DNA of 64,000 nucleotides from assembly GCA_002917075.1 (NCBI GenBank), contig NTMA01000036.1, positions 248,001 to 312,000 on the forward strand, written 5' to 3'. This document shows positions 1 to 64,000 of the stretch, in pieces. Positions within the stretch are counted from its first letter, which is position 1; each line of letters begins with the position of its first letter. Source of the stretch: Hawksworthiomyces lignivorus. Taxonomy: Eukaryota; Ascomycota; Sordariomycetes; Ophiostomatales; Ophiostomataceae. A program made the translations under genes and the position numbers. Below the pieces are notes generated by a model, which worked only from the letters and a program-made list of their open reading frames with translations, had not been told where the DNA came from and did not search any database.

Positions 1-39
1 TGCCCAGACCCCGAGGCCTACGACAGCGCGGACAGTCAT
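1..39 (-). CDS. possible 5' end of a gene leaving the window
   Basis: An ATG on the minus strand opens a frame of 13 codons (MTVRAVVGLGVWA) that runs off the left edge of the window. The visible residues are hydrophobic, as in a signal peptide or membrane anchor. The DNA upstream of it is strongly purine-rich on that strand, which fits a fungal promoter or leader. Only 13 codons are visible, so this is a weak call and no function can be given. Confidence 0.25.
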   Translation of the reverse strand, partial: MTVRAVVGLGVWA

Positions 40-1580
40 GCCGGCACAAAGTGTGCCCCTCTCGCGTGCCCAGGTGCCTCTGTTTGCCTGCCTGTGACTC
101 CACGTCACTTACTCTTTCCCCCCATTGCTGGCGGCGGCTCGCAATTCGCGATTTCCTAGTGACGTTTTTGCTTTGCTTCCGTCTCTTCCCTGATCGGCCG
201 TGTCCTTTCTGTCCCGCTGCTCGTTTTTCCCATTTCCGACTCAGCCTTCGTTTTCTTCTTCTCTTCCTCTCTCCCATCTAGCGTTTGTTATCTTCTTCTC
301 TCTCGATCCTCACAAGCCCTTTCCTTATCGCCATCGCGGCCACTGGCCGAGGAGGCACGTCGGTTCCGATATATTTCATTCTATCGACTTCTATCTTCAC
401 GTCTCATTTTTTCCTCTTTGCGTCTTTGCGCCACAAGCGACGTCACGCCGTTTTGCTAAACCTCACCACCTCCTTCACCATAGTGACGCTCGGTTTCCTC
501 TACTGTAAACGGCTTTTTCCTCGCACCTTGACTAAACGTCTCGTCCTTTCTCTCATCGGCCCTGGTGTTGCATAGTGCAGGATTGCCACTTCCACACGTC
601 CTTCTGTAAACTGATATCTGACCTATTTCTTTGCGACTTTCCGCTGCTTGCCGCTCCACCTGGACAACAGCGTCTCCGTCACAGGACGACGTCTCCAACT
701 GTTCTCCAGTATTTTCCCAGTGCGAAGTACTGCAGATTGTGCGACAAACAAATATTGCCTGCATAGCGACTCGCTTTCGCCTACATACGCTCGCTGTTCT
801 CATCTTCACCGACTCTACGTGACTTTGTTCTTCCGGCCCTCTACGTCGTGTCTTCATCTTTAACGAGCTGCTGCCAGCGCATTTCTCATCTTCTCCGCGG
901 TTCCTCAATCCTACAGACGACGCTGGCTTTCCTTTTATCGGCTGCATGCATATATACCGACTCTGCGTTGTACGACACCAGCCAGCGACCTGCAGATAAG
1001 GAGGGGGGAGAGAACAGCACTCAAGTTTTTCTTTGCACTCAACGCTGAACTTTTGGATGGCCTGTGTTTCCGGAACCCAACCTGCCCAACATCGACCTCA
1101 AATCGCTGTGTGTTCCTTTGTTGACAATTGTTTGTCTCTTCCTCAGACGTCTTGCGGGATTGCCGGTGGAAAAAGAGTCTCTTGTAGCGACTCGAATCAG
1201 ATTCCATCAAGGTAAGCGATCTGCACGAAATGAAATGAAATGAAGAAAAGAAGACCGAAGCAAAAGAGGGGTCAGAACGGACACCTGCATTTGCATCGTG
1301 TACCTGCTGGGTGTCACAGCATATCTTGTACTAACATATTTGTTTGCTTTCTTCTTTACGATAACCTTCTAGTTCACATATTTATTCTACGTCTGCCTGG
1401 TCTTCGATTCCTGGCTTCGACTGCAAAATATTTTGGCCACCACATCAAAACCGGCTCGAAGCGGCTCGTCCATAGCTTATTCGTTATTCTTGATTTATTA
1501 TTCAACGTCTTAGCGGTTTTTGCTCTTCGTTTGCTTGCTATATTATACCCACTATCGTTTTTTGTTTCTGTTTCGCCATC
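40..1580. promoter_or_regulatory. pyrimidine-rich leader and promoter region of the PA-TM-RING gene
   Basis: No convincing coding frame was found. The plus strand is rich in CT tracts from about 160 to 900, as in fungal promoters and long 5' leaders. Small open frames on both strands here look random. The region probably serves the RING gene starting at 1581 and may also serve a divergent gene at the left edge. Confidence 0.45.
1212..1372 (+). other. candidate 5' UTR intron
   Basis: A GTAAGC donor at 1212 is followed by a CTAAC branch-like motif near 1331 and a pyrimidine-rich stretch ending in TTCTAG at 1372. This would be a 161-base intron in the leader of the RING-protein gene. It is a sequence-only guess. 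Confidence 0.35.
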
Positions 1581-3417
1581 ATGTCGCTCCTTATCCGTGC
1601 CTTGTCCACGCTGGCTGCATGCACTGTGACGGTTTTCGTCATCGTCCGAGCAATCGCCGCTTCTAGCTACCCGGTGCCTCCTCGCACCAGGCCGCTCCGT
1701 GCAGTTCCTGCCTTTCAACTCTTTCCCCCGAACGCAGCGATATCTCTGACCGAGGACAACAGCACCTTTTTCCCTGCCCGCCCTGCTGCCTTCGGGCCGG
1801 AATTACCTGTTGATGGATTGAGTGCTATACTTTGGATCGGTGCTGGTTTTGGAGAAGATGGTGTTGAACCGCAAGGGGAGCTGGGCTGCAGCGATGTGCC
1901 TGGGTGGGACGGGCGCCGTGCTGCTGACGGCATGCCTATTTTCCCCGACGAAAAATACCTAGACGATGGCACAGACAACTATCTCGAAGATTACTCCGCA
2001 GGAGCATACTACCGCAACCTGCACAAAACCACACATGCAAAAGCAGCTGTTGCTCCTGCTAGCGGTGCTGGCGCTGGCGCCATTGCTGGTGCTGCTAATG
2101 TACATGATGCTGTTGCACCTGTTGCTACAACAGAATTGGTGCCGGGTGCAAGAAATCCAAAGGACGGGCCTCGCAGAGATGGGTCGCGGAAGGACATCTC
2201 GCGCAAAGAAAGCGGCCGATCCGAAGCGACACATCACAGCGACATTCAGTCTCTGCAGGAAGGAGCCGAGATTGCTGGAAAGATTGTGCTACTTAGGCGG
2301 GGCGGCTGTGGATTTCTGGCAAAGGTGATGTGGGCTCAGAGACGTGGTGCTGTTGCTGTGATTGTTGGCGACGATCGCAAAGGCGGTCCGTTGATTCAGA
2401 TGTACGCCAGCGGCGATACCTCGGACGTCACGATTCCCTCCGTTTTCACGGCACATACAACAGCTCACTTGCTGACGGCCTTGGCGGCATCGGCTGTGCA
2501 AGACGACGACCCGACTTCAAAGAAGAAAGCCGCTGCGAAGGAGATCAAAACACAAACTACGACTGAGTCGGCCGCGCCTCAAAAAACCGAGACTTCAGAC
2601 ACATGGTTCTGGAAGTCTCGGCCGAGGGAGTGGGTCCTAGACGAATATGTGCCAACAGAGCCGGCAGTCACAACAACTACTACTGGTCCAAATCCCACAG
2701 CAACACGCGCGCGCCGGCCGGGTTATCCCATTGCAGACAATGGCCATGCCCTCTATGTTACCATTGCTCCCGCCCGAGGTGGCCTCCCCCTCATTGACAC
2801 ATTGCTGGTTGTCATTGCCAGCCCAATGCTGGCCATTGTAGCCATCACCGGTGTCTTGCTTTTCCTTCGGGCACAGTGCCGATACCGCGCCTGGCGCGCA
2901 CCCAAGGCTCTTGTTGCTCAGCTGCCTGTCCATATTTTTGTTCCTCCTGGAGCACCTCCTCCAGCTCCAATTACTGTTCCCGCCGGGTCTGCTGCTGCAA
3001 GCCCAATCCCGTCTCCACCGAGGTCTCCGAGCCCGCCAAGCCTGGAGCCAACCGTCACAACACCGCTTCTCCAGCGGCCCCGGTCGCGTACTACAACAGG
3101 TGTTCCTGGTGATGAGCGTCGCGTTACGATAACCTTGCCTCAACCACCACAGCCTCCACCATCTCGCTACTTCCAGGTTGAATGCGTTGTGTGTTTAGAG
3201 GAGTATGTTGCCGGTGACCGCATTATGCGCTTACCTTGTGGCCACGAGTTCCACGCATCTTGCATGTACGTTTTCTTATATGCTTCTTTACATACTGTTT
3301 TAAGATTGCCTGTACTGACATCTTTATCCCAGTACTCCCTGGTTGACCACACGACGGCGGACTTGTCCAATCTGCAAAGGCGATGTTGTTAAAGCAGCTG
3401 CTGGAGAGGCTGCTTAA
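1581..3417 (+). CDS. PA-TM-RING E3 ubiquitin ligase
   Basis: Two exons (1581-3265, 3333-3417) encode 589 residues. The 67-base intron interrupts the RING finger and has a CTGAC branch site. Seen in order: a hydrophobic N-terminal signal or anchor; a protease-associated (PA) domain at about 215-300 with IVLLRRGGCGF; a membrane span at about 402-432; a proline-rich cytosolic stretch; and a RING-H2 finger. The finger has ligands C535, C538, C553, H555, H558, C561, C573 and C576, ending RRRTCPICKGDVV. Family knowledge: PA-TM-RING proteins are transmembrane ubiquitin ligases of the endomembrane system that sort or degrade membrane proteins. Without the intron the open frame stops after the sixth ligand, so the spliced model is needed for a working finger. 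The ATG at 1581 is chosen because the hydrophobic leader follows it directly. The substrate is unknown. Confidence 0.88.
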
Positions 3418-3897
3418 TATCTGCTGGAATTCTAAATGCCTCCTCTCTTTTGTTGGCTCGGGTCTCTTTTTATGTTTCGTACATACGGGTATGTCTTATC
3501 ATGTTACGCAAGCTTCGCCAGCTTGCGAAAGTTTCTGGCTCTTCTGGGAATGGATGTAACTTTGGGTCTGTAGCAACCTTCATTGGAGTAATTGTGTAAG
3601 CGGAAACATTGTTTCGGTTAGGTTTTGATTTTATTCCCCTCTAATTATTTATTCTATCTATTTGCATCTCAGCCCTATGGTATCATTTCTTTTCCATTCA
3701 ACCTTTCTCCCATTCCTCCGATTCCCTGGCCCTACTATCTCTAGCCTGGGAATTTAACAGTTTTATTTAACAAGCATCTAACACTGAAGACTTGAAAGCT
3801 GCTGGCTTTGGAAACATTCAATTGGGTATATGGATTTCGTTTTAAATTGATAGAAGATTCCTTTTTCTGCTTCATCTGCAACAGAAATCTTATTGTG
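3418..3897. other. convergent 3' intergenic region
   Basis: This lies between the RING gene (plus) and APN2 (minus). It is AT-rich, presumably two 3' UTRs with polyadenylation signals. No gene is seen. Confidence 0.6.
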
Positions 3898-6376
3898 CTA
3901 CTTTTTCCTCGCTGGATTCCAGTCGCGACACCACACGAATGTCGTACACTGCCATGCCGTCCCCTTCTCGCGCCGACCAAGGGGTCCCGGTGGCCGTGCA
4001 CACATATAAAACGAGCGCCCATTGTTGACACCTGCTTTCTTCGTCACAAATGTCTTGCACGGCTCGCCATGTTCGCACAGTGGAGCTTGGTGCTGACCCA
4101 AGCCCAGTCTAGACCACGTCTTTTTGGCTGCGTCCATATTGGCGACGAGCTCTACGGCGTCGTCGAGATCAGCGGCGGGGGGCATCGGCGCGCTGGGCAG
4201 TGTTCCGCCGTTTGCCGACGAATCTGCATCTCCGCTGTCTTCGCCGCTATTGTGGTTGGTTTCCTTATGCTGCTGTGATTCCTGCTGCTGTTGCGGCTGC
4301 GGAGAGCTCTGCTTCTGAGGAGGGTCGCGTGCCTGAAGAAACATATTGATCGAAGTCTGAAAGCCCGCCGTCGTCTTGGCTTTTTTCGCTGGGCGCGACG
4401 AGGAAGTTGACGCACTTGAGCCAGCTGCGCTTCGCGAGCGGGCTAAGGCCCGCCTCGGCGGAGCTTTTGGTTTGGGCGGCGGCTTGGTCGACGGAGCTTC
4501 GCCGCTAAAATATGGTTCTGCATAGTTTGAGTCAAAGTCGGAGTCGTCAAGCGGCGTCTCCCCCCGCTCAAAGGGTAGATCTGTAAATTCTGAGCCGACA
4601 GCTGGGATTGTGTTTGTTATACTTTCTTTCTCTGGCTGACTTTCGATAAATGGGGTATCCAAGTGCGATGGTGAATGGGCTGAGCTTGCTTCTTCTTGGT
4701 AACCACCTGTACTCAGAGAGTCGTTCTCTTTCTTTTTGAGAGAAACGACAAGCTCTGTAGCGGGTTCAGATTCAACCTCTTCATCCATGATTCCGAATGG
4801 CTCATCCTTTTGGACAACGCCACCATCTTCTTCATCGGAGGACTCGACAATTTCCACAACATCTGCTCTGAAAATATCAGGCAAATCTTGATGGAAATAT
4901 TCCATGGAAACATTGGCATTTATAGGGGTACCTGGCTCGGTTTTGGGCTCTGGTGGCGTCGTAGCCTTTATCGACTGCTTAAACATGTTGCCAATGTGCT
5001 GGCGATTTGAGAACTGCGGCATACGTCGGGCAGATTGAGGGAAGCGCTTCAGCAGTGCTGCATCTCTGTCTGCTGGCAGCTTCAGCTGTCCGTCGACAAC
5101 CCGCCCTGGAGGATTTAAATAATCCAAGGCGTGTGTGCTTTTACCCGTGTCTACATCTTCAATGCTGTCGCGCAGGACGACATAGACTGGGCAGTGATCC
5201 GAGCCCAGAAGATCAGCTTGTATATCGGCTGCCGCTACCAGCTGCATGAGCTTTGGGCTGCACAGGATCATATCAATGCGCGACCCGTAGTTGGCTGGCC
5301 GGTGGTTCTTCTTTGTATCCCAGCAGGTGAACATACCAGTCCGTGTCGGGTGCAGCTCGCGACAGGCGTCATACAAGACTGGCGGCCGCCGCTTCTCTAC
5401 TGTCTCATCGATGATGGGGTTGCCCGCGTCTGTGACCTGACGGCTGTTGAACAGAAGCTGATTCAGAAGCTTCGGCGACCACGATGTCATGTAGTCTTCG
5501 TCAAATTCAAGGGCTTCAGCGACAAGCTTTTGACCCTGGTGGCCCCAGATACCGGCCGTGTCGAGCTGGTCGCGCATAATGTTGAAGTCGCCACATAATA
5601 CAATGTTCTTCCCTACAGCAGCAAGGTTGCGGACGCGGGCGTCCAGTGCCATGAGAAACGTGTTTCGGTATCCTGTGCGTTCGTGATTTCGGCGTGCCGG
5701 ACAGTACACGTTGATTAGAACAAAGAGGGGAAACTCTAAAATAAGGCACCGTCCTTCCACGTCGATGGCTTCCCGACCGACGGCTGCTTTACGGAGCTGT
5801 TTGTCGGTGGGATAGCCGCCAATCTGGTCTTCAGAAGGCAAGTCCAAGTAGCGAGCTTTTGTGCCGGGGACTCTGAGCACACCTGTCACACCTTCTTCTA
5901 CCCGAATCGGAATGCATTTAGTATCTCTTGTGTATACAGCAACACCCGAGTAGCCTGCCCTCGCTAGTTAATACAAAGAGAACGCTATTGTAACTGAGAA
6001 AAAGGATGCATTATTACCGGTTTGGCTATGGGGAAAGCTATAAAAGGTATCCCAGCCATCGACAAAAACAAGATCATCTGATAAACTAGACTTGGGCGTT
6101 TTGACTTCTTGAAAACAGACAATATCTGCTTCCAGAATATCAAACATGGCCTCGTCATGTTAGCTTCTAGTAATAATGAGCTGAAACTGACAAGTGAATA
6201 ATAACAGGCGAAGGCAAGTACCTGCAGGTTCCGTTCTTTGTTCCATGGCGAATATTTGAATGGGTTACGAATACCGTTCACTAAATGGCATGCCGGTTAA
6301 AGAGAGAAGAGAGAGGAGATTATTAGAAAAAGATATCTTGAGAAATACCATTCCAAGTGACAATGCGAACGGTCAT
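3898..6376 (-). CDS. APN2: AP endonuclease 2 (class II, ExoIII family) with GRF zinc finger
   Basis: Four exons (6349-6376, 6222-6280, 6018-6150, 3898-5954) encode 758 residues. Seen: the exonuclease/endonuclease/phosphatase fold with all ExoIII-type motifs, namely TWNVNGIR at 7-14, FQEVK with E44, GDFN with D196 and N198, and SDHCPV with D326 and H327. A long disordered middle follows, then a PCNA-binding-like motif QTSINMFL at 606-613. A C-terminal GRF zinc finger starts at CEHGEPC, about residue 700. Family knowledge: Apn2 cuts abasic sites and trims blocked 3' ends in the nucleus, guided by PCNA. The 28-base first exon holds the start and the first motif, so the longest open frame alone misses the N-terminal 95 residues. 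In many ascomycetes APN2 borders the mating-type locus; no MAT gene is visible beside it here. Confidence 0.93.
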
Positions 6377-7244
6377 CTGAGGAAGAAAGTTAGTGAATAT
6401 GGTCAAACAGCTCAGTATTCCTAAGCTAGTAGACTTATTCTACGTTTGAAATAGGGAGAAAGCAAGAGTTGTTGCTCACATTGTCGGGGTCAAGAGAGAA
6501 ACTAAAATACACTATGTTCGATCGGCATACGAGGGAGACATCGAGGAGACATTTACTCCGAAGGAAGGCTGCCTGCAGCAAATAATGAAACGAATACTAA
6601 ACCAAGAGCTGCTTTGAGAAGTCTGCTGTTAGAACAGACACTCTGTGGAATTCAATAAACTGAAGGATAAGTTGATCTTGAGATCGTGGTCGCGAGGCTC
6701 AAGACGTGATGAGAGTTCGCCCCTCGCCGCGAAATCATGTGACAAAAGTAGCATAGTACACGTGACGTGAATTGCAGACTGTTTCTTACCAACTGCTCCT
6801 CCGAGAAAGAGCAGACATGGCAATGACGACAGCAGTGCTGAAAGAAATATTGTAAGAAAAAGCAAATTCATACTCGTAATACTGGCGCTCTTTTCTGAAT
6901 ATTTAAGCTGAAGTCATATACATTGGCTCAAATTGAAACGCTTTCACAGTCGCACACTCAAGATCGCTTTTGAATTGGAAGATAAGAAATTGCTGAACAT
7001 GCAGCCTTAAAACACAACCAGATCCGGATCCATCCCCGGATACACTGCTCCAAGAGAAACTCCCCTTTTGTCATCATATCGCTAGTTAAAACCATACACC
7101 AAACATAAGAAAACGATAAGCCAAGAAGAAACCAAATCCGAGGAAAGGAGATATGTTCATGGCTAGGTTAAAGCGAACATAAAAACCAGAAAAGACATGA
7201 TATGCAACGCCCGCTCGAAGTGTCTGCAAGGAATCCATCTTGGA
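6377..7244. promoter_or_regulatory. intergenic region upstream of APN2
   Basis: This holds the promoter of APN2 and the 3' flank of the Zn2Cys6 gene, both on the minus strand. The short frames in it look random. No HMG-box or alpha-box mating-type gene is seen. Confidence 0.5.
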
Positions 7245-10214
7245 TTACGCATACATTGCTTTATACAGAACACCGGCCACATATCGGGCCATGTCTGACT
7301 TTTTGCCGAGATACCACAGCGCTTGGATGCACTCTTCGCAACGCCGCAGGCTGTTTCTGCAGGCTTCTTCGTCGTGGCCCAGCAGATCGGCCGACGATTG
7401 CAGCCGGATCTCATCTACGTCCTTGAGGTGCAAGATGGCAGCTCGTGAAAAGGAGCGGATGAGAAGGATGGTCCAGGGCTCGGTCAGCACGGTGCCTTCG
7501 CGGACGGCGAAGTGGAAGTCGGGCATCTGCGGCTCGGGGTCGGCCTCGCTACAGGTCCGCGGCGTGGCGATGCGGGCCAGGTCAGAGAGCTGCACCGCGC
7601 TCGACTTGCGAATGCATGCCACCGTGTGCGCGACGCGGCGCGCCTGCCGCATCTCGGCGAGGCCGACTTCGAGGTCGTCGATGAGCTCGATGGCGTCGGC
7701 CAGCATCAGCGCACCTAAGTGCCAGTGCGCTAGGATACACACAAACCAGCCGCGAATGCGGGCCGGCACGGTAAGGTGGTGCTCGATCAGGTCGTGGTAG
7801 AAGGCGCTGTAGGTGACGTTCCAGTAGCGGTAGACGAGCAGCGTCTCACGCAGGATCTCCTCGATTGGCTCGCCGTGGGTCATGTATGGCTTCCGCAGCA
7901 TGCCCTGTAGGTATATCACGTAGCGGTACAGCAGCACTTTGACCGGTGTTGACCGTGTGACCGCATTTGCGGCGTCATCGTACGAGCAGGGCCAGCGGTA
8001 CCGTGACTGAGATGAGTTCACAGGGTTGTCTTGGATGAAGAGATCGATGCGCCATCGGTTGCTCTTATGCTTGCGGACAAACTGGCTGTTGCTGGTGTAG
8101 CGGGAGTAGCTGCCGTGGCCGGCAATGGAATTGCCGCCATCCGTGGAGGAAGACTTCAGATCACCCTGCGAGAACATGTGCTCGTGCTCTGCGGCCTCGT
8201 GCTGGCTGTCGTCGTCGGCCAAGACGACCGGTCGCTCGGTCATGGACGAGGAAATCGTGTCAAACATGACGGCCAGCCAGAAGAGCAGTCCCACTGTCTG
8301 GCTGTCTTCCGACGTTGGTGTCGACGAGTCGGGCATCTCGAACGATTCTCGCAGCTGCTCCCCCAGTAAACCCACCTCGTGATTGTCAAACTTGAGTTTC
8401 ATGGCGTGGATTTTCCGGGCCGCGCGCTCAATGAAAATTGGTGGACCGTCTCTGTCTAGGACTTCGCTAAGCCTCGCAAGAATGATTTTGCGCTTGGCCC
8501 GAGAATGCTCGTTGGCCTGCACTCTGTCCATTTCAATGCCGGCCGCATATGCAGGGAGATCAGCACTGCTGTGAATCTCAAGCTCCTCGAACTCATCTTC
8601 TTCCCACGGTCTCTGCGTCAAGCCAAATATCAGCTCGGCGCACACAACACGATAAGATTCAATGTCCGCACAATCTTGCAGGGCCTGTCGAGCCTGTTGC
8701 CAGAACTGGCGCTGAATGCTTCGATCAAATTCCTCTGCCATGGAGCTGGTCGTGGATCCAAAACCTGCCCCATACGACTCGCGCTGGCGTCTGCTCGCTT
8801 GTGCCCACTGCGTTGCAAAAGCCACGATGACCAGCTGCAGCGCCCTCTGACTGGCTTGGTTCTGTGATCGGGTCAACTTCATAATACCAGCGGCCTGGGC
8901 GACCTTATCGAGCTTGTTGACTCTGTGCAACACTCTGTTCGACCATTTTGCTCCGAATTGCTGTTGATGGTGCGGCCTTGGCGACCAGGTTCGCCTGCCT
9001 CCTATAGGCGGCATAAGAGAGCTGTCCACCACGCCGGGACTCAGCGCATTCGCAATATTTTTCCGCTTTGGTGGCCGTGCCCAGACATTGTATGGGCATG
9101 TCTCCTCTGTGATCCAGCAGGTCAAGTTGTGTTCAAGAACGTCGTGATATATCTGCAGCAGATTTTGAGAGATGCTCTGGTTATTGATCTGCGTGGCCAT
9201 CATGTACTCCAGGCTGGAAGGCGAAGTCGGCATCAGAGAGTATGACGAGGTCTGGCGCACTGGGACATTGGAATGTCGATGGAATGGTGATTTGTGCATA
9301 GATAGGTTGTCTGCAATTGCCGACGTCGAAGAGGTATCATCGTCCTCGCTAGGCATAGACGAGAAAACATCTGGAGGGGACAACTCAATCATGGATTGGG
9401 CGTGTGTTACGTCAATATCTGCCTGTGTCGGGACTAGACTCCACAATGCGACCTGGTCTTGTGACATATTGTGGAATGCAGGCCGTGACACCAATTCAGT
9501 CGTGTTAACCGGTATGCCATCCAGCGGTAAGCCCATCAGACTTGAATTGTCCACTGTGGTGGTGTGGCCGCTAAAGGCCAGCGCAGGCAACCCCGCACCA
9601 TTGCCAAACTCATGGTGGCCACCTGGGAGAGTTGGGTATGAGTTCAGATCTGGAAGGACTGGGAAGGCTTGGTGAGTGGGATCCCAATATGGTATATCCA
9701 CTGACGTTACGGGAGCGGGAGCCGCCGCGTCATCCGTATCGGAAGTTGTTCGATGGGTTGATGCCGTAGACTTCGGCGGGGAAGGGAATACTGGACCGCC
9801 TTGGCGGTCTTCGGCTCGTTTCCGTTTGATCCGACGGTGCTCATTGGAGCGAGATGTAGAAGCAGCCTGGGCAGCCTGCAGCTGTGTTCGTGCCCAGTTC
9901 AACGTACAATGCTTGTTTGTTTTGACACAATACGAGCAAGGCAGATAGTCGTTCTCTACGACGACAGCGTCAGGAAGGCATTAGCAAGTGGGAAAATGCG
10001 ATAAATTTTGATTTGACAACCAGATTGGGAGAATTTGAGGCGCAGATTTGGCCTTACCGGTAATCTCGCCATCCGAACGCTTCTCGCTAATCTCAGTCCC
10101 ACTCCGGAACCCTGCCGGAACGGAGCCTCCACGCAGGCCATCCCGGAGAGAGGGTGCATCGCAGGCCCGTTTGGCTTTCCGGCACTGGTCGCAGGAATGG
10201 TTTTGGCGACGCAT
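7245..10214 (-). CDS. Zn2Cys6 transcription factor with split zinc cluster
   Basis: Two exons (10058-10214, 7245-9955) encode 955 residues. The zinc cluster is cut in two by a 102-base intron (GTAAGG donor, CTGAC branch). The first half is CDQCRKAKRAC (C8, C11, C18); the second is CSYCVKTNKHC (C59, C62, C69). The linker of 40 residues between C18 and C59 is far longer than the usual 5-12. A basic stretch (RRIKRKR) follows, then a low-complexity region and a long helical C-terminal part resembling the fungal-specific transcription factor domain. Family knowledge: such proteins bind CGG-type DNA elements and control metabolic genes. The start at 10214 is preferred over the in-frame ATG at 10448, because a TATAAAT box at 10461-10467 lies only about 15 bases upstream of the latter. 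The target genes are unknown. Confidence 0.85.
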
Positions 10215-10460
10215 TCCTACGGCGCTCTGTAGATGAGGGCTTTCCTGTCGTCCTGGTTCCGTGTCTCGTGAGGTTGGCCGACTGTGATGCCGCGCGGTCG
10301 CCCCGTGGGTTGGATGGAGATAAGTACGTAAGGATGTGTATTTCTGCGCCAGATTACGAGAGAAAAGGTCACAGACTACGAGAATAGGCTTGGCTTTGCG
10401 AGGCAAATTTCTGTGGGCTGCTCTACGTCTCCGGTTCGCCGAGAACATCCACTTCCCCGC

Positions 10461-10467
10461 ATTTATA
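10461..10467 (-). promoter_or_regulatory. TATA box of the split-cluster Zn2Cys6 gene
   Basis: TATAAAT on the minus strand lies about 250 bases upstream of the chosen start codon. A transcript starting about 30 bases downstream would exclude the upstream ATG at 10448. Confidence 0.45.
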
Positions 10468-12656
10468 CAGAGCTAAAAACATCGCCCGATCCTCCTTCGT
10501 GTGGGCATCCTATGAAAATCGTCGAGCAATTTCCACATTGCGTGTTGGGTTGTCAGGATCCAGACTTGCTCACAGGGCCCTGTTAATCCAGGCAGTGCTG
10601 GCCGTTTGCGTGTCGAACATTGGAGGCCGGGTACACCAGAATTTCGTCCGCCGGAGGAGGACGAACGACACCCCGAGAAGGCTCCTTTGCTGTGAAACAG
10701 GAGGCAAAAAAACGCGTTGCTCGTGCAAAATGTTTTCTTTGGTGGTGGGGCGATAAGCGCCTTTGCAGTCCAGGTTTCAGATACTCACAATCATACAATG
10801 TCACTGCTATGTGTGAACTCGTGCAAGTGAAGCTGACGGATTGCGGCAGAAGCTGAGAAAAGCAGTCGCGGTGAAATTGGCTGATGGGCTGATGCGGGAA
10901 ACTGAAAATGCGGAGTAATACCACACCGAAACCCTCCAACACGCACAAAGAAAGAATGGATCCGACGACATCATACTGTCTCTTTTTGTTCAAGAGTGTT
11001 TCTCCTTGTGCTCGTACTTGTACTCGGACTTGTGAACTGCTCCACCAACATGGGTCTAATTCCGTGTCTGGATCCACGGAGTCTCACCCAAATTTGGCGC
11101 ACTTACACATACTAATATCGCGGAATGGAAGAGAGTAGAAAAGATACAAAGATTTAATAGGTAGCTGCAAATCCACTTAGATCCGCGACAGAAAGTATCC
11201 GGCAACCTGGTTTGAACTGCGCCAATCAACGCAATTTGAACTGCATTCGCTGGCCTTTCTTCTGAGTAATCCATTATATCATATTGTACGCCCAGGAATG
11301 CCAGGCTATCATCTTTCTCAACAACCGCCAGACTAGGATGCATGCTCAAGCAGGTACTGGGATGTCCATATATTTGTACGTGCTACCACGGTATCCGCAT
11401 TGCTTTTTATTGCTAACAGAAGGGCGCAATTATGGGAGTAGAGCGGACGAGCTCCGACTTCGTAAGGCAAGATGCTGGTGGGTTTGCCGCTGCAGCCATA
11501 TTGGACCGCTCGTAGTCTTCGCTTCGACCGGCTGATATAACAAAATCCTGCTTTGTATCAGTGGCAGGAACAATATGCGAGTGAGACAGAGTAATCTATA
11601 TTGAGAAGATTTATGAAAGTTCTATCCGTCGAGCCATGCCGTCTTGAAGATATCTCTTCTCGGTTGGTTTCACGCTTTTAACAGTTTAGTGGCTGTTATT
11701 GTAGTTGATATGTGACAGCGTACAATCGATTGATAGGTGGTGTACGAAAACGAAATTTCTCTATTGAACTGTCATTTCTTAGAAACTATCGTAACTTGGA
11801 TCATTTCATCAGCGACGGTTACCGCCGGCTTGAACAGGTTCAAGCATCTCTATGTCTTGTGTACACTAAGAAGCTTATCAGGTTCTTGTTAGCTGAGGTA
11901 GTCTTCAATTGAGATATTCGTGATAAAATGGCGAATACTTTCTCACCAGCTATCTCGGCACCGATACCGGTAGAAGAACGCATCAGATCCTAAAACTAAA
12001 CATATTGAAAGCGGCCAGCGACATAATTGCTTGTCGCAAGTGACGAATGAATTCTCTTTGGCGGTTGCATCCTGTGATTATGACGTTGGTTTGCATAATG
12101 GTGCTGTTTTTCAAAGTCACTCTTGCGCCGAAGAGCCGCAGCTTGGCCTACGAAAAGGATCCTAAAATTTTGAACCGTACTTTTAAATGCTTTCCCTAAA
12201 TGCTGACCGGAACGTGATTTTCTTGGGCCTAATTGATCGTTCTTTAATACTGCTGTACGTATATCGTTGTCAACAAGAAGGGAGGCTATGGCACCGCCAA
12301 AATGCCGGCGCGTATGATACAGTCAAAATTGTTCTATCAACGTCACTAAGCTGTAAGATAAGTATATTCCCTTTGCATTATTAGCAGAGACAATTTTTAA
12401 CAGAATTACAAATGATGTGCTTTTTACTCGTTCAGAGTCCTTCCTTTTGGGTTGCCTGCTTGAGGATTGTGAGGTGCGTAATCTCGATCTGAAGAGCGGG
12501 TAGTTCTCTCGTGTTTGCTGCATTTTAGAGACGAAATAAGTACCATAAGCTTTCCAAAGGTATTCTGAGCACTTACATAAAGATTGATGGAACTTTGATG
12601 GACTGGAAACTCTGTTTAAAATGCAATTTTGTTCTTGCTAGAGGTTTTGGTTCATA

Positions 12657-12689
12657 GTTAAAATTGCACTTGTAAAGTGCATTTTTAAC
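12657..12689. repeat. inverted repeat with 15-base arms
   Basis: The arms GTTAAAATTGCACTT and AAGTGCATTTTTAAC are complementary with one mismatch and are separated by 3 bases. Related words (GCAATTTTGTTC near 12623, GTGCAATTTTAGTTC near 12856) lie close by. This may be a decayed miniature transposon end or a hairpin; function unknown. Confidence 0.5.
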
Positions 12690-13258
12690 TCGTCTCTTCC
12701 GTCTTCGGCTCTTTAGAAAAAAGAAAAGCATATAAAATCATTCCGAATTTTCACAAAATGCGACATTCACGATGAATTATGGAGTGTTGCTTCCTTCGCG
12801 AAATGCACTTCGGTTCTCTTTACAGTTATCGTGAGCTGATGAAAGTACACGAAAGTGCAATTTTAGTTCATTTTGGAGCTGTCAGATGGTCGATCATCGC
12901 TTTTATAAGAAGCTTATTGGGTTTTAAAATCACTCACGAGTATTTTCGTCATCTTCGGGAGTTGAATTTTGACCACTGTTTTTTCCAACCAAATGAGTGT
13001 GCTTTCCCTGGCCATGTCTCCAGAAGACGATAAGACGGATGACTTTAAATGGCCAGGCCCTGTTGAGGAGTTCTTGACTTATTTGATGGAACGCAGTTGG
13101 AGTGTCTCCAACTTGTACTTAATCATGAGTCCTGCCCATCCTCATAAGAACAGAATGTCAGACTTGGCTCATAGATCCCAATAGGACCAAGAAGCTGCAT
13201 ACGTCCGCGCATTGTCCAGATATCATATAATTCATCGAAGGCTATTGTTCTCAGGACA

Positions 13259-14629
13259 ATGGCTCCAGCTTTGCTGATTGACGACTTGTCTCAGCCTGCA
13301 CAATTGGGACATGATTTAGTATTTAAGAGGCCTGAAAACAACCTTCCTCCCCAGTGGCCAACAGCAGTAGCTGGCGATCTGGTGTGGACTGGCTCTGAGT
13401 TGAAAAATCCCAGTGACTACACTCTACTACTGAAAGAAGAGGAAGTCGAAGAGATTCGAGATGCCGTGGTCTACTTCAATGGTATAGCCCGGTTTCCACC
13501 ACAAATTGATTCGAGTGCTGACTTCGGCTAGGCCTCGGACTGGATGGCGATGAAGTCCAGCCGGAATTCTTCCCTCTTCCAAAGCTATCTGCCAAATTGC
13601 ATGATTGCGCTGAAGAGGTCCATATTGGCAAAGGCTTTGTCAATATCAGGGGCTTGAACCCTGCTAATTTCAGCATTGAAGAAAACGCCATCATTTTTCT
13701 TGGAATCTCTAGCTATATTGGAGATATCCGAGGAAAACAGGACGAAGATGGAAACATGATGAGTACGTTTCCTATTTTAAGAAAGTAACCGAGAGTAATA
13801 TCTCATTGAACGAAATAGTGCACCTGTATGATGTAAAAGAGACGCGGGCTCCTCAAGCTTTTCGACCAACTCGTTACTCGAACAGAGCTTCCGTAGGTGT
13901 ACAGACATGCCGCTAAAATTTGAGCCGGCTAACTTTGCGATCTACAGACCTATCACACGGATACTTTCTGTGATGTCCTTGCTCTCCAGACAAGATCTCT
14001 TGCTGAAAATGGCGGAAGACACAGCCTCTCCTCGTCTTGGACAATATACAATCAAATGGCTGCTGAACGTCCAGATCTTGTCAGTGTCCTTGCTAAGCCT
14101 AACTGGCACTTTGATAGGTGTGTATCATACCAAGCGTGTTGAAAGTCTATCTTCTAATACTATTTACTGTAGTCGTAGCAAACTGATTGGTTCAAATTGC
14201 CGGCCACTGCTGTTCTATTCTGACAGCCGTATTATCATGAATTTCGCACGAGAACCACTTGTAGGTGTCAAAAATGTGGCTCGCGGAACATCGCTGCCAG
14301 GGCCAAGTCTCAAGCAGCTAGAGGCTTTAAATATGGTCGAACAGTGTGCAACCAGCAACCAGCTAATTCTTGATCTCGAACCGGGTGATATGACATTCAT
14401 CAACAACCATGCTATTTTGCACTCCCGAGAAGCGTTTCAAGACAGCGAGCAGAACAGACGACATATTGTTCGGCTCTGGATCAGAAACGAACGCCTCTCA
14501 TGGGCACTGCCAGAAGAGCTGCATCACGGTAATTCGAGAATCTACGGTCAAAATGAAATTGATGAGATCTGGAATGTGGCGCCAGTAACACGCCTGGCTT
14601 TTTCTCTGAGCGAAAGACTGTGCTCTTAA
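13259..14629 (+). CDS. TauD/TfdA-type Fe(II)/2-oxoglutarate dioxygenase
   Basis: Five exons (13259-13481, 13532-13762, 13819-13892, 13948-14117, 14173-14629) joined in frame encode 384 residues. The introns are 50-56 bases long. Read without splicing the locus looks like a broken gene with several stops; the spliced model removes all of them. Seen: the iron-binding HxD motif YHTDT (H179, D181), the distal histidine in ILHSREAF (H316) and the 2-oxoglutarate-binding arginine in HIVRLW (R333). Family knowledge: these cytosolic enzymes hydroxylate substrates such as taurine, sulfonates or alkyl sulfates and release CO2 and succinate. Many fungal members act in secondary metabolism. The neighbours give no pathway, so the substrate is unknown. 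Confidence 0.86.
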
Positions 14630-14831
14630 GAGCTCTCATGTTTTGTATACGTATTTTCTGTAGTAGTATCCGGCTGATATTGGTCTTCTTGAATTGGCGA
14701 AATAATTTCGGTAATGGGAAATTTAATTCTATTGTCTCCTGTAAGGGACTGAACAGCTTGTAGGTTATTAGTGAGATGGCCTCGCTTGTAGAGGTTGCCA
14801 GGCATGATTACGATTAACCAAGGCACACGTC

Positions 14832-14838
14832 TATTTAA
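14832..14838 (+). promoter_or_regulatory. TATA-like box of the kinase-like gene
   Basis: TATTTAA lies 85 bases before the ATG at 14923, in the short 293-base gap after the dioxygenase gene. Confidence 0.35.
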
Positions 14839-14922
14839 AGCCCGCTCGTCCCCTTGATCCACGTCAGACAAGTTTCTTAACCATCTTCTGTGCTAGCTGG
14901 GTAACCTGCTTTAATTGGCATT

Positions 14923-16683
14923 ATGGAGATCTCCGACGAGGTTTTCGACAGCATCCTCACACCAACTGCTGCTCATACAACTGAGGCAAAATGTCGCGAA
15001 GATGATGTTGACCAACCTTGGAATACATCCTGGCTGAATCCCAAAAACAGACCAGATAGTACTGAGCTGTTAAAGACATCAACGTGGCGATTTGATGGAA
15101 TCGATGTTGCTGGTAGCCGATACTTTTTTGTGCCGAACTTTGCCATTGGAAAGCCTCCACGGCGCATCGATGTCTTTGTACCTAGGTACCAGTTCCAACA
15201 CAAGGGACTTCGTGAAGCACTTGAATCTCGCCTCTCTGTCATTTCGCAAGGCACAGACGCTCAACGGCTTGGCATAACCCGATTCTTGCTCCGGGTTCTT
15301 ACGTTTTGGAGCTCCAAGGATCACAAATTTGAAGATCACTATATGTCCATGCCTTTCGGTTCTCGAATTATTGTCGAAAACCTTGCGCCTAGTTACCACG
15401 AGGCGGCAGTACATCTCATACCGGTATATGAGGTTGAAAGACATTGGCTTCCTCTATGGTCCCTCCAGACACAATGGGGTCTTCCCGCAAGCGCCTGGCC
15501 TCTGTCTATATCGATAGAGGAACTGGCGTTATTTCACCAGCCTCATGAAGCGATAGCACTAGTTCGCGTCCCGCGCCTACAAGGAGAGAAAATTTTTGTC
15601 TTCAAATCTCTGGTTAGAGATGTGAAGTATCTCTATCACGAGCTACGAATGCTACTCACTAATTCCAAACACCCGAATATTCTGGGAAAACCAGCATACA
15701 TTGTTACCAAAAAAGGCAAGTTCGGAAGCAAAGTCGGGGTGTGCGGCTTTATCTTGGAATACTATCCTGATGGAACACTTTGTCATCTGTTCGCGAGACA
15801 AGGCCAGAGAGTTGCGCTTTCGGATCGATTTCGTTGGGCACTTCAGATCACTTCAGCTCTTATCCACATTCAAGATTCCTCTCTTGGGTACTACCCGGAT
15901 CTCAAGCCTGACAATGTTATTATACACAATGCAGGAGGCACAAAGGACGCCTTGCTTATCGACCTAGAGCAGAGAGGTGGTTGGTACTCTTGGTCTCCTC
16001 CAGAAGTCTCCTACGTCGAATATGTTGAGTATATGGCGTGCTCAGACATGATCGATCAACGCGCGGCCAATAAATACATCGGATTGATGCAAGCCTTGTG
16101 TCCTAACTGGCAACCTCCGACGAGGATAGTAAAATATAAGCCAGCGCCATGTGGTTACAGCACTGCTTGGTCCCAAATGAGCCGGAATGAACAAGAATCT
16201 GCTCAAGTTTACATGCTCGGCAAGCTACTATGGTGCATATTTGAGTCAAGATCCGCCATAACTTGTGGTATGAGCCCGGACATTCTGAGAGAGCAATGTC
16301 CAGACCATGGGTTCCCAGAGTTCGTTTATACACCCCATTCTATCAGGAAGCTTATTAGAAGTTGCACGACAGGTGCTGTGGAGTGGAGGGGGAGGCGCCG
16401 CCCAATTGAGAGGAGAGGAAGTTATCTAATCATATGCGGCGCTGGTATGGCATCATCGACGCCTAACGAGGTCCACATGGCTGCCTCAAAGTGGTGGAAC
16501 AATGAACTTGAGGTAGCTGTACGATACGTGGAGTGGAGGGTCATGCAAAGAAACCATCTACTGAGCGCTGAAGATAAGGCATGGGATGACAATCCAGCTG
16601 AATTCACTAGCCAACGTCCAAGATTGGCACACGTCTACTCCGTATTGAGCGAACAAAATAAGACGTATCGATTACTCCCATAA
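14923..16683 (+). CDS. divergent protein kinase-like protein
   Basis: An intronless gene for 586 residues. The C-terminal half has protein kinase landmarks: a lysine strand VFKSL (K228), HPNIL, a hinge-like FILEYYPDGTL, a catalytic loop YPDLKPDNVII (D326, K328, N331) and a metal-site DLE (D347) where DFG is usual. The HRD motif reads YPD. GGWYSWSPPEV follows in the place of the activation segment and APE motif. The first 200 residues match no domain I recognise. Family knowledge: such single-exon kinase-like proteins occur in many filamentous ascomycetes and often lack close paralogues. The catalytic Asp and Lys are present, so activity is possible, but the changed HRD and DFG motifs and the absence of an obvious glycine-rich loop leave it open whether it is a kinase or a pseudokinase. 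Confidence 0.7.
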   Translation: MEISDEVFDSILTPTAAHTTEAKCREDDVDQPWNTSWLNPKNRPDSTELLKTSTWRFDGIDVAGSRYFFVPNFAIGKPPRRIDVFVPRYQFQHKGLREALESRLSVISQGTDAQRLGITRFLLRVLTFWSSKDHKFEDHYMSMPFGSRIIVENLAPSYHEAAVHLIPVYEVERHWLPLWSLQTQWGLPASAWPLSISIEELALFHQPHEAIALVRVPRLQGEKIFVFKSLVRDVKYLYHELRMLLTNSKHPNILGKPAYIVTKKGKFGSKVGVCGFILEYYPDGTLCHLFARQGQRVALSDRFRWALQITSALIHIQDSSLGYYPDLKPDNVIIHNAGGTKDALLIDLEQRGGWYSWSPPEVSYVEYVEYMACSDMIDQRAANKYIGLMQALCPNWQPPTRIVKYKPAPCGYSTAWSQMSRNEQESAQVYMLGKLLWCIFESRSAITCGMSPDILREQCPDHGFPEFVYTPHSIRKLIRSCTTGAVEWRGRRRPIERRGSYLIICGAGMASSTPNEVHMAASKWWNNELEVAVRYVEWRVMQRNHLLSAEDKAWDDNPAEFTSQRPRLAHVYSVLSEQNKTYRLLP

Positions 16684-17054
16684 CTTTTCTTATAGCTTTA
16701 AACAAACTATTGAGGTACCTGATTAACTAGTATCCATTAGCTTTCTCAACGACCTCTTCTCTCTCTGCCGTTTTCTATCAACCCATCTCTCCCCGCCAGC
16801 GCTTGTTTTCATTGCTGCAAAAGTACCATACCACGTAATTAATAACCTCCGTCCCGCCAGCAATCTATCTAGAAGCAGATCATTTTCTCTTATTGGTGAG
16901 GTCTTGCTCAGGTTTCGGATTTACAGTCTGCTGTTCACAGAAGCCGGCTTGAATAAGTACATCGAGAAATATTGTTCGCTTAGAAGTGCTGCATGTGGGG
17001 AAACTACGGTCAATTTATTAATTTTTTTTTTGAAAGGTGCTGTTGCAAGGAAGT
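16684..17054. other. convergent 3' intergenic region
   Basis: This lies between the kinase-like gene (plus) and the membrane-protein gene (minus). It contains CT- and T-rich runs and no gene. Confidence 0.55.
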
Positions 17055-17768
17055 TTACCTGTAAGGTACTTGTTTTGTGACGGATCGATTTATAAACATT
17101 ATCAATGCTAGCATGGTGGTGTAGAGCACAGGACCATAGGGGTAGCCGGCGATCGTTAAGGTAACAGGGCAGGATATGAGTTGCACAGTTGTCATCAATG
17201 GCCGCGAAGCGTCAGTATATCCTAAGATGCCATATTTCCGCATAGCCCACGTTTGCCAACGGAGATATGCAAACCAGTCAATGCAGTGGATAAATAGTCG
17301 TAGCCAGTAGGGGTTACTTGTCACAAATCCGGCAATGACAGATACAAGGTTCAGGATACCCATGCTTTGGAAGCTGGCTTTGATCAATGGGTCCTTGTAT
17401 TGCGAATAGTTGGCCAAGTTAAGACCGCTTGCAACCTGAGTTAAGCCAAGGACGAAATCGAGCCTGCCTGGAATGACAGGACCGCTGAAGAGTTGCAAAA
17501 CTGAATAGCGGCAAACGATGAAGAAGCTAAGGAGAATATGGAAGGCCATTGGCTTGTAGGGATACCGCACTCGGTTGGAGGTCTCCTTCGCTCGAATGTA
17601 CCGCAAGGCGTTGCCCCAAACTTTCGTGTACAGCAGAGTCCTGACGATTATCTCTGCAACAGCACGATTTTGGCCTACGAAGGCCCATGCCTCGGTTCTC
17701 CATGCCTCCCACTGCGCAACACTTGCTGTATTCATGGCTGTCGATGCCTCGCTAGACACAACGTTCAT
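17055..17768 (-). CDS. orphan multi-pass membrane protein
   Basis: A single open frame for 237 residues. Several hydrophobic segments are visible, at about residues 74-95 (FHILLSFFIVCRY), 102-118, 135-150, 155-172 and 205-225, so a four- or five-span integral membrane protein is likely. The N-terminal 70 residues are polar. I do not recognise the family. Its size is like that of the small membrane-bound terpene cyclases of meroterpenoid clusters, but I see none of their sequence features and no cluster partners nearby, so no function is assigned. The ATG used is the first in the frame. The gene points towards the kinase-like gene. Confidence 0.6.
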   Translation of the reverse strand: MNVVSSEASTAMNTASVAQWEAWRTEAWAFVGQNRAVAEIIVRTLLYTKVWGNALRYIRAKETSNRVRYPYKPMAFHILLSFFIVCRYSVLQLFSGPVIPGRLDFVLGLTQVASGLNLANYSQYKDPLIKASFQSMGILNLVSVIAGFVTSNPYWLRLFIHCIDWFAYLRWQTWAMRKYGILGYTDASRPLMTTVQLISCPVTLTIAGYPYGPVLYTTMLALIMFINRSVTKQVPYR

Positions 17769-18857
17769 TCACCAGCGGGTGCTTAAAGACGGCTTGAAAG
17801 ATGAGTATAACGAAGCAAGATAGATGGATGCATGCTTTCATATAAATATGGTAAGGCGTTGCGGTGCTCGAAGAACTTCGCAAGACTGAACGATTTACGA
17901 GCCTCCATCTGAGTCAGCGCTAACAATGAGCAGAGGCCTCGTATGTTGACCACTATAATACTCTGTCTGAGAGGGGGCTGCGTTACAACGATAGAGCTGT
18001 AAGAAAGAGGATTATATAAAGCAAGTGTAAAGGGCCGATGTAGAAAAGACGTACGATGTAGCCGTTTATCTTGTTCTGTTGTCATGGTCGAAGGTAACTT
18101 AGGGGTCATATTCGGGGATTCAGCAAAAGAATCCGCGATATATCCGGATGAAGTGGGACCACACCGACTATTATAGCATACCTTTTTGGGCATCGAAATC
18201 CTACCTGAATATGCACACCCCCGTTGCACCTTATATTAAGTGAATTATTATACTTTATTAATTTAATATAATAGAAGTGCAAAGAGAGACTACTTAGTCC
18301 ACGTTACGAAGTATACCGATGTTACAGTTACTGTTCTGCTTCTGTGGAAGCTGACAGTGGTTAGCATGCAAATATAAATCCGGATTGGATGCGATGGGAG
18401 CTACTTATATCATCGCCAAGCGCTGAGTAAATAGCTTGAATGTATTGTTCACAAAGGACACCCGATACTCAGACTATCAACATCTCGACATATCTGTAAC
18501 AAGGCTCTTTGTGCCAGAATTTCGGTCTCAAAAATGAGTCACTCAGATTCACATATACTCCACGCCAGTATATGAGTTCCACCACTTGTGCCATCAAGAG
18601 AAGTTATACTATGCGGTGATATTCTATCGAGTTTGGCTAGGTTTATACGACTAAGGCCTAGTCTAATCAAAACAAGTTCAATGGCCCATATCGCTGATAG
18701 CACATGCTCTACGCAGATGGCGAAAAGTTTTGGTGAGGAGAATATATACATCGCCAGTGGCAGTCCGAGAAAGTCGCCTACTGTAGCAGCCGCAACAGTG
18801 AGATCAAAATGCAACCCAAAAGCACTGACGTTTGTAATGCGAGCTACCCTAGACATC
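17769..18857. other. intergenic, no supported gene
   Basis: Short frames on both strands, including one of 148 codons on the minus strand at 17783-18229, show no motif, no splice continuity and no typical coding bias. AT-rich DNA lies at 18230-18290. Confidence 0.45.
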
Positions 18858-19867
18858 CTACGCCGCGTTACTCTTCACTAGCTCCACCGCTCGTTCGGCG
18901 AGCAGCTGTGCATCCCCTGGCCACCGGCCGCTGACATAGTTGTAAGTAGGATCCTCGACAATGAATCTGCTGGTCAGTTTCCGCAAGAGAGACTGGGTCT
19001 GGGGGCCAAGGAGGGGAAACATACGGTGATAAGCTGAGGCTGCCCTTCCACTGCTTCTTGGGATCATCCAAGACTTTCTTTACCTAAGCAGCATGCCGCA
19101 ACGACATTTGTCAATGACACGGCGAGGAAAATAAAATGAACAGGGAAAATCCCGGCATGGTTTCATCATACCGATTCCTCGACGTTCTCGCTGCCAGCCC
19201 CGTACGTCTTGTAATAGTCGCCCAGGAACAGCCGCGTACCCCAGAAGGCGGCCTGTTCAAAGCGCGTTGGTAATGCTGTCGTCTCGGCATCATGCAACAC
19301 GCTGGCTCCAGAGGGTAACTTAGACATGCTGAGCACCATGACGCCGTGGCAGATAGCCGCAACAACTTTGCTGCTGCCGCCGACTGAAGCGGCGGCATGC
19401 CTCCTGGTCTTGGGGAAGTAGTCGGCCAGGAGTTCGTGCACCTCTTTCGAGTCGATTACCTGGCGCACTGACTTCTCATGCCCACCCGGCAGAAATATCA
19501 GCGAATATGGCTCCAGAGAGAAACCGGCTGCCGTCCAGGCTAGTGGATTCTGGTATGGCGCTGTGGCCAGCATGGCGTGGTACTGCTTGACAACGGCACG
19601 CGTGGCACCCAATAGTGTCTGCGTCAGGCCTTCGTGCATGAGGCGATCGCAGACAGGCTGGCGCCCGGTCTCCGTGGCAAACTGGACGTCAAAACCAGCC
19701 TGCGTGAAGACTGAGAAGGGCACGGCCGTTTCTGGGAGGTCAGCGGCTCAGGTTCCGTGCCTGCGATATGCGTCTGCACCATGTTCGTTCATGCGCTGGT
19801 TCAGATTCTCACCTGTTGGATCATGGCCGTAGTCAGACATCAAAAAGAGGACCTTTTGTGCAACCAT
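18858..19867 (-). CDS. DJ-1/PfpI family protein (class I glutamine amidotransferase-like)
   Basis: Four exons (19813-19867, 19172-19731, 19025-19083, 18858-18966) encode 260 residues. Seen: a Rossmann-like start KVLFLMSDYGHDPTE, the segment SLIFLPGGHE, and the nucleophile elbow VVAAICHG with C146 followed by H147. The C-terminal motif PFIVEDPTYNYVSGRW is joined across the last two introns. Family knowledge: fungal members of this DJ-1/PfpI group include glutathione-independent glyoxalase III-like and stress proteins, mostly cytosolic. The last intron has two possible acceptors; the one at 18967 is chosen because it gives the family's PFIVEDP sequence. Glyoxalase activity is an inference and the catalytic glutamate was not pinned down. 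Confidence 0.82.
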
Positions 19868-20927
19868 GGTGCTTGATGCAGAACTCTGCCGGCCTTTTCT
19901 TGCTTCTCTTCCTGGACGGCCACCGCCGCAACAATGGACGTCATCATATGTTATCAACAATCTACGGATCGGTGCAACGCTTTTCCGAGCATATTTGCAG
20001 CAGCACCAGCTGCTGTTGCAGTCCAGATGGCGCCCGACTCAGCTACTGATCGAGTTTTCTTTCACTGTTGCAGTCTGTCGCCTTAGACCTCTAATGCAAT
20101 CCCGACTCTGCCTAGGTATACATCGATTCCTTTTTTTGCGCATTGCGCAAATTGAAATAAAAGGTCCGTAAAAAGACCATACTGTATTAAACCCAAAGCA
20201 TCATAGCTTCTCTGCGTTTGGAGTATCTCCTTTTTTAATGTGTCTAAAGAGGTTGACTCCAAAAATAAATTGAGTCAAAAGGCGTTCCTTTTGGGTATTA
20301 AACTTAGCTCGGTATCAGACGAGATCCAGGGCTCTCGCATGATAACAGCTAGGTGACATCTTTAATTATCGCTGGTGTTACTAGCCGATTGAGCAGTGGG
20401 CTCTTTGCTAATAGGTGGCGTGCTGCCCCAGTTATGTACATATCTTGAAGATAAGTTGACTCCAGAGGAATTTTAAGATTTTTTTTAAAGTTTTTTCAAG
20501 TGGTTTTTTTTTTAATAAATTAGGCCGTTGAGCAGCAAACAGATTCCGACAGGGATAAGTGCGTCTGATATTAGCACTGCGCGATAAATGGTGGAGCCTT
20601 GTGGAACAAAAGCCCAGAGCGACAAGATGGTGATCCATGCAGCCTTCACATTTCGCCGAGATATTTTATGACTTTTGCTATTTGCTTCCCAATACACTAA
20701 CTAAGATTCGTTTGCTGTGTGCCATAACTCTGGATTATAAAAGCAATTTGATAACAGCTTTGCTGTAGATATGAATAAACGTAGAATTAATTCCTGGTCG
20801 GATGGTACCGATAAAGCCGTAGAGCTAAGAATTCATGCCGTATGCGCATTGACCTTGTTGAGCTCTCTAAAATGCCTCCAAACGTAGTATAACTTGTTGC
20901 TTTAAAAAACGTAAATAGATAAAAGAT
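19868..20927. other. AT-rich intergenic region
   Basis: This lies upstream of the DJ-1 gene and downstream of the small minus-strand gene. It has poly-A/T runs near 20470-20520. No coding frame is supported. Confidence 0.5.
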
Positions 20928-21242
20928 TTAACACTCCTTGACTTCAGACACGCCATGTCCATCGTGGTTGTTCGTACTCCCGGTGGGAGGAGCCGCCCCC
21001 GAGCCCGTAGAAGCCTGAGAGGTGAGCATAATAGTGGACATGGCTGAGATGTAGTAATCATACTTACTTCGACTGTTGAATCGAAAACTTCCTGCGTTAC
21101 AAATTCCCCGGCTTCGAAGTCTTCACAAAAAAAAGGTCAGAATTGTTAAAATATTAGTGTGAACCACGATGTTCAGCTTACAGTTGCACGCAACAAGAGT
21201 GGTATAAGGCTGGCCCTCATCTTGGCTGTTGATGAAAGGCAT
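20928..21242 (-). CDS. small acidic protein, 66 residues, three exons
   Basis: Each exon is too short to stand out, but three join cleanly: 21182-21242, 21068-21120 and 20928-21014. The introns are 61 and 53 bases with GTAAGC and GTAAGT donors and GAAG and TCAG acceptors. The protein starts MPFINSQDEGQPY. It is acidic in its first 38 residues and continues as a flexible Gly/Ser/Thr/His-rich tail (ASTGSGAAPPTGSTNNHDG). It ends in EVKEC, with one other cysteine at residue 19. There is no signal peptide and no membrane segment. I recognise no family. Two consensus introns and an intact frame argue that it is a real gene. It could be a small regulatory or stress protein, or a ribosomally made peptide precursor; nothing here decides. 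Confidence 0.55.
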
Positions 21243-22288
21243 CTTCTGGGATGGGTTGATGAGAGTTTATTTGGTATATTGTGAACTTTGCTAAAATGTA
21301 GAAGCAGATATCTGTGTGGAAGAAAAAAAAAAGCGATTATTATATATCATCAAAATTACAACATCATCCATCACATCGGCTTTCTTCAAGCAGATTGCAT
21401 TGGGCAGACTGAGTGCAGCAGACTGCATTGGCGACTACAAAAAAGGATATCTGAAGTTGGCAGACATCCCCATTAAGGGCAGTGAGTACGTGGGGGTTTC
21501 CGCCACGATACCAACTCTTTCCCTTCGGCTTTTTTACTTATCAAGGTATGCAATATCATTTGGAATGATAGGATAAGCTAATCGCATAGCAAAGAATTGG
21601 TTTTGCAGAGGTTTCTCAATCCATGGTCAATACTGAAAAATCAGAGTCGATGTTGGGAATAAGATAAAAAAAGATGAAGGACAAGTACGTGTAGTCTTAG
21701 AAGCCAATTAAAAATGACCCGGCGAGCATTTCCAAGATAGCTCATCTTGCATCCGGACCCGAGGAGGGCTGAGAAGCAAGTGCATCAGTATCCGTTCATG
21801 TCGCTGGTCACAACGGCAGGCTTACCAGCTGGTTAAAATGCCGACAAGACAAAGCCGGCGTAGGGGATCAACAAATAAGACTATGTTTACTACTCTAACT
21901 CAAAAAGAATATTGGTTGGCTGCATAGAAGTTGAGGACTATTGGCCCATTAGACACATCGGTCGCGTCGCCTTTTAGGCAACGAGAGTTCCACGCGCACC
22001 ATGCGACCCGTGTAGAGGCAAGACAGTCAGAGTTTAATGCCTACAGTGGTTTCTTGTGTGAAGTAATGCGGCTAACTTGGTTAGCGTAGCTCGCCTGCAT
22101 AATCCAATCAGGTTGAGGCCGGTGTGAGAACCACAGCAGGGCACTTGTCAGGAAATCCACGAACCATTATGAATCTGTGTAGCATTGACTATAAGCACTA
22201 TGAGTTGTCTAGGCGTTTATAGCTTGACTGTTTGACGAAATGTAACTGATTTGTCACAAAAAATTGCAACGCCAGCTCGGAGAGAAGG
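21243..22288. other. intergenic, no supported gene
   Basis: This is the promoter side of the small gene and the 3' side of the Nudix gene. A plus-strand frame at 21316-21576 has no supporting motif. Confidence 0.45.
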
Positions 22289-23394
22289 CTAGACAACAAA
22301 AAGATCATGTTTTCTATGCAAGCGAGAGCAAACTTCCATTATATGGCTTTCGTTTTTCGAGTTTACGAGTCCGTGTCGGACAAAGTGAGCGAGATAAGTC
22401 AACGTGCGACTTGGTGTAAACTCATCGCCCATCAGCGCCTCTTGGAGCTCAAAGAGGGACATTAATGTGAAACTTTCTACTTCTCCGTCGTTAGGTTTGG
22501 GGATCATGCCAACAGGGAGTTCGAGCTCAAAAACAAACTGGCAATGGTGCTGGCATCCGGGGCGGCCGTCGCTGAGAGTTGACATTTGGTAGGTCACTGT
22601 ACCACAGGGCTGAATATGAGTGCGTGCAAAATCTGTTGAGATGCCTGTCTCCTCATATACTTCTCTAATTATGCCGTCCAGAGGGTCTTCTCCAGAGAGC
22701 ATGTTCCCCGATACAAAGTTGTCTAGCATACCAGGAAAGGTAGATTTAGAACTAGAACGACGTGGCACCCAATACCGATATTCGCGGATGCCAAGATCAC
22801 TTTCAGAAACAGTGTAGCCCGTAAGATGGACGCCGTAACTTATGATGCCGAAGAGGTCCGCTGCGCAAAGGTCTACATCCAGAACATGTTGGCCATCGCG
22901 GGCATGAACGGCCAGAGACTGACCGTACAACTGACGGTTAACACGACCCAGGTTTTGGCGAAGAGTGTTCTGGAGCTTCGTAGTTCGATCATTCGCGCCC
23001 GAATCAGCTCCAGAAAGGGTGAGAATGCGCTTCTCTTGGTCAATTGTCCATATGTCCTGTGGCCAGACCATGCTATCCACAACGATGCGGTGCACATATC
23101 CAAGGGGCTCATTGACTCCCTGAACGAAGAAGTAGAAGAAATCTTTCATGTGCCTTCTATATGCTTCGGGGTCGCGTTGGTAGTATGGCCATCTGAGAGC
23201 AAGTATTAGTTAGTGGCGTGCTAACCAGGCGCTAAGTGAATAAGGCAACCAAGTGTCCCATACGTGTCAACCTTGTTAAGCAAGGTCAACGCCGAGAAAG
23301 AAGGAGGACTAGCGACCCGTGGTAGTTTGAGGGGTGTGTGAAGGTAGGGGGAAGGCCTGAAAAGGCGCACAGCAGACAATAGGTAGGATGTCAT
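22289..23394 (-). CDS. Nudix hydrolase of the Tnr3/DUF4743 type with leader-like N-terminus
   Basis: Two exons (23264-23394, 22289-23192) encode 344 residues. Residues about 44-150 form the DUF4743-like region (WPYYQRDPEAY, then PLGYVHR). A complete Nudix box G-x5-E-x7-REVYEETGI follows at 206-228, preceded by FPGMLDNFVSG. Family knowledge: this architecture is shared with the Nudix part of yeast thiamine pyrophosphokinase Tnr3 and related proteins that hydrolyse damaged thiamine diphosphates. The first exon adds 43 residues rich in Ser, Leu, Arg and Pro, without acidic residues until near its end, which look like a mitochondrial targeting leader. The 71-base intron has a CTAAC branch site. 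The start shares a 445-base divergent promoter with the Zn2Cys6 gene at 23840. The substrate is inferred from family only. Confidence 0.83.
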
Positions 23395-23839
23395 GTCGTT
23401 AATGGCTTTTTTTCTCCTTTGGTAATGTTTACAAATGTTTTCGAACTGAGAAGAACCTGGGTTGCAACAGTTGCAAATTATGTAGGGGCGTCCCAGTCTC
23501 ATCGGTTTCTTTATCATTGGTTGATGCTGGAACCCCTCCTTTCGTTCATCGGTTTACTTGTAATTGGCTGATTTTGGCCATCCAGGAAAGTAAGGCTGCC
23601 ACTCTCTTCTTGGGCGAACACGCTGCTTCTCATCTTGGTGGTCTGCTTAGGGAGACTTCTCGTATTAAATAAAGTAATGGCCTTTCGTCATAGAAGAACA
23701 AAAAAGCAATCTCGCTAAATGCGTGGGATATCGATTACCAAAAAAATCATCCATCCAAAAACGGCACTTTGCTTTGTTCGACTCCAAAGGTGCACATTTC
23801 GGCTACCGGCGACAAAATTAGATTTCTGAGCGATAAGCT
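23395..23839. promoter_or_regulatory. divergent promoter, Nudix and Zn2Cys6 genes
   Basis: These 445 bases separate the start codons of the minus-strand Nudix gene and the plus-strand regulator gene. No clear TATA box or operator was picked out. Confidence 0.45.
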
Positions 23840-25955
23840 ATGGCTCGGAAAACACACCGACAGAATAAAGATGAAACTGGCGCTTTCCAGCTGGACACCA
23901 TGAGCGCTTCGGAAACAATGCTTTCCAACGAAAATATCCACTGGCCTCTGCAGGATTTCAATAGTACTTACCTTTTTACGCCATTCATTGACCGCTTCAC
24001 AAACGGCTGGCACTCAGAGCTATATTATCCCGAGGCATATGGACTTTATGATTCTCGGCAAAGTGCCTGTGGCCTTGAACCCAATGAATGGCATGTCGGA
24101 AATAATGCCGAATGGAATTCGGCTTCCTGTCAGCTCGATGTGTTGTTTCATGCCAATTACTCCATGCCTAGCGGCAATTCATACCCCGAAGAAGAAAATG
24201 CTCTATTACTACCTTCTCAGCCAGTGGCAACTCCCACCACAATCACTACTCCACACTCCATGAACAGCTCAGGAACACCTCTGGCAATTGAAGGATGCAA
24301 TTCTTGCGATGTGTCTGATGTTGCAAACGTGCCAAAAGTAGTGTCCAAGAAGCTTGTTCACATAGCCCCAATGCCAGGTTCGAGACATAGCACACGCCAA
24401 TCAATGGCTGAGGGGTACTTATTGGGGCTTAAATCAAAGCCGAAAAGGAGAAAATATAATGAAATTGAAAGGAACGAGACCGCCAGAACCAGGAAGATGG
24501 GAGGATGTATCAGATGTCGAATGCAGAAAATCAAGGTTGGTGAATCCATGATAGACTGTTGTTGAATGACTGCTAACTAGTCAGTGTAAACCAAATTCGA
24601 AAGATCCCAGAGGAATATGTCAATCTTGTCTACTGTCTGAACCTAGACTCCATCGTTTGCCGTGCATGCGTTACAAAATAATAGATTCAGTGCTTAACAG
24701 AACAGGTCTCGAATATTTAGGGTTCTATGGAAAGCATCCGATGGTGGGGGATCGTTATGGTGACTTTCACCAACAAAAAGAATGGGTTACGGGATGGGAT
24801 TGCTCTCTCAGTATCAGCCAGGTTGAGGGCTCGGTGTGTTATCTTAAAGTCTGCAAGTTCAAGCCTCCGAACGACCCATCAGCTTTTGATCTGAAAGAAA
24901 GGCCAATGTATGCAATTCCATTTGCTATATTCAATGCGGAAGAGGCGACTGCGGCCGTTTCTAAGCTTCTCAAAGAGTCCACTGAACCTTATATACGCCG
25001 CTTCGTGGATCATACTGACTGCCTCGTACTTGACGTGTTCCACATGGCTCTCCGGCAGCCAAGCTTTGTTGAACCGGTGAGACTTCTCTCTCTATTCGGA
25101 CCTATCTAGATTGTTTGCGAGGTTGCTCACGCTAGTTGCAGAATGGTTTGTTAAACAATGTTGTGCACCTATGGGGGGCCTGCCGCTTCCTTGAGGGCAA
25201 GTGGCAATGCTGCGGCGAGAACAACGTCGGCGCTGAGCAGCTGCCGAACCCGTACCGTCCTAGAGATTGGATCTCACCTCCTCCATATATTGATTATCAG
25301 CTAGCTTCAATTATCATGGAGAGAATTATTGCGCCGCTGCGAAAGAAAGTTCTCAAAAAATTACACGATATTATGTATGAAAATAAGCTCAAAAACTGGC
25401 TTCAGATTTTCCTAGCGGTATTCATACTTCTCCATAATTATGAACTTTGCGTGAAGTTCCAGTCAGATTTCTCAGCCAAGAGGGACGCCCCAGTGAGTTC
25501 TAGCCTTACTTTTTACTGTGGATGCCATTCTATTTAATGCTTTCCGGATAATGAAGCTAATCATTCATAGGAGCAGTATTTAGATATGCCCCTGATCCGT
25601 GGCATACATTCTGGTGCAAAAACTATTCTCGCCCATTATCACTATATTTGCAAGGGTTACCATCCTTTTTCTGAGGATTATTCTTGGGAATCAGTCCAGA
25701 AGATGGCAGGTCTCACTGACAAACAGAAACCTTTCTGGTTAAATGTGCGGACGCAGGTTGCTACTGAATGTGAGTGTGCACGTTTTCTCCCTATCTTTCT
25801 CTCGTGTAGAGACTAAACGTTGCCTTGTGACAGCTGAATACATGAACTTAATAAGTAATACCGACGCGTATTATTCTAAACGATGGTTTATCAGTCAAAT
25901 ATTCGAAAAAAATTGGAAACCGAGAGAAACATTAGAGCATTCACCACTACGTTAA
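23840..25955 (+). CDS. Zn2Cys6 protein with central zinc cluster
   Basis: Five exons (23840-24535, 24585-25076, 25142-25492, 25571-25769, 25834-25955) encode 619 residues. The zinc cluster lies mid-protein rather than at the N-terminus: CIRCRMQKIKC (C223, C226, C233), then CQSC (C244, C247) and LPC (C259). The 49-base first intron splits it exactly before the third cysteine. A basic patch (KSKPKRRK) precedes it and may be a nuclear signal. The cluster is followed by PCMRYKI, typical of a Pezizomycotina family of Zn2Cys6 proteins with few characterised members. The N-terminal 200 residues are disordered and could activate transcription. It is transcribed away from the Nudix gene, which may be a target, but only position suggests this. 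Confidence 0.83.
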
Positions 25956-26257
25956 CATAATAATAATTTGGGGTATTGGGTTCATTTTACAACGTTAGGC
26001 TTTACATCACTGCTATGTGCAGATATAAAGTGATTTCTATTGGAATTTTGAGGTTATTTTGTCAAATATTTGAAGTTATGTTTTTTTTCCCCTTTTATTG
26101 AGCTCCCCGTTCAACACGGCATTGAGCGTGATAATTATAGATAATATAAAATTTCTTATATCATTTTTTTGACGACGCGCATTTCGGCTCATGAATAGAT
26201 TTTGTGTTTTCAAATCGTGCAGCTTCATCTTTCTATTTATGGACTGATCGATTTACT
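25956..26257. other. convergent AT-rich 3' region
   Basis: Highly AT-rich 3' flanks lie between two convergent Zn2Cys6 genes. No gene is seen. Confidence 0.55.
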
Positions 26258-28864
26258 CTATTCGGTCTCCCAAATGCTGTTCTCTATTATTGCTCGAGAA
26301 ATCCAATCAGCATCCTCACCGGTGATTGAATTCGCCATGGCCATAATTTGTTCGGCTGTGAAATCAGTATTATAGCCTCCCTCGTTTCCCAGATTACGGG
26401 GCAGAGCCATAGCGTCCTGACAAACTGACATGCCCGCCCCAGGCAGCATCGTATTCGGAAGAGGGCTTCCGGCATGTGCTTGAAGCGAGCTGTCGCCCCG
26501 AGGAAAACGGTTAAAGTTGGGAGTCTGCGCTGTGGGAAGATCGCTCAGGATCTCGCTCAGCTTCTGCGCTTCAGCCTTTCGAAAATCGGCAATCCGGTTT
26601 CCCAGAGACGCCATTTCCTCTAACATAGCATACGACTTCTGCTTCCAGGAGGCGTGCCCGTCCAGCAACTGCGGGTCGACGGCCTGGCCGACAAAGAGAA
26701 CTGTGGTAGACACGAATAGTGCATCGAGGTCAAACGGGAGAAATGTTTCTACGAGAAGAAGAATTTAACAAATGTCGTTGTATCAGGGTCAGCGAGGAAT
26801 TATCTTGCGTACCCAAGAGGTCCTGGGATGATATATTGTCCAGGATATTGAGAATTTGTAGAGACGATTCGATGCACATGAGCAGCAGATTGCGAACTGT
26901 GCTAGATGCAGCGAGCGAGTCAATCTCTGACGGCGACTCGAAACGGATCTTGAGGCAGCAGAACAACAATGGTCTCGTCGCGAGAACTATGCTCTGCGGG
27001 GACAAAATTAGTACGTAGACAAAGAAGACGAGGGCAAGGTGCGAGCGAACCTGGTGGTAGAGGAGATGCAGGTGAGCCGCCGTCCTCGATACGCCACCGA
27101 GCGGCTCGTCCGCGTGCAGACGGAACGACTGCTGGAGCTCGTCGGCCAGGCCCGCTATACTCTCCAGCACGGCCTTTGTACTGATCAAGAACCGCTTTCT
27201 CAAGCGCCCGCTTGTCCCATAGACAGCTGTAAACATGCAAAGACAAGTTAGCAACAAATAAACGACGACTGTTAGCCGCACGCTGTCAACGTACTGCTGC
27301 TGATCTCGGCGACGACTCGTGCCAGTTTGATCTGCATGCCCAGCGAGGCCGTTCTTTGCGTCGAACCCGAAAAGCTCGGTAGCAGGCAGTAGACGTCGTC
27401 GTCCCGCACCGACTGGGGAAGCCCCATTAGCGACGTCATCTGTCGGTCTAGTATGTATACGGTCCACCAGATCTTGCGACATCTCTGTACGAGATGCTCT
27501 CCCAGGTGCACGACGGGCATGTCTGTATGCATGCCGTAGCCCATCGCCATACGCATGGCCTGGCCAATCTATGCCCCATGTATATCAGCACAAGCTGGAT
27601 CTTTGCTGAAGCGCGGTTTGCTTCGACCTACATAGATGTGTGCCGAATTACGAAAGTCCAGCGACTGGAGATACATGGCCACACAGCACAAAATTTCTGT
27701 TGACTCGATCGGATCCTCGCAGAGAACGGTCACGTCGGGCAAAAGTCGGAGGGCTCTGGCAAAGAAGTCCGCACCTGGTGGCTTTTTCCCCTGATTTTTT
27801 TGCAAGACAAAAGACTTCCCGAATGCCAGCACCAGGAGGAAGTGGATGTACCACAGGCGTGCGCGATCAGCCGCATCGGAATAAAACCTGTGCAGACTTT
27901 CCATGAAGTCTTCCTCGTTGAACAGGTGAAACATCTGCCCGCAGTGAAACTTGACGGCGTTGATCAGATAGATGGCGTGGTCAATCCTTGGAATCGCCAG
28001 GGAGCCCAGGCCCTCTGTGCTTTGGGAACCATCACACCCTAGCTCGTACGCGGAACCATCGAAGAGGAGAGCCGCGGTGGGAAGAGGCGATTGGTAGAGG
28101 TGCTCGTGTGCCATTCCGAGGACCCGCCTCGAGAAGGACCAGTTCGATGAGGTGCCAAGGTAAACTGCCCGATTGAGGTCAGAGTTCGCTCCTTTCCCCT
28201 TTAGCCATATGCGATACAAACTGGCTCACATGATCTCCCGTTAGACGCCGACATAAATGTCGACGGTGTCGCGGTTAATGGGTTCGTCAAGTCCGATGCC
28301 GTGGATTCTATCGGTGCCCTGATGAAGGGGGACTGTTGGGTCGCCGGCTTTTCGGCTGCAGGTGCATCGTGGTGCGCTGCGTCTTGGTCAGGGCTAGCTG
28401 TTTAAGATTAGCTCGTTCCGAACTCATCTTCGTGGGCCTGCTTCACTGCATACCGACTTCGACCGCTGTGTCCGTGTCATGGTTGCGGCTCCGTTCTGTC
28501 GGACTGTAAGCTCGTGCCTGCGCTTCTTCTAGTCGTAATATCTTCTGTTGCAAGTCGAGGATATATCTAATCTCGTTGTATTAGCGTCGTTCGGCACCAG
28601 CGTGTACGATGTTGTTTGATATTACCCTTGCGTTACTAATATTTTATTATCGCCTCCATCGAAGATGCAAGTCAGTTTGCGCTTGCTACATCCAGCGCAT
28701 GGCTGTAACCCGGAGCATTTAATCTTTTGCCTTCGGCACCGGGAGCAGCTATTGGGGAAGATGAGTGGTCAGTCAAAGCATTCACCGAGATGCAAGATTT
28801 GACAGGTTGCATACGCATTTGCCGACCGCTTTGTAACTCTCCCTGATGTGTTCGTGGGCTCCAT
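26258..28864 (-). CDS. Zn2Cys6 activator, candidate regulator of the proline cluster
   Basis: Nine exons (28815-28864, 28626-28748, 28454-28566, 28230-28397, 27632-28164, 27295-27568, 27051-27226, 26813-26993, 26258-26748) encode 702 residues. An N-terminal zinc cluster runs from CSRCRRQKIKC (C18, C21, C28) to CAGCSKRKLTC (C34, C37, C44). A short coiled coil (YILDLQQKILRLEEAQ) follows for dimerisation. The fungal-specific transcription factor domain is in the middle, with SLDFRNSAHIYIGQAMRMA and RKIWWTVYILDRQMTSLMG. Family knowledge: such proteins bind paired CGG or CCGG elements and activate catabolic genes on induction. It borders a set of proline-pathway genes and is the only DNA-binding gene there, so it is the natural PrnA-like candidate. 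That role is inferred from position, not from sequence. The first intron donor at 28814 was chosen because it restores the usual residues before the cluster. Confidence 0.84.
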
Positions 28865-30473
28865 CGAGGCGGCAAGACTGTTGAAGCACAAGATACTGTG
28901 CCGGTAAGATTTATCAAGAGTGTCCTTACATATGTGAGGGGGTGGGCGACACTCTGTTATGGCGCGCTATAATAAGCCTACTAAGATAAGTTAGTTTCGA
29001 GTAGCTGACTTTATGGGCCAACCCAGTAAAAAGTGACTCGATCTGGCAGACAACAAAAAGTTGCAGATAACGGTGGAGAATCTGGTGCGAGATAACCCCC
29101 GACAGTGTGGCAACTCCACCCACAGTAAATACTCCGCTTTCATGCAGGGAGATAAGTCCCCTTCAATAACTCTTAGAGCAGTTTTGCCTTTCTCGAACAA
29201 CTAGAGGTTAAGTTTCGCATTACTTTACCTTATGTAGTCATTAGTGGTAGAGGTCTTGTTGAGTGCTGCCAATATGCCACTGTACAAGTACAAAAAGGAT
29301 CCATCCCCTTGGACACATGTCATAGTACTTTATAACTCAAAAGGTCTGCTCTGATCATGGTGCCAGATCCCCACATCTTGGCAACATGAAAGCAAGCTGC
29401 AGGGTTGGGGATCTTCTTACACATGCAGTTCTGTCAGAACGTGGCAATAACCGAAAGACGCCAACCTGCCACACACTCCATCTCTGCAGAATTGTGCTTC
29501 GTACATGTGCGGGAGTCCCAGCACTAATGTGGAATATCTCTCAACCAGAGCTTCAAAGTAGATCACGATTCACTCTGACCAAGACAGAGACTACATACCC
29601 CATAGAGTAATAGACAAGCCATCAGGGGAGTAAAAGTTACAAAAAATTATGTTCGTTCTGCCAGTCCACGTTAGTTTAGTGTAGGTCGAATTTGTTAAAC
29701 TTAAATCGTACGCTGGTGGTCTCGCAACTCTCTCACGGCCCGCAAAAATCCTTCTCTGTTTTACCCCAGAATTCTACCCCAGAAAAGCCAAGATATTTGA
29801 TTATGACGGCGTACCTGCTCAGCACGCCCAGGTACATACAAGGGGCAGCTATCGGCTTTAGGCGGATTCTGTATGTAAAACGGAAATGCATCCCGACTCC
29901 AAAAACTCGGCTTTTCCGACCCCTCCCTCAAAATATGGAGCAAGCTAGTCTGGGAATTTTCATTGCCACCTTGAAACTGCGGGCGTTGTGTCGACTTGAA
30001 CTTGCGCATCATTTTGTTCCTCAATTTGCTGATACTTTACTCTGTAAGAGTGTGCTTGAACTATGATCCGGCCAGTTGTCCCCCTGCGTAAACAAACATA
30101 GACCGTAGAAGAAAACCCAGTGTATTTGTTCCGATGCTAAGAGCATGAGAGACAAGTGAAGTATCAGTTCGGCCGTTGAAGATATGTCTCGCTGTATGGA
30201 ATCAGCTTAGATATGGCACGTTAAGGACACAGACATTAAAACAATTCCAGATATACTGCGATTCTTTATGCCTGAGGTGCTATAACCTCAAGTCTCCGTG
30301 AATATCTATATGGGTTAATTGACGAGTTGTTTTGATTGCCAGTTCAGCATGCCAGAATATACCGCAATTTATATGAAATTTTAAAAGTGCATAATCTGAA
30401 GTTTGCTCGCCCAGGTATAGACGACTCTGGCAAACTTGATTAATTAGCAAGAATTATTATCCCCCTTCTTGAA
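28865..30473. other. 1.6 kb intergenic region upstream of the activator gene
   Basis: No supported coding frame on either strand. It holds the promoter of the Zn2Cys6 gene and the 3' flank of the FAD oxidase gene. Confidence 0.45.
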
Positions 30474-31853
30474 TCACAATCTTGACGTCTCGGGACGCGG
30501 AACATCTCTGAGTTCCTTCGTCTCTCCAAGACGCCAGCTAACATCATCGCCCCAGTCAGAGTCCTTTGTTTCCTTCGGGGGAGCCTTCCAGCGCCATCGC
30601 GCGATTTTCTGCCGTCCATCAAACGACCCCAGCAGCTCGGCAACCCACTCGCCCACAATCGGGAACATCTTGAATCCGTGGCCTGAGTCACCTGACAGCA
30701 GGATGACCGAGCTTGACGTCTCTGGTACGTAGTCGATGATAAAATCGGAATCTTGTGTATCTGCAAACCAGCAGAGAGACTTTCTCACGAGCGGACGCTC
30801 GCTCAAAGCTGGCAGTGCATGCTGCAACAGCCGCCGGATCCTCGCTTCGTCCTCGCGGGGCAGAAAGCCGCTCTCGGCCGGGGACGGCGGCAGCGACAGC
30901 CCTGACGATGGATCCGTGTTTGTGTAGCCCCCGCCCATGGGGCACAGCTTGAGCAGGTTCGTCTTTGGATCTGGCTCGAAGAAGAAACCGAGATCGCGCG
31001 CGTACGTGACGGGTATGCCGCGCAGAGCGGACGTCTCGTCGTCGGTGAGCCGGACGTGCGCCACCGACCACGACTTCGCCACCACGTGCGTGCCGGCCTC
31101 AGGGACGAGTCGTGTGGCGGTCGCGCCGGCGGCGACGATCACGAGCGAGCCAGGGTGGAAACGTCCGTCCTTGGTGCACACGCCGGTGCACTTCCTGCCA
31201 TGGGACGTCACGTCGTATACCAGACCCTCCACGGCGTTAGTATCTTCACCTAGGAAGTAGCGTACCCCCCGGGCTTGGGTGGCCCTATAGGTAGCGGCCA
31301 AGGCGTCTGCCGAATGGGCGTAGCCGTCGTAGCTGTTGAAGTAGCCGTTCCATTTCGGCAACGGCCCTTCAAGCTGCCACGCGATCTGGCGGACGTCTTC
31401 CGGTCCCTGGACGAGAGACAGGTGTTTTGCCATCTTACCATTGACCTCCGCTGCCGCCTGAAACCTCTTCAGAGTGGCTACGGCTTTTTCAGGTGCTTCT
31501 CCCGAGACGCAGTGGAGAAAGCCTGTCTGGTGGAAGTGTGGCGCAAAGAGCGGCGTTTTCCAGGCTTCGATGGCCTCCTAGATGATTGTCCGTCGGTTAT
31601 CATCAGTCGCCAACTTCGAATGGTCATCGAAGGAATCACGAACCACTGCCAATTCTGTGTAGAATGGGTCCTCATACTCTGCTCTCACGATCTTATTGAT
31701 GTCATTAGCAGCAGAGTACCGGGATGGGATCTGGACACCTTTTTCGAAGACGGTGATGTCGGTGTATCCGCTTAGGGACAAGTGGAGGGCTGTCGAAACG
31801 CCGAAAGCTCCTCCGCCGACGATGATGACCGTATCGGATTTTGAAATCCCCAT
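30474..31853 (-). CDS. FAD-dependent amine/amino-acid oxidase (sarcosine, pipecolate or fructosyl-amine oxidase type), peroxisomal
   Basis: Two exons (31644-31853, 30474-31577) encode 437 residues. Seen: the dinucleotide-binding start VIIVGGGAFGVSTAL (glycines 13-15 and 18), the covalent-flavin-type segment SLCWFADTQDSDFIIDY with C339, and SGHGFKMFP near the C-terminus. All are typical of the MSOX/FAOX branch of the DAO family. The last three residues, SRL, form a type 1 peroxisomal targeting signal, which fits an H2O2-producing oxidase. Family knowledge: these enzymes oxidise secondary amines such as sarcosine, pipecolate, N-methylproline or glycated amino acids. Next to proline-pathway genes, an N-substituted or D-form proline derivative is a reasonable guess. 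The ATG at 31853 is chosen because it lies just before the FAD motif. The 66-base intron has a CTGAT branch. Confidence 0.85.
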
Positions 31854-32307
31854 GGCCGCTGCCAGCATAAAATAATAAACGCTAAATTGTCTACGGCGAA
31901 AGGCAGCAGAATGAAAGACTCGTAGTCCGTTGTTCCCCAAATTCTGATCCCCAAAAGAAAGGTCAATAACTGTAATGTCTAGATATACACACTGTCAACA
32001 CATTCATAGGAGGTTATCACCAACAAAAATAATCATACGACCGACTTCCGATTTCCGCTGCTGGTTCATCAACGCACAAGCCGGGCCTAGATGCGGCGAG
32101 CACTAGTTTTGACAAAGAACACGGGTTTTCTAGTCGGCGAATAATTGCTAGAAGGAATGATAGGAACACACATGTGCACACCATGCAAACAACCGAATGC
32201 GCTTCATATTCTGGTCCCTATCATCTGGCGTCTTTTGTGGGCTAGTTCTCTGATAGAGTGGTGACTAGAGTCGGCTGTGATCCCGGTGGATGTTCGCTTA
32301 CACAAAA

Positions 32308-32477
32308 GTCGGGTTGGCATCCGAGCCCAAAAGATACCCAGTCTGATACAGCCCGAGACAAGTTATGTGTAAGAATTCGCCCAAATACTAACCTGCTGGC
32401 GTTAATCATATGAAAATATTCAGCTTCCTAATGGAGATAGGCTCTCCGTGGCTTATTCACATGGTTGACCATGCTTT
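32308..32477. repeat. copy A of an imperfect direct repeat
   Basis: This aligns by eye with 32982-33144 over about 165 bases. Shared words include GTCGGGT, CATCCGAGCCC, GATACAGCCC and ATTCA-ATGGTTGAC, with many substitutions and small gaps. It may be a duplicated promoter segment or the remnant of a repeat element. Confidence 0.6.
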
Positions 32478-32981
32478 TTACTCGAGCTTGTTCTAGAAGG
32501 GTAAAAGTAGAAATTTGTATTGAGATTACATGAAGCTGTTCATATAATACTTTTATACCCAATAGTAAGACTGTTTTAACTTTAACGGTAAGCTGATTGT
32601 GGAGAGAGGAGCGTAAGAAGGTGATATAATGTGGAGCAAATAGTAAGAAGCCGGCAAGTCTCCTACAAACATCACGCCTTTTACATTATAACAAATGATC
32701 AAAATATAACGAAGAATAAGTCAGCGCAGGAGTAATGAATACTTCTGGCGTCCCAAAACTCAGCAAGTACTGCGCAGCCATCAATTTCGAAAGACTGCAG
32801 AATCCGACAGCGCTTTAAAACGAGATTTAGGCTCCTCTTTATGAGCTAAATATTCCATCCCCCTAGCTCCATGCCATGTCCTCTCGAGGCTATCTACCTT
32901 CGATGTTCATCATCTTGTAGTTGGGCGGGTATGTGAAATTACACAACTATTGTCTCTCACTAGCCTCGAGTTCCGTAAAAC

Positions 32982-33144
32982 GTCGGGTCACATCCGAGCC
33001 CCAAAATAAGATACCAAGTCCGATACAGCCCCCAAACAAAATATATGCATTAATTCGGTCGTACATTAGCCAGCCGGTATGAATACCGTATTCAACTGTC
33101 TAGTGAGATCGGTCCTCTGCAGTCTATTCATATGGTTGACTATG
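32982..33144. repeat. copy B of an imperfect direct repeat
   Basis: This is the partner of copy A, about 0.67 kb away in the same orientation. It ends near a CCGGCC palindrome at 33166-33182. Confidence 0.6.
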
Positions 33145-33165
33145 AATACCGCCCGAACCAGTCCT

Positions 33166-33182
33166 CCGGCCTGGAAGGCCGG
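33166..33182. promoter_or_regulatory. CCGGCC-N5-GGCCGG palindrome
   Basis: A perfect inverted repeat with 6-base arms lies about 195 bases upstream of the carrier-like gene. Paired CCGG half-sites are the type recognised by the proline activator PrnA of Aspergillus, though the spacing here (N9 between CCGG cores) differs from the sites I know. Candidate operator only. Confidence 0.3.
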
Positions 33183-33375
33183 CAGTAAAATGTGCTTCCT
33201 GACTGTATGAAATGACAACCACGACATAATTTTATCTCGTCTTGACTTTGAAAAAGTCCAAACGTATAGAATATTGCTAAAGACGCTGCCTAGCTGCTAA
33301 TCACCCACTGTAGTCTTCTGCTTGACAAGACGGACGAGACATATTAGGGCCATAGCTTTCACAAAACAATAAAAC

Positions 33376-34321
33376 ATGTTACAAAAACTTTCGGACAAGT
33401 GGCACAGCCATTTACCGGCATTACTAGCAGGAGATCTTTCTGCTGCTGCCATATCGGCAGCATTCGTCGCTCCCGTTGTGACAGTTCTTGACAGGTGTGG
33501 CAACTCTGATTAGAGACTTTGGGTGTGAGATAGATACTTACTAGTGGAGAGCTGTCGTCGAAAATGCATCGACTAACCGGCCCCTTCGCACACTTTTGCT
33601 ATGTTCACTTACACGTCCTCGACGGGTTTTCAACTCCAGAGCGCTAGCTATTATGTGGACGCTCTACGCAGCGACGTATGCAACGGCCAATGTGGCAGAA
33701 AACTTGACTGAAGAATTATTCCACACAGCCGACAAAGCTGTCACTGGTGCTGTATCTTTTGTGTCAGTATTTCTGGTCAATACGCCACTCGGCCTCTGGA
33801 AGGATATCCGGTTTGCGCAGTTTTATGGCGGCACCGCCAACCCGAAGAGAACCCCGGCGGTAGAAGGGCCAGGCATCTCAAGTATTCGGCCAGCTACAGC
33901 CTCTCTTCCGAGAATTAGTCTTCAGACAAACTCTACAGTTCCTCGTGCTGTGTATGGAGCATTTCTCATGCGAGACGCCTTGACTGTTTTCGGATCGTTC
34001 TTTCTGGCTCCATTGATGTCGGCTGCCATTCCAGACTCGATGACAGTCCATGCCAATACCAGGTCTGCCATTACACAGCTCGTCGTGCCCGCGCTAACGC
34101 AAACTGTCGCTACGCCGTTTCATCTGCTTGGTTTGGACATATATGATAGGCCGCATGGCATCCGCCTGTCCGACCGGGTTTCCCAAGCACGGAGGAATCT
34201 TGCGTCAGTGACGGCTATGCGGGCCATACGGCTCATACCAGCATTTGGATTTGGCTGCATCGCCAATGCGAGATTTCGTGAGTTTTTTCATGGGAAGTTT
34301 CAAGAAGCAAAGGCAGGTTAA
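33376..34321 (+). CDS. mitochondrial-carrier-like membrane protein
   Basis: Two exons (33376-33494, 33550-34321) encode 296 residues. The intron of 55 bases ends at GGAG, which restores VLDRAVVENASTNRPL across the junction. Residues 13-38 (LPALLAGDLSAAAISAAFVAPVVTVLD) resemble the first helix and PxD motif of a mitochondrial carrier. Later segments near 85-105, 165-185 and 270-285 are hydrophobic. The three-fold PX[DE]XX[KR] repeat is not clear. Family knowledge: fungi have a poorly studied set of divergent SLC25-like proteins of this length. In this cluster it could move a proline-pathway intermediate across the mitochondrial inner membrane, but that is inference from position. The two half-sequences are certain to join; the transport role is not. 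Confidence 0.62.
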
Positions 34322-34732
34322 CAAGTGCCAAGAAATGTCTGAGTGAATTTGCACACCGGAGGAGCCGAGGAGCAACCTGATAGACTGGTGGTTTTGGCAC
34401 ACACCTAGTGGAGAGAGTAGATCTATGGTTCTTGTTTCGGTCCAGGAATCATAGGGGTATGTCTCCCTTGGCTACATACATCTCCAATAGAATTTAGATT
34501 CCAACTAACCAGCATAACAAATATAACCTAAGTGTTCAAGGCTGGGTTGACCGCACTATGATATTCCTTTTCGGAAACTAAATTTATGTAGTTGTATTGC
34601 AAAAATAGTTCAATTTGCAAAATAAAAAATTGGAAAAGAGAACTTATCAATGCTGATATCCGAGTACATCTATCAGAGAAGCCTTGTCGGCCTCTGAATT
34701 AATTCTGTTCCTTGGCTTATATCCTCTACAAT
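34322..34732. other. convergent 3' intergenic region
   Basis: An AT-rich gap between the carrier-like gene and the P5C dehydrogenase gene. No gene is seen. Confidence 0.55.
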
Positions 34733-36647
34733 CTAGTAATTACTTGGGTACTTAATGGTCGTCTGAGGGAAGAACTCCTCTTTAATCAATCTCGGGCTGG
34801 TGAAGCGAAGGAGAACATTTGAGCTCCCGGCCTTGTCATTGGTTCCGCTGGCGCGACTTCCACCGAAAGACTGCTGCCCTATCAAGGCTGCAGTTGTCTT
34901 GCAGTCTAGAGTCATAGAATGTCAGATCCTGTTTAAGTAGATGCAGAGGGCGAAAACTTACTAATATAGAAATTGCCGGCTGAGTAGCGTAGGACATCTT
35001 CGGCCTCTCGGATAGCGCTGCGGTCTTGGGAAAATACTGCGCCTGTTAGGGCAAATCCGCCTCCACTTTGGTCTACCTTTTCGAGGATAGAGCTCCATTC
35101 GCCATCTTGGTAAACGTAAACCACCAGCACAGGGCCAAAGATCTCTTCATTGAACAGCCTGTGGTCTGGGGACTGAGCTTGGTAGACTGTCGGCTTCACG
35201 TAAAACCCTTCCGAGTCGTCGTAAGTTCCACCGGTCAGCAGCTTCAGCGATGGATCCTTGTTGCTCGCGTCGATGATAGTCTTGATCTTGTCGAATGACC
35301 GACGATGAATCACTGGTCCCATGAAGGCTTCTAAGTTCTTGTCTGGGCTGCCGATCGTGATCTCCTCGATGTTGGCCTTGAATGCCGACAGAAATTCACC
35401 GGCCCGCGACGCAGGGAGATAGACTCTTGATGTAGCAGAGCACTTCTGGCCTTGGTACTCGAATGATCCGCGGATGGTATGGTTGACGGCGCTTGGGATG
35501 TCGGCAGACGGGTGAATCAAGGTGAAATTCTTGCCGCTGGTCTCCCCAACAAGGCGAGGGAAATCCCGGTACGTCCCAGCCCCGATCCCTTTGCCAATTC
35601 TCTCGTACAAGGAGCGGAAAACGGCAGAAGAGCCAACGAAATTCAGACCGGCGAACTCGCGGTGGGAAAGTACGACATCGGTGATGCTCTCGGCATCGCC
35701 AGGCACGAACTGGATAACATTTGGGGGGAGACCAGCCTCCAACAGGATCTTATACACAATTGAGCTAGCGTAGACGTTTGAAGCCGACGGCTTCCAGAGA
35801 ACCACGTTGCCCATCAGAGCCGGACCAGACACTAGGTTGCCGCCGATAGCGGTGAAGTTGAAGGGCGATACAGCGTAGATAAAGCCCTCCAAGGGGCGGT
35901 AGTCCATCCGGCTGTTGGGGCAAGTCAGTTCTCCATTTGCTCCGTGCATGGTCTTGATGTAGCTCACCTCCACATTCCCTCACTGCCACGGTCAGGCTGT
36001 CTCTCCAAGAGCTCTGCGGCGTAGTTGCAGTTCAGTCGGAAAAAGTCAGCAAGTTCCGCTGCAGCATCGATCTCGCCCTGCCAGATGTTCTTGCCCTGGC
36101 CCAGCATCGTCGCCGCGATGAGCTCATAGCGATATTTTGTTGCTACCAGCTCTGCCGCCTTTAGGAAGATGGCCGCCCGGTCGACAAACGGTGTCTGCTC
36201 CCACTGTTTCTTCGCCGCAAGTGCTGACTTAATCGCGGCAGAGACCTGGTCCCTGGACGCAGCCGAGTAGTTGGTGAATACGGTGGTATGTTCGGCGGGC
36301 AACGGCTCCGACAGAGATTCAGAAGTCTCTTGTGCAACACCGTTGTAAAACACATCGGCCTTGAGTGGAAGTTGAGACCGAAGCTTGGTCAGAGCTTCTT
36401 CCAGTTTAAGACGCTCGGGGGAACCTTTCTTATAGTTCAACTGTAGACATTAATATTAGCTGGCTCAAGTGGTAACGATCGGGATCTTTACATTGGGCTC
36501 ATTTCTCGGGGCCGGCAGCGCAAACGGCATGGTGGTGTGGGTGCGTGGCTGAGCAAAACACAGCACTCGGGGCAAATAACGCAAACTTGGCCTGAGGAAT
36601 TGCGATGGCCTGGAGAGGCTCGACGCTAGGACTCTGGACGTGGCCAT
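34733..36647 (-). CDS. delta-1-pyrroline-5-carboxylate dehydrogenase, mitochondrial (ALDH4 type)
   Basis: Four exons (36492-36647, 35968-36440, 34962-35911, 34733-34905) encode 583 residues. An Arg/Ser-rich leader without acidic residues (MATSRVLASSLSRPSQFLR) indicates mitochondrial import. Then come YRPLEGFIYAVSPFNFTAIGGNL, the general-base segment LVGETSGKNF (E333) and the nucleophile in FEYQGQKCSATSR (C367). The C-terminal INCKTTAALIGQQSFGGSRASGTNDKAG, joined across the last intron, is diagnostic of P5C dehydrogenases. Role: NAD-dependent oxidation of P5C (glutamate semialdehyde) to glutamate. The mammalian homologue also oxidises 3-hydroxy-P5C to 4-hydroxyglutamate. It is the prnC/PUT2 equivalent. 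The start is divergent from the aldolase gene across a 553-base promoter holding a CCGGACCGG site. Confidence 0.93.
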
Positions 36648-37200
36648 GGCTTTGGATTTTCAGTAATCAATGTTACGCTAACTGGGAGGAAGTGTCCAAG
36701 TCAGACGTTAAAGGAGAAAAAGAAGAGACGTTTCCAAAGAGCCTCTCACTCCAAAGACACAACGTAAACAGACGTGGGAAAAAGACCTATGAGTGCAGGT
36801 GTGATATTCGCTATACCAACATTATATTTGACCGTCATATTCTCAGCATACTATAGGTTCCGTCATATCCAAGCATTTCTCTTCACTCCAGCGGGTAAAT
36901 GGCCTAAACTCTATGAGATCGGAAGTGCAGCCGAAAGCTACGGTCACAGCCCCGACAGGCACTGACGTGCGCTTTGGCGATATACAGTACCGCCAGGCAA
37001 AGATAAGCCGATGCTACGCGACTGATACGCATTTGCCATGCCGGCACTGTTCCTATCCAGTCCGGACCGGAGCAGAGGCCGAGGACTATGACTACGTGCT
37101 ATCCACATTACCGGATTATGAGTTGCTCAAAAAGCGAAGAGAAACTGGCAATGGAAGAGAAACTTCTTGCGGTAAATGATCGAAAAAAGCCACAGAGACA
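36648..37200. promoter_or_regulatory. divergent promoter, P5C dehydrogenase and aldolase genes
   Basis: Shared 553-base region without a supported gene. It contains CCGGACCGG at 37062-37070 and several other CCGG and GATA-like words. Co-regulation of the two genes is likely from layout. Confidence 0.5.
37062..37070. promoter_or_regulatory. CCGG-A-CCGG candidate activator site
   Basis: CCGGACCGG matches the CCGG-N-CCGG inverted repeat reported for the Aspergillus nidulans proline activator PrnA (from memory of the prn literature). It lies 131 bases before the aldolase start and about 415 bases before the P5C dehydrogenase start. Confidence 0.45.
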
Positions 37201-38181
37201 ATGGCGACCTCACGACTACCACCCAGCGGCGTTTGGTGCCCTGCCGTCACCTTCTTTTACCCCGAAACGGATGAACTGGACCTAAAGGCCCAGGCCCAGT
37301 ACTACGCATACCTGTCCAAGACTGGGCTCGCCGGTCTGGTTATCCTCGGCACAAATGCGGAGGCCTTCCTTCTCACGCGCGAGGAGCGCAAGGCCCTGAT
37401 ATCGACGGCTCGCCAAGCCGTCGGCCCGACCTTTCCCATCATGGCCGGCGCGGGTGCGCATTCTACACGACAAGTCCTCGAACTCGTTGCTGACGCGGCA
37501 GAGGCGGGGGCAAACTCCGTTCTTGTACTCCCGCCGGCCTACTTCGGAAAGGCAACAACACCGGCGGTCGTCGAAAGATTTTATACGGACATCTCAAAAA
37601 AAAGCCCTCTTCCCATCGTCATCTACAACTTTCCGGGGGTGTGCAATGGCGTGGATCTCGATTCGGCAATAATCACTAGGCTGGCGCAAAAGAATGACAA
37701 CATTGTTGGCGTGAAGTTGACCTGTGGTTCCGTTGCCAAGATCACTCGCCTGGTGGCCGCACTCCCTCGGGAGAAATTCGCTACGTTCGGCGGACAGTCT
37801 GATTTCATCATCGGAGGGTTGTCCTCTGGGTCTTCCGGCTGCATTGCTGCGTTTGCAAACGTGTTCCCTAAGACTATTGTTCGTATCTACAACCTCTACC
37901 AAGAGGGCAAAATTAAAGAAGCGCTCGAGCTACACCAGAAAGCTGCCCTGGCCGAGCAACCCATCAAAGGCGGCATCGGGCCGACGAAATACGCTGCCGC
38001 GATTCACAGCGCACGGTACGCAGGAATTGAGGGGGCGGTAGACAAACTAAAGCCTAGGGCGCCTTATGTTGAGCCGAGCAGCGAGGTCAAGGAAATGGTC
38101 AAGTCTAGCATGGCAGAAGTGGCGAGGATCGAAGAGAGCATTCCTCTTAAGACAGAATCTATTATTAGACAGAAGCTATAG
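37201..38181 (+). CDS. DHDPS/NAL-family aldolase, possible 4-hydroxy-2-oxoglutarate aldolase
   Basis: An intronless gene for 326 residues. The protein has the dihydrodipicolinate synthase barrel: an N-terminal GTNAEAFLLTREER (the GTTGE position), the catalytic tyrosine in IVIYNFPG (Y142) and the Schiff-base lysine in VGVKLTCG (K172). The length is normal for the family. Family knowledge: members split or condense 2-oxo acids with pyruvate. Fungi make lysine by the aminoadipate route and do not need dihydrodipicolinate synthase, so a catabolic role is expected. Animal HOGA1, of this family, cleaves 4-hydroxy-2-oxoglutarate from hydroxyproline into pyruvate and glyoxylate. The position beside P5C dehydrogenase and proline dehydrogenase makes that reaction the best guess. 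Alternatives are 2-keto-3-deoxy sugar acid aldolases or a hydroxyproline-pathway deaminase. No clear mitochondrial leader; the C-terminus QKL is at most a weak peroxisomal signal. Confidence 0.85.
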   Translation: MATSRLPPSGVWCPAVTFFYPETDELDLKAQAQYYAYLSKTGLAGLVILGTNAEAFLLTREERKALISTARQAVGPTFPIMAGAGAHSTRQVLELVADAAEAGANSVLVLPPAYFGKATTPAVVERFYTDISKKSPLPIVIYNFPGVCNGVDLDSAIITRLAQKNDNIVGVKLTCGSVAKITRLVAALPREKFATFGGQSDFIIGGLSSGSSGCIAAFANVFPKTIVRIYNLYQEGKIKEALELHQKAALAEQPIKGGIGPTKYAAAIHSARYAGIEGAVDKLKPRAPYVEPSSEVKEMVKSSMAEVARIEESIPLKTESIIRQKL

Positions 38182-38303
38182 ACTACGTCCCCAAAAGGCA
38201 CACGGTGGTACCTCTCAAATAAATAGGCGGTCATTACTTGGAGTCGGATCTTTTGAGGTTCTAAACACGTTCTGCGAAACAAGGGCATCCCATTTACGCG
38301 TGA

Positions 38304-39275
38304 CTAACGTCTGGTGTCATTTACGTGAGGAGTAGTCTCCATTAAACGAGCAATAGTGACGGCTTCCCGAAGTGCCCGGCCGATGTGTCCACGCACGCCA
38401 CGTTCTTCAAGCTCCATCAGCCCACCGATCGTGCATCCCTCTGGAGACGTGCCTTGGTCTCTGAGTATGCCCGGATGGACTCCGCTCTGCAGGAGAGTGG
38501 CGGTGCCCAGCATGCTCTGGAAGATCATGGTATGGGCCAAGTTCCGGGGCACGCCTACTGCAACGGAGGCATCGATCATGGCGTCGCAGATTACGGCAAA
38601 GAACGCCGGTGTCGATCCCGCAACGGCGGTAGCCGCGTCCATAAGGCGGGCAGGAATGCTGACGGTCTTGCCTACCTGCTGAAATATCGTGTGCGCGATC
38701 TCGAGATACGAGGTCGGCATACGCGGATCCGGGTCCTCAATGGACGTGAGCGACTGGGAGACGCTTGCTGCAATGTTTGGAAGTGTTCGCAGAACCCAAA
38801 TCGGACCGTCCTGGTCATGGGCAGAGTCGTTTCCTTGCAGCAGCGTGCTTTCTAGCTTCTGCCTTGGCCAGCCGGCTACCACACTGATCAGCAGCTTGTC
38901 TCCCAATGCGCGGCGAAACCCGGGCTGCGTCAATATTTCCTGAATATCGGCAGGATCAGCTGCAAGGAGGATAACATCGGACTCTTTGACGGCCGCCACG
39001 CTGGAACCACGGGAAATGACCACTATGTCCGCGTATTCGGAGAACCGCTCCCTGAGCCTCTGTTCGGAGTCCTTGCTGTGAACACACGCCCAGAAACGAT
39101 CGAAAGGTACTGCGTTTTCTCCATCCCAGCGAACTTTAACCATGCTGTCGAGGATGGCTCCCCCCAAGTTGCCTGCATCAAACCAATTAGACTGACTACA
39201 AATCCCTTGGCCAATGAAGTGCGTGGACGTACCGCAACCCAAGATGCATAAAGTTTTTTTGCTGGGAGCTGACAT
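38304..39275 (-). CDS. delta-1-pyrroline-5-carboxylate reductase-like protein
   Basis: Two exons (39233-39275, 38304-39172) encode 303 residues. The 60-base intron sits inside the NADPH-binding loop and splicing gives CILGCGNLGGAIL. The C-terminal P5C reductase signature region reads HPGILRDQGTSPEGCTIGGLMELEERGVRG, in two consecutive parts. Family knowledge: the enzyme reduces P5C to proline in the cytosol, the reverse of the catabolic direction. In a cluster with proline dehydrogenase and P5C dehydrogenase it could recycle P5C or act on a relative such as 3-hydroxy-P5C or a pyrroline-2-carboxylate. It is probably a paralogue of the housekeeping enzyme, which cannot be checked here. Its 3' end lies 122 bases from that of the aldolase gene. 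Confidence 0.86.
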   Translation of the reverse strand: MSAPSKKTLCILGCGTSTHFIGQGICSQSNWFDAGNLGGAILDSMVKVRWDGENAVPFDRFWACVHSKDSEQRLRERFSEYADIVVISRGSSVAAVKESDVILLAADPADIQEILTQPGFRRALGDKLLISVVAGWPRQKLESTLLQGNDSAHDQDGPIWVLRTLPNIAASVSQSLTSIEDPDPRMPTSYLEIAHTIFQQVGKTVSIPARLMDAATAVAGSTPAFFAVICDAMIDASVAVGVPRNLAHTMIFQSMLGTATLLQSGVHPGILRDQGTSPEGCTIGGLMELEERGVRGHIGRALREAVTIARLMETTPHVNDTRR

Positions 39276-39869
39276 GATCGGAATAAACTAGCTGATTTAC
39301 TTGCCTCGAACACCAAGAATACTAAGTGGCCGACCCAGGAGATAATGAGGATGATAAAAGCAGCACAATCTCCGAGGAGCTCATATCAGGAGAAGACAGA
39401 AAAGGAGAATATTCCTGTTATGGCAATTCTCGGATTTTCCGAAGAGCGCTACGGAAGCGTGAGGTGTGTTCCCCTCATTGAAACCCAATCTGCTAAGTTT
39501 TGGGGGTTGGTTACCGGATGCAGTCCCGTAGTGGAAGAATAAAACATGAAGCATGAAGAACACCTAATGTAACATTCTCCACGAGAAACCATGTGTTGCT
39601 GTTGTGACAAGTCGTCTTGTCATTCATGTTCCCGTCGCACGGCATTCTTCTACTCTGCGCTTCCAGTATTGAACTATATGACATATCACAATGCTTTTGA
39701 ATTTTGCAAGATATCCGTAGAAAACTCGTAAATGTTTTGCTTTTATAGTTGCTAGTCAAACCCAGCACACTCTATTAAGCCAAAAAGCTGTGCCTTGAAT
39801 TGTTGCCTCGGAGCCATAGGGTAGCAGGGCTTGCAGAAGTTAAATTTCAAGAGGCATACTGTTTGGAAT
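39276..39869. promoter_or_regulatory. promoter region of the P5C reductase-like gene
   Basis: 594 bases between the 3' end of the proline dehydrogenase gene and the reductase start, both on the minus strand. No gene is seen; one single CCGG near 39513. Confidence 0.45.
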
Positions 39870-41382
39870 TCAACTGCGCAAGGTCACAGCCAGCTTGAGC
39901 CTCCTCCCTAGCTCGATCTTTAGTGCAGTATACTCATCTTTTGTTCTCAATACAGCATCGCGGTTCTCCACTGCCCGCCGCATGAGATATGCCAAACACT
40001 CACCCATGCTGCCCCAGGTAGAACACTTGAACACCTCTGGCGCCGCCTCTCCCTCCCCTTTCTCCTGGAGGAGTGAGAAGCTGACCTCGTCCGACATGCC
40101 ATGCAGTTGTCCGTAGGCGACTGGAACCGTCGGAAGATTGGCTCTTACTCGCTGCTGATACAGTCGACGAGCAGTCAGAATGCTGTGTCTATTGTGGCTC
40201 GCGAGGAAAAGATTGACTAAGGGGAACGGAAGGCCACCATCCCCCCCGAAATCTCCTATGTGCTTCTGGAGCGCTCCCAGGGCGATGCTGTTGTACGCGT
40301 TGTCGGTATCTTCTTTCGTATCATGAATCAAGGATCTGTTATCAGACAGAATGTACGCTCCCCTCACCAGCTTCAGGCCTAGAGTAAACTCGTCTCGGCC
40401 GGCAGCGGCGAGGTGCTGGCTGAGCAGGGCCGGTGTAGCCTTCAGATAGGCCTGATAGGTGTTGTAGACGACGGCAAATCCGTCGCGGTTGAACTTGCGC
40501 ATGAGCTCCAGGGTCACGCGGGCGATGTCCTTCTGGAAATGCTGCGACTCCGCATCAACTATGATGCGGATCCCCCGATCCTTGCACATGGTGCAGATCT
40601 CGTCCAGGGCGTCGAGCATCTGCTGCGGCGGCAGCTCTCCAGCCGTAAAGGCTGCTGTTGCAGCCGGGCCTGCCCCGGTAAGTCTATAATGCGTAATAAG
40701 CAGGTGCTCGAAAATTCTCAGGATATACTTGGAAAACTCACTTGACGGCGAGATAATCTCCTTCCTCGATCAGATTAACCGTGTCAATCGTCCCCGCCCT
40801 CCAGTCTTCAATATGGCTGCAGTGCTTGGTCTTCGTCTCCGAGACCTCGCCATTACCGCCTGCTGCTGCCGCAGCATCGTGCCCATATGACGCTGAGTTG
40901 GTGCGGTGGTCAAACACAGTTTCCCGCGCATAGGTCATAATAACACCCCGGAACCCCAAGTCCTTTAGCTGACGAATGCATGTCTTGGATTCGGCGGCAG
41001 TCTCGCCGGCACAGAATTGTCTATAGAAGGTCGCCTTCAGCATAGAGTGTAGGATAGGGTTCTTGTCTACGTTGAATAAAAATCCTCGCCCAGGCTTTGA
41101 AAGAAAGGACAGTATAGAGAGAGACGGTAGGAGCAAGAAGCGGTTCGAGGACACACTAGCAATGATCAGGGATCGTAGCAGTGTGCCAGCCGGTAAAGCT
41201 GACAAGGGAGGCAAGGGTCTATGGCGCGCGCCATTTTTCAGCGCAACAGATGATATCAATCTGACGTGTGCACCAGGCCAGCCTCGTGAGACCCTTTGTT
41301 TCGCAGCTGCAGTGCTATATCGCAACAACAAGCCCCCACAGGCTTTATCAGGCATCAAGTAGATCATAATCGGGGACGTCAT
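39870..41382 (-). CDS. proline dehydrogenase (proline oxidase), mitochondrial
   Basis: Two exons (40742-41382, 39870-40683) encode 484 residues. The N-terminus has an Arg-rich stretch typical of mitochondrial import. Seen in the FAD-binding barrel: LAVKLTGAGP (joined across the intron), RIIVDAESQHFQ, VVYNTYQAYLK, LGLKLVRGAYI, FLASHNRHS and VAYGQLHGMSD. Role: flavin-dependent oxidation of L-proline to P5C on the mitochondrial inner membrane, the first step of proline use. It is the prnD/PUT1 equivalent. Relatives (PRODH2) oxidise hydroxyproline, and sequence alone does not separate the two here. It is divergent from the permease gene over 614 bases, the same layout as prnD-prnB in Aspergillus. 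Confidence 0.93.
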
Positions 41383-41996
41383 GAGTGGCGAGTTTTTTTT
41401 TCTTATTCGGCTGTGTCGACAACCCGGTATGAGCCACTGATTCTGAATTAATCGACATATTCACTCTACATTCTGTCCTCATATACCTCACGACGTTGTC
41501 TTCGGTCTTGTATCGGGTTCATACCCGCTGGAGTTTGCCGTATTGAGCAATCGACAATCATATGAATGCTACCCCACATCCACCACCTGTACAGAAGTCG
41601 GAACCGCCGCCGAGTCCGTGCAGGCCTATCGGTGGCTTAGATATGTCAGTTCAACTATTTTGTTTGTTGTGTTTACAGGAGATTACATGGAGAACCAGGC
41701 TGGTTCACCCCATACACACCCATGTCCAACCTCCCCCCCCCTTCCCTCATGGCGTGTCCTTTAGTCCGCTGTGTATTATCAAGTGTGGTATACCAAGGCA
41801 CTCACCGTGTGGTATCATGCTTCCCAAAAGCCCTCATATCCTTCGTAGTCGTCGTGCGGCTTGCAGGAATTGAAAACCCCGAGTTTTCGCCCCTGATCCG
41901 GCCTTTGGATGTTCATTCTATTCCAGGACAACACGTTTTTCTCAGTCACATTTTAATTGAGGACAATGACACAAATTTAACCACAAATTAACCAAA
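41383..41996. promoter_or_regulatory. divergent promoter, proline dehydrogenase and permease genes
   Basis: Shared 614-base region, equivalent by layout to the prnD-prnB bidirectional promoter. It holds the palindrome CGGGTTCATACCCG (41514-41527). No gene is supported. Confidence 0.55.
41514..41527. promoter_or_regulatory. CGG-N8-CCG palindrome
   Basis: CGGGTTCATACCCG is an inverted repeat with 5-base arms and a 4-base centre, also readable as CGG-N8-CCG. Everted or inverted CGG triplets at fixed spacing are the usual Zn2Cys6 dimer targets. It lies 132 bases upstream of the proline dehydrogenase start. Confidence 0.4.
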
Positions 41997-43834
41997 ATGG
42001 ATACAAAGCTACCCACAATGACATATACCAATGAAAAGACGGACGACTCGTCCCAGGCGCCGAACGCTGACCTCTATCGGGGGGACAGCGTCCAAATCGG
42101 CGTCGTCAACACCACCGATCAGCTCCAGCGGAACCTCGGAAACCGCCAGATTCAGCTGATCGCCATCGGCGGCTCCATTGGGACGGCCACCTTTGTCAGC
42201 ATATCTTCTGGTCTGGTAAAAGGCGGTCCTGGAAGCCTGTTCCTTGCCTACACGATCTACTCCTGCGTGCTGGGCCTGGTCAACAACTGTATGGCCGAGA
42301 TGGCCGTCTACATGCCTGTCACAGGGGCATTTATCCGGATGGCTGGCCGGTGGGTCGACGAGTCCTTTGGCTTTCTCGCCGGCTGGAATTTCTTCATCTA
42401 CGAGGCCGTCCTGATCCCCTTTGAGATCTCGGCACTCAATCTTGTCCTGACATTCTGGCGCGATGACATTCCAGTGGCGGCTGTCGTAGCTGCTTGCATC
42501 GTGCTCTATTTGTTCGTGAAACCCTTGTTGTATTGTTTTTTTATTTATTTTTTATTTTTTTATTTTTTTTTTTTTTTCCCCTTTTAGCAACTGCGACTAC
42601 GCGACTAAGATGAGAGATAATATGGAACTAACAGTAAGAGTACAGCGCTATCAATATATTTGCAGTCAAATGGTATGGTGAGGCAGAATTCTTCCTAGCC
42701 ACTGGCAAGGTCGTTCTGATCGCTATCGTTTTCTCCTTCACATTCATTACCATGGCAGGCGGAAATCCAAAGCATGACGCGTACGGCTTCCGATACTGGA
42801 AAGACCCTGGTGCTTTCGCCGAGTATATTACTACGGGAAATCTTGGGCGTTTTGAAGGCTTCCTGGGTGCTCTATGGAGTGCGGCATTTACTGTCGTCGG
42901 CCCGGAATACGTGTCCATGGTAGCCGGCGAGACCAAGCTTCCCCGGCGCTACCTAAAGGACGCCTTCAAGACCACCTATGTACGGTTTGCCATCTTTTTC
43001 GTGGGGAGCGCCCTGACCGTAGGCATCGTGGTGGCATACAACGACCACACGCTGCTGTCTATTCTCAGCGGCTCGTCCAAAGGCGCGGGCACGGCGTCGG
43101 CATCCCCGTATGTCATTGCGATGCACAATCTGGGCATCTCGGTGCTCCCGCACATCACCAACGCTCTGCTGGTGACCAGCATCTTTTCGGCTGGAAACGC
43201 ATACACCTACTGCGGGAGCCGTAGCCTGTACGGGCTGGCGCTCGAGGGGCAGGCGCCCAAGTTTCTCCGCAAATGCACAAAGGCCGGCGTCCCCGTCTAT
43301 TGCCTAGGCGTCACCATGCTATTCCCTTGCCTAGCCTTCCTCAATGTGTCTAGCAGCACGGCAAAAGTGCTGACCTGGTTTACCAACGTCATCACTGCCG
43401 CCCAAATCATCGATTACATCGTCATTTGCGTCACCTATCTGTTCTTCTACAAGGCATGCCGCGCCCAAGGCCTGGACAGGCGCACTCTTCCCTACTATGG
43501 ACACTTCCAGCCCTACTCGGCATGGATCAGCCTCGTGTTTCTGACAACCGTGGTCTGCGTCTATGGATACAGCGTGTTCCTTCCGGGTATGTGGGACATC
43601 AGCTCCTTCTTCACCTACTACACGATGGTTCTCGTTGCGCCGGTTCTGTACTTCGGGTGGAAGATCGTGAAGCGGACCAAATTCGTGAAAGATACCGAAG
43701 CGGATCTTATCTGGGAGAAACCCGCAATCGATGCCTATGAGGCTGCCTACGACGAACCAACCGTCGGGTTTTGGATGGAAGTGCTGCAGATGTTTGGCCT
43801 GCGAAGGTGCCTGAAGAGGAGCTCAGAAATTTAA
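41997..43834 (+). CDS. amino-acid permease of the APC superfamily (fungal YAT type)
   Basis: Two exons (41997-42511, 42646-43834) encode 567 residues. The N-terminal cytosolic tail is followed by the first span with GNRQIQLIAIGGSIGTATF, the APC consensus in which substrate backbone atoms bind. About twelve hydrophobic spans can be traced, including GEAEFFLATGKVVLIAIVF, VVGPEYVSMVAGETKLPRR and the IFSAGNAYTYCGSRSLYGLA region. Role: proton-coupled uptake of amino acids at the plasma membrane. The location fits the proline permease prnB, though hydroxyproline or a broader range is possible. The 134-base intron carries a long T tract (about 42535-42586) and a CTAAC branch site. The tract makes this intron prone to sequencing and assembly error. 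Confidence 0.9.
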
Positions 43835-44368
43835 ACTAGCACATAGTTCTACATGCATGACCATAGTCTAACTACATGGGCAGACGAACAACATTCCAGA
43901 AAGTCATGATTTGCTCCTCGAAAAAGACAGGATAGAAACAGTCTGCGAACTGGATTAAATAGAATCATTCTACAGACGTATCCCACTGAATTTCCAATCT
44001 GCGACGGAGAGCACGGAATGCCAAGTGACTGTAGGATAAAAGCATCAAAACACTTGAGATTTAAAGTAAAGGCTTACACGTGGTCCAGATACATCAGTCC
44101 AGAGATAAATAATGTAGACATGTCTGAAATTGCTCATTCAGGAAATTGGTACTTTTTGAAATTATTTTACAACAGTGGTTTATTATGCTGCCATTGAGAT
44201 CAAGTTTAGCTGCAGGAATTTGTTTGTGCACTACAATATAATATCCACCCGTATCAGGACAAACTCTCTCAACTCCTTTGCTCCTCTTTCCGAGAATAAT
44301 TATCACTACCTTCTCCGTTGCCTCTTTGACCACTTTCAAAAATGTTGCAAAGTCTTCATGCCCTCACC
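43835..44368. other. convergent 3' intergenic region
   Basis: A 534-base gap between the permease and F-box genes, AT-rich, with no gene. Confidence 0.5.
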
Positions 44369-46166
44369 CTAACTGAGGCGTTCCATTTTGTACCGTCCCT
44401 GAGCCCGGTCCTCCACATTCGCGCGAGCAGCACAGTGAAGGGGTTCCGGGCTTACATGGAATCCATCGCCCTTGAGCATAGGAACAGTTGCAATATCTGC
44501 ACGCATCCTCACGGCTTGTTCATATCGAGCCCGCACATGACCCTTGAGGTGATGAACAGCAGGGCCCACAAATTCATTGTTGTTTGGGCTGCAGACGTGC
44601 ACCTTCCAGCGGGTATCATTGGGAGGCAAGCCTTCCGTACCGAAATCGTGCCACACCTTGATGTGGAGGCGGCCTGGCTCGGTATGGATAGAAACGTCTG
44701 TTGGGCAGTAACAACACGCAAAATTACGGTGAGAGGAGATGCCGAGATTGGCGTCGTCGACCGCGTCGTACAAAATGGCGCAGCGGGTGTCTTCGTAATC
44801 GCTCTCCGAGAGAGATACATGAGGGCAGACAAAAAGATATTGAATCGAGTCTGCTTCCAGTGGCTGCGAGTTGCTGCTCAAATTCTGAGAGAAGGTCATC
44901 TCTCGGAAGACAAGAAAAGATGGCTGTCTCTCGTGGAGAGTCAAAACAGGCCGAACCGTGATATTCATGGCAGCTCGCGTGTCATGTCCCGGTGAGATCG
45001 TATGGTAGGGCTGCACAATGCTGTCGGCATAGGCTTGAAGGAGGCCGAGACGGTGGAGTTTAAGGGCCAGCTGGACATGGTGGTAATGCAGGCGGTACCC
45101 ATATCCAAGATCCGCAGCGTTCTGATCATGTTCATAGGAGTCTTCGTGGGTGCAAAAATTTTCGCGTGCCACATGATGTGACCCGTATGCTGGAATATCG
45201 CCTGGCTGAGCGCGGTGCAGTCGGTTGCAACCTGCGCAAACCACATGAAGGGGCATAGACTGAGCCAACTCAGTCTGATACTCGATGAAATGATCCTTGG
45301 ACATGTTGCGGAGGGTGCCACGGCACAAAGGATGGAGCAGGTGCTTGAGAGTTCTGCATGTGCGACTCAGCATCTCTTTAGATGCCAACGAGAGCGAATC
45401 GCATATTTTTGCGAACACAGGAATCGGGCAGTCTAGTAGGGTCTTTCCCGTTTGCGTCAGAGAAAAGGAGATACTGGACGAAGCTGGATTCATGTTGCGA
45501 GCTTCTTGCTGTCCAGTATGCCCCTCCGATTCAGCTGCTTGCTCCTTTGCTGCAAGGATATGATAACCATTCTTGCTCGGCAGCGAGTTCGGGTTTGTTG
45601 CGCGTTCAGGTACAATTGTGTCAGCACTATGTGTGGCCTTCTTCAAGACCACCTTTTTATTCTCGTAGATGATGATGTTTTGATCAAGGTTGTTATTTGT
45701 CGTCGCAGCCGCAGTGATGCTGGAGTCGTGGAGTTGCGTGTCATGAGGCACAATGCCGAGAAATTTATCGACATCGAGCTTGATTTGATTAATATCCTTC
45801 CGCGACAAGCCTAGCTCTTGTTATTTGCTGTAATTTGCATGGATAATGGTGGTTTCAATATCGTGAAGCTTTTGACTTACCTTTCGGTGAAGCGAGGGTA
45901 GGATTTTGATCACGACAATCCATGATACAGAGCGGCTGGCTCGTACCTGCCGTGTGGGCTGCCTCGTGAATCCCCCCTTTGACAGCACCATAAGCCTCAG
46001 AAGTGTTATCATGACTGTGAAGAAAGTGATTGAGCAAAAACACTCGATCGCGGCCTTTGATTGCAGTGGCTGCAAGGACATCCACTCCAATCCGCTGCCG
46101 ACGACGCCTGAAAACGTTGCCTTTATCGTCAACGCTCATCCCTGATGGAAGATGCATCTCCTCCAT
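44369..46166 (-). CDS. F-box domain protein
   Basis: Two exons (45881-46166, 44369-45810) encode 575 residues. An F-box-like motif lies at about 220-261 (LLDCPIPVFAKICDSLSLASKEMLSRTCRTL). A fungal pattern CAGCNRLH follows at about residue 290, resembling the Cys-pair segment often found after such F-boxes. More Cys and His residues occur towards the C-terminus. The first exon adds about 95 residues with a basic patch FRRRRQRIGVDVLA; it is joined through a GTAAGT donor and reads LASPKGLSRKDINQIKLDVDKFLG. Family knowledge: F-box proteins recruit substrates to SCF ubiquitin ligases through Skp1. The substrate is unknown. The ATG at 46166 is the first in frame. A shorter start in exon 2 cannot be excluded. 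Confidence 0.7.
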
Positions 46167-47617
46167 GGCTATCACGAAGGAAAGACCAAAGGAAGGCAAT
46201 TCAGAAGCTCTGCTAGTGGTGTAAATAAACGGTGGCTCTTAGTAAAAGAAAAGAAATGGTATTGAAAAAGAAAATATGGGGGAAGATGGGAGAAGCCTGC
46301 AACAAATTTATAAGGTGAAAGTAAAGGAAAACAAAGAGAAAATGGAGAAGATTACAATATATATATATTTATTTTATTCGTGTGCATTGCTTTGGGGTTT
46401 GCTTTCCTCTTTAATTCTGCTTTCGGAAGGCACAACTCAGCAACCAAGCGAAAGAAGGAAAAGGAAGGCACAGAATACAGGGCCGAATACAAAAATAATA
46501 GAGAGAGCGCGGCTACTTGCGCTACAAGCACTATTGGCCATGTGAAGACCTGATTTACGAAAGAGATAGCCAGAGAAGTTCACGGCTGCAGCGATCAAAG
46601 ACATCCCGTGGGCAAAATAAATCCAAAGTGAGGACAGCTTGAAACGAAGACCGTGATGAGAGGGCCTGTACCAAAAAGATGTTCACCAGAATATGATTAG
46701 TGAGAAAGGCGGCGGTGCAAAAGTCGGCCAAATGAAAGAGCCAACGCGGCTCAAATACTTCACAGCACGGCAAATCTGGCGTGTCAGTCTGTACGAACAA
46801 ACGAAAGCAATAGCAGGCAATGTACATGATAGTGAAGGGCAATCAGAGTAATCTCTGGATGAAGCTCTTTGCATCTCTATGGCATTTTATTTCATGGTCA
46901 TTTTCTCCCTTCAACATTATGAGTAATACTTTCAGCGTCAGTGAGGACCAAAATAAGACCGCACAAAGAGGTATTCTTCGAAAAGAAGACGAATTTGAAG
47001 CAGACCAGAAAAAAAGAAGACATCAAAACCAATGATAGAGAATGGATTTTGCTTCTCGCATGCTCATAGACCTGTAAGGAAAAACGTGGCTGTCTTTCTT
47101 TGCTCCCTTAAGCTCCTTGGCCAGCGACAGCATCTCACATATTATTACAGCACACAGTATGTAGAAAAGGGGGGCAGGCTGTGGCCTTTTATTTATTTCC
47201 TAATACGGAAAGAGGGATCTGAAAGTCAATCAGTGAGGAGCCGTTCCGTCCAAAAAAGGATTAGCGCATTAATTTGTTGCTGTCAACAAACCCCGCGACG
47301 GCTTTGTTTACTTTCCCAGCAAAATTTGGGCATTTGTTCACGAGAATATCCACAAATTTTGAGTGAACAGGCTTGGGGTATAGTTAGTGGACCACACGCG
47401 TAGACAGCCCCAGCTACGTTGTTCAGCACGCCGAATTAGATACTGCTTTTAACGTGAGCATCTGATTCGCTTTGATTTTTGGAACGACAAACTACTGCTG
47501 CTTCTTGTTCACTCTTAGACTTGGCTGTGTTTGGTTTCGATATTTTGCACACTATACGAAATAACGGCTATAGGTGGAAAAAAAAGGCATCCTCACGACC
47601 TCCGCCCATACGACATC
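46167..47617. promoter_or_regulatory. divergent promoter region of 1.45 kb
   Basis: This separates the F-box gene (minus) and the coiled-coil gene (plus). Frames of 60-120 codons here lack motifs and splice support. Nothing else was recognised. Confidence 0.45.
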
Positions 47618-49153
47618 ATGCCGCCCCGCACCAGAACACACTCGTCCGGCGCGACGTCAGCACGCTCAACGCGGTCCGCCGCTACTCGTCGTTCTGGCGG
47701 CTCAACAGACTCGGCAGAACTCTCCGCATCAACACGCGCGTCGTCTGTCTCGGCTGGCCACAGCCACCAGTCGTCACCGACACCGACGGCCGAGAGCGGC
47801 ATGGCGCCCGTCGGGCCGACGACAACGCCAGAGGACAACAGCCTCAGCACCAGCAGTGGCGGGCCCGGCGCGCAGGCCCTCGACGCCCTCTATGCGCCCA
47901 CTGCCCACCACATCAGCCTGGTGCACGCGGCGGAGATGACGCAGTATCTGCAGGCGCCCGAGACGCAGCAGAGCCTCGACGCGCTGCTGGCGGTGGTCAA
48001 GAGCCGGCGTGACCAAGACGGCTCCGGCAGCAGCGGCGGCGGCGATGGCGGTGACTACCATGCTGCCCTGAACGAGTTGGACTACCTGGAGGGCCTCTTC
48101 AAGAAGCTGCGCTTCTCGTACAAGGAGCAGCTGACCAAGGAGACAGTGGTGCGGCGGATCCTGGAGCTGGAGCTGCCGCTGCTGAGCGCCGCCGACATCG
48201 ACCACATGGTGCAGGACACAGAGGCTGCGCGCCGCCGCCTGCGCGCCAGCAAAGCCGGCGGCCAGGCCCAGGGCGCCGACGCAGAGCAGCGCATCCGCGC
48301 GCTGGCCGCCGAGCGCCGCTACCTGGCCACGGCGGAGCGCGAAACGGCGCGGCTGCCAGACCGCCTGCTGCACCTGCGCCACCGCCTGGCCCGCATGAAG
48401 CTCGCGCTGCGCGCCGAACTGCAGGCGATCGACCAGGCAGAGGGCGAAGGCGGCGTAGACGACGCGCAGCCGCTGTCCTCGCCGTGCGCCACCTGCGGCC
48501 GCACCTTCTACTCGGACGCGTTCCACCAGCTGCACCAGGCGATGCACGCGGTGACGTCGAAAAAAGAACGTCGCCGGGGCAGCGAAGATGGCACACACAT
48601 GGACGTGGACGGCGGCGACGACGAAGAGTCGGATCCCCTGGCACCGGCTCTCCCGCCCATGCAGAGGTGCCACGGCTGCAACCAGCAAGTTCCCGCCGCG
48701 CTTCTCGAGAGCGCGCCGCGGGGCGAGTCGCACAAGGCGTTCCACGCGCGCGTGCAGCGCGAGACGAAGCAGGCCCGCGCGAGCCTGGCGGCCCTGCAGC
48801 AGACGGCCCTGCGGCTGGACCCAGACGACCTGGCGCTGCGCGACGACACCGCCGGCGCCGTCCGCGCCCTGCAGCGCGACCTGGCCGAGCTCGAGGCCCG
48901 CGAGCGCAGCGCCCGCGCCGAGGCGGAGCGCCAGGCTGCCGTCGAGGGCGAGACGGCGCAGTCGCTGCAGCACCTGCGCGACTCCGTGGCCGGCATCCGC
49001 CTGGAGATGGCCCGCATCGAGCAGGAGGCCGACCGCATGGTGCAGTACATTGAGGAGGGGCGCACGTACCTGGGCCGGACCCTGCAAGAGCAGACCGACC
49101 TGTTCGACGTACTGCTGCTGGGGCAGGACGACGACGACGAGATGGAAGACTGA
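47618..49153 (+). CDS. coiled-coil protein resembling kinetochore Sos7/Kre28
   Basis: An intronless, GC-rich gene for 511 residues. A disordered Ser/Thr/Ala-rich N-terminus (about 110 residues) is followed by LDYLEGLFKKLRFSYKEQLTKETVVRRIL at about 175-205, like the LKFxYLEQxTKEKFLR signature of Sos7/Kre28. Long heptad-type coiled coils run through about 210-305 and 395-500. Two Cys pairs, CATCGRTF with HQLHQAMH behind it and CHGCNQQV, look like small zinc-binding sites; I do not know these from Sos7. The C-terminus is an acidic tail. Family knowledge: Sos7/Kre28 works with Spc7/KNL1 at the kinetochore. Alternatively it is another coiled-coil chromosome or trafficking protein. The ATG at 47618 is the first in frame; the frame upstream opens with a TTG. 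Confidence 0.6.
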   Translation: MPPRTRTHSSGATSARSTRSAATRRSGGSTDSAELSASTRASSVSAGHSHQSSPTPTAESGMAPVGPTTTPEDNSLSTSSGGPGAQALDALYAPTAHHISLVHAAEMTQYLQAPETQQSLDALLAVVKSRRDQDGSGSSGGGDGGDYHAALNELDYLEGLFKKLRFSYKEQLTKETVVRRILELELPLLSAADIDHMVQDTEAARRRLRASKAGGQAQGADAEQRIRALAAERRYLATAERETARLPDRLLHLRHRLARMKLALRAELQAIDQAEGEGGVDDAQPLSSPCATCGRTFYSDAFHQLHQAMHAVTSKKERRRGSEDGTHMDVDGGDDEESDPLAPALPPMQRCHGCNQQVPAALLESAPRGESHKAFHARVQRETKQARASLAALQQTALRLDPDDLALRDDTAGAVRALQRDLAELEARERSARAEAERQAAVEGETAQSLQHLRDSVAGIRLEMARIEQEADRMVQYIEEGRTYLGRTLQEQTDLFDVLLLGQDDDDEMED

Positions 49154-49443
49154 TGCAATTCGGGTGGCTTACATATCCTTGAGACAGGTTTTTATCACTT
49201 GTCTATGCATATCGGGACGGCGTACGGGACGGGCTCTTTTTGTCGTGAACTGAAATCTAGACCAAAAATATGAATGCATGTCATTACTCTATTTTGCATT
49301 TGTCTCCATTATGAACAGTTTTTGCTTTTGCCCTTTTGTTTATTCTCTCGTCATTCATCCGTAAAATATGGGGGTATATATATCCTATGAAAAGCAAAAG
49401 AACCCTGTTTTTCCACTCCGTCCTAAATGCTCCATTTTTTCTA
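49154..49443. terminator. convergent 3' flanks of the coiled-coil and APC5 genes
   Basis: 290 bases of AT-rich DNA between two tail-to-tail GC-rich genes, probably holding both polyadenylation regions. Confidence 0.45.
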
Positions 49444-51940
49444 TCATTGCGCCAAGCTCGCTTCCAGCCGCTGAGACACGGACAGGATCACCTGGCGCTT
49501 CGCCTTGATGTCGCTGCCCACGGCGTCGCCCGACCCTGCGGCGCTGAAGTAGGCCTGGGCCTGGCCGAGGCACCACCAGGCCTGGGACAGGCACGCCTTT
49601 GTCTTGGCGCGCGCGCGCTGGGTCTGCTCGGCGCGCGCCTGGCCGGCCAGGCCCATGTGGGCGTCGGCCAGGTCCTGGTAGAGGAGGGCGGCGGACTCGG
49701 TGTGGCCGGTCTCGAGGGCGCGCGGGAGCAGGACGGCCAGCAGAGCGCGGGCGGCGCGGAACTCGCCGACGGCGGCGAGCAGGCGGGCCAGGGCGCCGGC
49801 GGCCTCCCAGAGCAGCCGGTGGTAGCGCCGGCGCAGGCAGGCCTGGACGGCGCGGACGAGAAAGGTGAGGACGCGCAGGCCGCGGCCGGCGCGGGCGTAG
49901 AGGCGGCTGCGGGCGAGGGCGATCTGCAGCAGGACGTGCAGGTCGCCGACGCCGCGGTCGTAGGCGGCCTCGAAGGCGTCGAGCGCGTCGCGCGCGGCCC
50001 CCAGCGACGCGTCCTCGCGCCGCGTCAGCGACTCCACATGCAGCAGGGCCGCCTGGGCCGCCAGGTCCGGGTCGAGCTGCGACGGGCCCTGTGCCCGGCG
50101 GTCGGCCGACGGCGGCGCGCACGACGGGAACCCGCCCTTGGGCAGGCGGCGCAGCAGCAGGTCGTCCGCCTCGTCGAAGCGGCCCGCCCGCACCGCCTGT
50201 ACCGCGGCCGTGTACGTGAGCACGTGGCGCAGGTTGCTCTGCGGCTTCAGCGACGTCAGGCCCTCCGGGTTCAGCTTCAGCACGACCGCCTTGGCCTTGG
50301 CAAACTCGCCGCTCTGCGCGTACTGGAGCGCCAGCCGCGAGGCCACGCGCACGGCGTCGTCAAAGGGCACGTCGTCGTGGCGGGTGCGCATAAAGGCGCG
50401 GCCGTGGTAGATGGCCAGAGGGCCGTGGCCCATGTGGTCCCAGTAGAGCATGGACGTGCCCGCCAGCTGGCCTTCGAGCGTGACTTCGCAATGGGTGACA
50501 ATCGTGCGGCTGGCCTCGCGGAGGCACGTCTTGGCGAACAGCGGCGGCCGGCCGTCTACCAGGGCCACCCGAGCCTCCAGAAGAGAAGCAAGCGCGCGGT
50601 GGCCATTGAAGTTGGTCGCAGCGGCGTCCTGGCGAACATACGGCAGCACCTGCTGGCCGTCGGTGGGCTGGCCCGCCAGGCCCTGCAGCTGGTGCGGGCG
50701 GATGTGGCGCGGCAGGACGCGTGCGTACATGTACAGCCATAGCAGAGAGTAGCGGAGCGAATTGTAGTCTCGCGATTCCCGTCCGGCATGTACGGCATCG
50801 AGCATAGATAAGAGGTCGTTTGAGTGCTCACCAAAGTCTCTCTGGATCACGCCCTTGTTGAGGGGTCCTGCATTGTAACCAAACGCCACGGCGGTTCCTT
50901 GGCGAGCAACGAGGTCAAAAAAGCGATGAAGCTGGTCATATGCCGTGTTGACGTCGCCCATGCGCCAGGCGTCGAGTAGGCGGTAGTATGTGGTTTGGGC
51001 CGGGACGAGGGTCGATCCGTCTACCGCCATGTTGGCAGCATCGCGCAAGTGATGATCGGGTCGGAAGCCCATACCTAAGAGTGAGAAAGAAAGCAAACTG
51101 TTAGCAGAGTACAAAGTATAAAAAAGTGAAAACCAGCACAGCAACTGAAATGGCAGGGGCCTTACGCTCTCTATCAATCAGCAAGGTCATCAGCCTGTCT
51201 GTGTCGTCCGAGCTGGCAATGATAGTGCTGTCCTTCAGCATGCGATCAAAGGCGACTCGGGCGATTGACTTGGCCCCCGCGCCCCACTCGTGTTGGGATT
51301 CTGTCAAGACTGCATCGAACATGACGTCGTCGACAGATTTGGCAGGCGGCCAGAGAGCCCTGAATTCGGCCAGCGTCGGATGGCGGTAGCGCACAAAGTC
51401 TTCCCAAAGATTGCAGCGGTCCGAAAAGGAGAGCCGGCCAAATTCGATGCAGGCCTGATAGACCATCTGGCCCATGGGAGATCGGCGGTCCAGCAGCACT
51501 GTCGTCTCGGGCGGGTCTTCGAAGCCATGCTCGCGCCTTGCCCGCAGCTCCGAATATGTCGGCGCAATAAATGCCTGCATTTGTTCGAAGAACTGTGCCA
51601 TGTCATCAAGAGCTGTGAGAGACAGCCACAGCCGGAGTACCAGGCCATCCCAGAGTGTTTCATGTGGAGGCATGTTGAGCTGTGTCTCCATGGAGACGCA
51701 TCGCTCCAGAGCCGGGCGCAGACTGCGGAGGTGGCAGAGCAGGTCGACATTGAGGTAGGCACGCTGCCAGCGCGCTAGATGCCGCTGCCTCTGATTGCTG
51801 GGGCGAGAATAGCTGTCAGTCAAATAGCAGCTGATCAACTGAAGGAGATAGTCGTCGTCTTCCGGCGCAATTCCGTCGCCACAGTACATGCCAATCAAGA
51901 CAAGGACGACGATCCTTGCAGGCGAGATGACGGGTCGCAT
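49444..51940 (-). CDS. APC5: anaphase-promoting complex subunit 5
   Basis: Two exons (51166-51940, 49444-51074) encode 801 residues. The N-terminal part starts MRPVISPARIVVLVLI and has MGQMVYQACIEFGRLSFSD...LWEDFVRYR, both typical of Apc5. The middle holds LNKGVIQRDFGEHSND and SLRYSLLWLYMYA, again an Apc5 landmark. The rest is TPR-like helices rich in Ala, Leu and Arg. Role: scaffold subunit of the APC/C ubiquitin ligase, in the platform that joins the TPR arc to the catalytic core in the nucleus. The 91-base intron has a CTAAC branch and a GTAAGG donor, and the junction reads LIDRERMGFRPD. Exon 2 is much more GC-rich than the flanks, with strong third-position bias. APC5 commonly lies near the mating-type locus in ascomycetes. 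Confidence 0.85.
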
Positions 51941-52466
51941 CGTGAGAGAGGAGTTGTGTTGATGAAGGTAGGAGAGGTGTCGAGGAAATCGCGGTCACTC
52001 GTCAGCGAAACGTCTAAATAAGTCAAGAGGAATTACCGCACGCCATATGATGCGCATGGAAGATTGAATAGGCAGACGGCAACAGATATTGCCATTCAAT
52101 GCTCGTCTGCCCTCAACTGCTCTTCCTTTGGTGATGGATGTCTAAGCAGTGACGTCGAGAGCTCGACGCGTCGTGACTTTACCGTTTAGACGCGGGGCAA
52201 ATACTAAGCCAAGTCGACAGCTGTCAGCCAGGTGCAGATCCCACTATTTTTCACTAAACTCCACTAAACAGTCTTAAGAACAGGGCCTCTCAATTGCCCT
52301 GGACCAAAGCTATGCTACGCGAATAGAAATATTCTACAAAAAAGAAGGCGCAAAAGAAGAGGAACAATGAAAAAAAAAAGACCAAAAAGTAGAGCAGAAT
52401 AGGATCTCCATAAAGAAGAGCGTCTATTTGCAGGAAAATGGAGAAAATGCAAAAAGAAAGATCTTT
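51941..52466. promoter_or_regulatory. upstream region of APC5
   Basis: Promoter side of APC5. An A-rich purine tract lies at 52330-52460, just beyond the 3' end of the minus-strand tRNA, and may be its poly-T terminator on that strand. No gene is seen. Confidence 0.45.
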
Positions 52467-52537
52467 TGCGTCGGCCGGGAATCGAACCCGGGGCCTGTCG
52501 ATGGCAACGACAGATTTTACCACTAAACCACCGACGC
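52467..52537 (-). tRNA. tRNA-Gly(GCC)
   Basis: 71 bases on the minus strand fold into a full cloverleaf. The acceptor stem is GCGTCGG with CCGACGC. The D arm is within GGTTTAGTGGTA, the anticodon loop is TTGCCAT (anticodon GCC) and the T arm is GGGTTCGATTCCC. The discriminator base is A. Internal A and B boxes are intact. No intron. Confidence 0.95.
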
Positions 52538-52954
52538 TCAGAACGTTGCCAGATTGGCTGTTGGGAATTCAACTGCTTCCAATGGCTTTTGTCCACCATT
52601 TCTTCGTTTCCCAAAATCACAACCGTCGACAGTTGAAGTCTCCGCCTTTCTCTTTTCCGAACTGCCACATATTACGAGCGGGCACTCCGTATACGAGGCG
52701 ACGAGAGTCCAAGAGTCCCAAGTGGAAATTCACAAGAGCAATTGTAAGTCTTGGCAAATTGGCCACGCCAAGACTTTGGATTGGGGCACAACTTAAGTGC
52801 CAAATGGTCTTAATGTCCTAGAGAACACCGAGATCATTGATGCCGAGCTACCTCCGTTCTTCTATCCACGTCGGTCACAGGGGAGAGCAATTCTACAATA
52901 GCGTAATAAAAACTTTGTTCAAGACAGAAACAACAGCTTGGTTTCGATTTGCTA
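52538..52954. other. intergenic region between tRNA-Gly and the DyP gene
   Basis: 417 bases without a supported gene, holding the upstream flank of the tRNA and the 3' flank of the peroxidase gene. Confidence 0.45.
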
Positions 52955-54011
52955 TCATTCTAGGCTAGCAAGCACGCTCGCTGACGGCACAAAAAACACC
53001 GACCCCGTCAATGCCCTCGAGTAGTCCAGCAGCCGGTCGTGCAGCCCCGGCGGGTCGCCGCTGAACATCTTCTCGAGCATCTTTTCAATGACCCACAGCC
53101 GGCGCGTGTAGCCGATAAAGTATGTGCCGAACTCGCCCGACCCTGGCGATCCGAACGGCATGTTGTCGCGCAGGATCTCGAGCTCGCCGCTCTCGGTCTC
53201 GATCGTATTGAGCGTCTTGTGCGAGCGCTGCGCCGCTGCGCCCGTCGCGTCGTCGAGCTCGACGTTGTCCAGCTTTGTGCGCCCGATGATGGCCTCCTGC
53301 TCCTCCGTCTTGAGCCGCTGCCATGCCGCCATGTCGTGCACGTACTTCTGCACCACCACGTAGCTGCCGCCCGCGATGTAGCGGCTGTCCGCGGCAGCCA
53401 CGTCCTCGGCCGCAATCACAGTAGAATTTTGCACGGCAGGGCCTGTGGGATTGGCCGTGCCGTCTATGAAGCCGAGGAGATCTCGGTTGTCAAAATATCT
53501 ATTTCGTCAGCTGGGCATAATAGAAAAAAAAAAAAAATGCTAAGCCGCCTGGGTCGGCTCAAAATCACACGACTCACCGGAAACCGACGGTTTCGTCGAC
53601 AACAGAAACTGAAGAGCCGAGAGCATTCAGCAGCTGCCTCTCAAACTCGAAACAGAGATCCCGCCGCTCGGCGCGGATGTGGAAGAGCAGATCACCCGGT
53701 GTCGACACCGCGGTGTGCTTCTTGCCATGGACAGCCTTGAAAGGGTGCAGCTCTGCCGGCCGGGGCAGCGCGACGAGCCGATCCCAGACGTCGCTGCCGA
53801 TCCCGACCGTGCACGTCAGGTTGCCGGCCAGATCGCGGAAGCCGACGTTCTTTGTGAGGTCGTCGACGCTGGCGAGGGCCGAGCGCACCGTCTGGACGGC
53901 CTCGGCCGAATCCGCCACGGTGACGACGAGAAAAATCGCCGATGCAGTCAGCGGCGCATCGACGCGCTGCGACTCAATTGGCACGCGACGCCCGCCTGCG
54001 TGTGTGCTCAT
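52955..54011 (-). CDS. DyP-type heme peroxidase
   Basis: Two exons (53578-54011, 52955-53498) encode 325 residues. Seen: GFRDLAGNLTCTVGIG, the hallmark GxxDG motif in LLGFIDGTANP, a likely heme-ligand histidine in AAQRSHKT, and GTYFIGYTRRLWVIEKML. No secretion signal follows the chosen start, so an intracellular enzyme of the YfeX/DypB type is likely. Family knowledge: DyP peroxidases use H2O2 to oxidise dyes, porphyrins or phenolics. An in-frame ATG at 54245 would add 78 residues with a leader-like composition. The shorter start is preferred because the family begins near VDAPLTASAIFLVV, but a mitochondrial form from the longer start cannot be ruled out. The 79-base intron holds a 15-base homopolymer. 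Confidence 0.88.
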
Positions 54012-55210
54012 GCTGGCGGCTGGTCTAATATGTCGCTGTGGGGAATAAGATAGACTTGTGTAATTAGATTGTGCACGATAGTTGTGATTTTGAGAGGCTG
54101 CACTGCTTCTTGGGGTCTCTAGCCAGATGCCAGCTTTTCGGGTTTGAGCAAGAGGTGTGTGGTATGGAGCGATGAATCTATGCTGGAATGTATACTGGAA
54201 CCGAGCAAGCGCCTCCTCTCGGACAAGCCCTGCTCTAATGGACATAGTCTTTCTAGCCTCGTAAGATAGGGCCCTTTAGAAAACGGGGCTGACAAGGAAT
54301 TATATACATGAGAGACAACTTCTGTGGCCATTATTCATCCCTTGTATTCAGACCCCGAGAGTACTGCAAGCGATTGCCTTATCAAGTTGTGGCTGCAAGA
54401 GCTTGGGCATTTCTCCAAGAAATTAGTAAAGACGAGTCCGCCATTGGGTAAGGCCGATGTGGTGTCTGCTGATTGTGTGCGGAACAATATGCATCAGGAG
54501 AGACAAGCCTGGGGGAAAGCTGGTACTCTGTCGGCAAAATGCCGGTGTTTGCATGAGAGCCAGTAGTATGCGCAAGTGAGATCGCCCAGAATTCCTCGCT
54601 TTTTTTCGGGCACAGCTCGTGGTTCAACGCTATGTACTTGTAAGACGGCCTAAGCTCGGACATAACCAAAGTGACTGATACATCTGGCCGAACTACGTCA
54701 CTCCAAAATGCAATGACATGACGGCTATCACAGCCCGCATGCATCGCCTCACAAGAAGCTAATACCAGCCGCTGCAGACGAGGTAGCCGGAAGCTGTATT
54801 AGTAAACCAAGGCAAAGATCGAATGTTTCGTATAGTTCCAATCTGATGCATACATTGCAAGTCTCTTCCTTCAAGGAGAGACAACTATTATGCATAGGGA
54901 ATATGCTTTGAATGACTATAGAACATGCATGTGAATAGCGAAAAGCTTGTACGATAGGTGAGTTCAGGTTAAAAATCGTCAAAGTTCAAGAGATAATATG
55001 AAGAAGATCAAACTACGCTATCTCGCCGCGATACTACTCTCTCAATAGCAAAGGCATTCTCTTCTAGAGCTGTAAAAAGCTGTACACCTTGAATTATGTC
55101 ATTCTGCGGTAGCTATTTTACTGGACCTATTCGTCTCCTTTTTTTTGGTCTTTGTGTCTCAGTGTGCTTATATTAAGAAATTTCAAGTCGAGTTTCCACC
55201 ACTTTGACCG
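54012..55210. other. intergenic, no supported gene
   Basis: 1.2 kb between the DyP and GMC genes, both on the minus strand. It includes the DyP promoter. No coding frame is supported beyond the possible 78-codon DyP extension. Confidence 0.45.
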
Positions 55211-56950
55211 TCAATGGTAAAGATCCTTGTGGTCAGCCTTGATCAAGTCGGCACCCTTCTCGCCGATCATGTAGACGGAGTTCTGGATGCGGCAGTCTGG
55301 GATGACCGGCATGATGGAGGCGTCGATGACGCGCAGGTTCTTGATGCCGTGCACGCGGAGACCCGGGTCCACGACGCCCTGGCCGATGTTCTTGGACAGG
55401 CGGTTGGTGCCGCACGGGTGGAAGGCGGTCTGGCAGCGGTCGAGGACGGCGCGCTTCATCTCCTCGTCGTTGTCCAGCGGCATCTGCCACGGGTACTCGT
55501 CGACGACGATGTCCTTGAAGCCCTCGCCCTTGGTCAGCACGTCGTAGCTGAAGCGGATGCCCTCGCGCATGGCCAGGATGTCGAGGTCGTTGGCGAAGAA
55601 GTTGAGGTTGATGTTGGGCTGCACCAGCGGGTCGGCGCTGTTGAGCGTCACCTCGCCGGGGTCCGAGATGGGCCGCACCAGGTCGACGACCACGCTGGTG
55701 TAGCAGCCCGTCTTGGGCACGGGGAAGTGCCACTGGAAGGCGCTGCCGAACATGCACACAAAGTCCAGCTCAAAGTGCGGCTGGCCCTCGGGCGAGAACG
55801 GGTCGAGGCCGCCGTTGGCCTTCTTGGCCCGCACGTAGGCGGGATCCTTTTCGAGGTACTTGTCGATGCGCGGGAAGCCGACCATCTCGAGCAGGCCGGA
55901 GCCGAACGGCCCCGAGCTCGTCGCCTTGTACGTGGCGACCGCCTCCGCGTTCTTGGGGCCCGCGCGCAGGAGGTGGTCGTCCATGCCGAAGCCGTCCTTG
56001 ACGCGCAGGACGAACGGGACGCCCGGGTGGTCGATCAGGTTCTGGCCGACGTGGGGCGAGTCGACCACCACGGGGATGCCGTGCCGAGAGAGCTCCCGCG
56101 CAGGCCCGATGCCGCTGAGCATGAGCAGCTTGGGGCTCTCAAACACGCCCTGCGAGACGATCACCTCGCGGTCCGCGTAGAAGCTGAGCTCCTGGCCCTG
56201 CGGGGCGATCACCGTCACGCCCTTGGCCGTCTTGCCGGCGTCGAGGATGAGGCGCTTGGAGTGCACCTGGGCCAGAATGGTGATGTTGGGCTTGTTCTTG
56301 ACAAAGAGGAAGCTGCCCGAGCGCTTTCCCTTGTAGATGGTATCGACGCAGTGCGTCAGACCAATCATCTCGCCGTCGTAGATGTTCTCCGTGAAGGGCT
56401 GGCCCGAAGACTTCCAGGCCTGCGTGAGCGCGTCACGGAAGGGCTGCATGCCGTCCAGGAGCTCAGCATGGGAGATCGGCAGCGGTCCGCCACCGCCGAT
56501 CTTCTTGAGCTCCGACGGATAGAGCTTGAGATCGTCATGGTACGTGGCGCTCTTGCGCAGATAGGGAACAAGGGGATCCCACGTCCACTCCTTGCCGCCG
56601 TATTCACCCCACCGGTCAAAGGTGCCCTTGCAGCCCGGAACCCAGGTGAAGTAGTTGAGAGACGAGCTACCGCCAAGAGCCTTGCCGCGCGTGTTGGGCT
56701 TCTCAATGCGCTCGTAGTCATCCCGCTTCACCAGCGTCGTCTTGTAAGCCCAGTCATATTCACTACCACGGAGGTCCATTGCCCTGGCTGGAGTGGTAAT
56801 ATCCGGAATCTCCTCCGGATTGCCAATTCCGGCCTCAACAATGAGAACTGTAACATTGGGGTTCTCGGCCAGACGACTAGCAACGACATTGCCCGCCGTA
56901 CCACCTCCAACAACGACAAAGTCAAAGTGTGCACCGTTGGTTACGGCCAT
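55211..56950 (-). CDS. GMC oxidoreductase (glucose-methanol-choline family)
   Basis: An intronless gene for 579 residues. Seen: the FAD-binding start DFVVVGGGTAGNVVASRLAE, the GMC signature GKALGGSSSLNYFTW, the second signature SQGVFESPKLLMLSGIGP, and the catalytic pair in FHPCGTNRLS (H511) and IQNSVYMIG (N557). There is no signal peptide and no clear peroxisomal tail, so it is probably intracellular. Family knowledge: members oxidise alcohols with FAD, passing electrons to O2 (giving H2O2) or to other acceptors. Alcohol oxidases, choline dehydrogenases and aryl-alcohol oxidases all have this fold. Strong third-position GC bias leaves a long open frame on the opposite strand. The neighbours are two peroxide-using enzymes, which would suit an H2O2-producing oxidase. 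Confidence 0.9.
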   Translation of the reverse strand: MAVTNGAHFDFVVVGGGTAGNVVASRLAENPNVTVLIVEAGIGNPEEIPDITTPARAMDLRGSEYDWAYKTTLVKRDDYERIEKPNTRGKALGGSSSLNYFTWVPGCKGTFDRWGEYGGKEWTWDPLVPYLRKSATYHDDLKLYPSELKKIGGGGPLPISHAELLDGMQPFRDALTQAWKSSGQPFTENIYDGEMIGLTHCVDTIYKGKRSGSFLFVKNKPNITILAQVHSKRLILDAGKTAKGVTVIAPQGQELSFYADREVIVSQGVFESPKLLMLSGIGPARELSRHGIPVVVDSPHVGQNLIDHPGVPFVLRVKDGFGMDDHLLRAGPKNAEAVATYKATSSGPFGSGLLEMVGFPRIDKYLEKDPAYVRAKKANGGLDPFSPEGQPHFELDFVCMFGSAFQWHFPVPKTGCYTSVVVDLVRPISDPGEVTLNSADPLVQPNINLNFFANDLDILAMREGIRFSYDVLTKGEGFKDIVVDEYPWQMPLDNDEEMKRAVLDRCQTAFHPCGTNRLSKNIGQGVVDPGLRVHGIKNLRVIDASIMPVIPDCRIQNSVYMIGEKGADLIKADHKDLYH

Positions 56951-58076
56951 CGTGAAGATTATAATATATATGAACGTGATATGGCAGACGAAGAGAAGTT
57001 GAAGTGGCTGTTTCTTTTACAACTCAAGATGCCTCTGCCAAACTTTGACATCCTAGGACGAGGCATGCATGAACTTATAGACGAGAGAGCCCTCTGATCT
57101 CGTTCATAGCTTTGCGTCTTCCTTCTCCGTTACGGAATGATCGGATGCGGAAGGCATGTTCCCTTCGACTCGTTCTGACATGAGAGCTGGGGACCAGAAA
57201 CAAATCATTGGTCTTGTGCTCTTTCCAACTTGAGCTACTCTTAATGTGCATTACTCAGGTTCAGGGTAAAATGTCGATGATGACAAGCATATCTAGACCT
57301 AACGGTGGAGATGTCAATTCTGGAACAGAAAACTAGTGCACCTCCAAAACACGATTGGCTCTGTAGTCTTTCCATTCTAAGACAAATCTTCTGTGATCCC
57401 TTGAACTCAAAACCTTGTCAACAAATCTAGCCCAACAATCGAAGATGCAAAGTGCATGATATTTACGTGTAAGCTGAAACAAAAGAAAGCAATATCAAGC
57501 AATGAGGTGCCATTGGACCAACGCTCTTTTCTACTAACGTAGTACTGCTTCTCATAATTGCCATCAGGAAGTTTCTAAACACATCGCCTACGAAAGAACC
57601 AAAATAGCTCAGACACTGCGTCATTAGTCTCTGTTGGCCAATTGTCCACCCCGCAACATGCACATGGAGTAATCTTACAAATAGACTACAATGCAATTTC
57701 CATCCATATCCGTGGAAAGATTTCGATATGGATATGCAATTCTGCATGTTGTAAGCTAGCACCTGTGATAGTGCTGTGGGGACAATCTATTGGTGGACCA
57801 TATAATACACCATTTTGGAAAGCAAGGGAGAGACACTCTCTATCCACCAGATCGTCGACGTGGTGGCAATGTGCATTCAGACTCTGTCCGAAGTCCAGAC
57901 GCGGGTGGGAGGAGGGCCTGTTGATCTCGCAGGGCTCCGCCATTTGTGGAGCTCACTAGCGCTCCGTTAATGCCGAGTTTTGTCAGAACGCTCCGGCGTT
58001 GCAGGGCTGACTGTTGCGGGAAGGCTAGTCTCAATTAGGAAGCACTATCAGGCGAATCACACGTCGAGGCCTTTCA

Positions 58077-58105
58077 AGCTTCAAAGCTTCAACGGTCAGC
58101 TTCAA
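58077..58105. repeat. three copies of AGCTTCAA in 29 bases
   Basis: Exact copies start at 58077, 58085 and 58098. They lie about 150 bases before the TATA box of the catalase gene and could be an operator for a regulator of the GMC/catalase pair. Confidence 0.4.
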
Positions 58106-58256
58106 AGCTCTCAGCAAATCGAGAGCGCTGGTTTTGTCAGTCGAATCAGAATCTCATTTCATCTGCATGACATAGCAAGACCTCACTCAGCATATCATGA
58201 CGTTCTTTCAACATGTCGAGCTGTGCACAGGTAGAAAAGAGAGACAAACAATGGGC

Positions 58257-58263
58257 TATAAAG
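58257..58263 (+). promoter_or_regulatory. TATA box of the catalase gene
   Basis: TATAAAG lies 150 bases before the ATG at 58407, a typical distance when the leader is about 120 bases. Confidence 0.5.
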
Positions 58264-58406
58264 CTTCTCCTATTTCTGCATGCGTCGGCGACCATATCGA
58301 CAATGCATTTCAACCCGACGAGCTGAGCCTTTTGATTCAGTCCAAGAATCCTTTCACGTCTTACTAATAAATTCACACAATTTGATACGTTATCCGCACA
58401 TTTATC

Positions 58407-60625
58407 ATGGCACCAGGAGACTACACCCTCGCCGAAGGCTGCCCATATCCTTCAAACGTCACAAGCGTCCAGCTGCGAAATGGCTCCGGAGGCGGCCTGG
58501 TCTTGCTCCAGGACACCCAGCTCATTGAAACTTTAGCCCATTTCGCCCGCGAGAGAATCCCTGAGCGGTATGCGAAAATCTGCCCCCCATTTGTAAAATT
58601 ACAGGAAAAGTGCTGACGCTTGCGAACGCCACTTGCCTGCAGGGTTGTGCACGCAAAAGCCGCCGGGTATGAGACTTCACCAACTAGATCTGTCTGGCAG
58701 AATACTCAAATGCCCTTTTGTTTCTAATCAAATCATAGAGCATACGGTGAATTTGAAGTGACCCATGACTGTACCGACATCACCTCGGCCAGCTTTCTCA
58801 ATACAGTTGGAAAGAAAACAAAAGTACTTCTCCGCATATCAACGGTTGGGCCAGAACGAGGCTCTGCCGATACGACGCGCGATGTTCACGGCTGGGCGAT
58901 GAAGCTGTACACCGATGAGGGAAATTTAGATTGGGTCTTTAACAATACAGTAAGTGAAATTTGAAAATTTTGAACTCCAACAACTAGCGTATTCGTGCGC
59001 TGTGACACCCATCCTTTAATTAACCAGCTCCGCACAGCCCGTTTTCTTTGTCCGGGATCCCATCAAGTTTCCTTCACTTAATCGGTCACATAAGAGACAT
59101 CCGAGTACCAATATGCCGAATGAGGACATGGTGGGTTCGAAATCTAATTCCTATAATCTGAAAAACTTTCAGAGACGAAACGCTGATTCTGACGGATTCA
59201 TAGTTCTGGGAGTGGGTTATTAAGTACCCACATGATTAAAAGTTGATATTCTAACTTTTGCTTCTGTTCAGCTTTCACGTAGGCAATCCTGAGGGAATCC
59301 ACGAGCTCATGCATCTATTTAGCGACAGGGGTACCCCTGCATCGCTACGCCATATGAACGCATACAGCGGACACACGTACAAATTCACAAAGGAGGTGAA
59401 CAGGGCTCTATTCCTACCTGCTCCTCTCGCCTCGGCTTCACATTTACGCTAACATATCCTTCTCTCTCATAGGACGGGACATTCAAGTACATCAAGGTTC
59501 ACATCAAATCTACGATTGGTGTGAAGAATTTTGACAGCAAGACAGCCACCAGAGTCGCCGGGGAAAACCCCGACCACCTTGTCGAAGATCTTTTCAAGGC
59601 TATCGAACAGGGCAATTATCCGCAATGGAATATATTCGTGCAGGTCATGGATCCCAAGGAAGCTGAGGCCTACAAGATCAACATTTTTGATATGACGAAA
59701 GTGTGGCCACACCATGACTTTCCGCTGCGACAGATTGGTCGCTTGACGCTGAATCAGAATGTGAGTGTCTAATGCTCAGAGATCTTAGCGCTTCTCTTTG
59801 TGTTCAATTCGCTGACTTGCGTGCTTCTTTGATATGGAACAGCCTCGAAATTATTTCACGGACATTGAGCAGGCAGCGTTTTCGCCCTCCAACATGGTCC
59901 CAGGATGGGCACCGTCTGCAGACCCGAGTTCGTATTTTGCACATCTCCATCATCTCATAGCTAAGCCGCTTTCGTCTCTTCCGTATGGCGAAGCATGCTG
60001 ACCCGAGATTTCTCCTCCAGTGCTCCAAGCGCGGATGTTTGCTTATCCCGACGCAGCCAGATATCGCCTCGGCGTGAACTACCAGCAGCTGCCCACTAAC
60101 CATGCTGTTGCCCCTGTCTATAGCCCGTTCCAGCGCGATGGTTTTATGAACTTCACCGACAACTACGGCGACGATCCTAACTACGTGGGCTCTATGCTGC
60201 GGCCGGTCACATTTCAGGTCTCGGACGTGGGCCGCGGTGGTAAAGTGCTCACTACGCTCACAGAGCACGAGAGATGGGCTGGCGAAGTCTCGAGCTTCAC
60301 CACTACTGTCGGGCCCGATGACTACACGCAAGCGACTGCACTGTGGCATGTCCTTGGGCGTGATCCGGGCCACCAAGATCGATTTGTAGAAAATGTAGCC
60401 AGTAATGTGTCTAAAGTGAGAAGCTCAGGACTGCGGTCAAGGGTCTATGGTATGCGCTCCAGCTCTCTCTTTTGTTTCCAGTTTTTTTTTTTTTTTTTTT
60501 TGCTTCTTTGATCGGCACACAAATGTCTGACCCATTTTTCTAACGCAGACCTCTTTACCAACGTCGACAAGGAGCTTGGAAGCCGCATTCGAGCAGCTAC
60601 AACAGCCGCTTTGTCTCCGCCATAA
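58407..60625 (+). CDS. monofunctional heme catalase, small-subunit type
   Basis: Ten exons encode 499 residues: 58407-58567, 58643-58666, 58739-58949, 59038-59130, 59204-59211, 59272-59395, 59473-59760, 59843-59927, 60021-60449, 60549-60625. Exon 2 has 24 bases and exon 5 only 8; together they restore RVVHAKAAGAYG and DMFWDFHVGNPEG. Seen: the catalytic histidine H57 in VVHAKAAG, the distal asparagine region FNNTPVFFVRDP (N130-N131) and the heme-tyrosine signature RMFAYPDAARYRLG. Role: splits H2O2 into water and O2. The length and the lack of a flavodoxin-like C-terminal domain place it in the small-subunit clade. It ends LSPP, so there is no classical peroxisomal signal, and the cytosol is likely. 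It is divergent from the GMC oxidoreductase gene. Confidence 0.9.
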
Positions 60626-61240
60626 ACTCCCCAAAGTGGTAATTAACTTACCATTTTTAGTAAAAATGGTTGAGAATTGAAGGAGATGCAGAATAGCTGC
60701 ACTTTTGTATGTTTTGAGATTATAGTTGGTAGATGAAATCAAGATTGAACAAGCTAGCCCGTGTAAGGGGGGTAAAGTTATTACTGAGCAATCCATTCGG
60801 CAACCACAAAAGCACATGTGTGACGCTGCATTGGGACCAATCGCTTAAGGTTCAACACTCCCGCGGTGTCAGAATATAGCGTCCTTGAAAGTTTCTTGAC
60901 TTGCTTGTTGCCATGCAGGTGGCAAATGAGACCCTAAAGCCTTCTCGGTGCCAAGCGAGCTAGCTGAAAACGGCCCAATCTCGCTGATCATGCTTCAACA
61001 GAGCTCCGCCGCCAATAACGGTCTGCCCGAGATCCATTCTTTGTTTCGAAGCAGCGAGACAATTCTAGAGCTAGTGGGAGCACCCAGTAAAGAGGCCTCA
61101 ATTTCATAATATATAATTTGCGCACGTCGTACATTGAAGCCCGCTAACGGAACTACAGGACTTTCTGGGATCGAAATCAGATTCGCACAGAACGTCTCCG
61201 GTTTCAAGGTTTCTGACCCTGGATCATTCCAGAGACCACA
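60626..61240. other. intergenic region between catalase and regulator genes
   Basis: 615 bases: 3' flank of catalase and promoter of the next gene. No gene is seen. Confidence 0.45.
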
Positions 61241-63295
61241 ATGGCCTATCAGGAGAAGCAGACATCGCATGCATTGGACCTAGACGAAGAGGTAGCTGCT
61301 AGGTTAGAACTAACAGAGGAAAGCACTGCTGCCATGGAAGACACAGAAGCAACTGAGGTCACGGAGTCTAAGGAGACCACAGAGATCACGTTTGTGCTAA
61401 ATCAAAGCCAAGTGGGAATTCGCAGCCATGCTATGCGAGAATACTGGAGGAGGCGGAGAACATCTCAACACCAAGAGAGAAAGGCACTCCCCGTCCGGCC
61501 CCGCCACCGCCAGCTGCTGCCAAACGGGCCTAGTATCCCTAGTCACAGTGCCTCTTTTTCGGATTTCTCCGTGCCAGCCCAAGGCACCGAAAATGTGACT
61601 AACCCAAGGCGGGGCTTGCAGCAACAACGGCCGCCGCGGCGCCAACCTGGAACCGCCTCTGCCCGGCAGGAAACACGGTCAACGTCTTCGCGTGAGGGTA
61701 TTCCGGCGCAGGTCATCACGGGTGCGAACCATGCGCTTGCGAACTGCCGGCTGGACCCCTTTGACATGTTTCCAGTGAAACTGACTCCTCAGCATCATCG
61801 ACTTCTCCATCACTGTAGGTCATATTCGGTTATCTGCTTGTCGCAAAGATGACTAAAGAAAGTGGGCTGGTATACTGATTTGTCGTGCAGGGCTCAGCAC
61901 TCATGCCACTATGATGTTTGACGAGCTTTCAATGGTGTCATTCAATCCGATGCGTGATGTTTGGTTCCCTTTGGATCTCTCAAATGCCGCGTCTTTCAAT
62001 GCGATTATGGCCCACGCTGCTGCCCATCTGGCTCGCCTCCACGGCATCAAAGTGTCCAATGAAGTTTTCAAGTATAAGACTGAAGCACTGCGCATCGTGA
62101 GGCTGTGGATGGAGGATCAATCGCGCGCCTTGAATGATGAAGTCTTTGCTGCCGTAATTCGGCTCTTGACATTCGAGGTGAGTATAACTCAATCTGACCG
62201 CTTCCCTGTCAGAATGAATAATCCCTCTTGATTTATGGCCATTTTTATTTTCGCTTATCTGGTACATGGTTCATTTCTAATTAACTCCTACGTAGAGATA
62301 TTGGGGCACTGAAGCTGAATGGAGAGTCCATCGAGACGGCCTTCAGCGCATGATCGATGCCCGAGGTGGAATTGCATCTCTCCAGAATAATTGGCGCCTC
62401 GGGCTTGTTGCGTATCTGTAAGTCTTCATTCCCTCACCACACTCGTTGCATGTATCTAGATAGCTCTCTCTATAGCAATTTCGTCTTCAACTACTCCACC
62501 GAGTACCTAAGCTAACCAAGACGACCCGGCTCCCATAGTGTATCCCTCATGTCCAAACCATCCTGGTTTGACAGCTCCAACAACATATTTGAACTGGCAG
62601 AGGCTTCCATGCGATCAGAATTGCATCCATTAAATAACGGTGAAAACTTGCGCCGGGTTCGATGTCTGTGGCTACTATCCTTCATACAAGACATGAACAC
62701 ATTTCTGTTCAACTCTGCAGAGCTGCGGAAACACGGACTACGACGGTATCCTGGCGTGCAAGACGCGATATTATTACTGCATGCGGAGATGAAGCGTCAG
62801 TCATTCTATGCTGTCGGTAGAGAAGAAGAGGCATGCTCACCTGGCGAGTTCAACCGGTTGTCCTGTCTATTTTTTATCAGCGTGATTCTCCAGACGCCCT
62901 CTCAGGAGCCTTCTCTTCCTACCTCGAGGGCCAGCAACCACATCTCAGATGCGCCATTGGCAAACACAACTCCACATCTATCTAATGATCTCATTCTGAT
63001 GGATAGTATCCTTCAGAATTGGAACATCCTGCCGGGGACAGCCCAGGATCTTCACGATCTTCTCTTCAACAATTTTACCGAGCTTCCAGACAGCGCTCAG
63101 AAAAAGAACTACGTCCTGCAGATGACACGCGTTCTAGCATCTCTTAGCAGCGAGGCCCGGCGAGGTGTGGAAAAGTGTTTGCTTCGGATTTTGTCTAAGA
63201 TCGGTGCCAGTAACGAACATGGAACCGAGAGTCAACTGATACTTGAGGAAAATTGGACGCCAGACGACTTGCTTTCGTCAATGCACGGCTTATAG
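61241..63295 (+). CDS. fungal transcription factor-like protein (Fungal_trans_2 type) without zinc cluster
   Basis: Four exons (61241-61814, 61891-62177, 62296-62417, 62539-63295) encode 579 residues. The N-terminus is acidic with Glu/Thr repeats, then FVLNQSQVGIRSHAMREYWRRRR, a basic segment found in a Pezizomycotina group of regulator-like proteins. The helical C-terminal domain has DPFDMFPVKLTPQHHRLLHHW, HAAAHLARLHG and RDGLQRMIDARGGI, which fit the Fungal_trans_2 (DUF3468) pattern. No Zn2Cys6 cluster is visible in the reading frame or just upstream. Such proteins may act as cofactors or may have lost DNA binding. It could regulate the catalase gene next door, but this rests on position only. 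All three introns (76, 118 and 121 bases) have clear splice sites. Confidence 0.78.
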
Positions 63296-64000
63296 GTTGA
63301 TACTTGTCTTGCTGCGAGCTGAGCAGCTTTTTATAAACTACACAAAAGTTATCATCTAGCAAGAAAATTAATACCTGATAATACTGATAAGCCTATTCAC
63401 GGTATGTTGCTCAACTCTCTGTGCATTCAGAAAATCTCATATCAGGATTAATTTGCAGTAAAAGGCGAAATTGGTGTCGCAAATTTTTGTAATTAACTTC
63501 CTTAATGACAATGACGACGGCGTCAACCTATGGCTTATGACTTTACAGAACACAACTTGTTGCTGGAAGGAAATAAGGGAGCAATTCCTAACAATTCTCG
63601 GCTTACGGGCATTCGGCTACTTTTGGCACCTACACCATGTGCGATTTTGTGGTATAATACAAGATCATCATATTGTTGGCAATAAACCAGGCTTCTTCTT
63701 TTTTTGGAACAAGGTGTGTTTCTCCAACTGGCATCATAAAACTGGAAAATGTGCACAGTCCGATTCTAGGCCCTTGCACCGTGGTTCCAAGATCTTATAA
63801 CTGCTGATTTGCTATGCTCCAGGGTTCGGGGATGCGGTCATGCGGGAACTCCCAGTCGTTAAACGAAGGCGTTACAGGACATCTCGTTGCCGTCTCTTTG
63901 ACAAAAAAGAAATAGTGAGAGCGGGATGAGCTATCCTCTCGACTCTACCTAACCACCAAGACTATCACAATCCACCAGCATCGCCTAGGGGCAACCGAAA
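63296..64000. other. right-edge intergenic region
   Basis: No supported gene. Short frames at 63471-63800 lack motifs. The window ends in CA-rich DNA that could be a leader of a further gene. Confidence 0.4.

What the first reader, a model, noticed from the sequence alone, without database searches (positions are those of the whole stretch)
26258..43834. Extended proline-utilisation gene cluster
Eight neighbouring genes fit one pathway: Zn2Cys6 activator, FAD amine oxidase, carrier-like protein, P5C dehydrogenase, pyruvate-type aldolase, P5C reductase-like protein, proline dehydrogenase and amino-acid permease. The core resembles the Aspergillus prn cluster, including the divergent dehydrogenase-permease pair. 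The amine oxidase, aldolase, reductase and carrier-like genes are additions that I do not know from prn.
Basis: partly seen in the sequence, partly recalled or inferred. Interest (0 to 1): 0.75.

Follow-up and report, generated by a model that had tools for sequence, protein, structure and literature searches.

The report
Fungal hydroxyproline-degradation gene cluster
Eight neighbouring fungal genes look like a dedicated, self-regulated kit for eating 4-hydroxyproline, the modified amino acid of collagen and plant cell walls, rather than an enlarged version of the known proline cluster.

Summary
All eight genes exist at 26258-43834 and splice into open frames; only "carrier-like" has no family support. 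The cluster is real: cluster-type proline dehydrogenase (ProDH) and FAD oxidase share a contig in 32 of 37 species seen in both hit lists, 8 of 120 listed ProDH relatives are annotated as a ProDH-P5CR merger, and nine CGG-N8-CCG sites lie in four of its five upstream regions. But these are not the genome's only proline genes: a second ProDH (45% identical), two more P5C dehydrogenases and another P5C reductase lie elsewhere. At the residue that in E. coli PutA (Tyr540) enforces proline over hydroxyproline, the cluster enzyme has Cys and its 120 listed relatives have Cys (118) or Ser (2), whereas the second ProDH and four bacterial relatives have Tyr. With a pyruvate-type aldolase carrying most active-site residues of 4-hydroxy-2-oxoglutarate aldolase, the best reading is a 4-hydroxyproline pathway ending in pyruvate + glyoxylate (confidence 0.67). 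A sarcosine-oxidase-like, probably peroxisomal enzyme is an unexplained extra. The top listings of my literature searches show no such fungal cluster. There are no expression or enzyme data; every substrate is inferred.

The parts
26258..28864 (-). Zn2Cys6 transcription factor, 9 exons, 702 aa
   Evidence: spliced model open; Zn_clus and Fungal_trans over cut-off
30474..31868 (-). FAD oxidase of the sarcosine-oxidase/amadoriase family, exons 31647-31868 and 30474-31577, C-terminus SRL (peroxisomal signal by inference)
   Evidence: model; PF01266; nearest solved chains amadoriases; Arg52/Tyr55/Lys348 clamp
33376..34321 (+). carrier-like gene, identity not established, exons 33376-33494 and 33550-34321
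   Evidence: model; no Pfam/NCBIfam hit
34733..36647 (-). P5C dehydrogenase paralogue, putative mitochondrial presequence (by eye), 4 exons, 583 aa
   Evidence: model; PF00171; TIGR01236 best NCBIfam hit on one exon, below the full-length cut-off; paralogues
37201..38181 (+). DHDPS-family aldolase, proposed 4-hydroxy-2-oxoglutarate aldolase, intronless
   Evidence: PF00701; HOGA1 residue mapping
38304..39275 (-). P5C reductase paralogue, exons 39233-39275 and 38304-39172
   Evidence: model; TIGR00112; 72% and 57% to the P5CR part of relatives' merged proteins
39870..41382 (-). proline-dehydrogenase-family enzyme with Cys434 in place of PutA Tyr540, proposed hydroxyproline dehydrogenase, exons 40742-41382 and 39870-40683
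   Evidence: model; PF01619; residue
41997..43834 (+). amino-acid permease, exons 41997-42511 and 42646-43834, divergent from the dehydrogenase
   Evidence: model; PF00324; best NCBIfam TIGR00913 on one exon, below cut-off
32272..32323 (.). two CGG-N8-CCG sites (32272, 32310) in the oxidase/carrier upstream region
33075..33088 (.). CGG-N8-CCG site, CGGTATGAATACCG, a near-perfect palindrome
36920..37081 (.). three CGG-N8-CCG sites (36920, 36941, 37068) between P5CDH and aldolase
39515..39528 (.). CGG-N8-CCG site upstream of the P5C reductase
41514..41612 (.). two CGG-N8-CCG sites (41514, 41599) between dehydrogenase and permease

Best explanation
A dedicated trans-4-hydroxy-L-proline (Hyp) catabolic cluster. 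Proposed route: the permease takes up Hyp; the ProDH paralogue, whose active site was opened by replacing the proline-enforcing Tyr with Cys, oxidises Hyp to 3-hydroxy-P5C in mitochondria; the P5CDH paralogue makes 4-hydroxyglutamate; an aspartate aminotransferase encoded outside the cluster makes 4-hydroxy-2-oxoglutarate; the DHDPS-family aldolase splits it to pyruvate + glyoxylate. The P5C reductase would return excess (hydroxy-)P5C to the amino acid. The FAD oxidase would oxidise a cyclic or N-methylated imino acid (a Hyp isomer or N-methyl derivative) in peroxisomes. The Zn2Cys6 factor would act through CGG-N8-CCG. Shown: genes, paralogy, linkage of four genes, residues, site excess. Inferred: every substrate, localisation and regulatory step.
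For: Further copies of ProDH, P5CDH and P5CR lie elsewhere in the genome, so the cluster copies are surplus to one ordinary proline set. At the PutA-Tyr540 column the cluster has Cys, the C125 ProDH and four bacterial ProDHs have Tyr (three MAFFT modes with these bridging sequences; phmmer); the motif is Cys in 118 and Ser in 2 of 120 listed relatives. PutA Tyr540 enforces proline over hydroxyproline (Ostrander 2009 as cited in PMC3718742, passages). The other compared ligand residues (Lys329, Asp370, Tyr437, Leu513, Tyr552, Arg555, Arg556) are unchanged in the cluster enzyme. Human HYPDH is likewise a ~40% ProDH paralogue (PMC13155685, passages). Aldolase keeps HOGA1 Lys196, Tyr168, Tyr140 and the HOG-binding Asn78, with Thr for Ser198 (residue roles PMC3188589, passages). 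P5CDH, not alpha-ketoglutarate-semialdehyde dehydrogenase, is the best family of the ALDH (449 v 140 bits, one exon). Linkage: ProDH-oxidase 32 of 37, ProDH-aldolase 5 of 7, aldolase-oxidase 9 of 12 same-species pairs. In one of 120 listed oxidase relatives (Talaromyces verruculosus P0294) an AspAT-like sequence is joined to the oxidase. A. fumigatus grows, slowly, on Hyp as nitrogen source (PMC2526178, passages).
Against: No aminotransferase among the eight genes. HOGA1 scores only 106 bits with the aldolase, below some bacterial DHDPS chains (120); its Asn78/Thr198 pair also occurs in four of five genome paralogues compared, and Ser77 is Thr, as in DHDPS. In two earlier alignments without bridging sequences the Tyr540 column was read otherwise: MAFFT gave Phe in the cluster and Tyr in five of nine relatives, hhalign put Trp there. 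Only one Tyr-type fungal ProDH was compared; A. nidulans PrnD could not be obtained. Cys is not the Ser (recalled) of human HYPDH. ProDH-aldolase linkage rests on few species, and no Aspergillus or Penicillium is named in the listed aldolase hits. 20 of the 32 shared ProDH-oxidase contigs exceed 1 Mb, where sharing is weak evidence of closeness. No expression or assay data.
Confidence: 0.67

Rival explanations
1. A second, inducible proline-utilisation cluster: duplicated prn-type genes for proline as carbon/nitrogen source, the reductase making a proline-P5C redox cycle.
For: Divergent ProDH-permease pair and Zn2Cys6 factor in the ProDH direction as in prn; the core enzymes are in proline families; ProDH keeps the other proline-binding residues.
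Against: Tyr540 position replaced in the window and in all 120 listed relatives; proline catabolism needs no pyruvate-type aldolase; other ProDH and P5CDH copies present.
Confidence: 0.16
2. A cluster for another proline relative (N-methylproline, hydroxyproline betaine, pipecolate or a D-isomer), with the FAD oxidase as the committed first step.
For: Oxidase keeps the sarcosine-oxidase carboxylate clamp Arg52/Tyr55/Lys348 (120 of 120 listed relatives) and lacks amadoriase II Glu280 (Met in 120 of 120); Sox enzymes use L-Pro and D-Pro as minor substrates (PMC12582975, abstract and passages); it is a consistently linked partner (32 of 37).
Against: Does not by itself explain the aldolase; Sox activity on L-proline is about 1/1900 of that on sarcosine.
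Confidence: 0.12
3. Bacterial-type D-hydroxyproline route: oxidase makes pyrroline-4-hydroxy-2-carboxylate, the DHDPS-family protein deaminates it, an ALDH oxidises alpha-ketoglutarate semialdehyde.
For: The cluster has an oxidase, a DHDPS-family protein and an ALDH; pathway recalled.
Against: ALDH belongs to P5CDH (449 v 140 bits); a full ProDH would be redundant; no epimerase family among the matches of the eight genes.
Confidence: 0.04

Closest known systems
Aspergillus nidulans prn cluster (prnA-prnX-prnD-prnB-prnC)
   Same: Zn2Cys6 activator, divergent ProDH-permease pair, P5CDH in one cluster
   Different: P5CDH runs opposite to the permease; adds oxidase, aldolase, P5C reductase and an unidentified gene; ProDH has Cys at the proline-enforcing position (PrnD itself not compared); other ProDH/P5CDH copies lie elsewhere in this genome
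Mammalian hydroxyproline pathway (PRODH2/HYPDH, ALDH4A1, GOT2, HOGA1)
   Same: ProDH paralogue plus P5CDH plus DHDPS-family HOG aldolase; end products pyruvate and glyoxylate predicted
   Different: Mammalian genes are not clustered (recalled); mammals share one P5CDH between Pro and Hyp (PMC8779045 passage), here a cluster copy; Cys rather than Ser (Ser recalled); extra FAD oxidase and P5C reductase
Bacterial trans-4-hydroxyproline clusters (lhp/hyp)
   Same: DHDPS-family protein, flavin oxidoreductase and ALDH in one cluster (recalled)
   Different: Different chemistry (epimerase, D-Hyp oxidation, alpha-ketoglutarate semialdehyde; recalled); the ALDH here is P5CDH-type
Monomeric sarcosine oxidase / amadoriase family
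   Same: Covalent-flavin Cys and Arg52/Tyr55/Lys348 carboxylate clamp
   Different: Met instead of amadoriase II Glu280; substrate unknown

Membership tests
prn-type proline cluster | ProDH and permease divergent around a shared promoter | tested here: met
   41382 (-) and 41997 (+)
prn-type proline cluster | P5CDH transcribed in the same direction as the permease | tested here: not met
   P5CDH (-), permease (+); prnC direction from PMC5983819
prn-type proline cluster | Holds the genome's only proline dehydrogenase | tested here: not met
   second ProDH at C125
prn-type proline cluster | PrnA sites CCGG-N-CCGG or CCGG-6/7N-CCGG in the ProDH-permease promoter | tested here: not met
   none there; one CCGG-N-CCGG in the P5CDH-aldolase promoter
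prn-type proline cluster | Induction by proline | not testable with these tools
   no expression data
hydroxyproline dehydrogenase | ProDH family with the PutA Tyr540 position replaced by a small residue | tested here: met
   Cys434; 118 Cys + 2 Ser of 120 listed relatives; two alignments without bridging sequences read the column otherwise
hydroxyproline dehydrogenase | Prefers trans-4-hydroxy-L-proline | not testable with these tools
   needs enzyme assay
4-hydroxy-2-oxoglutarate aldolase | Schiff-base Lys196, Tyr168 and HOG-contacting Asn78 and Ser198 | tested here: inconclusive
   Lys, Tyr, Asn kept; Ser198 is Thr and Ser77 is Thr; four of five genome paralogues compared share Asn and Thr198
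P5C dehydrogenase | Best match to the glutamate-semialdehyde dehydrogenase model | tested here: met
   TIGR01236 449 bits on one exon (below the 613.6 cut-off for full length)
P5C reductase | TIGR00112 proC above cut-off | tested here: met
   199.9 v 196.75 bits, unspliced frame
fructosyl amino acid oxidase (amadoriase) | Fructosyl-recognising Glu280 | tested here: not met
   Met in the window and in 120 of 120 listed relatives; role of the Glu from PMC5459902, passages
sarcosine/imino-acid oxidase | Arg52, Tyr55, Lys348 carboxylate clamp | tested here: met
   Arg and Tyr 120 of 120, Lys 120 of 120, and in the window
mitochondrial carrier | Mito_carr repeats | tested here: not met
   no Pfam hit at E 0.1

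The most novel reading that the evidence does not exclude
A widespread, previously undescribed hydroxyproline-degradation regulon of Pezizomycotina whose dehydrogenase gained hydroxyproline specificity at the same active-site position as the animal enzyme but by Tyr to Cys rather than Tyr to Ser, and which includes a peroxisomal imino-acid oxidase with no counterpart in the animal pathway.
Probability: 0.5. Interest if true: 0.68.

Novelty: new variant of a known kind. Interest (0 to 1): 0.58.

Why it matters
Hyp is abundant in collagen and in plant extensins (recalled), yet the top listings of my searches of the held library show no paper giving a fungal gene set for its breakdown. If right, it names eight testable genes, explains how moulds could reclaim carbon and nitrogen from collagen and plant walls, offers an independent case of hydroxyproline specificity evolving at one active-site position, and predicts glyoxylate, hence possibly oxalate, from Hyp in fungi.

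Tried and rejected
Structure prediction of the carrier-like exon 2 alone: pLDDT 37; not used for a fold search. The Tyr540 column: MAFFT with PutA as the only outsider put Phe in the cluster and hhalign put Trp there, each with a small gap; after four bacterial ProDHs were added three MAFFT modes agreed on the gapless register with Cys in the cluster and Tyr in C125, PutA and the four bacteria; this raised my confidence from 0.65 to 0.67. The MAFFT columns for MSOX Tyr254, Lys265 and His269 look misregistered and are not used. The motif counts for K368 and R411 are superseded. HOGA Asn173 is misaligned and not used. A real ProDH-P5CR fusion was considered: P0003 lacks the Tyr552/Arg555/Arg556 block, and P0060 keeps it but loses what follows and the start of the reductase, so at least these two look like annotation of two adjacent genes. 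The dyad excess is smaller against all DNA including coding (2.56 per 4 kb, P 0.0013 before allowing for 63 dyads) than against non-ORF DNA (1.14) or dinucleotide shuffles (0.31; 0 of 1000 shuffles reach it); the factor's own upstream region has none; of the two upstream regions of non-cluster copies looked at, that of the C125 ProDH has one site and that of the C150 P5CDH none (cuts approximate). Pairs not sharing a contig: ProDH-oxidase P. capsulatum (lengths 5668694/5668734, perhaps the same contig), P. angulare, P. olsonii, C. incanum, C. chlorophyti; ProDH-aldolase Diaporthe amygdali, Hypoxylon CI-4A; aldolase-oxidase Pleurostoma, Hypoxylon CI-4A, Thelonectria. Only the best 120 of 643, 1645 and 759 hits were listed and used; unnamed hits were left out of the species counts. 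A Verticillium 'sarcosine oxidase' study (PMC12387551, passages) was looked at; whether its gene is the cluster oxidase was not tested.
Full report
What is there. The window is C122:248001-312000 of a 43.7 Mb, 191-contig fungal assembly. The carrier-like gene has no match. The only apparent defect I saw, a TAG inside the oxidase frame, lies within a 69-base intron. The nearest relative seen is Zopfia rhizophila (aldolase 87%, oxidase 77%, ProDH 76% over 78% of the query).

It is not the genome's only proline set. Searches of the same genome found a second ProDH on C125 (45% identical to the cluster copy), P5CDHs on C150 (58%) and C115 (49%), a P5CR on C124 (40%) and a weak partial match on C142, and many DHDPS-family paralogues, the nearest 62% and 66%. 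The long open frames around the C150 and C125 genes show no other obvious proline-pathway gene by eye; they were not family-scanned and that listing was cut.

The linkage is conserved. Eight of the 120 listed ProDH relatives carry ProDH and P5CR domains in one annotated protein; in all eight the ProDH part comes first, the order and strand of the two genes in the window. The P5CR part is 72% (Zopfia) and 57% (Kalmusia) identical to the window's P5CR, against 40% for the C124 paralogue. Matching contig lengths between hit lists and species names: ProDH and oxidase share a contig in 32 of 37 species (8 of these contigs under 250 kb, 20 over 1 Mb), ProDH and aldolase in 5 of 7 named species plus one 30,260-base unnamed contig, aldolase and oxidase in 9 of 12. 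Where consecutive gene numbers are printed, ProDH and oxidase are 1 to 9 apart in six species (Plenodomus lindquistii, Paraconiothyrium, Kalmusia, Penicillium paradoxum, Aspergillus hancockii, Penicillium hispanicum); in Penicillium angulare they are far apart. P5CDH, permease, factor and carrier-like gene were not searched in relatives.

Why hydroxyproline. phmmer against the PDB aligns the cluster ProDH to E. coli PutA without a gap in the last block, placing Cys434 opposite Tyr540; the best-scoring chain, 3e2q, itself has Ser there. Two later alignments disagreed: MAFFT with PutA as sole outsider (Phe in the cluster) and hhalign (Trp). Adding four Bacteroidota-type ProDHs found in genome contigs as bridges, three MAFFT modes give the same answer: Tyr in PutA, in the four bacteria and in the C125 enzyme, Cys in the cluster and in nine of ten relatives, Ser in the tenth. 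A motif count gives Cys 118 and Ser 2 of 120 listed relatives; a stricter register gives Cys 117 and Ser 2, with P0003 unreadable because its merged model lacks the block. The other compared proline ligands are kept. PMC3718742 (passages) reports that PutA Tyr540 determines preference for proline over hydroxyproline; the original was not held. A review states that human HYPDH is a ~40% identical ProDH paralogue that oxidises trans-4-hydroxy-L-proline (PMC13155685, passages).

The aldolase. Its closest solved chain is 3qfe, a 'putative dihydrodipicolinate synthase family protein' (474 bits; Coccidioides by recall); human HOGA1 scores 106 bits, below some DHDPS chains at up to 120 bits. It keeps HOGA1 Lys196, Tyr168, Tyr140 and Asn78, and has Thr where HOGA1 has Ser198 and the DHDPS compared has Ala; in HOGA1 the S198T variant kept kcat with a 7-fold higher KM, and S77T lowered activity (PMC3188589, passages). 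Since four of five paralogues compared share Asn78 and Thr198, this permits but does not prove the function. A transaminase is missing from the cluster; in Talaromyces verruculosus an aspartate-aminotransferase-like sequence is joined to the oxidase (P0294). Its match of highest identity in this genome (C111, 54% and 48% in two pieces; C143, 44%, has a slightly better single-piece E-value) lies beside a DHDPS-family gene in divergent orientation.

The FAD oxidase. It is nearest amadoriase II among solved chains but has Met for its Glu280, and has Arg and Tyr at the Arg52/Tyr55 positions, where amadoriase II has Ser for Arg52, plus Lys348. The 50% paralogue on C33 has both the Arg and the Glu, so the two features are separable. 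The three clamp residues hold the substrate carboxylate in sarcosine oxidase, including bound L-Pro and D-Pro (PMC12582975, abstract and passages). The C-terminus is SRL; 117 of 120 listed relatives end in the loose form x-[KRH]-[LMI], 76 in the strict form [SAC][KRH][LM], which suggests peroxisomes (rule recalled). Its substrate is the main open question.

Regulation. CGG-N8-CCG occurs nine times in 4.0 kb of upstream DNA: oxidase/carrier 3, P5CDH/aldolase 3, P5CR 1, ProDH/permease 2, factor 0. Expectation is 0.31 by dinucleotide shuffle (0 of 1000 shuffles reach the observed excess for any of 63 dyads), 1.14 from 38.6 kb of other non-ORF DNA, 2.56 from 100 kb including coding.

Verdict. The cluster is real and conserved; hydroxyproline is the likeliest substrate at 0.67. 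The strongest weakness is that only one Tyr-type fungal ProDH was compared and A. nidulans PrnD was out of reach. The literature searches listed no fungal hydroxyproline cluster among the 15 to 25 top papers of 98 to 5,105 matching ones, and subscription papers are mostly not held.

Noticed in passing
window 23837-25109 (+): Two exon-like frames with a Zn2Cys6-like motif (CIRCRMQKIK, then C...CQSC) next to the cluster's factor; the single exons have no Pfam hit.
   Followed up: partly
window 32318-32473 and 32991-33144: Imperfect duplication about 671-677 bases apart in the oxidase/carrier upstream region; a CGG-N8-CCG site lies at the start of the first copy, and the second has the same site one base shorter by eye.
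   Followed up: partly
G000 C111:384634-387360 (L032, L033): Divergent pair of a DHDPS-family gene and an aspartate-aminotransferase-like gene, a possible second 4-hydroxy-2-oxoglutarate module.
   Followed up: partly
G000 C115:16242-17645 (L011, L012): Third P5CDH-like gene, 49% identical to the cluster copy, beside a frame with a Zn2Cys6-like start.
   Followed up: no
window 48001-52000: Stretch of 62-68% GC with long overlapping open frames on both strands.
   Followed up: no
window 55211-57016 (-): Long single frame (601 aa) that looks like a GMC-type oxidoreductase by eye.
   Followed up: no
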